Positions 1-37,895 of a DNA stretch of 37,895 nucleotides are shown here, one piece after another. The notes under the pieces were generated by a model, which was not told where the DNA came from, did not search any database, and saw only the letters and a list, made by a program, of their open reading frames with translations. The position numbers and the translations under genes were made by a program. Positions within the stretch are counted from its first letter, which is position 1; every line of letters begins with the position of its first letter. This stretch comes from Caldilineales bacterium (GTDB taxonomy: Bacteria > Chloroflexota > Anaerolineae > J102): contig JAIBAP010000057.1 in assembly GCA_019695115.1 (NCBI GenBank), forward strand, positions 1 through 37,895. Direction: 5' to 3'.

Positions 1-10
1 GCCGCCCTCT

Positions 11-718
11 TCAGAAATGCAGGGCGTCCGGGCTGGCCAGCCCCATCTGCACCCCCTTCAGCAGCGCCGCCGCATGCGTCCGCACCCCCATGATCTCGCG
101 GATGTTCTGCAGGTGCCACTTGTACGTGCTCGGTGCGATGGCCAGCTCTTCCGCCACCTCGGCGTTGTCGCTGTTCGCCCGCAGGATGGCCAGGGTCAGG
201 ATCTCCCGCTGCCGCTCCGACAGCGCCTCCTCCGGTCCCGGCGTCCGCCGTCGCTCCATCAGGTACTGCGTCACATCGGGCGAGAAACACACCCCACCGT
301 TGTGCACCGTCCGCACCGCCGTCACCAGGTTGACGCTGAGCGCGTCGTCCTTGAGCAGATATCCCGCCGCCCCTGCATTCGCCAGCCGCTCGATCACTGC
401 CTGGCGCATATCTTGCGACACCACCAGGATGCGCGTGGCCGGGAAACGCTGCTGCAGCCGCTCGATGGCCGCCACCGGCTCGAACAACTCCTTCGCCTGC
501 CACAGCCGCTCCCCCTCGCGCCAGGGCATGGTGAGATCCAGCAGCAGCACGTCCGGTCGCAGCCTCTCCACCAGCGGCTCCACCTGCTCGCCTGCGCCGC
601 CTTCGCCGACGATGGTGATGAGCGACGAAGCCCGCTCCAGCTGCTGGCGGATGCCCTCGCGCGTGAGCAGGTGATCGTCGATGATGACGACCCGGATCGG
701 GGTGGGCTGGATCTGCAT
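11..718 (-). CDS. LuxR/NarL-family response regulator
   Basis: A two-component response regulator of 235 aa. An N-terminal receiver domain (about residues 8-145) carries the acidic pair D14-D15, the likely phosphorylation site D61 (in LLLDLTMP) and the lysine of GYLLKDD. A LuxR-type helix-turn-helix follows at about 168-230 (LSERQREILTLA ... STYKWHLQNI). It should bind DNA when phosphorylated by a histidine kinase that is not in the window. The loop after D61 (PWREGERLWQAKELFEPVAA) is about 20 residues longer than in typical NarL receivers and may alter partner choice. The start at 718 gives the usual hydrophobic strand MQIQPTPIRVVIIDD. No clear Shine-Dalgarno sequence is seen. It is transcribed away from the recombinase region and is probably not part of it. 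Confidence 0.93.
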   Translation of the reverse strand: MQIQPTPIRVVIIDDHLLTREGIRQQLERASSLITIVGEGGAGEQVEPLVERLRPDVLLLDLTMPWREGERLWQAKELFEPVAAIERLQQRFPATRILVVSQDMRQAVIERLANAGAAGYLLKDDALSVNLVTAVRTVHNGGVCFSPDVTQYLMERRRTPGPEEALSERQREILTLAILRANSDNAEVAEELAIAPSTYKWHLQNIREIMGVRTHAAALLKGVQMGLASPDALHF

Positions 719-832
719 CGGTGGCTCCAGGAAGGGGAGGGGATGGGGAAGACGCTCCCTTGTAGCTTAGGCGACAACGGCGGCTGTGGCAAGTTGTAGC
801 GAGGCGGCCAAAGGCCAGGTGTGCGACAAACC

Positions 833-891
833 GTACGCAAGGAGGGCGGTCGCCCCTCCTTTGGGATGGTTGCCTGCCCCTCCTTGCGTAC
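833..891. repeat. 14-bp perfect inverted repeat with alternative inner hairpin
   Basis: GTACGCAAGGAGGG at 833-846 is matched by its exact reverse complement at 878-891. The similarity continues imperfectly outward (TGCGACAAACC against GTTCGCAAC). The GGAGGG of the left arm can instead pair with CCCTCC at 854-859, so two mutually exclusive hairpins are possible. It lies in the 325-bp stretch (719-1043) between the response regulator and the first mobile-region gene. It could be a small non-autonomous element, a protein-binding dyad or an element end. Apart from this and the promoter/hairpin below, nothing else is seen in that stretch. Confidence 0.7.
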
Positions 892-942
892 AGTTCGCAA
901 CTTATTCGTTGCGGGAAAGCGGCTCTTTGCCCGAAAAACCTA

Positions 943-971
943 TTGACAGCCCCCCCGAACTTTGCTACTGT
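943..971 (+). promoter_or_regulatory. Strong sigma70-type promoter
   Basis: A perfect -35 TTGACA (943-948), a 17-nt spacer and a -10 TACTGT (966-971) preceded by TGC, giving an extended -10. The predicted start is near 978, only a few bases before the hairpin at 980-1023. It should drive the nuclease-like gene at 1044 and possibly the small ORF and recombinase behind it. Confidence 0.75.
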
Positions 972-979
972 GACCCTCA

Positions 980-1028
980 AGAAGTGGCTACTGCGCCTCC
1001 CAGCGCGCGCAGTAGCCACTTTTCTTTT
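980..1028 (+). terminator. Intrinsic terminator or attenuator at the transcript 5' end
   Basis: AGTGGCTACTGCGC (983-996) pairs perfectly with GCGCAGTAGCCACT (1007-1020) around a 10-nt loop, and TTTCTTTT follows. One or two more pairs extend the base at 982/1021. A 14-bp GC-rich stem plus a T tract is the classic intrinsic terminator. Because the strong promoter fires about 5 nt upstream, most transcripts would end after about 50 nt. That makes it either a small RNA or an attenuator of the downstream genes. Confidence 0.7.
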
Positions 1029-1043
1029 CCTCCGGAACCGGCC

Positions 1044-1967
1044 ATGCCCCCTTCAGTTTCCCCTTCCATCCCCCCCTCCTGCCCCCGTCCCCCTGCCGCC
1101 TATGCCTCCCTCTGGCGACACGCCGGCAAGTCCTGGCCCCGCGACCTGCAGGCTCTCTCGCTCATGGCCGTCACCGGCTGGTCGGCCCGGCTTTCTCTGG
1201 CCGAATGGCTGGTGTCCCACGACCCTCGGCTGGCCTCCATCCAGGCCGGCTCCATCCTCCGTCTCTGGCGCCGGCTGGGAGAACGGGACCTCATCCGCCA
1301 GCACACCCAGGTGATCGACCCCCGCGCCCACGTCGCCGTCGCCGTTGTCGAGCTCACCGCCCTGGGGCGCGACCTGCTGTATGAGCTCGGTGTCCAGGCT
1401 GCGGTCTCCGAGTGGCAGCGGCTGCGGCTCTGGCACCAGGCTGACGCCCAGCCCCGGCATACGGCCATGGTTCTGCTCGCCGCCCACTATTTCCGCAAGA
1501 GGGGCTACCGGACGGTCGTCTGTCCCGAAGCGGACGGGCTCTTGGCGCCCGACCTCCTGATCTTACACCCCGCCGGCGGCCAGACCGTCTATGTCGAGGT
1601 TGAGGCGCCGGGGCGGGGCGGGCTGGTGCACATGGCCCGGCAGCGGCGCAAGTGGGAGATGCAGGCGAGCGGGCAGGGCTTTGTCGCCTTCTGCGCACTC
1701 AACCCCCGGCAGCGGGGGCAGAAGCTGGCGCTGGCCAGGCGCGCGTCTGCGAGCGGCATAGCCACCGACCTGCTCACCCTGCACGCCCAGCCGGAAGTGA
1801 CGTGGGCGAGCATCTGGGGCGATCCCCTTGCCAACGCCGCCGGCAGGGGGGACGAAAGCCATTGGGAAGGTATATCCTGGGCAACAAGAATCTTGCCCGT
1901 CAACCCCGATTCTGGCGCGACTTCCCAGCCCCTTGCTGGCGTGCAAGCCCGTCAAGGGGGAGGGTGA
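1044..1967 (+). CDS. Winged-helix plus PD-(D/E)XK-like (replication-relaxation-like) protein
   Basis: A 307-aa protein if it starts at 1044, the first in-frame ATG behind the promoter/hairpin leader. The upstream extension in this frame is proline-rich and crosses the promoter, so it is rejected. Residues about 20-110 look like a helical winged-helix region. The middle contains APDLLILHP followed by TVYVEVEAPGRGG, a D-x(n)-E-x-E arrangement like the PD-(D/E)XK nuclease fold and the replication-relaxation family, where the lysine is often missing. It may therefore bind DNA or cut it weakly; activity cannot be judged. The last 30 residues are encoded by the first copy of the 20-bp direct repeat at 1884 and may be non-native. 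It precedes the serine recombinases and is probably mobile-element cargo or an accessory. No good ribosome binding site is visible. Confidence 0.5.
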   Translation: MPPSVSPSIPPSCPRPPAAYASLWRHAGKSWPRDLQALSLMAVTGWSARLSLAEWLVSHDPRLASIQAGSILRLWRRLGERDLIRQHTQVIDPRAHVAVAVVELTALGRDLLYELGVQAAVSEWQRLRLWHQADAQPRHTAMVLLAAHYFRKRGYRTVVCPEADGLLAPDLLILHPAGGQTVYVEVEAPGRGGLVHMARQRRKWEMQASGQGFVAFCALNPRQRGQKLALARRASASGIATDLLTLHAQPEVTWASIWGDPLANAAGRGDESHWEGISWATRILPVNPDSGATSQPLAGVQARQGGG

Positions 1968-1992
1968 AGGTCACAAGAATCTTGCCCGTCAA
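1884..1992. repeat. 20-bp direct repeat, 89-bp period
   Basis: ACAAGAATCTTGCCCGTCAA occurs at 1884-1903 and again, identical, at 1973-1992. A shortened copy (GCAAGCCCGTCAAGG) lies between them near 1943. Each full copy contains the near-palindrome CAAGAATCTTG. The repeats span the 3' end of the nuclease-like gene and sit about 150-250 bp before the first recombinase. They could be recombinase or regulator sites, or a local duplication. Confidence 0.8.
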
Positions 1993-2127
1993 GGCCGTTT
2001 GCATGCGCCTCTGGCCTTGACCACAAGACTGACCGATTACCCAAACCCATCTCTCCCCATCAAGGCGTCTTTGCCCACTTTCCGCACCCATCGCCGAGAT
2101 CCCGGCACCATTTGGAGGCTCTACTCC

Positions 2128-2256
2128 ATGAAACACCTGTCTGAAGACGAAGCCCAGCAGCAATTCATCAGAGTCGTCGCCACCATCTTGCGACGCCTGC
2201 TGCAACCCAACCCCGACAGCCAGGGGCAGGCTACTCATGCCGATGCACCCGCCTGA
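2128..2256 (+). CDS. 42-aa small ORF upstream of recombinase 1
   Basis: A GGAGG Shine-Dalgarno (2114-2118) lies 9 nt before this ATG. The ORF encodes a short acidic N-terminus, a helical stretch (QQFIRVVATILRRLLQ) and a polar tail. It overlaps the start of recombinase 1 by 20 nt in another frame, an arrangement typical of translational coupling. I recognise no family. It could be a small partner or directionality-type protein, or simply a leader peptide that loads ribosomes for the recombinase. The ribosome binding site and overlap support it; nothing else does. Confidence 0.45.
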   Translation: MKHLSEDEAQQQFIRVVATILRRLLQPNPDSQGQATHADAPA

Positions 2257-3883
2257 CAAAGAATGGGTTGCCGTCGGTCTGGTCCGCACCTCCACCATCA
2301 TGCAGGTGGAAACGGGCCTGAGCATGATCACCCAGCCTGAACGCATCCGCGAGTTTGCGGCCCGTAATGGCCTCACGCTCAGCCACCTGTATGAAGAACC
2401 GGGCATCTCCGGTCGCAAGGCTCAGCGTAACACCGTCGATCGCATCTTGCGCGATGCGCGCGCTGGCAGATTCAATCTGCTCGTCGTCACCGACGTCTCC
2501 CGCTTCTTTCGCAATCTGGAGGCGCTCATCTCCGCCATCAAGACCCTGAAGGCCTCGGGCGTCGACTTCCTGTCCATTGACGACGGCATCGACACCCGGC
2601 GCCAGGACAGCTGGGGCAACGAACTGGTCATGGTCATCCTCGGCATGCTGGCCGAGCTTTACGCAGTGCAGCTGGCCCACAACACGCGCGAGGGCAAATA
2701 TCGTCGTTTCAAGCTGGGGCTATGGAACGGCTCGATCCCCTTCGGCTACTGCAATGGCCTCTGCTCCAACTGCACCCACCCCAATGGCTCCGACTACTGC
2801 CCCAACTTCGGCCGGCCCGACCTCGGCAACGGCGCCGACCTGATCCTCCACCCCATCGAATCGGACGGCGTGCGTCTCGCCTTCGAGACCTACGCCACCG
2901 GCGACTTCTCCGATTACGACACCGCCGAAATGCTCGCCCAGCATGAAGTGGCGGTGGCTGACGGATCGGTGCGGCGCCTGCGAGTGCCTTGCAAGCGACC
3001 CCCCAAGGAGGAAATTCCCCTGCCCGCACAGAGCCCGAGACCGCCGCATGGCTACCGGCCGCCCTACAAGGACTTCGTACGATATCTGTTGCAACGCCCC
3101 TTCTACGCCGGCTCTGTCACCTATACTCACGAACCGGGACCAAAGCAGCCGCACACCCCGATTTGGGTGGAAGAGAATACCGGCACCCATCCTGCCATTA
3201 TCTCTCGTGAACTGTTCGAGCAGGTGCAGCGCCTGCGCAGCAGCATCGGCACCAATTCCCGCCGTCAGGGCGAATCCCGGCGCATCTACCCGCTGAGCGG
3301 TCTGCTGCGTTGCGGGCGCTGCGGCGGCCCGATGCGAGGCACAAGCGCCAACGGCGGTGTCCGCTACTACCAGTGCTCACAACGCGCCGAACGCCATCGT
3401 CTGACCAACGGCCAGGAATGCGAGCAGCCCCTGGTGCAGGCTGACTCTGTCGAGGATGAGGTTGTCGCCCTTTTGCAGCGTCTGGCCGTGCCTGCACATC
3501 TGCGACCTGATATCCTGGCCCATTGTTTCTACCAGGATGATGTGGAGGTCATCGACTACCGCCGGCGCAAACTGATCAACTCCATGCAGCGCTACACCCA
3601 GCTGTATGAAGTCGGAACCATCGCCTGGGAGGAGTTCCAGACCAGACTGACCGGCCTGCGCAAGGCCATCGCCGAACTCACGCCCGATCAGCAGGCAAGT
3701 GCGCCGCAGGCGGAGTCGCTCCTAGGCAGCATAGCGACATTGTGGGCAGCGGCCACCGACGTGGAGCGGAGGTTATTGAGTTTGCTGGTCTTTCGCTACC
3801 TGGTCGTGAAAGATCAGGGGCTGACCGGCTATGCCTTTCGTCGCTTCATCGCACCGGCAAGAACAGAGGAAGAGCTCCGATGA
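2237..3883 (+). CDS. Large serine recombinase 1 (unusual active site)
   Basis: A 548-aa site-specific recombinase. It has a resolvase-type catalytic domain (about 10-165), a recombinase domain (about 165-340), a zinc ribbon with C359, C362, C380 and C395, and a C-terminal helical/coiled region. The nucleophile is S19 in LVRTST. The family motif YxRxS has Leu15 in place of Tyr. The aspartate of the usual DRxxR motif is replaced by Ser88 (SRFFRN), while R89 and R92 remain. Between catalytic and recombinase domains there is an extra cysteine cluster, C172-x3-C176-x2-C179-x8-C188, likely metal binding. ATG 2237 or 2243 could be the start. Large serine recombinases normally integrate, excise or invert DNA. 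The tandem neighbour at 4076 has the canonical active site, so the pair may act together, as CcrA/CcrB do. Confidence 0.93.
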   Translation: MPMHPPDKEWVAVGLVRTSTIMQVETGLSMITQPERIREFAARNGLTLSHLYEEPGISGRKAQRNTVDRILRDARAGRFNLLVVTDVSRFFRNLEALISAIKTLKASGVDFLSIDDGIDTRRQDSWGNELVMVILGMLAELYAVQLAHNTREGKYRRFKLGLWNGSIPFGYCNGLCSNCTHPNGSDYCPNFGRPDLGNGADLILHPIESDGVRLAFETYATGDFSDYDTAEMLAQHEVAVADGSVRRLRVPCKRPPKEEIPLPAQSPRPPHGYRPPYKDFVRYLLQRPFYAGSVTYTHEPGPKQPHTPIWVEENTGTHPAIISRELFEQVQRLRSSIGTNSRRQGESRRIYPLSGLLRCGRCGGPMRGTSANGGVRYYQCSQRAERHRLTNGQECEQPLVQADSVEDEVVALLQRLAVPAHLRPDILAHCFYQDDVEVIDYRRRKLINSMQRYTQLYEVGTIAWEEFQTRLTGLRKAIAELTPDQQASAPQAESLLGSIATLWAAATDVERRLLSLLVFRYLVVKDQGLTGYAFRRFIAPARTEEELR

Positions 3884-3940
3884 AACCGTTTCTTTTCCCG
3901 CTCTTAGACTCCATCTATACCTTTTCCCATATATCAGAAT

Positions 3941-3960
3941 TACTGACCAATTGGTCAGTA
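3941..3960. promoter_or_regulatory. Perfect 20-bp operator-like palindrome
   Basis: TACTGACCAATTGGTCAGTA is exactly self-complementary. A degenerate copy (TGTCCAAATGGTCA) follows near 3976-3989, and the right half TTGGTCAGTA recurs at 4014-4023 inside the spacer of the next promoter. TGACCA-n-TGGTCA dyads are typical of TetR-type and related repressor sites. The three copies in 83 bp suggest cooperative repression of recombinase 2. They could alternatively be recombinase accessory sites. Confidence 0.65.
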
Positions 3961-4006
3961 TCTGCGCAGCTTTGCTGTCCAAATGGTCAATTATGATGCA
4001 TATTTC

Positions 4007-4035
4007 TTGACAGTTGGTCAGTATTGCATTAGCAT
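4007..4035 (+). promoter_or_regulatory. Promoter of recombinase 2 with operator half-site in the spacer
   Basis: -35 TTGACA (4007-4012), 17-nt spacer, -10 TAGCAT (4030-4035). The spacer contains TTGGTCAGTA, the same half-site as the palindrome at 3941, so a bound protein would block RNA polymerase. The predicted start near 4042 gives a short leader of about 34 nt without a Shine-Dalgarno before ATG 4076. Confidence 0.65.
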
Positions 4036-4075
4036 TTCAGTATTCTTTTTCGATCCCACTATTCCTTGCCATTTC

Positions 4076-5656
4076 ATGCGCGCTGCTGCCTACATCCGTG
4101 TCTCCACGCCCGGCCAGGTCGAAGAGGGCCACTCCCTCGAAGCCCAGACCCAGGACATCTATGCCTTCGCCAATGTGAAAGGGTGGGACATCATTGCTAC
4201 CTATGCCGACGAAGGCATCTCCGGCAGCCTGGCTGACCGCCCTGGCCTGGTTCGGTTGCTGCGGGACGCCGAGGCGGGTCTGTTTGAGGTAGTGATTGTG
4301 CACAAGGTCGACCGCTTCTTTCGCGACTTGGCTGGTTTCCTTAGTGCGCTTAGCCGGCTCAACGAAGCCAACGTCAGCTTTCTTTCGGTGCGCGAGAACA
4401 TCGACTTCACCTCGCCCTGGGGTAAGCTGGCCCTCGTCATCCTTGCCACCATCGCCGAGATTTTCCTTGATATGCTACGCGATGAGACGATGAAGGGCAA
4501 GAAACAGCGCGTACGCAAGGGGATGTGGAACGGATCCATCCCCAACGGCTATTGCCTGGGGAACTGCTCGAGCTGTAACGACTACAACGGGCCCGGCTAC
4601 TGCCCCAATGTGGGACGCGAGAACATCGGCGACGGCCGCAACCTGGCGCCTCACCCACTCGACAGCATCGCCGTGCGCAAGATGTTCGAATGGTATGTGC
4701 ACGGTGACCACTCTGACGCTGATATCGCCGAACGCATCAACAGCTACGAGCACGTTCTGCCGGATGGCACGGTCGTGCACTTTCGCTCACGCGGGCGCGG
4801 CCAGGGCAGTGGGTTCCCACCAGGCCCCTACGGCAAAGACACGATCCGCAGCATGCTTCAGCACGTCGTCTACACAGGCGTCATCACCTACAAGGGCGAT
4901 GTGCTGCCAGGCAATCACCCGGCCATCATCGACGAAGAGTCGTTTGCACAGGCGCAACGCGTGCGCCGACTGCGAGGCACCAACCCACAGAGCCAGAATA
5001 CGACGAGCAAGGCAATGGCGCGCGCATTTCTACTTACCGGCATCCTACGCTGTGGGCAATGCGGCAGCCAGATGCGGGGCCAGACCGGCGCCAAGAAGGT
5101 GCGGTTTTATCAGTGCGTAAACCGCTTGCAGAAGAAGCAGCCGTGCCGACAGCCAATGGTGAAGGCTGAGCCACTGGAGCAGGCGCTGGTGCAGCTCGTG
5201 CAGAGCGTGCGTATTCCCGAAGAGGGCCGGGAACAGGTCCTGGCCAAGGCATTTCCCCATTGCGATGTCGCTGCGATCGAGATGCAGGAGGCCGAGTTGC
5301 GGGCACGCTACGAGCGCGTGGTCGAACTCTACCTGGCCGGCAAGATCAAGCGCACCAAGTTTGATGAAGAGGAGTTGGCCTATCGACGCGATGCTGTGCG
5401 TTTGACCAGTGGCCAGAGCGGAGCTATCCTGGAAGCCGTTCGGCTGGTCACCCGATTCCCCACCCTGTGGGAGACCTCAACCGTTCTAGAACAAAAAGCA
5501 CTACTGCAAACCATACTTTCCACCGTTCACATACGGGGCGAAAAAATCGAGGGCGTTCAGCCACAACCTGGCTTTTACGCCCTCTTCGAGTATTGGAGCT
5601 ACGGGAGCGACGGGGATCGAACCCGCGATCTTCGGCTTGACAGGCCGACGTGTTAA
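4076..5656 (+). CDS. Large serine recombinase 2, C-terminus encoded within tRNA-Asp
   Basis: A 526-aa recombinase starting [11 protein letters not shown]; the ATG at 4076 lies just behind the predicted promoter, and the in-frame upstream extension would cross it. The catalytic motifs are canonical: Y6, R8, S10, and D79-R80-x2-R83. The inserted cysteine cluster C160-x3-C164-x2-C167-x8-C176 has the same spacing as in recombinase 1. The zinc ribbon uses C326, C329, C347 and C357, followed by a helical C-terminal region. The last 17 residues ([17 protein letters not shown]) come from the complement of the tRNA-Asp gene at 5602-5674. This suggests the element is joined to the tRNA gene there. The protein is likely the active integrase/excisionase of the element, perhaps with recombinase 1. 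Operator-like repeats upstream point to tight repression. Confidence 0.93.
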
Positions 5657-5674
5657 CCGCTACACTACGCCCCC
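5602..5674 (-). tRNA. tRNA-Asp (anticodon GTC)
   Basis: Read on the minus strand from 5674: acceptor GGGGGCG pairs with CGCTCCC (one G-U). The D arm is GTGT/ACAC, and the anticodon stem TCGGC/GCCGA encloses CTGTCAA with anticodon GTC at 5641-5639. The T arm is GCGGG/CCCGT with loop TTCGATC, and the discriminator is G, as expected for Asp. CCA is not encoded. The length is 73 nt. Its 3' half overlaps the end of the recombinase 2 reading frame on the other strand. Confidence 0.95.
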
Positions 5675-5700
5675 TCGACGGGTCTTCGATTGTGAGCCAG

Positions 5701-5730
5701 AGTGTAGCCGGGGCAGGGGAATTCTGTCAA
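5701..5730 (-). promoter_or_regulatory. tRNA-Asp promoter
   Basis: On the minus strand TTGACA (5730-5725), an 18-nt spacer and TACACT (5706-5701). The predicted start is about 20 nt before the mature tRNA 5' end. The motif and position fit a constitutive tRNA promoter. Confidence 0.7.
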
Positions 5731-5811
5731 ATCAGAAAGGCAGCCGCAGAAGCAAACCGCCGCCAGCGCCCTCCTCCCGCTGCCCACCCCTCGCGCCCAC
5801 CCCTCCCCCCT

Positions 5812-5915
5812 CCCTCCGTCCCTCCGTCTCCCCCTCCCTCCGTCTCCCCCTCCCTCCGTCCCTCCGTCTCCCCGTCCCTCCGTCTCCCCCTCCCTCCGTC
5901 CCTCCGTCTCCCCCT
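5812..5915. repeat. Octanucleotide array, 13 units
   Basis: Thirteen uninterrupted 8-bp units, mostly CCCTCCGT alternating with CTCCCCCT and one CTCCCCGT. It fills most of the 338-bp stretch between the tRNA and lepA (5675-6012), which otherwise holds only the two promoters. The same 8-bp family occurs in frame at 10711-10750 (opposite orientation) and 21711-21750. Confidence 0.9.
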
Positions 5916-5925
5916 CCCCCCCGCC

Positions 5926-5955
5926 TTGCCGCAGCCTGCCCTTTTTCCGTATAAT
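5926..5955 (+). promoter_or_regulatory. lepA promoter
   Basis: -35 TTGCCG (5926-5931), 18-nt spacer, perfect -10 TATAAT (5950-5955). The predicted start near 5962 leaves a leader of about 50 nt before ATG 6013. Confidence 0.65.
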
Positions 5956-6012
5956 CAGCGTTTGGCGTTCCGTTCCCCCGCCGCCCCCCATCCCAGCCAC
6001 CTCCCACACGGC

Positions 6013-7815
6013 ATGCGCACCAGCCATATCCGCAACTTCTGCATCATCGCCCATATCGACCACGGCAAATCGACCCTGGCCGACCGCCTCATCCAGGTCA
6101 CGCACACCCTCAGCGACCGCGAGATGCAGGACCAGGTGCTCGACAGCATGGATCTGGAGCGCGAAAAAGGCGTCACCATCAAAGCCTCGGCCGTGCGCAT
6201 GCAGTACGAAGCCCGAGATGGCCAGACCTACGAACTCAACCTCATCGACACCCCCGGTCATGTCGATTTCGGCTACGAAGTCTCGCGGGCGCTGAAAGCC
6301 TGCGAGGGGGCGGTGCTGGTGGTGGATGCCTCCCAGGGCATCGAAGCCCAGACCCTGGCCAACCTCTACCAGGCCATCGACCAGGGCCTGGAGATCATCC
6401 CTGTCATCAACAAGATCGACCTCCCCGCCGCCCGACCGGACGAAGTGGCGCACGACCTCGAAGACCTGATCGGCATCGACGGGCTTGACATCCCTCGCAT
6501 CTCGGCCAAAGACGGCGTCAACGTCGAAGCCGTGCTGGAGGCAGTCGTCAAGCAGGTTCCCCCGCCGGTGGGCGACCCCGAAGCGCCGTTGCAGGCCCTC
6601 ATCTTCGACAGCCACTACGATTCCTACAAGGGCGTCGTCGCCTATGTACGGGTCATGAACGGCCGCATCCGGCGCCGCGAACTGCTGCGGCTGATGTCGA
6701 CCGAGGCCAGCACCGAGCCGCTCGAGATCGGCGTCTTCACGCCGCTGATGCGCCCGGTGGAGGAACTGGAGGCGGGCGAGGTGGGCTATGTGGCCTCTGG
6801 CCTCAAGACCATCCGCGAATGCCGGGTGGGCGACACCTTCACCCTGGCCGCCAACCCCGCCGCCGAAGCCCTCCCCGGCTTCCGGCCGCTCAAACCGATG
6901 GTCTTTGCCGGCGTCTATCCCTCGGAAGGCGACGACTACAATCTGCTGCGCGACGCCCTGGAGAAACTGCAACTCAACGACGCCTCGCTCAGTTACCAGC
7001 CCGAGACCTCGCAGGCGCTGGGTTTTGGTTTCCGCTGCGGCTTCCTCGGTCTTTTCCACATGGAGATCATCCAGGAACGGCTGGAGCGCGAGTACGACCT
7101 CGACCTGGTGTTCACCGCACCCTCGGTGGAGTATCAGATTACCCTGACCGATGAGCGAGAAATCGTCATCGACAGCCCGGCCGAGATGCCCGACCCCAAC
7201 TACATCGCCGAGATCCGGGAGCCGTGGGTCGAGATCAACGTCATCACGCCCACCGAGTTCATCGGCGTGATCATGGACCTGGTGACGAAACGCCGCGGCG
7301 AATTCAAAAACCAGGAATATCTCGATCAGCGTCGCGTCCAACTCAGCTACACCATCCCCCTGACCGAGATCCTGGTCGATTTCTACAACGAACTCAAGGC
7401 CCGCACCCGCGGCTATGCCTCGCTCGATTACCATTTCCGTGAATATCGGCCGGCCGAGATGGTCAAGCTCGACCTCCTGGTAGCCGGGCAAGCGGTGGAC
7501 GCCCTCTCGGTCATCGTCCACGCCGACCAGACCTACACCAAAGGCCAGCGTCTGGTTTCCAAGATGAAGGACGTCATACCGCGGCAGCAGTTCGATGTCG
7601 CCATCCAGGCGGCGGTCGGCAAGCGCGTGATCTCCCGCGCCAATGTCAAGGCGATGCGGAAGGACGTGCTGGCCAAATGCTACGGCGGCGACATCACCCG
7701 CAAACGCAAGCTGCTGGAAAAGCAGAAAAAAGGCAAAAAGCGCATGAAGATGGTCGGTTCCGTCGAAATCCCGCAAGAGGCGTTTATGTCTGTTCTGCGG
7801 CTTGAAGAAGAATAA
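6013..7815 (+). CDS. lepA: Elongation factor 4 (LepA), ribosome back-translocating GTPase
   Basis: A 600-aa translational GTPase, the normal LepA length when started at 6013 ([20 protein letters not shown]). The G1 motif AHIDHGKST lies at 13-21, the switch region follows with [11 protein letters not shown], then DTPGHVDF and NKID. The C-terminal LepA-specific domain is present, including the run [17 protein letters not shown] near the end. LepA binds stalled or mis-translocated ribosomes and catalyses back-translocation at the cost of GTP. The longer frame starting at 5650 would read through the tRNA gene and the octamer array and is rejected. The gene is a housekeeping landmark that probably marks host chromosome to the right of the mobile region. 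Confidence 0.98.
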
Positions 7816-7817
7816 TG

Positions 7818-7858
7818 GAGATTGGTTATTGGTTATTGGCCAATAACCAATAACTAAT
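7818..7858. repeat. Head-to-head heptamer arrays forming a long palindrome
   Basis: Heptads of the GTTATTG type run into CCAATAA heptads of the opposite orientation. GTTATTGGTTATTGG (7825-7839) is perfectly complementary to CCAATAACCAATAAC (7840-7854), and weaker pairing extends to 7821-7858. It sits right behind the lepA stop and could fold into a hairpin with almost no loop. No T tract follows, so termination is only possible, not shown. Confidence 0.85.
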
Positions 7859-7884
7859 TACCACTACCCCACCTCACTCCCTCC

Positions 7885-10800
7885 ATGTCCCCTCGCACCC
7901 GCCGCTGGCTCGTCGTTCTGATCCTGGCTTTCGTCCTGCTGGTGGCCTTTGTCCTGCGCACGTTCAACGTCGATTGGGCCGAAGGCCAGCTGCCGCACCC
8001 TGACGAACGTTCGACCGTGGCTTTTTACGCGCCCAGCATCCGTTGGCCGGCGGAACCGGGGACATTTTTCGACCCGCGACGTTCCACCCTCAACCCACTT
8101 TGGGACCTCGGCAGCAACAGCCGCCGTTCCTACACCTACGGCCATTTCCCGCTCTATTTGCTCGTCATCTCCGGGCATCTGGCGCAGAAGCTGGTTCCGG
8201 TAGCCGAGGCCATCGGCGTGCCGCAAGCGTATGTCGATATGATGCGCATCGCCGTTGGCTCGCCCGGCTATGCCTGGGTGGGGCGACTGCTGATGGCCAT
8301 CGCCGACACGATCACCCTGCTGTATCTGTTCCTGATCGGCTGGCGGGTCTATAACAAGCATGTGGGGCTGCTAGCGGCGGCGTTGGGCGCGTTCACCGTC
8401 CTGCAAATCCAACTGGCGCACTTTTTCGCCGTCGATCCCATCTCCACCACCTTCACCGTGGCCGCCATCTATCACGCCATCCGCATGGTGGAAAGCCGCG
8501 GGTGGAGGCAAACAGTGTTGGCGGGGATCATGGCCGGGCTGGCCATTGCCTGCAAGTTCAGCGCCCTGCCCATCCTGGCGGCGCCGGGCGTGGCGGGGTT
8601 GATCATTTGGTGGAGCGAGAACAGAGGGCGGAGGGCAGAGGACGGCGAGTCTGCCCAGGGAGAAGCGAAGGGCCAAAGCTCGTGGACCGGGATTGGGTTG
8701 GCGGCGGCGGCGATCGGCGTGGCTGTGGTCGCATTCGTGGTCACATCGCCGTTTGTGATTCTGGATTGGGAGAACTTCTATCTGGCGGTGATCAAAGAGC
8801 AGGGGGCGATGGTGCGCGGCATCGCCGATTTCCCCTTCACCCGCCAATACCGCGGCACCACACCCTATCTCTATTTCATCGCCCAACAAGTGCGGTGGGG
8901 GATGGGCTGGTTCCTGGGGCTGGTGGGGTGGGTGGCCTTTGGTTGGGCCATCGTCAAGACGCTGATGTTGCGGGCCAGGCCGGGCGAGTTGATCATCCTC
9001 TCCTGGCTCGTCCCCTATTTCCTCATCACCGGCAGCTTCCTGGCCAAGTTCAACCGCTACATGGTTCCCGTCGTGCCGCTGCTGGCGGTGCTGGGGGCGG
9101 GGATGTTGTGGGCGCTGGCAGGATGGGTCGCAGGTCGCAAGTGGCAGGTGGCAAAGCTTGTCCCTTCGCTCCCCTCAGGGCCGGCTCTGAGTGAAACGAA
9201 GGATCGCAAGTCGCAGGTGGCAGAGCTTGTCCCTTCGCTCGCCTCAGGGCAGGCCCTGGGGGCAATGGAGGATGGCGAGGCGCAGACGGCGGACGCCACC
9301 CCGCACCACGGAACACGGAACACGGAACACGGAACACGCATCTTCTGGCTCTTCGGCCTCATCGTCCTCATCCCCACCCTGCTGTGGGCGCTGGCTTTCG
9401 TCAATGGCGTCTACAATCGCCAGCACACTTTCATCACGGCCTCGAAATGGATGTACGAGAATGTGCCCGACGGCAGTGTGTGGATCACCGAGCATTGGGA
9501 GGAGGGGATGCCGCTGGTGCTGCCCATCCCGCGCGGGAATCCGGGCGAGCACGGCTGGAGCAATGTGATGATGCCGATGTATGAGGAGGATACGCCGGAA
9601 AAGTATCAGATCCTCAAGCAGAACATGATCGAGGGCGATTACTACGTCCTGGCTACCAAGCGGCTGTACGGCGCCCTGCCCCGGCTGCCCGAACGCTACC
9701 CGATGAGCATCAAGTTCTACGATCTGCTGTTCTCCGGGCAGTTGGGCTACGAATTGGCCGCCGAGTTCACTGCTTATCCTTCTTTGTTCGGCCTCGAAAT
9801 CCCAGATCAGTCTGCCGACGAGAGTTTCTGGGTCTACGACCACCCGCGCGTCCTCATCTACAAGAAGGTGCGCGAGCTCAGCGACGCCGAGTGGGATCAG
9901 CTCTTGGGCGGGTCGTGGGTGGGCGCCCGCTATGGCTATACCGGCCAGGAGCCAGAGAACAGAGAACAGAGGGCGGAGACCGGCGAGGGCGAAACGGGGC
10001 CTGACCTCCTGCTCGATCAGCCCGTCAACGAGCTGCCCGACGTGGGCCGGGTGGCCTGGAATCCGTTCCGTTACAACAGTTGGCTGAGCCTGGTCTTTTG
10101 GTGGTTGCTGCTGTTCGGTCTGCAAGCCCTGGCCTGGCCCATCGCCTTCACCCTTTTTGGCCGCCTGGCCGACCGGGGCTATGGCTTCAGCCGGGCGCTG
10201 GCGATGATCCTGGTGGGCTGGCTGGCCTGGATTCTGCCCGCCCTCCACCTCCTCAAGAACAATCTCTTGCCCTCGTTGCTGGCCGTGCTGGTGGTGTTGG
10301 CCCTTTCGTTTGGCCTGTGGCGACGGAACCGGGAGGCGATGCGCGCCTTTTGGCAGGAGCGGCGGCGGCTGATTTTGGTCAGCGAGGCCGTCTTCACGGC
10401 TGCATTCCTGCTATTCGTCTTCATTCGCCTGCTCAATCCCGACCTCTGGCAGCCCTGGCAGGGCGGCGAGAAGTTCATGGAGTTTGCCTTTCTCAACGCC
10501 GTCACCCGCACGCCGTTCTTCCCCTCCTACGACCCCTATTTCGCCGGCGGCTATCTCAACTACTACTACTACGGCTATCAGATCCTGTCCGTTTTGATCA
10601 AACTGACCGGGATCAGCTCGTCCATCGCCTTCAACCTGGCCATCCCCACCCTCTTTGCCCTGACGGCGGCGGGGGTGTTCAGCCTGGTCTATACGTTGGT
10701 GGCGGGAGGGGGGAGACGCGGAGACGCAGGGACGGAGGGACGCAGAGAGGGGCGCGGGGTGTGGGCGGGGGTGGCGGGGGTGTTTTTTGTCGCCCTGATG

Positions 10801-12636
10801 GGCAATCTGGAGGGCGGGCTGATCGTTTTTCGGCAGCTGGCCGAGCGCGGGGGCAGCGCCTTCAGCTCGAATCTCCCGCTGCTACAGCCGCTCGTGCAGA
10901 CAGCAGCAGGCGTGGGTGCGGCGGTGGCGGGGCGGGTGCAATGGCCGGGCTACAACTTCTGGTCGCCCTCGCGGGTGCTGCCTTTCACCATCAACGAGTT
11001 CCCGTTCTGGTCGTTCCTCTTTGCCGATCTGCACCCGCACATGATCGGCATCCCCTTCACCGTCCTCTTCCTGGCCCTGGCCTACACCCTCATCGCCGGG
11101 TATCGCCGCCCTGGGCAGACGGCCCTTGCCGCCGGCGGCTTCCTGCCTTTCGTGTTGCTGCTAGCAATGATGCCGCTGACAGTGGGCGCCATCGGCGCCA
11201 TCAACACCTGGGATTTGCCCACCTATCTGGGCGTGGGGGTGTTGGCCTGGGGCATCCGCGAATGGAAGGGCCAGGGCAAAATCCGCATCGTCCCCACCCT
11301 GCTCTTTGTGGTTGGGCTGGCCGCAGCCGCCCTTGTGCTTTATCTGCCTTTCTATCGCAACTACACCACCGTCTTCGAGACCGGCGTCGGTCTGACCTAC
11401 ATCAAGACGCAGATGGGGCCGTGGCTGCGGATTTGGGGCTTCTTCCTCTTCGTCGCCCTCACCTACATCCTGGTGGAACTGCGCCGGCGGCCCGGCGATG
11501 TGCCCGTCCTGCGCTGGCTGGCCGGATTGCTGCGCCACTTCGACCGCGCCCCGCGCTATCTCGACCATGTTTCGGCTCTGGCTCGGCCCAAATGGACGCT
11601 GCCTTTCGGCCAGACGGCTTTGGGGATCAGTATCCTGCTGGGGATCGCCCTGGCTTTCCTCGGTTATGCGGTGGTGGGCCTGCTCCTGCCGCTGGTGGTG
11701 ATCACCGCCCTCTACCTGTTCCGCCGCACCACTTCCGCCCCCGGCCAGTTCCGGGCGCTGCTGTTCTTCACCGGGCTGCTGGTGGCGCTCGGCGTCGAAA
11801 TCTTCTACCTGAAGGATTTCCTCTGTGGGTGCGGCAGCGGTGGGCTTCTCAGCCGCGAGCACGGCGACTACTACCGCATGAACACCCTGTTCAAGTTCTA
11901 CATCCAGGTGTGGGTCTTGTTGGGGATCGGCGCCGCCGCCGTTTTGCCCGATCTGCTCGACGCCATCCGCTCGTGGCCGCGCCGCTGGCGGGGCCTCTGG
12001 CTGGCCGGATTGGGCATCCTGCTGGCCCTGGGCCTGGTCTTCCCCGTCCTGGGCACAGCCGACCGCGTGAACGACCGCTTCCCGCCGCCCGTCCCCGCCC
12101 GCAACACGCTCGATGGCATGGCCTTCATGACTGTCGGCCGCTACGGCTGGCCCGATGGCAACACCATGATCGACCTGAAGTATGACCACGAGGCCATCCG
12201 CTGGCTGAAAGAAAACGTCACCGGCACGCCCGTGCTGGCCGAAGCGCCCGCCTCGTGGTATCCGGTCAACGGCCAAAACGCCGGCTATGACTACTACCGG
12301 GCGGGCGGGTTGCGCGCCAGCTCGCTCACCGGGCTGCCCACGTTCCTCGGCCAGCACCAGGGCGAGCAGCGTTTCGGCTCGCAGACCGGCCCGCGCGAGG
12401 CCCTGGGCCGCGAGTTCTTCGAGACCACCGACATCGCCCGGCTGCGGCAGATCATCGACGACCTGGGCGTGAACTACATCTACATCGGCCAACTCGAACG
12501 CATCCTGTTCAACGCCGACCAGCTGCGCAAATTCGATGCCCTGGTCGATCTGGGCGAGGCCGAAGTCGTCTTCCAAAACGACGGCGTGACGATCTATCGA
12601 ACGGTCAACAGTCAACAATCAACAGTCAACAACTAA
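7885..12636 (+). CDS. Giant fusion: GT39-like glycosyltransferase plus DUF2298 (YYY) membrane domain
   Basis: A 1583-aa polytopic protein. Residues 1 to about 530 resemble a GT-C (PMT/ArnT-type) glycosyltransferase: a first membrane helix at about 9-26, then an extracytoplasmic loop with the catalytic-type D40-E41 (LPHPDERS), then many helices. From about 715 to 1560 it is a DUF2298 domain with the hallmark tyrosine run NYYYYGYQ near residue 890. Such enzymes normally transfer sugars from polyprenyl-phosphate donors on the outer face of the membrane; the acceptor is unknown. Hydrophilic loops contain in-frame repeat DNA at 8617, 9135, 9307, 9955 and 10711, and the C-terminus is a heptad array (12604). 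The smaller paralogue at 12681 lacks these. The start at 7885 has no Shine-Dalgarno. A single ORF supports a true fusion. Confidence 0.85.
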   Translation: MSPRTRRWLVVLILAFVLLVAFVLRTFNVDWAEGQLPHPDERSTVAFYAPSIRWPAEPGTFFDPRRSTLNPLWDLGSNSRRSYTYGHFPLYLLVISGHLAQKLVPVAEAIGVPQAYVDMMRIAVGSPGYAWVGRLLMAIADTITLLYLFLIGWRVYNKHVGLLAAALGAFTVLQIQLAHFFAVDPISTTFTVAAIYHAIRMVESRGWRQTVLAGIMAGLAIACKFSALPILAAPGVAGLIIWWSENRGRRAEDGESAQGEAKGQSSWTGIGLAAAAIGVAVVAFVVTSPFVILDWENFYLAVIKEQGAMVRGIADFPFTRQYRGTTPYLYFIAQQVRWGMGWFLGLVGWVAFGWAIVKTLMLRARPGELIILSWLVPYFLITGSFLAKFNRYMVPVVPLLAVLGAGMLWALAGWVAGRKWQVAKLVPSLPSGPALSETKDRKSQVAELVPSLASGQALGAMEDGEAQTADATPHHGTRNTEHGTRIFWLFGLIVLIPTLLWALAFVNGVYNRQHTFITASKWMYENVPDGSVWITEHWEEGMPLVLPIPRGNPGEHGWSNVMMPMYEEDTPEKYQILKQNMIEGDYYVLATKRLYGALPRLPERYPMSIKFYDLLFSGQLGYELAAEFTAYPSLFGLEIPDQSADESFWVYDHPRVLIYKKVRELSDAEWDQLLGGSWVGARYGYTGQEPENREQRAETGEGETGPDLLLDQPVNELPDVGRVAWNPFRYNSWLSLVFWWLLLFGLQALAWPIAFTLFGRLADRGYGFSRALAMILVGWLAWILPALHLLKNNLLPSLLAVLVVLALSFGLWRRNREAMRAFWQERRRLILVSEAVFTAAFLLFVFIRLLNPDLWQPWQGGEKFMEFAFLNAVTRTPFFPSYDPYFAGGYLNYYYYGYQILSVLIKLTGISSSIAFNLAIPTLFALTAAGVFSLVYTLVAGGGRRGDAGTEGRREGRGVWAGVAGVFFVALMGNLEGGLIVFRQLAERGGSAFSSNLPLLQPLVQTAAGVGAAVAGRVQWPGYNFWSPSRVLPFTINEFPFWSFLFADLHPHMIGIPFTVLFLALAYTLIAGYRRPGQTALAAGGFLPFVLLLAMMPLTVGAIGAINTWDLPTYLGVGVLAWGIREWKGQGKIRIVPTLLFVVGLAAAALVLYLPFYRNYTTVFETGVGLTYIKTQMGPWLRIWGFFLFVALTYILVELRRRPGDVPVLRWLAGLLRHFDRAPRYLDHVSALARPKWTLPFGQTALGISILLGIALAFLGYAVVGLLLPLVVITALYLFRRTTSAPGQFRALLFFTGLLVALGVEIFYLKDFLCGCGSGGLLSREHGDYYRMNTLFKFYIQVWVLLGIGAAAVLPDLLDAIRSWPRRWRGLWLAGLGILLALGLVFPVLGTADRVNDRFPPPVPARNTLDGMAFMTVGRYGWPDGNTMIDLKYDHEAIRWLKENVTGTPVLAEAPASWYPVNGQNAGYDYYRAGGLRASSLTGLPTFLGQHQGEQRFGSQTGPREALGREFFETTDIARLRQIIDDLGVNYIYIGQLERILFNADQLRKFDALVDLGEAEVVFQNDGVTIYRTVNSQQSTVNN
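8617..8644. repeat. In-frame heptamer array, 4 units
   Basis: GAGAACA, GAGGGCG, GAGGGCA and GAGGACG in a row, 28 nt. It encodes a polar loop (ENRGRRAEDG) between two membrane helices of the 1583-aa protein. Confidence 0.75.
9135..9272. repeat. 69-bp tandem duplication in frame
   Basis: Two adjoining 69-bp copies (9135-9203, 9204-9272), each 23 codons, begin TCGCAAG and contain GCTTGTCCCTTCGCTC. They encode related loop segments (VAKLVPSLPSGPALSE and VAELVPSLASGQALGA). The second copy has drifted. The core resembles the dispersed motif at 21643-21666. Confidence 0.85.
9307..9338. repeat. In-frame heptamer array CACGGAA x4
   Basis: Four perfect CACGGAA units plus CACG. Since 7 is not a multiple of 3, the encoded peptide (HGTRNTEHGTR) cycles through three frames of the unit. 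It lies just before a membrane helix of the 1583-aa protein. Confidence 0.95.
9955..9982. repeat. In-frame heptamer array, 4 units
   Basis: GAGAACA twice, then GAGGGCG and GAGACCG, 28 nt. It encodes ENREQRAETG in the linker between the glycosyltransferase-like half and the DUF2298 half. It is the same family as 8617-8644. Confidence 0.8.
10711..10750. repeat. In-frame octamer array, 5 units
   Basis: GGGAGACG, CGGAGACG, CAGGGACG, GAGGGACG and CAGAGAGG: the reverse-complement form of the octamers at 5812-5915. It encodes the loop GRRGDAGTEGRREG between two membrane helices of the DUF2298 half. Confidence 0.8.
12604..12631. repeat. Heptamer array GTCAACA x4 at the stop codon
   Basis: GTCAACA, GTCAACA, ATCAACA, GTCAACA. 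It encodes the last residues (TVNSQQSTVNN) of the 1583-aa protein, so the natural C-terminus was probably replaced or extended by the array. Confidence 0.95.
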
Positions 12637-12648
12637 CGATCTGGATCG

Positions 12649-12676
12649 TCAATAACCAATAACCAATTACCAATCT
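12649..12676. repeat. Heptamer array CCAATAA-type, 4 units
   Basis: TCAATAA, CCAATAA, CCAATTA, CCAATCT, ending 4 nt before the ATG at 12681. It is the same family as 7840-7858. It occupies the place where a ribosome binding site would be, so the next gene has none. Confidence 0.9.
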
Positions 12677-12680
12677 CCCC

Positions 12681-15155
12681 ATGCTCGACTTCCTCCGCTT
12701 CTGGCTCATCCTGACTCTAATCGGTCTGGCCGGCCTGCCGCTTTCGTGGCGGCTGTTCGCCTTCCTGCCCGACCGCGGCTATACCTTCAGCCGCGCCCTC
12801 GGCTTGCTGGGGGCGGGCTATCTGCTCTGGCTGGGCGCCACCTTTGGGCTGCTGCGCAACACGGCCGGCGGGGCGGTGCTGGCGCTCTTGATCTTTGCGG
12901 CGCTGGGGCTGTGGCTGGGCCGGGCGGGCTGGCAGAAGGACAGCGAGGGCAAACGGCCGTTGCTAGAACACCTGCGGGCGCAGAAGGCCGCCATCCTCGT
13001 TGTCGAGCTTTTCTTCCTGCTGGCGATGGCGGCCTGGGCCTACTTCCGGGCCTACAACCCCGACATTGCTGGCACCGAAAAGCCGATGGAGTTCGCCTTT
13101 CTCAACGGCATTCTCAACTCGCCCCAGTTCCCCCCGCACGACCCCTGGCTGGCGGGCTATGGCATCAGCTACTACTACTTCGGTTATGTCCAGCTCAACA
13201 TGCTGGTGCAACTGACGGGCGTACAACCCAGCATCGCCTTCAATCTGGGGCTGGCAACCATCTTCGCGCTGACGCTGTTGGGCGGGTTTGGGTTGGTCTA
13301 CAACCTGGTGCGCGGCGACAGTGGCCGTCCGGCCAGCTTCGTGCGCGGCGTCGTCTTCGGCCTCCTCGCCAGCCTCTTCCTGGGGCTGATGGGCAACCTG
13401 GTGGGCGTGTTGGAGGCCCTGCAAGCGCGCGGGCTGCTCTCGTCGCGGCTGCATAGCCTGTTCGATGTCAAGGAACTGGCCAACGCCCCCGTCATCGGCG
13501 CCTGGAATCCCGGCAGCGGCTACTGGTGGTGGTGGCGAGCCTCGCGCGTCATCCACGACCGCGATTTCAGCGGCCGCATCGACCAGGAAGTGATCAGCGA
13601 ATTCCCCTTCTTCAGCTTCCTGCTGGGCGATATGCACCCGCACGTGCTGGCCCTGCCGTTCGTGCTCTTGGCCCTGGCCCTGGCCCTCAACCTGTTCCGC
13701 CGCGGCGTCACTGCCAGCGAGCAGGCGGAAGGCCGGGATTGGCGCACAGCCTGGGGGTCGGTCGTCGCCGTCTTCGGGCTGGATGGCTGGGGGCTGCCGC
13801 TCTACGGCCTGGCCTTAGGCGCGCTCGGCTTCCTCAACACCTGGGATTTCCCCATCTACGTCTTCCTCGTCACCCTGGTCTATGGCCTGCGCCGGGGCCT
13901 GGGCGGCGCCCGGCTCGACCGTCGCCTGTGGACCGAGATCGCTCTGACCTTCGTCGCCCTGGCCGCGATCGGTTTCGTTGGCTACCTGCCCTTCTACCTC
14001 AGCTTCAGTTCGCAGGCCAACGGCATCTGGCCCAACTTCTACAACCCCACCCGCCTTGCCCAATACCTGCTGATGTTCGGCCCCTTCCTGGCCGCCCTCA
14101 TCCTGCTTGTAGCCGTGGCCTGGCAGCGGTTGGATGCCCGCCGATCCGCCCTCTTGCGCTGGCTCCTGGCCATCTTGCTGCTCCCGCTCATCTTCCTCTT
14201 CCTGGCTACGCTTCTCGCCGCCCTCCTCCCCTCGCTTCGCGGCCAGATCGAATCGGCTCTCGGCCAGGCGGCGGGCCAACTCATCCCGCAGTTGGCCCGG
14301 ATTCGGGTCTCGGCGCCGGGGACATGGCTCTTCGTCGGCGGCCTGCTGGCCGCCATCGGCGCCCTGCTGGCCGGCGTCTTTGCCCTGCGTGGCGAGAGAA
14401 GGGACGACGAGAAAGAGGGCAATGCCACCATCATCTTCGTCCTCGCCCTCTTCTTCACCGCCCTGCTGCTCACCTACGGCGTCGAGTTCGTCTTCCTGCG
14501 CGACACCTTTGGCACGCGCATGAACACCGTCTTCAAGTTCTACTACCAGGCCTGGATCATGATGGCGGTGGGGTCAGCCTATGCCCTCTACTACCTCAGC
14601 ACACGGGCGGGGCGAGGGCTGCGCTGGGCTTCATGGGCGGTCATGGCCGTGCTGATAGCGGGCGGGATGATCTACCCACTCTTCGCCATCCCCAGCAAAG
14701 CCAACAACTTCCAGGGCGAGGCTTCGCTGGATGGCGCCCGCTATGTGGCCCAATACCGGCCCGACGAAGCGGCCGTGACCGCCTGGCTCAAGCAGAACGC
14801 CGCCCCTGATGCTGTCATCCTCGAAGCCTCCGGCGGCTCCTACTCTGACTTCAACTTCATCTCTGCCGACAGCGGCCGCCCGACCCTGTTGGGCTGGGGC
14901 GGCCACGAATTACAGTGGCGGGGCAACTACGACGAAGCCGGCCGCCGCGAGCCGTTGATCGAGACCATCTACCAGAACCGGGACGAAGAACGCATCCGCG
15001 CCATCGTGGCCGAGTTCGGCATCGATTACCTCATCGTCGGTCCGCGCGAAATGGATAAGTATAAGATCGCCCCCGACCGCCGTCTTGCCTTCGTCAACCT
15101 CTGGCAGCCGGTGTTCGAGCAGGGCGGCTATACCGTCTATGCCTGGCGTGGATGA
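12681..15155 (+). CDS. DUF2298 (YYY-type) membrane glycosyltransferase-like protein
   Basis: An 824-aa polytopic protein homologous to the second half of its upstream neighbour: the conserved run GISYYYFGYVQLNM (near residue 170), then PSIAFNLGLATIFALT, DMHPHVLALPF and GTRMNTVFKFYYQAW. The last 130 residues form a soluble extracytoplasmic part (DAVILEASGGSY ... YLIVGPREMDKYK). DUF2298 proteins are presumed GT-C-fold sugar transferases; substrate and product are unknown. It starts 45 nt behind the previous stop and is probably in the same transcript. No Shine-Dalgarno is seen; a heptamer array ends just before the start. Unlike the 1583-aa paralogue, its loops carry no repeat DNA, so it shows what the uninterrupted domain looks like. 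Confidence 0.85.
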   Translation: MLDFLRFWLILTLIGLAGLPLSWRLFAFLPDRGYTFSRALGLLGAGYLLWLGATFGLLRNTAGGAVLALLIFAALGLWLGRAGWQKDSEGKRPLLEHLRAQKAAILVVELFFLLAMAAWAYFRAYNPDIAGTEKPMEFAFLNGILNSPQFPPHDPWLAGYGISYYYFGYVQLNMLVQLTGVQPSIAFNLGLATIFALTLLGGFGLVYNLVRGDSGRPASFVRGVVFGLLASLFLGLMGNLVGVLEALQARGLLSSRLHSLFDVKELANAPVIGAWNPGSGYWWWWRASRVIHDRDFSGRIDQEVISEFPFFSFLLGDMHPHVLALPFVLLALALALNLFRRGVTASEQAEGRDWRTAWGSVVAVFGLDGWGLPLYGLALGALGFLNTWDFPIYVFLVTLVYGLRRGLGGARLDRRLWTEIALTFVALAAIGFVGYLPFYLSFSSQANGIWPNFYNPTRLAQYLLMFGPFLAALILLVAVAWQRLDARRSALLRWLLAILLLPLIFLFLATLLAALLPSLRGQIESALGQAAGQLIPQLARIRVSAPGTWLFVGGLLAAIGALLAGVFALRGERRDDEKEGNATIIFVLALFFTALLLTYGVEFVFLRDTFGTRMNTVFKFYYQAWIMMAVGSAYALYYLSTRAGRGLRWASWAVMAVLIAGGMIYPLFAIPSKANNFQGEASLDGARYVAQYRPDEAAVTAWLKQNAAPDAVILEASGGSYSDFNFISADSGRPTLLGWGGHELQWRGNYDEAGRREPLIETIYQNRDEERIRAIVAEFGIDYLIVGPREMDKYKIAPDRRLAFVNLWQPVFEQGGYTVYAWRG

Positions 15156-15197
15156 ACCGCCTCTTTACCGAATCGTAACCTTCCTGCAACAAATCGT

Positions 15198-15206
15198 TGC
15201 TAAACT
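15198..15206 (+). promoter_or_regulatory. Possible extended -10 element
   Basis: TGCTAAACT, a TGn extended -10, lies 40 nt before ATG 15246. No convincing -35 is visible. The TGCTAnnnT form is shared with the elements at 963-971 and 24316-24324, which is the main support. Confidence 0.35.
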
Positions 15207-15245
15207 CGTTTTGGCTCCATTCGGCATCTCACACCCCTGTTTCTG

Positions 15246-17033
15246 ATGGCACCAACCACCGCCATGTCGCCTGTGGCGACCCCTGCCAACGTCGTTCCAT
15301 CCGTCCCCGACTCGTTGCTCCGACGGCTCACCGTCGAGCACCTGCTCTACGGCCTGCTGACCCTGGCCGCCATCGTGGCGCGGCTGATCCACGTGGGCGC
15401 TTACCCTCTGGCCCCGGTCGAAGCGGCCGCCGCCCTGCGCGCCTGGCAGGCCAGCCAGGGCCTGGGAGCGGTGCTCGACGCCGGTTCACCGCTGCTTTTC
15501 AGCCTGCAAACCCTTACCTTCTTCCTGGCGGGCGCCACCGACGGGTTGGCCCGGCTGTGGCCGCTGCTGGCAAGCGCCTTCTTGCCGTGGGCGATCTACG
15601 GCTGGCGGGGGTGGGTGGGCCGTCCGGCGGCTGTGTTGGCGGCCGTGTTGGTCACAGTCTCGCCGCTGGTCAACGCCTTTGGCCGCCGCAGCGATGGCGC
15701 CGTCTTCGTTTTGTTCGGGCTGGCGCTGGCATTGGCAGGGTGGGCCTCTTTGCAAAAAGGCGAGGGCCGCGGCTGGGTGCTGGCGGCGGTCGGAACAGGC
15801 ATCCTCCTCATCGGCGGCCCGGCCGGCCCGGCGGCGCTGATCGCCCTGACCCTGGTCATTTTGTTTAGCCGAACCGATTTCTCCGCCCTGCCCCGCCCGT
15901 CGCTGATCCACCTGGTGGTGCTGTTGGCGGTCGCTTTCGTCGGCGGGACAGCCTTCCTCAGCCGCCTCGATGCCCTGGGATTGACCGCGGTCAACTGGAG
16001 CGAATGGCTGCAAGGCTTCACATTTTCCCTCAACGGCTGGCTGTGGGGCCTGGCCCGGCTGATCGCAGACGATCCACTGACCGTGACCGGTGGGCTGGCC
16101 GGGCTGGTCTTCTGCTGGCGGCGGTCGGCGGTCGTGCGCTCGTTCGGGTTGGCCGCCCTGGTCGTGGCGCTGCTTGCCACCCTGCAAGGCCCCCTTGCCG
16201 CTGGCACGCGCGCCGTCGCCGGCCTGCTGTTCGCCGTCCCTGCCGCCTTTGTCCTCCTCGCCCTCTTTCGTCAGGCCGCCCGGCTGTTGCGCGGCCAGGG
16301 CGACGTCAACCAGATCGAACTGCTCATCTTTGCCGCCGTCCTGCAAATCCTGGTCGTCCTCACCGCCCTTTCGCTGATCAACTACGCCCACGACGCCAAC
16401 CGGCTCTGGCTCATCCGCCTCGGCGTGGCGCTGGCCGCCATTGTCATCTTCGTCATCCTCTTCGCCTGGTTCATCGGCCAACGCCCAACCCTGGTCATCA
16501 CCGCTATGCTGGCGTCGTTCAACCTGGGCCTGCTGGCCCTGGCCACGACCTGGGGCATGGCCTTCGATGTGACTCCCCCGCGCTACGCCGCCCTCTATGC
16601 CGCCAACACCCGCCCCGGCATCTACACCCTGCTCGACACGATGGGTGACTTGAGCGAACGACGCCATAGCGGGCGCTGGGAAACGCCTATTGCCCTGGTC
16701 ACGGGCAGCGCTGGGCAGGATCAAGCCGTCCTCGACACCCTGCATTGGTATCTGCGCCCGGCCCGCGAGCTGCGGATTGTGAGCAGCATCAGCCTCGATG
16801 ACGCCCCACCGCTCGTCGTCGCCCCCATGAACGAGCCGCTTCCCCTCAGCGACCTTTACTCTGGCATGGAAACAGGCATCATCACCCACTGGCAACCCAC
16901 CGATGACGCCTCCGCCTCGAACCAACAACAACTGCGCTGGTTGATCTTCCGCACCGCCCCCTGGGACATCCCCACCCAGCCGTTCGTGCTGTGGACGGAT
17001 GTCGCCACGCTCACCCTCAGCGACACCCCCTGA
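15246..17033 (+). CDS. Polytopic GT-C-like membrane protein with altered catalytic motif
   Basis: A 595-aa protein with about ten to twelve membrane helices starting at residue 33. A first helix is followed by an extracytoplasmic loop, as in GT39-type enzymes. Where active relatives have an Asp-Glu pair (SHDE or similar), this protein reads APVEA: Glu59 is kept but the Asp is Val58. A 130-residue soluble C-terminal part follows the last helix. It lies between the DUF2298 gene and the Agl23-like gene and is probably made with them. It may be a catalytically weakened subunit or partner, or use another acid. Family assignment rests on topology and position only. Confidence 0.6.
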   Translation: MAPTTAMSPVATPANVVPSVPDSLLRRLTVEHLLYGLLTLAAIVARLIHVGAYPLAPVEAAAALRAWQASQGLGAVLDAGSPLLFSLQTLTFFLAGATDGLARLWPLLASAFLPWAIYGWRGWVGRPAAVLAAVLVTVSPLVNAFGRRSDGAVFVLFGLALALAGWASLQKGEGRGWVLAAVGTGILLIGGPAGPAALIALTLVILFSRTDFSALPRPSLIHLVVLLAVAFVGGTAFLSRLDALGLTAVNWSEWLQGFTFSLNGWLWGLARLIADDPLTVTGGLAGLVFCWRRSAVVRSFGLAALVVALLATLQGPLAAGTRAVAGLLFAVPAAFVLLALFRQAARLLRGQGDVNQIELLIFAAVLQILVVLTALSLINYAHDANRLWLIRLGVALAAIVIFVILFAWFIGQRPTLVITAMLASFNLGLLALATTWGMAFDVTPPRYAALYAANTRPGIYTLLDTMGDLSERRHSGRWETPIALVTGSAGQDQAVLDTLHWYLRPARELRIVSSISLDDAPPLVVAPMNEPLPLSDLYSGMETGIITHWQPTDDASASNQQQLRWLIFRTAPWDIPTQPFVLWTDVATLTLSDTP

Positions 17034-17070
17034 CCCTTCGCTTCCCCCTGGGCCAACCCCCCGCCCTCCC

Positions 17071-17147
17071 ATCTCCGATCTCCCATCTCCCATCTCTGAT
17101 CTCCCATCTCTGATCTCTGATCTCTGATCTCCGATCCCTGACCTCCG
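17071..17147. repeat. Heptamer array ATCTCYN, 11 units
   Basis: Eleven contiguous 7-bp units (ATCTCCG, ATCTCCC, ATCTCTG, ending ATCCCTG, ACCTCCG). It fills the 125-bp gap between 17033 and 17159 and ends 11 nt before the next ATG. The reverse complement of the same family is inside the coding region at 21601-21642 and 21832-21859. Confidence 0.95.
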
Positions 17148-17158
17148 CTCCCCACCCT

Positions 17159-20100
17159 ATGGCCGCCCCCAAGCAACCCACCCCCTCCGCCCCCTCTGCC
17201 CGCCGCGCCGGCTCCTGGCTCGACCGACCCGCGCTCGTGGCCTTGAACTGGGAGAAAATCGCCTGGATCGTCCTCATCCTGCTGGCGTTTGCTCTGCGTC
17301 TGTACAATGTCGGCGCCCGCACCATGAGCCATGACGAAAGCCTGCACACGCAGTACAGCTATCAGTTGTACAACGGCAGCGGCTACACGCACGACCCCTT
17401 GATGCACGGCCCCTTCCTGTTCGAGATCACCGCCCTGAGCTACTTCCTCTTTGGCGCCAGCGACGCCTCGGCCCGGCTGCCGGTGGTGCTCTTTGGCACG
17501 GGTATCGTGGCGCTGATGTGGTTCACCCGGCGTTGGCTAGGGCGGTTGGGTGCATGGCTGGCGGGCGTGTTGTTGGCCTTCTCGCCCGTGCTGCTGTACC
17601 ACAGCCGCTACATCCGCCACGACATCTATCTCATCTTCTTCATCGTCCTGACGGCGATCCTGGCCTTTCGCTATCTGGAAACGGGGAACAAGAACTGGCT
17701 GATCGGGTTGGCGGTGGCGTTGGGCTTGTCGTTCACCACCATGGAAGGCTCGTTCATCTACGCCATTGTCTTCGTCGGTTTCTTCCTGGTCTGGACGTTG
17801 GCCCGGCTCTTGGCGACGAAGTGGGAGAACCAGGGCTATCGCTGGCCCTTCTTGGGCTTACTGGCTCTGGCGGGCGTGCTGGCCACCTATCCACTCTTCG
17901 AGGCCATCAAATCGCCCGTTGGCTCGGCTGTGACCAGCGCCCGTCTGGGCGGGCTGGTGTTGTGGCCGATCTTCCTGGTTGGCGTAGCGGTTTTGGCTGT
18001 GGCTTTCTGGTTTCTGATCAAAGGCTACGGCCTGGCGCGACTGCGCGAGATGCGCGAGTTGGATGTCATGCTCTGGATTCTGACCCTGGCCGCGCCGCTG
18101 TACGCTGCTTTTCCGATCAAACTCTTCGGCGGCAACCCCGAATCGGTCAAAATCCTGCCCAACATGTTGCAGCCCGACGTGCTCAAGTCCGCTGCCATCT
18201 TCTTGGTCATGGTGGCGGCTTTCGGCGTCATTGGCCTGTTGTGGGATGGTCGGCGCTATGCCGCCGGGCTGGGGGTCTTCTATGGCGTCCTGATCGTCCT
18301 CTTCACTACCTTCTTCAACAACGGCAACGGCGTGGGCACCGGGCTGGTGGGGAGCATGGGCTACTGGTTGGCGCAGCAGGAAGTCAAGCGCGGCGGCCAG
18401 CCCTGGTACTACTACGGCCTGATCGTGCCGCTGTACGAATTCCTGCCCCTTCTCCTCTCCGGGCTGGGGGTGATCACCCTGGCCGGGCGCGGCCTGCGCC
18501 GGCGCTCGCTCGATCCCAGCAGCGATGACAGCCTGACATCCATCTCCGCCCCCTTGCCCATCCGCAGCCAGTGGCTCCTTTTCATCGCCTTCTGGTCGAT
18601 CAGCGTGTGGGTCATCTTCACCTGGGCCGGCGAGAAGATGCCCTGGCTTTCGACCCACTTCACCACCCCCATGTGCATCCTGGGCGGCTGGTATCTGGCC
18701 GAGCGCCTGAAGGTGGTGGACTGGCGGGGTGTGCGCGAGCGGCAAGGGCTGTGGCTGTTGCTCGGCCTACCGCTGTGGATCGTCGCGCTGGTCAAGCTGC
18801 TCCAACTCCGCCCCTTCCGCGGCTCCGACCTGGATAGCCTCAGCGACACCATGGGCTTCATTGCCGCCCTGGCGCTAGTGATTGGCCTGGGCTGGGTGTT
18901 GGCGCGCAAGGTGCTGGCGGTCGGCTGGCGCTCGACCGGCCGCCTGGCCTTCCTCAGCCTGGTCGCTTTGCTGGCCCTTCTCTCCTGGCGGACGGCCTTC
19001 TACTACAACTACGTCTACTACGACTACCCCGTCGAACCGGGCGTGTATGCACATGGCTCGCCGGATGTGAAGATCATCGTCAGCCAGTTGCAGGACATCT
19101 CGCGTAAGACCGTGGGCGAAAACCAATTGGCCTTTGCCTACGACAACGAGTCCACCTGGCCGTTCGAGTGGTATTTCCGCGACTTCCCCAACAAGAAGTT
19201 CTTCGGCGCCGCCCCCTCGCGCGACTATCTCCAGGACGCCCCCGTGGTGCTGATCGGAACCGAGAACGAGGGCAAAGTCAAGCCCTACCTGGGCAACAAC
19301 TACTATCGCATCCCCTACCGCCAGATCTGGTGGCCCAAAGAAACTTACAAGGACCTCACCTGGCAGCGGATTTGGGACGGTCTGCGCGACCCTCAGATCC
19401 GCAAGAACGTGCTGGATGTCATCCTCTACCGCCGCTACCAGCAACCCCTGGCCGACTGGGACCCCTCCGACCGCGTGCTGATGTTCGTGCGCAAGGACAT
19501 CGCCAACCAGGTGTGGGACCTGGGCGCAGCCCCAGCCATCGAACAGGTTGAGGTGGTCGATCCGTTCGAAGGTAAATACCGCCTGGAATCGGCCACGCAG
19601 ATCCTGGGCGGCGTCAGTGGCGAAGCGCCGGGCCAGCTCAAACAGCCGCGCGACGCCGCGGTGGGGCCGGAAGGGCGCATCTATGTGGCCGACACCGGCA
19701 ATCATCGCATTCAGGTCTTCAACCCCGATGGCAGTTTCGCCTTCGGTTGGGGCAGCTTTGGCGAAGGCGACGGCCAGTTCAACGAGCCGTGGGGCATCGC
19801 CGCCTCGGCCGACCGCATCTACGTGGTCGATACCTGGAATCACCGTCTTCAGGTCTTCACCCCCGATGGCCAGTTCCTGAGCAAATGGGGTGCGTTCGTC
19901 TCCACCGACGGCCAGCTGGGGCAGCAGGGCGTGTTCTGGGGGCCGCGCGCGGTTGCCATCGATGGCAACGGCAACCTCCTCGTCACCGACACCGGCAACA
20001 AGCGCGTCCAGGTCTTCGACCCCGAAGGCAACCCAATCACACAGTTCGGCGGCGCCGGCCTCGAACCCAGCTATCTGGATGAGCCGGTGGGGGTGGCCGT

Positions 20101-20455
20101 GGGAGCGGATGGCAGCATCTACGTGGCCGACGCCTGGAACACCCGCATCCAGAAGTTCGGCGCCGACTACCAGTTCGTCAAGGAGTGGCCTGTGTCCGGC
20201 TGGACGGACCAGAACATCTTCACCAAGCCCTATATCGCCGTGGACAGCAAGGGCACGGTCTATGCCTCGGACCCGACCGGCTGGCGGGTGCTGGTATGGG
20301 ATAGCGAGGGCGTCCCCATCGCCGCCCTGGGTCAGTATGGCGCCGCCGGCACCGATTTCGCCTGGCCGAACGGCGTCAGCATCGGCCCCGACGACGCCTT
20401 GTGGGTGACGGACGCCGACAACAACCGCGTCATGCGCTTCGAGCCGATACGATAA
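17159..20455 (+). CDS. Agl23-like glycosyltransferase with C-terminal NHL beta-propeller
   Basis: A 1098-aa protein. Residues about 30-640 are a GT-C membrane domain of the Agl23-like (flippase activity-associated) type: first helix at about 34-50, then D59-E60 in TMSHDESLHTQY, then the conserved DPLMHGPFLFEI. Residues about 640-810 are a soluble extracytoplasmic domain. From about 815 to the end there are at least five NHL repeats (for example YVADTGNHRIQVFNPDG and YVVDTWNHRLQVFTPDG), forming a propeller that should face outward. The membrane part probably moves sugars from a lipid carrier to an outside acceptor; the propeller may bind protein or glycan. A terminator-like hairpin follows 6 nt after the stop. 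The start has no Shine-Dalgarno; a heptamer array lies just upstream. Confidence 0.88.
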   Translation: MAAPKQPTPSAPSARRAGSWLDRPALVALNWEKIAWIVLILLAFALRLYNVGARTMSHDESLHTQYSYQLYNGSGYTHDPLMHGPFLFEITALSYFLFGASDASARLPVVLFGTGIVALMWFTRRWLGRLGAWLAGVLLAFSPVLLYHSRYIRHDIYLIFFIVLTAILAFRYLETGNKNWLIGLAVALGLSFTTMEGSFIYAIVFVGFFLVWTLARLLATKWENQGYRWPFLGLLALAGVLATYPLFEAIKSPVGSAVTSARLGGLVLWPIFLVGVAVLAVAFWFLIKGYGLARLREMRELDVMLWILTLAAPLYAAFPIKLFGGNPESVKILPNMLQPDVLKSAAIFLVMVAAFGVIGLLWDGRRYAAGLGVFYGVLIVLFTTFFNNGNGVGTGLVGSMGYWLAQQEVKRGGQPWYYYGLIVPLYEFLPLLLSGLGVITLAGRGLRRRSLDPSSDDSLTSISAPLPIRSQWLLFIAFWSISVWVIFTWAGEKMPWLSTHFTTPMCILGGWYLAERLKVVDWRGVRERQGLWLLLGLPLWIVALVKLLQLRPFRGSDLDSLSDTMGFIAALALVIGLGWVLARKVLAVGWRSTGRLAFLSLVALLALLSWRTAFYYNYVYYDYPVEPGVYAHGSPDVKIIVSQLQDISRKTVGENQLAFAYDNESTWPFEWYFRDFPNKKFFGAAPSRDYLQDAPVVLIGTENEGKVKPYLGNNYYRIPYRQIWWPKETYKDLTWQRIWDGLRDPQIRKNVLDVILYRRYQQPLADWDPSDRVLMFVRKDIANQVWDLGAAPAIEQVEVVDPFEGKYRLESATQILGGVSGEAPGQLKQPRDAAVGPEGRIYVADTGNHRIQVFNPDGSFAFGWGSFGEGDGQFNEPWGIAASADRIYVVDTWNHRLQVFTPDGQFLSKWGAFVSTDGQLGQQGVFWGPRAVAIDGNGNLLVTDTGNKRVQVFDPEGNPITQFGGAGLEPSYLDEPVGVAVGADGSIYVADAWNTRIQKFGADYQFVKEWPVSGWTDQNIFTKPYIAVDSKGTVYASDPTGWRVLVWDSEGVPIAALGQYGAAGTDFAWPNGVSIGPDDALWVTDADNNRVMRFEPIR

Positions 20456-20460
20456 CCGGC

Positions 20461-20495
20461 AAGAGCGGCAAGGGCTGGCGCTCTTGCCGCTCTTT
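20461..20495 (+). terminator. Terminator-like hairpin
   Basis: AAGAGCGGCAAG (20461-20472) pairs perfectly with CTTGCCGCTCTT (20483-20494) around a 10-nt loop, 6 nt behind the Agl23-like stop. The T tract is short. It probably ends the upstream operon and separates it from the toxin-antitoxin genes. Confidence 0.55.
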
Positions 20496-20498
20496 CGC

Positions 20499-20504
20499 TA
20501 CAAT
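20499..20504 (+). promoter_or_regulatory. -10 element for the toxin-antitoxin pair
   Basis: TACAAT directly behind the hairpin, 31 nt before ATG 20535. The -35 region would fall inside the hairpin loop and is poor. No operator dyad is recognised apart from the hairpin itself, which could serve as one. Confidence 0.4.
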
Positions 20505-20534
20505 GTCCCCAGCCAAAAGGGAGGCGCCAGGAAA

Positions 20535-20786
20535 ATGAACACCGTTTTTGCTGAGCAGGTCAAGCAGGATATCGTGTATACGCTGGATGAGCTTCCAGAG
20601 GACAGTCTTTTGTTCCTGAAAGACATCACCCATCTACTGCGAACTTACATGGATCAGGGCGTGCTAGACAACCGTCGTGTTGTCAAGTTAGGTGGATTAT
20701 GGACGGGAATCAACTTCTCAGAAGACGAGATCGCTCAGGCTCGCCACGGGGTCTTGGAGTCACTTGGACGCGACTTCGATGCGTAG
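20535..20786 (+). CDS. VapB-type antitoxin (partner of VapC)
   Basis: An 83-aa acidic protein with AGGA a few bases before ATG 20535. Helical N-terminal half (FAEQVKQDIVYTLDELPEDSLLFLKDITHLL). The C-terminal part VVKLGGLWTGINFSEDEIAQAR resembles the toxin-binding tails of antitoxins paired with PIN-domain toxins. Its stop overlaps the toxin start by 8 nt, the usual coupled arrangement. It should neutralise the toxin and probably represses the shared promoter. No DNA-binding fold is obvious, so regulation is inferred. Membership of a named VapB subfamily cannot be fixed by eye. Confidence 0.75.
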   Translation: MNTVFAEQVKQDIVYTLDELPEDSLLFLKDITHLLRTYMDQGVLDNRRVVKLGGLWTGINFSEDEIAQARHGVLESLGRDFDA

Positions 20787-21183
20787 CTTCGTTGTTGACA
20801 CCCATCCTCTGGTCTGGCATCTGACCGCGGATACGCGTTTGGGGCCGCAGGGCAGCGATCTCTTCCAGGCTACTGACCGTGGCGATGTCAGGCTCATCGT
20901 TCCCGGCATTGTTCTCATTGAGATCATCTACCTGGCAGAGAAACGCCGACTTCCTGCCAATCTGGTCTCGCAGGTGACGGCATTGTTGGAACCACCGACG
21001 ATAAACTATCAGCTTGCTCCGTTGGATTTGCCAGTAATCAAGCGACTGGAGACTGTCGATCGTTCCTTCGTGCCAGATTTGCCTGATCGCATTGTCGTCG
21101 CAACGGCCCTTCGTTGGGATCTGCCCCTCATCAGTCGTGATGCCGCCTTTTCCAGGGTGGCAGAACTGAATCTGGTTTGGTAG
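20779..21183 (+). CDS. vapC: PIN-domain toxin (VapC-type RNase)
   Basis: A 134-aa PIN-domain protein. All four acidic positions of the Mg-dependent RNase site are visible: D7 (FVVDTHPLVW), E48 (IVLIEIIYL), D103 (LPDRIVVATA) and D121 (LISRDAAF). The length is normal for VapC. It is translationally coupled to the antitoxin (8-nt overlap). The stop TAG is followed without any gap by the ATG of the 1026-aa glycosyltransferase, so ribosomes finishing vapC could start that gene. VapC toxins cut specific RNAs, often tRNA or rRNA; the target here is unknown. Confidence 0.92.
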   Translation: MRSFVVDTHPLVWHLTADTRLGPQGSDLFQATDRGDVRLIVPGIVLIEIIYLAEKRRLPANLVSQVTALLEPPTINYQLAPLDLPVIKRLETVDRSFVPDLPDRIVVATALRWDLPLISRDAAFSRVAELNLVW

Positions 21184-24100
21184 ATGATTCGCGAACCTGC
21201 TCGCTTACACGCATCTACCATCGTGCTGACTGGGATAACTACCCTCGCGGCTCTCGTCTTCGCCTTGTTGGGGGCCTGGCGCTTGCCCGACCCGACCACA
21301 CGGCTGCAAGGGGCGATCCTCTTGGCGGCGGGCGTCGTCCTCGCCAACTACAGCTTCTGGCGTGTCGAAAAGGAGTGGCCCCGACCCGACCCCGCGCCGG
21401 CAATCGAACCGGGCGTAGGGGCGAGGTCACCTCGCCCCTACGTCCGCATCGCCGGCATCATCCTGCTCGCCCTCGGCCTGGGGCTGACCATCTGGGCTTT
21501 GTTGGACATCTGGGGCAAAGCCTTCGTCTGGAACCAGACCGGGCGCTGGCTGCTGGGGCTGATCCTGATGTTGGCCGGGTTGTACCTGGTGGGGCGGAGG
21601 ACGGAGGACGGAGATCAGAGATCGGAGATTGGAGGGCAGAGGCTTGTCCTGAGCGGAGCCGAAGGATCGGAGGGCGGAGATCAAATCCCCAATAACCAAT
21701 CCCCAATAACCCCTCCCTCCCTGCGTCCCTCCCTCTCTGCGTCCCTCCCTCCGGCTCCCCCACTCCCCTTCTACGGCCCCCTTCCCAGCGGCTACAAACT
21801 CCGCGCCCTCGGCCTCGACGAAGACCCGCCGGAGGTCAGGGATCAGAGATTGGAGATTGGCAGCCGGGGCGACGCCAATCCCCAATCCCCAATCTCCACT
21901 CTCCAATCCCCACTCCCCCGCTGGCTCGAAATCACCCTCGTCCTCGCCATCCTCCTGGCGGCCATCTTCTTCCGTCTCTACAAAATCCAATCGATGCCGC
22001 CCGGCATCTTCATCGACGAAACCAATACCGCCCTCGATGCCTTGCGCATCATGGAGGGGCGACCCGATAGCCTCTACGGCACCGGTTGGTTCGAGACCCC
22101 CAACGCTTTCGCTTATCTGCAACTGGCCGTCATCAAGCTGCTGGGGACCACCGTTGCTGCCATCAAGGTGCAGTCCATCCTCCCCGGCATCCTCACTGTC
22201 CTGGCCCTGTGGCTGCTGGCCCGCGAACTGTTCGGCCCCCTGCCAGCGATCTTCGCCGCCGCCTTCTTGGCCTTCAACCGCTGGCATTTCAACATGAGCC
22301 GTTGGGGCTGGAATGAAGTCTATCCGCCGCTGATCCAGGTGCTGTCGGTCTACTTCATCGTACGGGCGGCGCGGCGGCGCAGTTGGGGCGATTGGGCCAT
22401 GGCCGGGTTTGTGTTGGGGCTGGGGATGTACACCTACCTCTCCATCCGGCTGGCTGTGCTGGCCATCGGCGCCTATCTGGTCTACCGCGCCCTCATCGAG
22501 CGCGGCTTTTTGCGCCGCAACTGGCAGGGGCTGGCCATCTTCGCCGCCATCTATGCCCTCACCTTCGCGCCCCTGGCCTTCACCTACTACAAAGACCCCT
22601 TCACCTTCCTCAACCGCAGCCAACAGGTCAGCATCCTGAACGACGTGCGCTCGGCAGGCGGCGACCTGGCTCCCTTGCAGGAGTCGGTCAAGCGCCATCT
22701 GCTCATGTTCCACGTGGCAGGCGACACCAACGGCCGCCACAACCTGCCTGGCGCGCCCATGCTCGACCCCATCACCGGCGCCTTCTTCGTCCTCGGCCTG
22801 GGCTGGGCGGTGTGGAAATGGCGGGATCACCGCCGCGTCCTCTCGTTGATCTGGATCGCCTTCACCCTCCTGGGCGGCATCCTTTCGCAACTGGCCGAGG
22901 CCCCGCAAGCCTACCGCACCCTGGCCGTGACCCCGGCCATCGCCCTCCTCTGCGCCGATGTCTACGACCTGGCATTGCGCGGGCTGTTTGCTCCCCTACG
23001 CCAACGTCGTGGTAGGGGCGAGGTAACCTCGCCCCTACCACAAACCTCGCCCCTACGATGGGCGATTGGCGGCGTCGCTGTTGCCGGGCTGCTGATCGTC
23101 GCCTGGCTGAACTACAGCTTCTACTTTGGGCGCCAGGCCAACGACCCCGGCGTCTACATCGCCTTCTCGCCGCTCGAGACCACCGTTGCCCGTGAAGTCC
23201 TGGCCAAGCGCGACGACCACCGCCTTTATCTCAGCCCCCGCCTCTACTACTTCGCCCCCCTCCGTTTTCTGGCCTACGAGCCGACCCAACCCTACGGCAT
23301 CAAGATCGGCGCCTGGCAGCGTTCGCCCTTCCAACGCCTGGGCGGCGGCCTGGAACAGCCCAGCTATCGCCTGGCCGACCCTGCCTCTGACCTCCCCCTG
23401 CCCGACCTGGGCGGTGACAGCGCCTCCTTTCTCGTCGATCTGCACTTCGAGTACGTCCTCGACCACTTCCGCTACTTCTATCCCGGCACGACATCCGAGA
23501 TCGTCCGTGACCGCAACGGTGGCCCGCTCTACCTTAGCATCAGCATCCCCGGCAATGAAATCACGGCCCTGCAAGCTCACAACCGCGCCGACCAGGCGGC
23601 TGAGATCAAAGGTATATACATCCCCGCCAGCGGCCAATACACCCTCGAGGCCCCCTCGCCGGCCCGCCTCCTGCTCGACGGTCAAGCCCTCGAACCCGGC
23701 CCTCATTTTCTGGGCAAGGGCCTGCACGCCATCGAGATCAGCGATCTCCCGGTCGATTTGCCCGCCGATGCCCCTATCCTGACCTGGCAAAGCCCCTCCG
23801 GCGCCGGCCCCATCCCCGATGCCGCCCTCTTCCGGCTGCCCCCCAGCGGCCAGGGGCTGCTGGGAACCTACTACAGCGGCAGCGACTGGTCTGGCCCGGC
23901 CCTGATGCAGCGCCTCGACCCCATGCTCGTGGCCTCGTGGCCCGACCCCGAACCCATCTTCGGCCCCTTCAGCACCTCCTGGACCGGCGAACTGCTCGTC
24001 CCTGCCGACGGCTACTATCCCTTCCATCTCGACGCCGACGACGGCGTGCGCCTGACGGTGGACGGCCAGATGGTGGGCGAGAGCCTGAACCCCGACACGG

Positions 24101-24264
24101 TCAATGCCATCGATGCCGGTCTGAACCTGGCCGCCGGGCTGCACCCCATCCGTATCGACTATTTCCAGCGCGGGGGCGGCAAGGCCCTGGAATTCTTCTG
24201 GCAGCCGCCGGGCCAGCCCTTCCAGCCGGTGGCGCCGCAGTATCTGCGGCCGGCTGCGCAGTAG
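21184..24264 (+). CDS. GT39-like glycosyltransferase with repeat-derived loop and C-terminal PA14 domain
   Basis: A 1026-aa protein. The first 140 residues have about four membrane helices not present in ordinary GT39 enzymes. Residues about 137-250 are hydrophilic and encoded largely by repeat arrays (21594-21750, 21832-21916). The GT-C domain proper begins at about 252, with catalytic-type D278-E279 in GIFIDETNTALDALR. A soluble region follows the last helix at about 640, and residues about 885-1020 are PA14-like (GLLGTYYSGSDWSG ... LDADDGVRLTVDGQ ... PIRIDYFQRGGGKALEFFWQP). PA14 domains bind carbohydrate, so an outward glycan-binding role is likely. Palindromic repeats at 21414 and 23009 lie in frame in two loops. 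The ATG abuts the vapC stop and there is no separate promoter or Shine-Dalgarno, so expression probably depends on read-through. Confidence 0.85.
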   Translation: MIREPARLHASTIVLTGITTLAALVFALLGAWRLPDPTTRLQGAILLAAGVVLANYSFWRVEKEWPRPDPAPAIEPGVGARSPRPYVRIAGIILLALGLGLTIWALLDIWGKAFVWNQTGRWLLGLILMLAGLYLVGRRTEDGDQRSEIGGQRLVLSGAEGSEGGDQIPNNQSPITPPSLRPSLSASLPPAPPLPFYGPLPSGYKLRALGLDEDPPEVRDQRLEIGSRGDANPQSPISTLQSPLPRWLEITLVLAILLAAIFFRLYKIQSMPPGIFIDETNTALDALRIMEGRPDSLYGTGWFETPNAFAYLQLAVIKLLGTTVAAIKVQSILPGILTVLALWLLARELFGPLPAIFAAAFLAFNRWHFNMSRWGWNEVYPPLIQVLSVYFIVRAARRRSWGDWAMAGFVLGLGMYTYLSIRLAVLAIGAYLVYRALIERGFLRRNWQGLAIFAAIYALTFAPLAFTYYKDPFTFLNRSQQVSILNDVRSAGGDLAPLQESVKRHLLMFHVAGDTNGRHNLPGAPMLDPITGAFFVLGLGWAVWKWRDHRRVLSLIWIAFTLLGGILSQLAEAPQAYRTLAVTPAIALLCADVYDLALRGLFAPLRQRRGRGEVTSPLPQTSPLRWAIGGVAVAGLLIVAWLNYSFYFGRQANDPGVYIAFSPLETTVAREVLAKRDDHRLYLSPRLYYFAPLRFLAYEPTQPYGIKIGAWQRSPFQRLGGGLEQPSYRLADPASDLPLPDLGGDSASFLVDLHFEYVLDHFRYFYPGTTSEIVRDRNGGPLYLSISIPGNEITALQAHNRADQAAEIKGIYIPASGQYTLEAPSPARLLLDGQALEPGPHFLGKGLHAIEISDLPVDLPADAPILTWQSPSGAGPIPDAALFRLPPSGQGLLGTYYSGSDWSGPALMQRLDPMLVASWPDPEPIFGPFSTSWTGELLVPADGYYPFHLDADDGVRLTVDGQMVGESLNPDTVNAIDAGLNLAAGLHPIRIDYFQRGGGKALEFFWQPPGQPFQPVAPQYLRPAAQ
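21414..21442. repeat. In-frame 29-bp perfect palindrome (GTAGGGGCGAGGT type)
   Basis: CGTAGGGGCGAGGT (21414-21427), a single C, then the exact reverse complement (21429-21442). It encodes GVGARSPRPY between two membrane helices. The same unit recurs at 23009-23041, with an extra half at 23044-23057. Confidence 0.92.
21594..21750. repeat. Composite in-frame repeat block: heptamers, a 24-bp motif, heptamers, octamers
   Basis: Seven heptads (GCGGAGG, ACGGAGG, ACGGAGA, TCAGAGA, TCGGAGA, TTGGAGG, GCAGAGG) at 21594-21642; a 24-bp motif at 21643-21666 starting CTTGTCCTGAGCGG; more heptads (TCGGAGG, GCGGAGA, CCCAATA, ACCAATC, CCCAATA); then five octamers (CCCTCCCT/CCCTGCGT) at 21711-21750. All are translated as one polar loop (EDGDQRSEIGGQRLVLSGAE onward). 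Confidence 0.88.
21832..21916. repeat. Two in-frame heptamer arrays of opposite type
   Basis: GAGGTCA, GGGATCA, GAGATTG, GAGATTG (21832-21859), a 15-nt gap, then CCAATCC, CCAATCC, CCAATCT, CCACTCT, CCAATCC, CCACTCC (21875-21916). The second is roughly the complement of the first. They encode VRDQRLEIGSRGDANPQSPI and beyond, directly before the GT-C domain. Confidence 0.9.
23009..23057. repeat. In-frame 33-bp perfect palindrome plus extra half-unit
   Basis: GTGGTAGGGGCGAGGT (23009-23024), one A, exact reverse complement (23026-23041); ACCTCGCCCCTACG follows at 23044-23057, identical to the right arm of 21414-21442. It encodes GRGEVTSPLPQTSPL in a loop. Confidence 0.92.
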
Positions 24265-24273
24265 AGAAGGTGG

Positions 24274-24306
24274 AGGTGCGACGCACTTTGGAAGTGCGTC
24301 GCACCT
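24274..24306. repeat. 15-bp perfect inverted repeat, 3-nt loop
   Basis: AGGTGCGACGCACTT (24274-24288), TGG, AAGTGCGTCGCACCT (24292-24306). It begins 10 nt after the glycosyltransferase stop and ends 10 nt before the extended -10 of the antitoxin gene. No T tract. It is probably a dispersed palindromic repeat and may also act as a weak terminator or antitoxin operator. Confidence 0.88.
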
Positions 24307-24315
24307 GTGAATCCA

Positions 24316-24324
24316 TGCTACAAT
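24316..24324 (+). promoter_or_regulatory. Extended -10 for the orphan antitoxin gene
   Basis: TGCTACAAT, a TGn extended -10, 25 nt before ATG 24349. The -35 region falls in the palindrome and is poor. A protein binding the palindrome would overlap the promoter. Confidence 0.5.
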
Positions 24325-24348
24325 GCAGCCAGACTGACCCCACCAGAG

Positions 24349-24672
24349 ATGAACATGAGCACAATCAGCATCGCCGATGCCAGTCGGCGCTTCTCGCAGG
24401 TAGTCAATCGGGCGGCCTACGGCAGTGAAGTCGTGGTCTTGACATCGCGGGGCCAAGCCAAGGCGGTCCTGCTGGGTATGAGTGCATTCCAGGCGCTCGT
24501 TGGGATGGGCGAATATGCCAATCGCCCGTTGTTGCCATTCGAGACGCTTCAAGATCAATTCAGCGCGGCCTTAGCTGAAGCTGGATACGATTCCCGCGAG
24601 AAGATCGTCGACTTAGTGCGCGATGTGAAGCGCGAAATGTCTGCCGAACACGAACAGGCAACAGGTGCATGA
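24349..24672 (+). CDS. Phd/YefM-family antitoxin, no toxin partner
   Basis: A 107-aa protein with the Phd/YefM fold signature at the N-terminus: STISIADASRRFSQVVNRAAYGSEVVVLTSRGQAKAVLLGMSAFQAL. The C-terminal half is polar and flexible, the usual toxin-neutralising part. ATG 24349 or 24355 may be used; the ribosome binding site is weak. No toxin gene follows. Instead the stop overlaps the start of the 1259-aa glycosyltransferase (ATGA), exactly where a toxin normally sits. It may be a remnant of a toxin-antitoxin pair, an anti-addiction gene, or an autorepressor adopted to control the glycosyltransferase. Confidence 0.85.
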   Translation: MNMSTISIADASRRFSQVVNRAAYGSEVVVLTSRGQAKAVLLGMSAFQALVGMGEYANRPLLPFETLQDQFSAALAEAGYDSREKIVDLVRDVKREMSAEHEQATGA

Positions 24673-27600
24673 ACCGCCTTCTCTACCTTCTCCTCGCCCT
24701 CCTCCTTGCCGCCATCGGCCAGCGCTGGCTCACGCATGGCGGCATCCCGCGCGACTCGCTCATCCTTTTCGTCATCGCCGGCGTCATCTTCGCCACGGTC
24801 TCGCAGCGCCCGCCCGCCTGGCCGCAGTTGCCGCCGCGCCGCAAATGGATGTATATCGGCATTGGGCTGGCCGGGGCGGCCCTGCTGCTGGTGGGGATAG
24901 CCAGCACACAGTTCTGGCAGGGGCAGTTCAGCGGCTGGGCTTTCTGGCTGTGGATCATCGCCATCGTCCTCTTCCTCATCGCCATCTTCCTCGACCTCCC
25001 CTCGCCCAACCCGGCCGGGGAACAGGAAGCCGGGCGGGCGTGGCGCGACGGCGACCCTTCGCTACACCCAGGGCAGGCCCTCGACCGCCGCTGGCTCATC
25101 GGCCTGCTGGCCCTGATCCTGATCGTGGCCATTGCCGTCCGCTTCTACGCCCTGGGAACCTACCCCAACGGCTGCCAGTCGGACGAGTGCAACAACGGGT
25201 TGGACGCACTCAAATGGCTGAGTGGACAGCCGTATCTGCCTTACGCCGAGACCAACGAGGGCCAGGCCACCCTCTTCACCTACTTCATCGCCCTTTTCAT
25301 CAGACTGTTCGGCCAGAGCGTGACCACCATGCGCGCCGTCTCCGCCCTGGCCGGCTCGCTCACCGTCCTGGCCTTCTACTTCCTGGCCCGCGAACTCTAC
25401 GGCCAGCGGCTGGCCCTGCTCACGGCCGCCCTGCTGGCCGCCGACCGCTGGCACCTCACCTTCAGCCGCATCGTCTACGAACTGATCCTGATGCCGCTGG
25501 TCTTGTCCTTGCAGATCCTGTTCCTGGTCAAGGCTCTGAAGACCGGGCGACGCCGCTGGTGGGGGTTGGCGGGGTTGATGCTGGCCCTGGGGATGAACAC
25601 CTACACCGCCTATCGCCTTGTCCCCATCTTCACCGGTCTCTATTTCCTCTACTGGCTGATCGCCCATCGCCAGCGCATCCGCCGCGACCTGGAGGGGATG
25701 ATCGTCTTTGCGGCGGGCGCGGTCGTGGGCGTGGCTCCGCTCGGCGTCTACATCATCCGCAACTGGAACGTCTTTCTCTCGCGCATCAACCACATCTCGG
25801 TCTTCCGCGATGTCGAGGCCGCCGGCTCGTATGCGCCGCTATGGTCGAACCTGTTCAAGACGCTGTACATGTTCAACTGGCAGGGCGATGTGGCGGCGCT
25901 GAACAACCTGCCCGCCGCCCCCTTGTTGCAGGCCATCGTCGCCGTGTTGTTCGTCCTCGGCATGGCTTTGGCCATCCGTTGGTTCTGGCGCGAGCAGCCC
26001 TTCCTCTACCTGGTTTGGTTCGGGGCCATTGCCAGCGTGGCCGTGCTCTCGGTCGCACACGAGGCCCCCACCGCCCGCCGGCCCATCGGCCTGGTCCCGG
26101 TCATCTACCTGCTCGTCGCCGCCGTCTTCCAGCAGATCTGGTGGGCCTGGGAGAAGGGATGGGGCGTCAAACGCTGGCGTCCGCTGGCCGTTGGGCTGGC
26201 CGGGCTTGTCATCTTCGTCATGGCGGCCAACCTCAACACCTATTTTCGGGTGCAGGCCGTCAGCCCGGAGGTGTGGGGCGCCTACAGCCCCAACGAATCG
26301 GCCGTGGGCGAGCACCTGGCCGAGATGCCGCCAGAAACGCGCATCTTCATGACCCCGCAATACACACATCATTCGGCGGTCAAATTCATCGGCGGCCCGC
26401 ACGACATCACCATCCTCAACCTATCCGAGCACGTGCCCCTGCGCCAGGACCCCGGCGGCGACGTAGAGTACCTGCTCGAACCGGTGGATGAACGTCTGAT
26501 CCCCCTCCTGCAGCAGCTCTATCCCAGCGGCAGCTACGAAACCCACACCGACAAATTCGGCCGGCCGCTGTTCCTCACCTATGACGTTTCTCGCGCTGCC
26601 CTCGACGCCGCCCGCGGCCTGCAAACCGCCTACGCCCCGCTGGGAGAACAAGCCGCCCCGCCCGCACCCGGCCCCCAGGTGCAGGCCATCGACTTCGACT
26701 TCGCCGCCACCCCCGCCCCCCTCCCGGCCCCCTTCCAGGTCGAATACCAGGGCGCCCTCCTCGTTCCCGGCTACGGCGACTACACCTTCGAGTTGCTGGA
26801 CGACGGCGGCGAAGCAACGCTCTACCTGGATGAGGTCGAGGCGATCACGGTGCGCAACGGCAGCAAACAAATCCAGCGCACCCTCCCCGGTGGCTTCCAG
26901 GGCTTGCGCCTGGTCTATCGCGCCGACGCTCAACCCGGCAAGCTGCGGCTGAGCTGGGCGACGCCGGCCAACCCCACCCTCACCGCCATCGACCCGGCCT
27001 CGCTCTACACCCTGCCCGGCGCCTCGAACGGGCTAGTCGGCTACTACTACGCCAGCCCCGACTGGTCGGGCACGCCCAGCCTGATCCAGCGCGACCTCTT
27101 CATCCTGCCCAACAACTCCCTGCGCGAACCGTTCTCCATCCGTTGGGTGGGCAAGGTCGCCGCCCCCACCGCCGGAACCTACGTCTTCGGCGCCCGTTCG
27201 GACGATGGCTCGTTGGTCGCGGTCGATGGCCAGTTGGTGGTCGATAACAGCGGCTCGCACGGCTCCGAATACCGCGAGGGCGTGATCGACCTGAGTGAGG
27301 GCTTTCACGACATCGAAGTCAAATACAACGAGCTGGGCGGGTCGCGTGACATGCAACTCTGGTGGCAGCCCCCCGGCGGCGGCAAGACGATCATCCCCAG
27401 CGCCTATCTCTACCCGGCGGAAGACGAACTACCCGCCGGATTGGTGCTGCCCCCGCCGCCCACGCTGGAGACGCCGCTGGTGGCCGTCGAGCCGGAGACG
27501 GGCGCGATCATCGAGACCGCCCCACCGGCTGAACCCGCCCCCGAACAACCCGCCGCAGCCGCCCCGGCCGTAGCTTCACCGCTGGGCGATTTCCCCGCCG

Positions 27601-28448
27601 TGGAACCGGCCGTGCTGTGGACCTTCGGAACCTGCGGCACGACTGAGGATCAACTGCAAAAACCCATCGGCGTGACCGTCGACCGGGAGGGCAACGTCTA
27701 TATCGCCGACATGGTCGGCAATCGCATCGTCAAAATCGGCCCCGACGGCCAGTTCCTGGCTGCCTGGGGCGAGAAAGGCGAGGGACCGGGCCGGTTCACC
27801 GAGGTCTTCGACCTGGAAGTAACGCCGCAGGGCGAGATCGCCGCCCTCGACGCCGTCAACCAAGTCATCTCGCTGTGGTCGCCAGAGGGCGAGTTCCTGC
27901 GTCAGTTCGGCGCCGAGCTGACGACCTACCGGCCGCGCGGGCTTGGCATCGCCGCCAACGGCGACTTCATCGTCGCTGACACGGGCGGCGCACGTATCCT
28001 GCAGGCCGACGCCAACGGCCAACTCATCCAACAATTCGGCGGCCCAGAGGACGAGCTTGGCCCCGGCCAGCCGACCGACGCCACCCTCAGCCCCGGCGGT
28101 TTGCTGTTCGTGGCCGAGCCGATCGCCGGCGCATTCTGGAAGGTGGACCCGTCCAGCGGCCGCCGCGAGCGTTTCCCCGGCCCACTGGCGAACACGATCG
28201 AGTCGCCGCACCTTGCCATTGCCCCGGACGGACGCATCTTGCTGACAGACCCCGAAGGCGGCCGCGTCCTGGCCCTGACGCCGGATGTGCGGCCGCTGGC
28301 GCAGTTTGGGACGCGCGGGGCCGCACCCGGCCAGTTCGGCCGCCCTGTTGGCGTCGCCTTCGGCCCGGATGACGTCATGCTCGTGACCGACCCGGATCTG
28401 TGCCGGGTGACGGCCTTGAGCACAACGGCCTTGAGTGGGACGCCGTAG
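24669..28448 (+). CDS. GT39-like glycosyltransferase with PA14-like modules and NHL propeller
   Basis: A 1259-aa protein, translationally coupled to the antitoxin by an ATGA overlap. Three to four N-terminal helices precede the GT-C domain, whose catalytic-type pair is D172-E173 (NGCQSDECNNGLDALKW). After the last helix at about residue 525 comes a soluble stretch, a PA14-like half (about 670-780, YGDYTFELLDDGGEATLYLD) and a clearer PA14 domain (about 785-920, GLVGYYYASPDWSG ... ARSDDGSLVAVDGQLVVDN). A Pro/Ala/Glu-rich linker and an NHL propeller (about 980-1255, VTVDREGNVYIADMVGNRIV) complete it. The outer part should bind carbohydrate and possibly protein. It is the only protein here with both module types. 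No repeat arrays interrupt it. Confidence 0.87.
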   Translation: MNRLLYLLLALLLAAIGQRWLTHGGIPRDSLILFVIAGVIFATVSQRPPAWPQLPPRRKWMYIGIGLAGAALLLVGIASTQFWQGQFSGWAFWLWIIAIVLFLIAIFLDLPSPNPAGEQEAGRAWRDGDPSLHPGQALDRRWLIGLLALILIVAIAVRFYALGTYPNGCQSDECNNGLDALKWLSGQPYLPYAETNEGQATLFTYFIALFIRLFGQSVTTMRAVSALAGSLTVLAFYFLARELYGQRLALLTAALLAADRWHLTFSRIVYELILMPLVLSLQILFLVKALKTGRRRWWGLAGLMLALGMNTYTAYRLVPIFTGLYFLYWLIAHRQRIRRDLEGMIVFAAGAVVGVAPLGVYIIRNWNVFLSRINHISVFRDVEAAGSYAPLWSNLFKTLYMFNWQGDVAALNNLPAAPLLQAIVAVLFVLGMALAIRWFWREQPFLYLVWFGAIASVAVLSVAHEAPTARRPIGLVPVIYLLVAAVFQQIWWAWEKGWGVKRWRPLAVGLAGLVIFVMAANLNTYFRVQAVSPEVWGAYSPNESAVGEHLAEMPPETRIFMTPQYTHHSAVKFIGGPHDITILNLSEHVPLRQDPGGDVEYLLEPVDERLIPLLQQLYPSGSYETHTDKFGRPLFLTYDVSRAALDAARGLQTAYAPLGEQAAPPAPGPQVQAIDFDFAATPAPLPAPFQVEYQGALLVPGYGDYTFELLDDGGEATLYLDEVEAITVRNGSKQIQRTLPGGFQGLRLVYRADAQPGKLRLSWATPANPTLTAIDPASLYTLPGASNGLVGYYYASPDWSGTPSLIQRDLFILPNNSLREPFSIRWVGKVAAPTAGTYVFGARSDDGSLVAVDGQLVVDNSGSHGSEYREGVIDLSEGFHDIEVKYNELGGSRDMQLWWQPPGGGKTIIPSAYLYPAEDELPAGLVLPPPPTLETPLVAVEPETGAIIETAPPAEPAPEQPAAAAPAVASPLGDFPAVEPAVLWTFGTCGTTEDQLQKPIGVTVDREGNVYIADMVGNRIVKIGPDGQFLAAWGEKGEGPGRFTEVFDLEVTPQGEIAALDAVNQVISLWSPEGEFLRQFGAELTTYRPRGLGIAANGDFIVADTGGARILQADANGQLIQQFGGPEDELGPGQPTDATLSPGGLLFVAEPIAGAFWKVDPSSGRRERFPGPLANTIESPHLAIAPDGRILLTDPEGGRVLALTPDVRPLAQFGTRGAAPGQFGRPVGVAFGPDDVMLVTDPDLCRVTALSTTALSGTP

Positions 28449-28579
28449 ATCAGATAGAAGTCATCCTGGCGGCCGTCGTCTCGGCGCTGACGAGAGGCGC
28501 CTGACGATAGAGGCCGAAGACCTGCCCGCCCACCGTCCTGACGAGACGATCGCGGCCGCCGGCTGCCCTGGCCCCCTGT

Positions 28580-28622
28580 TTGCGCCAGCGCAAAGACGGA
28601 CGCGACAAGGCTGGTGTATACT
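28580..28622 (+). promoter_or_regulatory. CRP/FNR-type box and -10 of the DUF1858 gene
   Basis: TTGCGCCAGCGCAA (28580-28593) is a symmetric TTGCG-n4-CGCAA box. TATACT (28617-28622) lies 30.5 nt from its centre, so the box is centred near -42 from the expected start. This is the class II activator position, and no -35 is needed. Sequence and geometry match those at 30536-30577 and 30629-30670. Confidence 0.7.
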
Positions 28623-28643
28623 GGCAGACACATGGAGACCGCG

Positions 28644-28826
28644 ATGACGACCCCTGCTCTGACCGAATTGACCGTGGCCGAGCTGCTGGCGCGCTGGCCG
28701 CAGGCCATCCCTGTATTCCTGCGCCGCCAGATGGCCTGCGTAGGCTGCACCATGTCGCCCTTCGAGACCCTGGCCGACGTCACCGCCGTCTACGGCATCC
28801 CCCTGCCCGGCTTTGTGGGCGAATAA
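28644..28826 (+). CDS. DUF1858 redox-disulfide protein
   Basis: A 60-aa protein of the DUF1858 family (also seen at the N-terminus of RIC/ScdA proteins and beside hybrid-cluster proteins). It contains the redox pair C32-x2-C35 (ACVGCTM) after the family helix LTVAELLARWPQAIPVFLRR. ATG 28644 is chosen because GGAG lies 6 nt upstream; ATG 28632 would make the mRNA almost leaderless. The likely role is thiol redox or metal handling in Fe-S metabolism under NO or oxygen limitation. It shares its promoter type with DUF2249 and ric further on. Confidence 0.88.
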   Translation: MTTPALTELTVAELLARWPQAIPVFLRRQMACVGCTMSPFETLADVTAVYGIPLPGFVGE

Positions 28827-28860
28827 TAGATCGGTAGGCCCCATGTCCTAACTCGATGCC

Positions 28861-29346
28861 ATGGTCCACAAGATGAACACAGCCCGTCCCACGGAAATCG
28901 ATGCACTTGTCGCTCGGTTCTTTTCCGCGTTTGACAACCGCGGCGGACGCGTTCCCGACTTCGATGGCCTGTGTGCTATGTTCTCTCCCGGCGCTGTGGT
29001 GGTTTCGCACAACGGCATCACGCCCACTGTTTCCTCACCTGAGCAATTTGCGGCCCCGCGCGTCGCATTGCTCACCAGCGGCAAACTCGTCGAGTTCCAC
29101 GAGTGGGAGCAAAGCTCGGAAACTCTCTTCTTCGGAACTCTAGCTACGCGCCGGTCATTCTATTCGAAATCCGGTCTGCTCGCTGGTGCGACATACACCG
29201 GAACAGGGACGAAGTTCTTCCAGTTCGCGCTCTTTGCTGAGGGCTGGCGAATAGTCGCCCTCTCGTGGGTGGACCATGATGCCAATCCTGGCATTACGGA
29301 GGTGTTAGGCGGCGCTTCTCGAAGCCCCATCTTCGTCGCGCCTTAA
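28861..29346 (+). CDS. NTF2/SnoaL-like protein
   Basis: A 161-aa protein (ATG 28861, or 28873 giving MNTARPTEIDALVARFF). The pattern of an N-terminal helix, a pocket strand (MFSPGAVVVSHNG) and a C-terminal sheet (KFFQFALFAEGWRIVALSWVDHD) is that of DUF4440/SnoaL-like cone-shaped pocket proteins. These include isomerases, hydrolases and binding proteins, so the substrate cannot be inferred. Its base composition is less GC-rich than the flanks and no repeats are present, suggesting separate acquisition with the next gene. Confidence 0.65.
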   Translation: MVHKMNTARPTEIDALVARFFSAFDNRGGRVPDFDGLCAMFSPGAVVVSHNGITPTVSSPEQFAAPRVALLTSGKLVEFHEWEQSSETLFFGTLATRRSFYSKSGLLAGATYTGTGTKFFQFALFAEGWRIVALSWVDHDANPGITEVLGGASRSPIFVAP

Positions 29347-29408
29347 ACTGCGTGCAAGGCATAGCAAGCCACTTCACCCTGCAAGAGCAAATAAGGAGAA
29401 TCATCGGT

Positions 29409-29972
29409 ATGAAGAAGATATCGGTATTCAACCACGTAACCATTGACGGCCTCTTTGCTGGGCCTAATGGAGAGATCGATTGGTTCCAAGCCGTCCATGA
29501 CGACGAGTGGAACAGGTATGCCCAGGAACACGCTGACCTGTCACATAACACACTGATGTTCGGTCACACTACCTACAGAATGATGAAAGGCTGGTGGCCC
29601 ACGCCTGTTGCAAGGCAAATGGATCCACATATGGCTGAGGTAATGAACAATAGCCCCAAGATTGTGTTTTCAAGACGGCTCAAAAGTGCCAAAGATGAGC
29701 CGCATTGGAAGAACATCAGGGTCTTCCATCACATAGACCTGGACGAATTACAGGCCCTCAAGAGAAAGGAGAGCATCACCGTTCTAGGCAGCGGCACGAT
29801 CGTCCAACAGATGGCAAATCTCGGGCTCATTGATGAATACTTGCTAGTTGTTGTGCCAATCATTCTCGGAAAGGGTAAGCCCCTGTTCAAAGGCGTTGAC
29901 AAAGCAAATCTGAGACTCGTAGAGGAAAAGGCATTTGGGAATGGTATCGTATTGTTGCGCTACCAAGCGTAG
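29409..29972 (+). CDS. Dihydrofolate reductase-like (RibD C-terminal family) protein
   Basis: A 187-aa protein starting MKKISVFNHVTIDGLFAGPNGE, with AAGGAG 13 nt before the ATG. It shows the family features: strand and turn VTIDGLFAGP near the N-terminus, LMFGHTTYRMM, IVFSRRL, and the nucleotide-loop VLGSGTIVQQM followed by DEYLLVVVPIILGKGKPLF. Such proteins reduce pterin, flavin-precursor or other small substrates with NAD(P)H. Members outside riboflavin synthesis are of unknown function and often stand alone, as here. Lower GC than the surroundings suggests transfer. Confidence 0.9.
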   Translation: MKKISVFNHVTIDGLFAGPNGEIDWFQAVHDDEWNRYAQEHADLSHNTLMFGHTTYRMMKGWWPTPVARQMDPHMAEVMNNSPKIVFSRRLKSAKDEPHWKNIRVFHHIDLDELQALKRKESITVLGSGTIVQQMANLGLIDEYLLVVVPIILGKGKPLFKGVDKANLRLVEEKAFGNGIVLLRYQA

Positions 29973-30054
29973 TTTTGGAGAGCGCCCCCGCTTTGCAGCC
30001 ACGAAGCCCAACTCGGTCCGATCTTCGGGCAAGCAACAAGCGCCCCCGATGTGC

Positions 30055-30213
30055 TCAACACGCCGGTTTCTCCCGTCCAAAAATGAGCCGCCCACGCGCA
30101 TCGGGGGTGCACCTGGCCCTATCCCCCTGCTCTTTCCACCAGAGGCGGTCGAGGAGGAACCCTTCCTCCCAGACCGCCTCTGCCGCGTCGTAGGCACGCT
30201 TGACCCGGATCAG
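30055..30213 (-). pseudogene. DUF488 N-terminal fragment
   Basis: Directly behind the DUF2249 stop, another frame reads IRVKRAYDAAEAVWEEGF and LLDRLWWKEQ. This resembles the conserved N-terminus of DUF488 proteins (IRVKRVY... followed by G-R-x-LVDRLWPRG). Only about 30 residues match, the family is about 115 aa long, and no ordinary start codon exists; a CTG overlapping the upstream TGA is the only candidate. It is best read as a decayed gene that was once coupled to DUF2249. The remaining bases to 29973 show nothing. Confidence 0.45.
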
Positions 30214-30446
30214 GCCGCCGGCCGACCGATGCGCACCCGCCATGCCTCCGGCCCCTGCTCCAGGTAGTCCCAGGTGAACTGGCCTGCTAGCTCGGCCTGG
30301 AACTGATAGAACAGCGGCCTGGGATTGTGGTCGTTGACCAGGACAAAACCCTCGCCCGGGGCCAGGGCCTCGAACTTCTCGAAGATGAGGGGGTGGCGGT
30401 GCATGGGGTGGATGGTGCGGATGTCCAGCGTCGGTTCGTTGCTCAT
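30210..30446 (-). CDS. DUF2249 protein
   Basis: A 78-aa protein with AAGGAG before its ATG (30446). Family features: LDIRTIHPMHRHPLIFEKFEAL, then the near-invariant GEGFVLVNDHNPRPLFYQF and the C-terminal WDYLEQGPEAWRVRI. DUF2249 proteins are small, often fused to or adjacent to hemerythrin/RIC and DUF1858 proteins and controlled by FNR/DNR-type regulators. Their biochemistry is not settled. Here it is divergent from ric and has its own exact FNR box. Confidence 0.9.
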   Translation of the reverse strand: MSNEPTLDIRTIHPMHRHPLIFEKFEALAPGEGFVLVNDHNPRPLFYQFQAELAGQFTWDYLEQGPEAWRVRIGRPAA

Positions 30447-30535
30447 GAGGTGCAGACTCCTTGAAGGGGTGAGGGGCAGAGAGGGTGATGGGGCTGCCGG
30501 CCCCGGATAGACCAGGGTGTGACAGGCGTGAGGGC

Positions 30536-30577
30536 ATGATACAACACCTGCGGCCTCCCCTCTTTGATCTAGATCAA
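30536..30577 (-). promoter_or_regulatory. Exact FNR-type box and -10 of the DUF2249 gene
   Basis: TTGATCTAGATCAA (30564-30577) is an exact TTGAT-n4-ATCAA palindrome. On the minus strand the -10 TATCAT lies at 30541-30536, 29.5 nt from the box centre. This is the same class II spacing as at the two other promoters. Confidence 0.78.
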
Positions 30578-30628
30578 GCGCGCGGTTCCGCCACAAAAGA
30601 CAGCACAGGATCCAATTCTCGCGCCTGC

Positions 30629-30670
30629 TTGCGCCAGATCAAAGACGGACGCCCGCGCCTGGTGTAGGAT
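30629..30670 (+). promoter_or_regulatory. CRP/FNR-type box and -10 of the ric operon
   Basis: TTGCGCCAGATCAA (30629-30642) combines the left half of the 28580 box with the right half of the FNR box. The -10 TAGGAT (30665-30670) begins 29.5 nt from its centre. The downstream bases AGACGGACGC and CTGGTGTA are shared with the DUF1858 promoter, so the two promoters look duplicated. Confidence 0.72.
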
Positions 30671-30733
30671 GGGGCTGTCGACCGAGATGAAAAGTCCAAC
30701 GTCTGACTTCGCCAACACACCACGAGGATACCC

Positions 30734-31483
30734 ATGACCACAATCGCACGTTTTCCCCATCTCACCCCCACCCAGAGCGTCGGCGCCTGGGTCACGGCCG
30801 ATTACCGGCTGGCGGCCCTGTTCCAGCGTCATGGCATCGACTTCTGCTGCGGCGGCGACAAACCGCTGAGCCAGGCCTGCGCCGAGCAGGGCATCGGCCT
30901 GGAGACGCTGCTGGACGAGGCCCGGCAAGTGACGGCGACCGCGGACGGCAGCGAACAGTACGACCGCTGGACGCTGGACTTCCTGGCCGACTACATCATC
31001 AACCAGTTCCATGCCGCCAACCGCCAGACCATGCCCCAGATCGCCGATTACGCGGCCACGGTGGCCCAGGTGCACGGCGCCGCCCATCCCGAGACCATCG
31101 CCATCGCCAACCTCTGGCCGCGGGTGCAGGGAGAGATGGGCATGCACATGCAGCGGGAGGAGCTGCTGGTCTTCCCCTACATCAAGCGCCTGGCCCGCAG
31201 TCAGGAAGAGGGGACGGCGCCCAAGCCGCTCGCGTCCGGCTCGCTGCCGGAGTTGCTCGACACCCTGGAGGCGGAGCACGACGCCACCGGCGACGCCCTG
31301 GCCGAGATGGCCCGCCTCAGCGACGGCTACACCCCGCCCGCCGACGCCTGCCCCACCTTCCGCACCCTCTACGCCCTGCTGGGCCAATTCGACGCCGCCA
31401 CCAAAAAGCACGTCCACCTGGAGAACAACATCCTCTTCCCCAAGGCCCTGCGCCTGGAAGAGGCCCTGGCCAATCCGGCCTGA
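30734..31483 (+). CDS. ric: RIC-family di-iron protein for Fe-S cluster repair (ScdA/YtfE)
   Basis: A 249-aa protein. The N-terminal ScdA_N domain contains HGIDFCCGGDKPL (C38-C39). The hemerythrin-like domain shows the ligand set expected for YtfE: H93, H138 with E142, H182, and H226 with E230. RIC proteins repair iron-sulfur centres damaged by NO or oxidants and can reduce or release NO at the di-iron site in the cytoplasm. It is first in an apparent operon with the cupin (32-nt gap) and the TIM-barrel gene (15-nt gap). The promoter with a CRP/FNR-type box fits induction by NO or oxygen limitation. Confidence 0.95.
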   Translation: MTTIARFPHLTPTQSVGAWVTADYRLAALFQRHGIDFCCGGDKPLSQACAEQGIGLETLLDEARQVTATADGSEQYDRWTLDFLADYIINQFHAANRQTMPQIADYAATVAQVHGAAHPETIAIANLWPRVQGEMGMHMQREELLVFPYIKRLARSQEEGTAPKPLASGSLPELLDTLEAEHDATGDALAEMARLSDGYTPPADACPTFRTLYALLGQFDAATKKHVHLENNILFPKALRLEEALANPA

Positions 31484-31515
31484 GCCGCCACGCACCATCC
31501 ACAAGGAGCCATTCC

Positions 31516-31842
31516 ATGCAAGCTTTCCAAATCGATCAAGATTACCTCTTCCACGACCGCGACCCCTTTGCCCAGCCACTGTCCGTCGATAAGAGCGGGC
31601 GCATCCTGCGCTTCATGCTCAAGCCGGGCCAGTCGGTGGTGGAGCACACCGCGCCCCATTCGCCCGTCTACATCGTCGTGGTGGCGGGTACGGGTCTCTT
31701 TTCTGGCGCGGGCGGCGAGGCCCAATCCTGCGGCCCCGGCGCGCTGCTGGTGTTCGCGCCGGGCGAGCCGCACGCCATCCACGCCCAGGAGGAGGCTCTC
31801 GTCTTCCTCGCCTTCCTGCACGGTGCGCCGGGCGCGCAGTAG
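31516..31842 (+). CDS. Small cupin protein
   Basis: A 108-aa single-domain cupin with AAGGAG before its ATG. Cupin motif 1 is GQSVVEHTAPHSPVYIVVVAG and motif 2 is PGALLVFAPGEPHAIHA; H44, H48, H86 and H89 could bind metal. Cupins of this size may be metal-dependent enzymes or sensors. Position behind ric suggests a role in the same stress response, perhaps metal or NO related. The exact reaction is unknown. Confidence 0.87.
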   Translation: MQAFQIDQDYLFHDRDPFAQPLSVDKSGRILRFMLKPGQSVVEHTAPHSPVYIVVVAGTGLFSGAGGEAQSCGPGALLVFAPGEPHAIHAQEEALVFLAFLHGAPGAQ

Positions 31843-31857
31843 GCCGGCCATCAGCCT

Positions 31858-32718
31858 ATGAACGAACCGGCCCTCGCCGCCGGCGCCTGGTGCTGGCACG
31901 ATGCCTACTACGCCAGCCGCTGGTCGCTGCTGGATCAGCCGGCCGGCGCCGGCGGCGCCGGCCTGGCGGCCATCGAGTGTAACGACTTCATGCTGCCGCC
32001 GCCCCGCCTCAGCCGGGTGCGGCGGCCCTTGCTAGGCCTGCTGCCTGGCGCGCCGCCGGAGCTCTGGCGCTACAGCCGCGCCAGCCTGCACCAGCTCCAG
32101 GCCAACGCCCAGGCCCACAACATTCGCATCCTGGCCTGGGCCATCAACAGCGACTTTACCGTGCCCGGCTGCCACTGGCCCGCCCAGGCGCTCTACCTAC
32201 GCCGGGGGCTGGCCGCGGCCCGGCTGCTGGACGCGCCCCGGCTGCGCGTCATCCTGGGCGGCAGCACCGAGACGCCCGCCAGCCGCGACGGGCTGATCGT
32301 CCGACGGCTGGCGGCCCTGGTGCGGGCCAGCCCGGCCGCCGTGACCCTGGAGAACCATTGGGGGGTCAGCGCCGACATCGAGCGCCACCTGGCGATCTTC
32401 GATGCCGCGGCCGCAGCCCTGCCGGATGGCCTGCGAGCGCGCTTCGGCTGCTGCTTCGACCCCGGCAACGTGCCCGCAGGCCCGGAACGCCCGCGCTGGT
32501 GGGGCGAGTTGGCCCGCCGCGCCAACCACTTTCATCTCAAGACCACCGCCTTCGACGCCGCTGGCGACGAGACCCACCTGCCCCACGCCGCCATCTTTGG
32601 CCTGCTGGCCGAGGCTGGCTACCGCGGCCCGGTCACCATCGAATACGCCGGGGAGGGCGATCCGATGGACGGGCTGCGGCAGAGCCTGCGCCTCTATCGG
32701 CGGCTGGCCGGTCGATAG
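31858..32718 (+). CDS. TIM-barrel sugar isomerase/epimerase-like protein
   Basis: A 286-aa protein of the xylose isomerase-like TIM-barrel superfamily (AP endonuclease 2 fold). Candidate metal ligands lie at the ends of strands: E165 (AVTLENHWG), D201 (CFDPGN), H226 (NHFHLKTT) and E262 (VTIEYAGEGDP). Relatives isomerise or epimerise sugars and inositols, or act on DNA. The active-site spacing favours the sugar-type enzymes. Location in the ric-cupin operon is unusual for this family and suggests a metal-dependent activity linked to the stress response. Very GC-rich, like ric. Confidence 0.82.
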   Translation: MNEPALAAGAWCWHDAYYASRWSLLDQPAGAGGAGLAAIECNDFMLPPPRLSRVRRPLLGLLPGAPPELWRYSRASLHQLQANAQAHNIRILAWAINSDFTVPGCHWPAQALYLRRGLAAARLLDAPRLRVILGGSTETPASRDGLIVRRLAALVRASPAAVTLENHWGVSADIERHLAIFDAAAAALPDGLRARFGCCFDPGNVPAGPERPRWWGELARRANHFHLKTTAFDAAGDETHLPHAAIFGLLAEAGYRGPVTIEYAGEGDPMDGLRQSLRLYRRLAGR

Positions 32719-32747
32719 CGCCGCCTCCTCCCTTCCGCTTGCCTACG

Positions 32748-32768
32748 GCTGGGATGAGCGCATCCAGC
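32748..32768. repeat. Hairpin, possible IS200-type end
   Basis: GCTGGGATG (32748-32756), AGCG, CATCCAGC (32761-32768): a stem with one bulged G. It lies about 175 bp before the transposase remnant. IS200/IS605 elements carry such hairpins near their ends. No matching right-end hairpin was found past 33374. Confidence 0.4.
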
Positions 32769-32942
32769 TAATCCGCCCATCCTAGCCATCCGCCGGGATC
32801 GCGACTGTCCGGGACTGTGAGAACGGCGGCAGTCGTCGTTTCATCATCCGGATGGCATTTTCATCTGTCTGGACAGCGCGTTGACTGACGAGGTCAAGGC
32901 GCGACTGGAAGATGGGCGGCAGGTGAAGGTGATCTGATTGGC

Positions 32943-33374
32943 CGTCAACGGCTGTTCGCCTACATCGTGCGCAAAGCCGCCGAGCTTGGCGCCTACATCT
33001 ACGCCATCGATGGCTGGACCGAACACACCCACGTCGTCACGGCCATTCCTCCTCACGTCGCCGTTTCCCATTTGGTCAAAATGGCCAAGGGGGCTTCCTC
33101 GCATGACCTCAACCAACAAGGCTTACCTGTTCACTTCGCCTGGCAGCGCGGCTACGGTGTGTTGACACTAGGCCAACGCCAGCTAGCTGACGCCATCGCC
33201 TATGTGCAAAGACAAAAGCAGCACCATGCTCAGAACATAGCTCTGGCGTGGCTGGAACGCTATGAGGAAGTTGATGAGGGGCCGCCCGAGCTCATCGGCC
33301 ACCATCCGCCGTCGGTTCCCACTCTGCGCGAGCCATCGGCCATCTACGAGAGCCGCGGCGATTTACCATTCTGA
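32943..33374 (+). pseudogene. IS200-like (Y1, HUH) transposase remnant
   Basis: The frame reads RQRLFAYIVRKAAELGA, then GWTEHTHVVTAIPPHVAV (HTH as the HUH metal motif), KMAKGASSHDLN, FAWQRGYGVLTLG and AYVQRQKQHH, where the tyrosine is the likely Y1 nucleophile. These match IS200/REP-associated transposases. The expected N-terminus (about 25-35 residues ending before RQRLF) is missing, and the only start left is GTG 32967, inside the domain. It is probably inactive. The bases 32719-32942 contain short ORF scraps only, one ending DEVKARLEDGRQVKVI, which I cannot place. Confidence 0.8.
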
Positions 33375-33557
33375 CTGGCCGGCGTCGAGGAGCACAGCTT
33401 CAGCATCCCCCATTTCACCATGGAGAGGGAGACCGGCACCGGCAGTTTCGGGGTTGTTGACGCTGCGCACGCCGAACATCACCTGGTGGCCGGCCCTCGC
33501 CCACTTGCGGGCCAGGGTGCCGCCGATGATCTTGGCGCCAATGACTGCGATTTTCAT
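33363..33557 (-). pseudogene. Truncated F420-dependent NADP reductase-like protein
   Basis: From ATG 33557 (AAGGAGACAGCT upstream) the frame gives MKIAVIGAKIIGGTLARKWA and then GHQVMFGVRSVNNPE, the N-terminal Rossmann strand and loop of NADPH:F420 reductase-like proteins. The glycine loop reads GAKIIGG instead of GAGNIGG, losing one conserved Gly. Homology stops after about 40 residues, and the frame ends at 33363 where the transposase remnant begins. Full-length relatives are about 200 aa. A good ribosome binding site remains, so a 64-aa fragment may still be made. Confidence 0.72.
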
Positions 33558-33591
33558 AGCTGTCTCCTTGATGAAGTGGTGGCGGGGAGCG

Positions 33592-34023
33592 TCAGGCCGC
33601 ACGTGCGCTTCCGAACACGTAGAACAGAGGCACGATGATGAAGATGGCCCAGGCCGCGGGCGGGAAGATGAAAGCCACCAGCGCGGCCAGGCCGTAGGCC
33701 ACCGGGCCGATCAGCCCGCGCGCAGCCGCGCTGACCACCACGACCGGGGCCACGCCGGCGTGATACAACTGCCGGGCCTGCGCCTGCCGCCACATCAGAT
33801 TGAAGGCAATGCCGGCCAGCATCAGCACGACGGCGAAGAGGGCCAGGCTGACCGGGTTGCCGGGGTATTCGCCGATCATCGCTGTGGGGAAGGGGATGAA
33901 GGAAAGGGCCAGCAGCAGCAGGGTGTTCAGCCACAGCAGCCGGGTGTCCACCCGCTCGACCAGGCGGAAGAAGCGGTGGTGGTTCACCCAGAAGACGGCG
34001 ACGAAGAAGAAGCTCAGCTCGTT
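33592..34023 (-). pseudogene. TMEM175/DUF1211-like channel, N-terminally truncated
   Basis: The frame contains FVAVFWVNHHRFFRLVERVD, RLLWLNTLLLLALSFIPFPT and AMIGEYPGNPVSLALFAVVL, the conserved middle of TMEM175 (DUF1211) potassium-channel-like membrane proteins, followed by three more hydrophobic helices. The first helix with the invariant FSD motif, which forms the pore, is missing. The only starts left are internal, such as GTG 33987. The homology begins at about 34020, exactly where the divergent TetR gene also loses its 5' end. One deletion between the two could explain both. The truncated protein would not form a normal channel. Confidence 0.75.
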
Positions 34024-34028
34024 CGCCC

Positions 34029-34586
34029 GGCCGCCCGCGCGAGCCGGAGACGGACGAGCGTATCCTCGATGCGACCTACCGCTTGATGGCGCAGCACGGC
34101 TAGACGCGCATGTCTATGGACGCCATCGCTGCCGAGGCGGGTGTGACCAAGCCAACGATCTACCGGCGCTACGGCGCCAAGAGCGAGCTGGCGATGGCGG
34201 CGTTGATCTACAAGTGCGACCCGAGCCGGCCGCCAATCACCGGCGACACACGGGCCGATCTGGTGGCGGAGATGGAGCACTTCCGCCGCGGCATCTCGCG
34301 GCCCTACGGCATGTCGCTGCTGGGCACGGTGCTGGCCGAGGAGCACGAGACGCCGGAGCTGTTGGCCGCGTTCCGCGAATACCTGGTGGCGCCGCGGCGC
34401 CAGGCCCTGGCTGCCCTGCTCGAGGCTGGCCGCGCCCGCGGCGAGTTTCGCGCCGACGCCGACCTGGCGCTTGCGGCCAACCTGCTGGTGGGCGCCTATT
34501 ACGCCCAGTATGTGGCTGGCGCGGCCTTTGCCGACGATTGGAGCGCGCGGGTGGTGGAGGGCGTGCTGGAGGGGTTGCGGGGCTGA
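34029..34586 (+). pseudogene. TetR-family regulator with nonsense codon in the helix-turn-helix
   Basis: The frame reads GRPREPETDERILDATYRLM, AQHG, a TAG at 34101-34103, then TRMSMDAIAAEAGVTKPTIY and the TetR ligand domain to 34586. In relatives the stop position is usually Tyr (TAC to TAG is one change). No start codon precedes GRPREP. From the remaining ATG (34110 or 34116), a 158-aa protein would lack helix 1 of the DNA-binding domain. TetR genes are often divergent from the transporter or channel they repress; here the neighbour is the truncated TMEM175-like gene. The bases 34587-34790 that follow show nothing I can identify. Confidence 0.82.
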
Positions 34587-34790
34587 CGCCTTTCACACGC
34601 CCGCGGCTAAAGCCTTCTGGCAGCAGCGCCAGATCACCGTGGGGAGCCTGTTGGGTCTACTCTGTGTTTTGGCCAGCGACAGCGACGAAAATGAAGGGGC
34701 AAGGCTTATTTGCGCTCTGCGCCCGGCGCCCACCCGCACATGGCGGTCAGCAAGGACGCGCCCCTGGCGGAGTTTGAAGCGGCGGTATGC

Positions 34791-35012
34791 TCAAGGTGTA
34801 GCCGCCCATCTGCCAGCCTCTGCATCGGCGACAGAAGCGGATTGAGCCGCCAGCAGCGCCTCCAGTTGACCGATCAGCCCCGACCAGCCGCGGAAGTAGC
34901 AGGCTTCGCCGTCGGGCAGCGATTGCAGCTTGCCCCGCCACTCGGTCTGACCTGCGGCCACGGTTTCCTGCCACAGGCGCAGGGTGAAAAGGCGCGTCGG
35001 TCGGGTCGTCAT
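34791..35012 (-). CDS. Small protein of unknown function, copy 1 (intact)
   Basis: A 73-aa protein starting MTTRPTRLFTLRLWQETV, then GQTEWRGKLQSLPDGEACYF and RGWSGLIGQLEALL. The pattern (reaction to WRG-x-L/V-Q, GE-x-x-YFR-W) is a compact alpha/beta domain that I do not recognise. A closely similar but frameshifted copy lies at 36031-36221; the pair flanks the VOC and SnoaL-like genes. The start at 35012 is chosen because the duplicated copy begins at the same codon. An upstream ATG at 35033 is possible. Confidence 0.62.
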   Translation of the reverse strand: MTTRPTRLFTLRLWQETVAAGQTEWRGKLQSLPDGEACYFRGWSGLIGQLEALLAAQSASVADAEAGRWAATP

Positions 35013-35074
35013 CGTTGCCTCAGTCTCACGCATCTTGGGCCGGGGAGAAAGGTCCCGCGCCACGCCAGATCCGC

Positions 35075-35479
35075 TCATCCTAGCGGCGCGGTCAGCTCCA
35101 CCTGGATGTTGTCCGGGTCGCGGAACGCCAGCACGGCGATGCCGAACGGCGCCAGCGGCTTGATCTCGCCGTGCGCCACGCCCTGCGCGTCGAACAGGCT
35201 GACCGCGGCCTCCAGGTCGGCCATACTCGCCACGCTCAGACTCAGGTGATCCAGGCCGATGCGGTTCTCGCTGAAGCTGTCGCCAGCGCTGGCCTGGGCC
35301 GGGTCGGGCGGCGGGTTGAGGGCCAGCAGCACGCTGCCGTTGTGCAGCAGCGCCTTCGGGCCGAAGTCGGTGAGGAAGTTGAAGCCGAGCAGCCCGGCGT
35401 AGAACTGCTGCGAGCGGCGGACGTCGCTGACGGTCAGCGCCACGTGGTGGACGGCTGCGGTTTGGATAGATGTGCTCAT
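35075..35479 (-). CDS. VOC-superfamily (glyoxalase/dioxygenase-like) protein
   Basis: A 134-aa protein starting at 35479 with GAAGGAGAA upstream. It has two betaalphabetabetabeta modules: VHHVALTVSDVRRSQQFYAGLLGFNFL at the N-terminus and GLDHLSLSVASMADLEAAVS in the middle. It ends FRDPDNIQVELTAPLG, where the last Glu with the two His (VHHVAL, LDHLSL) can form the metal site. VOC proteins include glyoxalases, extradiol dioxygenases and antibiotic-resistance proteins, so the reaction cannot be chosen. The 128 bases up to the next gene include a short in-frame extension that I do not regard as coding. Confidence 0.9.
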   Translation of the reverse strand: MSTSIQTAAVHHVALTVSDVRRSQQFYAGLLGFNFLTDFGPKALLHNGSVLLALNPPPDPAQASAGDSFSENRIGLDHLSLSVASMADLEAAVSLFDAQGVAHGEIKPLAPFGIAVLAFRDPDNIQVELTAPLG

Positions 35480-35607
35480 ACGATTCTCCTTCATCTGTTT
35501 GCTGTCACACGTTCGCCGGATGAACTCACCCTGCGTCGTGAGCTGGACCCCGAAGACCGGCGCGGTTTCGGTCATGTCCACGAAAGACTCGAAGATGCCA
35601 AAGCCGC

Positions 35608-36009
35608 TCAGCCCATCGCCACGCCAAGCTGCTGCAGCAACGCCGGCATCTCGAAGTACACGCGGCCGCGCGTGATCTGGTCATTCTCCAGATCGTAAAC
35701 CACGCACAGCGGGACGCGCACGTCCTTGCCCGTGGCCGGGATGCCGGCGAATTCGCCGATGTGCTTGCCGACAAAGTCGCCCTCGACCATCGCGTTGTGA
35801 TCGCCGAAAAGGACGGTGCGTGTGGCAGCGGCGGCGTCGAAGGCAACGTGGTAGAAGTAGGTCAACATCCCCATGACACCGTCACGCCCGCGGTGTTCCT
35901 GCCCTGTCGCCATGATGGTGAAGACCACGTCCTCCGCCATCATGCTGACATCGCCATGTTCCGAGTTGAAATAGCGCATCATCGTAGCTTGTGTACTTTC
36001 GACTGACAT
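35608..36009 (-). CDS. SnoaL-like ester cyclase / NTF2-fold protein
   Basis: A 133-aa protein with a strong AGGAGG before ATG 36009. The order is helix MSVESTQATMMRYFNSEHGD, AEDVVFTIMATGQEHRGRDG, a hydrophobic helix (LTYFYHVAF) and the sheet AMVEGDFVGKHIGEFAGIPA then VPLCVVYDLENDQITRGRVYF. This is the SnoaL-like pocket fold of polyketide cyclases and many uncharacterised proteins. Substrate unknown. It is in line with the VOC gene and may be cotranscribed. Confidence 0.85.
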   Translation of the reverse strand: MSVESTQATMMRYFNSEHGDVSMMAEDVVFTIMATGQEHRGRDGVMGMLTYFYHVAFDAAAATRTVLFGDHNAMVEGDFVGKHIGEFAGIPATGKDVRVPLCVVYDLENDQITRGRVYFEMPALLQQLGVAMG

Positions 36010-36030
36010 CGTGACCTCCTGCGAATGGAA

Positions 36031-36221
36031 TCATAGTGTGAGTGTTTCCGGTTTCAACAGCGCCTCCAAGCGCTCGATCAGCCCCGGCCAGCCGCGGAAG
36101 TAATAGGCTTCGCCGTCGGGCAGCGCTTGCAGCTTGCCGCGCCACTCGGTCTGACCTTCGGCGAGCGCTGCCTGCCACAGCGCAGCGCGAACAGGCGGTT
36201 TGTCCTGGGTGCTGCTGTCAT
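36031..36221 (-). pseudogene. Small protein of unknown function, copy 2 (frameshifted)
   Basis: The ATG at 36221 reads MTAAPRTNRLFALR and then leaves frame. In the next frame the sequence continues WQAALAEGQTEWRGKLQALP, DGEAYYFRGWPGLIERLEAL and ends LKPETLTL. Against copy 1 (CTGCGCCTGTGGCAG) one base is missing near 36180 (CTGCGCTGTGGCAG). DNA identity with copy 1 is obvious over about 150 bp. Confidence 0.8.
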
Positions 36222-36264
36222 CGTTCGACTCTCTCGGTTCGATGGCAACATGGTATCAGGATCA

Positions 36265-36298
36265 GCGTTTCATAGGCGTTTCATAGAGCGTTTGATGG
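36265..36298. repeat. 11-bp tandem repeat
   Basis: GCGTTTCATAG at 36265-36275 and 36276-36286, then a degenerate GCGTTTGATGG at 36288-36298. It lies just behind the stop of the TPR protein and 44 bp upstream of the frameshifted gene's start. It may be a binding site or slippage. Confidence 0.6.
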
Positions 36299-36308
36299 AA
36301 GGGAATTT

Positions 36309-37895
36309 TCAGGAGAAGTTCATTTGCACGGTCAGATCGAGGGCCTGGCGGAGGAGGTCGTCGGCCGCCTCGATCTGACCGGCGGCCCAGGCCGCCACGG
36401 CCGCGACGAGCGGCGCCTCGATGTCCGGCGGCAGCGCCTGCTGGGCCGGATTGAGCAGCGACCGGGCGTGGGCGATCGCGTCGGCCAGCCGATCCTGCGC
36501 CAGGCTGACGCCGATCAGCGGCCAGAGCGCGTGCCAGCGGAACGGATAGGGCCGCGCGTATTGCTGCCAGGCGTCCAGCGCGGCCTGGCCCAACTGCTCG
36601 GCCTGGGCGGGATCGCCGCGGCGCCAGGCGAGCCAGGCCAGGTTGCCCCGACACGCACCGAGGTACTCAAGCATCCCGGCCGCCTCAGCCACGGCCAGCC
36701 CGCGGGCGGCGTACGCTTCGACTTCGGCGTCGCGCCCCTGGCGGCGGCGGACAGCGGCCAGGTAGGTCAGGCAGCGCACCTGCAGGGTGATGTCGCCGAT
36801 CTGCTCGGCCAGGGTGAGCGCACCCTGAAGGTTGTCTTCAGCTTCGACGTGATCGCCGTGCCACAGCAGATAGAAGCCCAGTCCAAACTGGTAGGGCGCG
36901 CGCGCCTCAGGGCTGGCAGCGGGCGGGAGCGCGGCCAGCGCGGCCAGCGCGGCGCGGGCGGAGGCGACCGCCGCATCCGACGGCGCAAACCGGCCGCTCC
37001 GGCTCTGCTGCCGGCTCATGTTGCTGTAGAGCGCCGCCCGTTGGTGCGGCGTCCCATGCTGCTCGATCAAGGGCTGCACGCGCTCGATCTGCCGCGCCAT
37101 GTCGGCCGGCCGGTTCCACCAGTACAACAGGATCAGGTGCTCGATCTGCACCTGGCACCACTCCTCCCACCAGGCCGCCTCGCCGGTTTCCTCCGGCGCA
37201 CCGAGCAGCGCCTCGGCCGCGGCATACTGGGCGGCGACGCGCTCGTAATCGGCGCATTCGTTTTCCAGGGTCTTGCCGATCTTGCGGTACAGCCGCGCCT
37301 GGGTGATCCGATCGGGTTCTGGCGCGGCCGATTGCGCGACCGTGTACGCCTCACGCGCGGCGCCATGCTGCGCCAGCAGCTCGTCTAGGTCACCCAGCGC
37401 CTCGTGCAGGCGCACCGTCAGCTCGGACTGTGGCGCGTCCGCGGGCAGGGCAGCTAGCAGGCCGATGGCCCGCATCAGCGCGGCCCGCGCTTCATCGTGC
37501 GCGTAGATGCCCCGTGCGTGCGCGGCCGCCCGCTCATAGGCAGCGATCGCCAGCGCAGGCTTGCCAGCCGCCTCCCAGTGTCCGGCGATCACGCCTGCGA
37601 CCTGTTCGAGGTCGGCGGTGTGGATCTGCGCCAACGCCCCCGCCACCCGGCCGTGCAGCCAGCGCCGCCGGGTCTGGCTCAGCCCGGCGTAGGCCGCCTC
37701 GCGCAGCTTGTCGTGGCTGAAATCGTAGGCGTCCGCGCCCTGTTCGCGGATGAGGCGTCGCCGCCAGCACTCATCCAGCGCCGCGACCAGGGCTTCCTCG
37801 CCCAGGTCGCTGGCGGCCGCCAGCACGCCGAAGGTGAACGCCCGGCCCACTACCGCGGCCAGATCGAGCACGCCGCGCGCCGCGGGCGAAAGCTG
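36309..37895 (-). CDS. C-terminal part of an AAA-ATPase/TPR signal-transduction regulator (cut by window edge)
   Basis: At least 528 residues, open to the window end. The N-terminal visible part (QLSPAARG, VLDLAAVVGRAFTFGVLAAA, then FSHDKLREAAYAGLSQTRRR) matches the winged region that follows the NTPase domain in large adenylate-cyclase/AAA-type and SARP/MalT-like regulators. The rest is a string of TPR-like helical pairs, for example RAALYSNMSRQQSRSG, LGFYLLWHGDHVEAEDNLQG and CRGNLAWLAWRRGDPAQAEQ. Such proteins sense ligands or partners through the TPR array. The kinase, cyclase or DNA-binding part would be outside the window. No regulator binding site is seen at its 3' end apart from the 11-bp repeats. 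Confidence 0.82.
   Translation of the reverse strand, partial: QLSPAARGVLDLAAVVGRAFTFGVLAAASDLGEEALVAALDECWRRRLIREQGADAYDFSHDKLREAAYAGLSQTRRRWLHGRVAGALAQIHTADLEQVAGVIAGHWEAAGKPALAIAAYERAAAHARGIYAHDEARAALMRAIGLLAALPADAPQSELTVRLHEALGDLDELLAQHGAAREAYTVAQSAAPEPDRITQARLYRKIGKTLENECADYERVAAQYAAAEALLGAPEETGEAAWWEEWCQVQIEHLILLYWWNRPADMARQIERVQPLIEQHGTPHQRAALYSNMSRQQSRSGRFAPSDAAVASARAALAALAALPPAASPEARAPYQFGLGFYLLWHGDHVEAEDNLQGALTLAEQIGDITLQVRCLTYLAAVRRRQGRDAEVEAYAARGLAVAEAAGMLEYLGACRGNLAWLAWRRGDPAQAEQLGQAALDAWQQYARPYPFRWHALWPLIGVSLAQDRLADAIAHARSLLNPAQQALPPDIEAPLVAAVAAWAAGQIEAADDLLRQALDLTVQMNFS

Follow-up and report, generated by a model that had tools for sequence, protein, structure and literature searches.

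Heptanucleotide arrays in and around a membrane glycosyltransferase gene of a Caldilineales bacterium: probable members of a genome-wide repeat population

Background

A gene for a large membrane glycosyltransferase in a Caldilineales bacterium carries tandem arrays of seven-nucleotide units both in its coding sequence and on its flanks, and this raises the question of whether such arrays switch the enzyme on and off, serve as spacers in its loops (a preliminary description of the locus had suggested both), or belong to something larger than the gene. The window, i.e., the whole stretch of DNA that was analysed (37,895 nucleotides of contig JAIBAP010000057.1, assembly GCA_019695115.1), is a contig of a 5.99-Mb genome, a draft of 135 contigs.

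Heptameric repeats of Cyanobacteria have long been known, and we know of no accepted origin or function for them. A search of the open-access literature retrieved no report on heptamers in Chloroflexi or Anaerolineae. Among the described systems, the GGGNATC / GGGGA(C/T)T repeats of Xanthomonas and Nostoc have a period of 7, are dispersed and mostly intergenic, and present their G strand ≤ 50 bp after stops and the antisense ≤ 50 bp before starts (Rehm et al. 2015, PMC4692102, where the heptameric STRRs of Calothrix and other filamentous cyanobacteria are cited too). TAACTGA direct repeats occur in Beggiatoaceae, cyanobacteria, and Bacteroidetes, with rare copies in ORFs near protein ends and with 7-nt indels between strains (MacGregor 2015, PMC4679880), and the tandem repeats of Borg elements evolve fast, have independent origins, and give rise to disordered stretches in proteins (Schoelmerich et al. 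2023, PMC9879509). We consider, with a probability of about 0.7, that the arrays at the present locus belong to a population of heptameric STRRs that is spread over the genome and has recently been active, and that inside the glycosyltransferase they are tolerated spacers, not a switch.

Results and discussion

Arrays of the window

Period-7 repeats are present at all six places from which the question started, also inside the gene (7885-12636, plus strand, as are the arrays given here from 7821 to 21918). The period had been described as exact, and this holds for 9307-9338 only (25/25 lag-7 matches), the arrays at 8617-8644 (15/21), 9955-9982 (16/21), 12604-12631 (19/21), and 12649-12676 (17/21) being imperfect. 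What had been read as one array at 7818-7858 is actually two short ones in opposite orientation (GATTGGTTATTGGTTATTGG / CCAATAACCAATAACTAATTACC): a G-strand arm (ATTGGTT)n at 7821-7839, directly after the lepA stop codon (7813-7815; TRF period 7, 100%), and a C-strand arm (CCAATAA)n at 7840-7863, upstream of the glycosyltransferase start and complementary to the former (TRF, RNA fold). Each arm is one half of a hairpin, and in a fold of 7813-7884 the inverted pair (about 7818-7863) gives an 18-bp RNA stem (-23.2 kcal/mol, z = -5.1). On the other flank, C-strand heptads (CCAATAA/CCAATTA, TRF) at 12649-12676 lie just before the ATG at 12681, between the glycosyltransferase and a second DUF2298 gene; the corresponding gap of relative G002 contains another word, CCATCGT (L022 6167-6208).

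Further arrays were found in the window, two of them in the same gene (9126-9153 and the octamer-type 10712-10748, see below). C-strand heptads (ATCTCCC/ATCTCTG, TRF score 106) occupy 17066-17147, upstream of a gene starting at 17159, and two G-then-C modules (the polarity of the second was checked) lie at 21592-21918 inside another glycosyltransferase gene (21184-24264; PMT_2/PA14 by Pfam). Another, at 5788-5918, is an octamer-based C-strand repeat CCCTCCGT with periods of 8/16/40, immediately ahead of where lepA probably starts.

A genome-wide population of heptads

Statistics were drawn from 0.8-1.2 Mb of stretches picked blind to repeats (an extra 0.4 Mb, partly picked by repeat match, was used only where stated), with gene calls from a simple home-made gene finder (87% coding). 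The expectation that 7-bp arrays would be common in this genome was borne out: 800 kb contained 165 of them (~200 per Mb, roughly a thousand genome-wide), as against 22 arrays of period 8 and two each of periods 9, 10, and 11, and a third-order Markov control of the first sample produced none. About 92% (152/165) are intergenic, at a density 76-fold that of coding DNA. The supposed preference for four units fails at this scale, as 3, 4, and 5 units are about equally common (29, 34, and 32 arrays in 1.2 Mb, followed by 19 of 6 units, 24 of 7, and a tail up to 43). The vocabulary is restricted, with 48 word classes vs about 150 expected from local 7-mers and 15 arrays in the top class vs 2.8, the main families being CACGNNN, CCAATNN, NACTGAN, GGCAGGT-like, and TCAACAN. 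With a period of 7 far above chance and above all other periods, and with the same words dispersed mostly between genes, this is a heptameric STRR population, of which the arrays in the window are ordinary members.

The likeness to STRRs noted in the preliminary description thus extends to period, intergenic excess, inverted pairs, and position rule, all as in PMC4692102. Like the GGGNATC repeats described there, those reported here have a period of 7, sit preferentially between codirectional genes, form inverted pairs, and obey a strand rule at stops and starts, and a word of that type (AATCCCC/GGGGATT) is also among them. They differ in that there are dozens of words, the commonest without GGG tracts, that four units are not clearly preferred, that several arrays lie in coding loops, and that words turn over inside one genus. 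The TAACTGA repeats (PMC4679880) share the period, the intergenic location, and the position directly upstream of starts, and the identical word class (AACTGAT) was seen once in our first sample; they consist of one word, whereas here there are many, together with G-strand arrays after stops and head-to-head modules. As for the Calothrix STRRs, as far as PMC4692102 cites them, the likeness (tandem heptamers, several words per genome, in another phylum) concerns period and words only.

Words are replaced while the period stays

Three consecutive copies of CACGNAA match 338 times in this genome, compared with 0-6 matches per genome in 300 others from the phylum. The reversed pattern, used as a control, matches 0 times in this genome and is itself a real word in another one (G330); the reversed control for CCAATAACC was disregarded, this word being identical when reversed. 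Two congeners have other leading words (AAGGACG; AACGTTC), with array densities of 138 and 60 per Mb, and 158 kb of one class member contained 0 heptads. Nine orthologous junctions were compared that have an array in one genome of the pair; the second genome had none at any of them (0/9), and several of these empty junctions are very short, measuring about 20 bp or less. As anticipated, words and arrays thus differ between relatives at orthologous junctions (and at orthologous loops, see below), and given the one-sided junctions and the different words of congeners, the arrays have the look of additions that are recent and specific to the lineage. Congeneric species have replaced most of the word set and kept the period of 7, and with it persists the polarity described below.

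The preferred reading, a recently active STRR population, would account for this pattern if a small species-specific set of 7-nt words were copied to new sites and the resulting arrays lengthened, probably by slippage and by recombination between copies (a birth mechanism that we infer). Arrays typically form a head-to-head module, in which the G-strand array comes first and the C-strand array second, often with different words in its arms; they are placed mainly between codirectional genes, making junctions longer that would otherwise be tight. One observation may count against this reading: arrays of the word CACGGAA recur in many unrelated phyla, and words may therefore not be arbitrary. 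One and the same 25-bp array, CACGGAACACGGAACACGGAACACG, was seen in Bacteroidota, Verrucomicrobiota, Gammaproteobacteria, Acidobacteria, Streptomyces, and others (L167-L246).

A strand rule for heptads

In 1.2 Mb, arrays within 60 bp of a start codon have the C-rich strand as sense in 103 cases and the G-rich in two, while within 60 bp of a stop the sense strand is G-rich in 64 and C-rich in 22, a strand preference relative to neighbouring ORF ends (Fisher p 5e-29) of the kind known from other heptameric STRRs. Solitary arrays behave likewise (C near starts 32:1, G near stops 15:6), as do octamer arrays genome-wide. Where neighbouring arrays lie on opposite strands, the G-strand array precedes the C-strand array in 98 pairs of this genome and follows it in two; the ratio is 26:3 in relatives and 10:1 inside genes (this genome and relatives together; two of these few cases are orthologs and hence not independent). 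Outside Chloroflexi, a small cross-phylum test of polarity gave p 0.03. C-rich leaders were considered as a source of the rule and rejected, as leaders without arrays have only a mild excess of C (0.34 C, 0.23 G), which does not suffice for 103:2. Shine-Dalgarno sequences showed no clear effect of adjacent arrays (22/77 with vs 54/160 without).

Quadruplexes are not the general cause of this polarity, as the CACG family, whose commonest words lack a GG run, obeys the rule. The two commonest words, written as G strands (TTCCGTG and GCGTGTT), have no GG run and do not offer a G-tract in each unit, and the clear four-unit preference of GGGNATC repeats is missing as well; a quadruplex explanation can hardly be general if words unable to form them follow the same strand rule. 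The TCAACA family has the opposite base polarity (10/10 by nearest gene end), suggesting that polarity belongs to the word itself and not merely to its G content; this, too, counts against the preferred explanation. Examples of TCAACA-sense arrays after stops and TTGATTG-sense arrays before starts are found at L060:3108-3165 and L163:9055-9387. What is new beyond the published rule is that polarity is independent of the word and also valid inside genes, besides the recurrence of arrays in one loop (see below).

A pure insertion model does not predict the polarity of solitary arrays, which hints at selection at the RNA level. It is possible, and we put it forward tentatively, that the arrays form an intercistronic mRNA unit, with a G/U-rich part behind the stop and an unstructured, C/A-rich part ahead of the next start, and that this unit serves as a hairpin spacer, a stabiliser, or a binding site for S1- or Csp-like proteins. 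The very strong position and strand rule, followed by solitary and octamer arrays alike, speaks for such a role, and so do the depletion of arrays between convergent genes (6/54 vs 112/424, p 0.012), the stable hairpin at 7813-7884, the better pairing of arms with their own partners than with swapped ones (-25.7 vs -20.5 kcal/mol), and similar proposals made for TAACTGA in PMC4679880. However, pairs inside genes are also polar (10:1) with no start or stop nearby, only 35% of pairs have a word common to both arms, and in the small set compared array positions are not common to congeners.

The modules inside genes and the mixed arms are what one would expect if the arrays had arisen by fold-back or were scars of break healing, with 3' ends extended by G/T-rich heptads through slippage on themselves or on another array and then joined, which would leave head-to-head G...C modules like fused telomeres. 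The G-then-C order, also within genes, the different words in the arms of 65% of pairs, and the location of modules in gaps that are tight in congeners fit this scenario, which we nevertheless consider unlikely. Neither this genome nor nine relatives contain a Ku gene, making classical bacterial end joining unlikely, and the correlation of solitary arrays with the nearest gene end and the opposite direction of the TCAACA family argue against it as well.

Very unlikely, in our estimation, is a broader version in which one process shared across bacteria adds words of 7 nt, in a fixed polarity, to DNA ends or gaps, as in telomere-like extension, such that the outward strand of each word would run away from its flank and head-to-head modules would result. 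Were it true, heptads in Cyanobacteria, in Xanthomonas, and in this lineage would all be products of one mechanism, with a fixed period and a drifting word.

Arrays inside the glycosyltransferase

The 1583-aa protein is a membrane glycosyltransferase of the GT-C type with PMT_2 and DUF2298 parts (Pfam PF10060, E 9.8e-116; PF13231, E 6.6e-13), a membership based on profile matches and a multi-helix membrane fold (Pfam, hydropathy, AlphaFold). Its gene lies between lepA upstream and the second DUF2298 gene downstream, a match was found in 26/26 good-quality genomes searched, and distant homologs occur in records from Anaerolineae, Chloroflexi, and Sphaerobacter. Neither codon shuffles nor local shuffles of the gene (300 each) yielded a single array of the kind of which four are observed.

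Loop A (aa 412-486) starts with G-strand heptads (GGTCGCA/GGTGGCA, 9126-9153, aa 414-423; TRF) and ends with the perfect C-strand array (CACGGAA)4.6 (9307-9338, aa 475-485); a 69-bp duplication (9135-9285; TRF period 69) carries the REP-like sequence CTTGTCCCTTCG...AACGAAGGATCG, embedded in GGCAGGT-type heptads. Degenerate G-strand heptads (GAGAACA/GAGGGCG, 8617-8644, aa 245-254) fall in a loop that is shorter in the aligned orthologs, and partly degenerate ones (CAGAGAA/GAGGGCG, about 9953-9982, aa 687-700; TRF, alignment, hydropathy) lie in the hydrophilic stretch that separates the enzyme's two membrane parts. The octamer-type G-strand array (GGAGACGC/GGACGGAG, 10712-10748, aa 943-955; TRF period 8) is in a loop between hydrophobic segments according to hydropathy. 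The last array (GTCAACA, about 12600-12632; TRF) indeed ends the protein, as had been claimed, and encodes an extra tail (TVNSQQSTVNN) that orthologs lack in an alignment of C-termini.

A location of the arrays in hydrophilic loops, also part of the initial claim, agrees with their position between hydrophobic segments or in the hydrophilic middle part and with loops of low pLDDT. In an AlphaFold model of residues 1-515 (mean pLDDT 75), pLDDT drops below 50 in segments that adjoin or contain arrays, i.e., the long loop 422-476 and 256-263, each between confident helices, and loop A is predicted to be disordered between helices 396-425 and 477-510. In 13 orthologs loop A harbors arrays of about a dozen different words, with heptad peptides such as NTQYPIS, SVFSVQY, and RSEVGGQ. 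Loop B (aa 1069-1086) has arrays in two lineages, a genus with a common word and another family with a different one. The same loop of one enzyme, filled apparently independently by many heptad-coded peptides, is a natural series that can be used for testing loop tolerance and repeat birth. Borg repeats (PMC9879509) resemble these arrays in their fast evolution, independent origin, and disordered protein stretches, but the units of their ORF repeats are divisible by three and mostly unique, whereas here 7-nt units come from a shared word set.

As 7 and 3 have no common factor, a pure heptad array encodes the same cyclic heptapeptide in all three frames; the frame is thus irrelevant to the array's own peptide and only the total array length matters downstream. 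In all 15 genomes with arrays in the glycosyltransferase (15/15), these are in one open frame with no internal stops. A unit length that is not a multiple of 3 and a membrane glycosyltransferase, plausibly for surface glycans, as host had led to the idea of a phase-variable contingency locus, in which gain or loss of units switches the enzyme on and off. We regard this as highly improbable: none of the 15 genomes has an off-frame ortholog at its arrays (upper 95% limit for the off state about 18%), and most arrays in the gene are short and imperfect, lowering slippage. In the small sample of intragenic arrays elsewhere, there is no enrichment of surface genes, the hosts including FtsA, TrpF, NuoG, a PTS enzyme I fusion, 2-oxoacid dehydrogenase E2, TatD, and proteases, several of them housekeeping genes, and in at least two of the hosts the arrays lie in domain linkers. 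One ortholog (G031, L050) has a glycosyltransferase ORF that is split near the position corresponding to aa 936-961, where there is no heptad array.

Under the preferred reading, an array would survive in coding DNA only if its word contains no stop and its overall length preserves the frame, and only where nearly any peptide is tolerated, as in disordered inter-helix loops, inter-domain linkers, and protein ends. It is this frame-keeping survival at tolerant sites that makes the arrays in the glycosyltransferase look like tolerated insertions or spacers and not like an on/off switch, and we infer that they are nearly neutral there. That all of this is an artefact of assembly or chance can be dismissed despite the draft state of the genome (135 contigs), as ordinary sequencing reads are longer than the arrays of the window, many independent assemblies of relatives contain arrays of this kind, and shuffles yield none.

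Other features of the window

A dispersed REP-like core (CTTGTCC...CGAAGGATCG) is usually located inside GGCAGGT-type heptads on a fixed strand, e.g., in the window at 9135-9285 and 21640-21680, and at L070:600-750 and other sites. About 19 such cores (CTTGTCC...CGAAGGA) were counted in 1.2 Mb with a pattern tied to the GGCAGGT word (a wider REP pattern matched two sites only); they are mostly beside GGCAGGT heptads, and most arrays have no core. The genome has three Y1_Tnp genes, and the IS200-like one in the window (32967-33374) is a candidate RAYT for these cores. An Rfam scan of the window returned nothing but one tRNA. A tRNA gene (5602-5674, minus strand) adjoins two tandem large serine recombinases (2237-5656; Resolvase, Recombinase, Zn_ribbon) that possibly mark an integrated element.

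Follow-up and report, generated by a model that had tools for sequence, protein, structure and literature searches.

A putative NnrR-type CRP/FNR regulon with fixed promoter geometry in an Anaerolineae bacterium of the phylum Chloroflexota

The window analysed here is a stretch of 37,895 nucleotides that makes up one entire contig of a Caldilineales genome (5.99 Mb in 135 contigs). Three of its promoters precede genes for a DUF1858 protein, a DUF2249 protein and the Fe-S repair protein RIC. These identities, proposed by a first-pass annotation from sequence reading, were confirmed with Pfam and NCBIfam profiles. The ric product matched TIGR03652 with 8.5e-60 and 202.2 bits, just under the NCBIfam cut-off of 204.7, and the DUF1858 start codon (ATG at 28644, with GGAG ahead of it) was picked by eye. 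We take COG4309 to be the same family as DUF2249, and the window DUF2249 protein is presumably COG4309-like. A cupin gene begins 33 nt after ric and is probably co-transcribed with it; a similar cupin in a relative (G006, locus L091) has a box of its own. Between the DUF1858 gene and the DUF2249/ric promoters (28861-29972) lie genes for a RibD_C protein and a protein without Pfam match that looks NTF2-like by eye; these apparently stand outside the regulon. An IS200/Y1-type transposase remnant (32967-33371) adjoins the ric-cupin cluster.

Table 1. Promoter elements and genes of the cluster, in window coordinates
Feature	Position	Strand	Remarks
NnrR-type box TTGCGCCAGCGCAA, DUF1858 promoter	28580..28593	+	putative site
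-10 TATACT, DUF1858 promoter	28617..28622	+	23 nt past box; AGAC directly after box
DUF1858/TIGR03980 protein (hybrid-cluster-protein-associated redox disulfide domain), ~60 aa	28644..28826	+	PF08984 1.5e-9, 38 bits; TIGR03980 2.2e-16
DUF2249 protein, 78 aa	30210..30446	-	PF10006 2e-31, 108 bits
-10 TATCAT, DUF2249 promoter	30536..30541	-	22 nt past box
Box TTGATCTAGATCAA, DUF2249 promoter	30564..30577	-	perfect palindrome; putative site
Hybrid box TTGCGCCAGATCAA, ric promoter	30629..30642	+	putative site
-10 TAGGAT, ric promoter	30665..30670	+	22 nt past box
ric, di-iron Fe-S repair protein (ScdA/YtfE/DnrN type), 249 aa	30734..31483	+	ScdA_N PF04405 and hemerythrin PF01814
Cupin	31516..31842	+	PF07883

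Behind each of the three boxes stands the triplet AGA, followed by a -10 hexamer 22-23 nt on, an arrangement of class II type with the box centred at about -41.5. The distance from box centre to -10 hexamer was 30.5 nt for DUF1858 and 29.5 nt for both DUF2249 and ric, as the first-pass annotation had placed them, and the predicted box centres lie ~41.5-42.5 nt ahead of the expected start. The bare palindrome TTG-N8-CAA occurred near expectation in the whole window (9 seen, 5.9 expected); the evidence is therefore carried by the geometry and by the AGA after the box.

The genome was scanned for the full architecture, TTGMK-N4-MKCAA-AGA-N19/20-TANNNT, with the reversed pattern as control. Six sites were found, against no reversed control: three in the window, two on contig C15 and one on contig C73. 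Boxes with this geometry are not frequent at random positions; the group, first described as a unit of three promoters, extends to six in this genome. All three sites outside the window are promoters of the same gene families. On C15, one box precedes a gene for a CopD-like membrane protein, followed by TusA-like, DUF2249 and DUF488 genes, and the other precedes DUF1858, hemerythrin and cupin genes (names partly assigned by eye; a TusA fusion is present in the relative locus L161). The C15 cluster is paralogous to that of the window. After the window DUF2249 gene, at ~30140-30210 on the minus strand, a DUF488-like frame (RVKRAYDAAEA...DRLW) is cut short, whereas it is whole in the C15 paralogue; this comparison suggests that the window cluster is a duplicate in decay. 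On C73, the order is CRP/FNR regulator gene, box, DUF1858 paralogue. Two candidate sites were rejected: C101:14521, a match to a relaxed pattern, falls within a coding frame, and C6:62560 is a box without a -10 hexamer at the proper distance.

A scan of 298 genomes from the class gave 86 matches to the architecture, in 49 genomes, against 11 reversed controls. The spacing was also counted in loci fetched through regulator homology only, a selection blind to promoter geometry. These loci held 46 boxes, each counted in both orientations; a spacing of exactly 22 nt accounted for 21 matches to a -10 hexamer, and no other spacing for more than two. The box consensus was TTTGCGCYAGCGCAAAGAC and the -10 consensus TATNCT. 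The AGA to the right of the palindrome was almost invariant and its left mirror positions were conserved at 65-73%, a difference that is partly circular, as AGA was part of the search pattern that retrieved many of the loci. The pattern fits a right-hand AGA that doubles as outer operator and -35 element (aaGACg, 17 nt from the -10).

One contig of another assembly, assigned to another family, carries a 100% identical 6,276-bp copy of window positions 26702-32977 (G181:C52, L150, positions 1-6276). Contamination of the window was considered and rejected: its neighbouring gene has orthologues of 66-72% identity throughout its own family and of only ~50-53% in family f20, and the G181 contig turns at a GGC-rich junction into unrelated ExbB/ExbD-like DNA. 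The G181 contig is probably chimeric or misbinned, and the window would belong to its genome.

A search for proteins that might read the boxes showed that the genome encodes several CRP/FNR-family regulators, of which a single one is associated with a box. This candidate (C73, 5889-6605, minus strand) lies directly upstream of the box and DUF1858 paralogue mentioned above and has the recognition helix TLFTVSR. The same box was found near its orthologues in other genomes. Of the 66 genomes with a C73-type regulator (called at >=166 bits), 42 had boxes, compared with 7 of the 232 lacking one (Fisher p ~1e-26, genomes treated as independent). The 24 regulator-bearing genomes that lack the strict pattern may be draft assemblies or have looser boxes. 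In the tree, the Anaerolineae family joined alphaproteobacterial NnrR at 98/93, a fork that takes in the S. meliloti pSymA protein, presumably NnrR, and its relatives; FNR, DNR and CRP stood apart (DNR-like rows were selected on their gene neighbours and on resemblance to a DNR sequence). The helix reads TL[FY]TVSR in most class members and TLHTVSR in Alphaproteobacteria. No FNR-type N-terminal cysteine cluster is conserved in the C73 family. The CRP/FNR helices listed for the genome were TVETAIR, TLFTVSR, YRETATQ, SRESVNK, VREVVGR, YRETISA and VPDVLSR, with no E-x-x-S-R helix of the FNR/DNR type among them. The closest plasmid homologue, from Azospirillum (57%), lies in the order DUF2249, regulator, box TTGCGCGGGCGCAA, DUF1858, with nosZ and nnrS within the same stretch; comparable neighbourhoods (regulator with DUF1858, nirK or nnrS) were met in Azospirillum, Aminobacter and Chelatococcus. 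The C73 protein thus appears NnrR-like, and adjacency and co-occurrence, a purely computational association, point to recognition of TTGCG-N4-CGCAA. A sister regulator family with helix TNIY[SN][VI]SR (L067 in G011, L072 in G014, L082 in G016) is accompanied by boxes TTGCATTTTTGCAA followed by AGACAC, with 22-nt spacing; its half-site specificity seems to have shifted.

Boxed genes in relatives encode NirK (357.7 bits), NosZ (857 bits), a NirS-type cytochrome d1 protein (5e-137) and NrfH. Multihaem cytochromes, ferredoxin, flavodoxin, CopD-type membrane proteins, hemerythrin and cupin are further boxed in the class, as are RIC, DUF2249 and many DUF1858 proteins. Judged by its gene content, the class-wide set is a predicted regulon of nitrogen-oxide respiration and repair. 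The set in this genome (RIC, DUF1858, DUF2249, CopD, hemerythrin and cupin) looks like repair and detoxification only. Profile search revealed no NirK above cut-off in this genome; its two clear heme-copper oxidases adjoin CuA-type matches, so no NO reductase was seen. Its NosZ is of clade II (C42, 43238-45043, L214) and has no recognisable NnrR-type box upstream. The genome is possibly that of a non-denitrifying N2O reducer, given NosZ without above-cut-off NirK and an unboxed nosZ. A PF03063 match on C28 was not taken for hybrid cluster protein, since it appears closer in sequence to carbon monoxide dehydrogenase.

Much of the arrangement described above is already published for Proteobacteria: the motif, the linkage of nnrR to a DUF1858 gene, and the dependence of DUF1858 and COG4309 genes on NnrR. 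Rodionov et al. (2005, PMC1274295) give the NnrR consensus as ctTTGcgnnnncgCAAag and list COG4309 as sharing transcripts with nor genes under NnrR. The boxes agree with this consensus, which supports the early suggestion of NnrR-type sites. In Bradyrhizobium (B. diazoefficiens), the DUF1858 gene bsl7085, beside nnrR, showed a 29-fold drop in an nnrR mutant (PMC6710368). In Thermus, DnrT is required to express DrpA (DUF2249) and DrpB (DUF1858-DUF2249) in nitrate respiration (PMC6282519). No description of an NnrR-type regulon in Chloroflexota was found in the literature searched. The alphaproteobacterial regulon (Rhodobacter, Bradyrhizobium, Sinorhizobium) shares with the present one the TTGCG-N4-CGCAA motif with flanking AAG, the targets nirK, nosZ, COG4309 and DUF1858, the position of nnrR beside a DUF1858 gene, and the tree group. 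It differs in having His where Phe or Tyr stands here in the helix; the present system belongs to another phylum, keeps a very constant class II spacing, and has a boxed set confined in this genome to repair and detoxification. The DNR regulon (Pseudomonas, Betaproteobacteria) resembles it in physiology, in TTGAT half-sites and in having dnrN/ytfE (ric) as a related target; however, DNR has the helix P-E-x-x-S-R and lies outside the C73 group in the tree, and the motif here is mostly TTGCG. FNR shares the TTGAT-N4-ATCAA box and the class II position, whereas the C73 family lacks its conserved cysteine cluster, has the recognition-helix Glu replaced and is far off in the tree. The Thermus system, likened by description, also has DUF2249 and DUF1858 under one regulator, the CRP/FNR protein DnrT, with the two domains fused in DrpB.

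The three window boxes are of unequal sequence, and the first-pass annotation had left open whether one regulator reads all of them or two meet at ric. The mixed sequence of the ric box stood; its reading as a meeting point was not supported, as half-sites drift in orthologous promoters. The box of the CopD/DUF2249-operon promoter is TTGATCTAGATCAA here (AT/AT, G000), TTGATCTAGCGCAA in G073 (AT/CG), TTGATCTAGAGCAA in G123 (AT/GAG), TTGCGATAGATCAA in G006 (CGA/AT) and TTGCGCGAACGCAA in G183 (CG/CG), and each of these five genomes has a regulator with a TL/NL-x-T/S-VSR helix. Likewise, the ric promoter box is TTGCGCCAGATCAA here, TTGCGCCAGCGCAA in G073 and G048, and TTGCGCCAGAGCAA in G108. TTGCG and TTGAT half-sites thus interchange while the type of regulator remains constant. 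A second regulator is not required to account for the hybrid ric box, which on these comparisons is a variant rather than a meeting point. The presence of both pure TTGAT and pure TTGCG boxes in this genome would also agree with a reading in which an FNR/DNR-type protein read TTGAT-N4-ATCAA (DUF2249), an NnrR-type protein read TTGCG-N4-CGCAA (DUF1858), and both acted at ric. In G229 and G122 (L108, L109), moreover, the regulator next to a purely TTGAT-type box, TTGATCTACATCAA, has the helix TLETVSR, and the box precedes an NrfH-like gene. This natural contrast of helix and box, only suggestive and from a single lineage, hints that Glu-bearing relatives may prefer TTGAT. We consider two regulators improbable, however: none of the helices listed for the genome is E-x-x-S-R, the orthologous operon box varies freely with the same regulator type, and mixed half-sites are found at Bradyrhizobium NnrR targets, e.g. 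TTGATCCAGCGCAA at nosR, selected there as FixK2-like boxes (PMC6710368).

A single reader other than the C73 protein is less probable still. The paralogue on C79 (helix TVETAIR) is of a type common in the genome's family and is 34% identical to the C73 protein, which would then be a bystander; but boxes stand next to the regulator in most TL[FYH]TVSR loci and in none of the TVETAIR loci, and many family members carry TVETAIR without boxes. Chance palindromes in GC-rich DNA would agree with the near-expected count of bare TTG-N8-CAA in the window; the reversed controls, in the genome and in the class, and the coherent gene set downstream refute this origin almost completely. The branch with one regulator is thus supported, as no regulator of this genome other than the NnrR-like C73 protein is associated with the boxes.

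We consider it very probable, on the sequence comparisons above, that the three window promoters belong to a single CRP/FNR regulon of NnrR type and are activated in the class II manner, with the C73 regulator as the likely activator. This regulator would sense a nitrogen oxide, most likely NO. Its dimer would bind TTG(CG/AT)-N4-(CG/AT)CAA centred at ~-41.5, beside the weak -35 element (aaGACg), and the bound dimer would recruit RNA polymerase and turn on nitrosative-stress repair. The products switched on would be RIC for Fe-S repair and the small thiol/redox proteins DUF1858 and DUF2249, joined from C15 by the CopD-like membrane protein, hemerythrin and cupin. The same boxes ahead of NirK, NirS, NosZ and NrfH in relatives indicate that the class uses the switch for nitrogen-oxide respiration too. 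A further reading, which we regard as doubtful, is that the NnrR module (regulator, box, DUF1858 and DUF2249) is old and diverse in the class, and that Alphaproteobacteria acquired their NnrR, a side branch, from this diversity. If this were true, the textbook proteobacterial denitrification switch would stem from another phylum.

Wastewater and sediments harbour abundant Anaerolineae. Several members of the set carry NosZ and nitrite reductases, and no paper on their control was found in the literature searched. With the site rule (box, AGA, 22 nt, -10) and a named regulator, the regulon could be predicted from sequence and put to the test. The regulon would also link DUF1858 and DUF2249 proteins, of which little is understood, with nitrogen-oxide responses in one more phylum.
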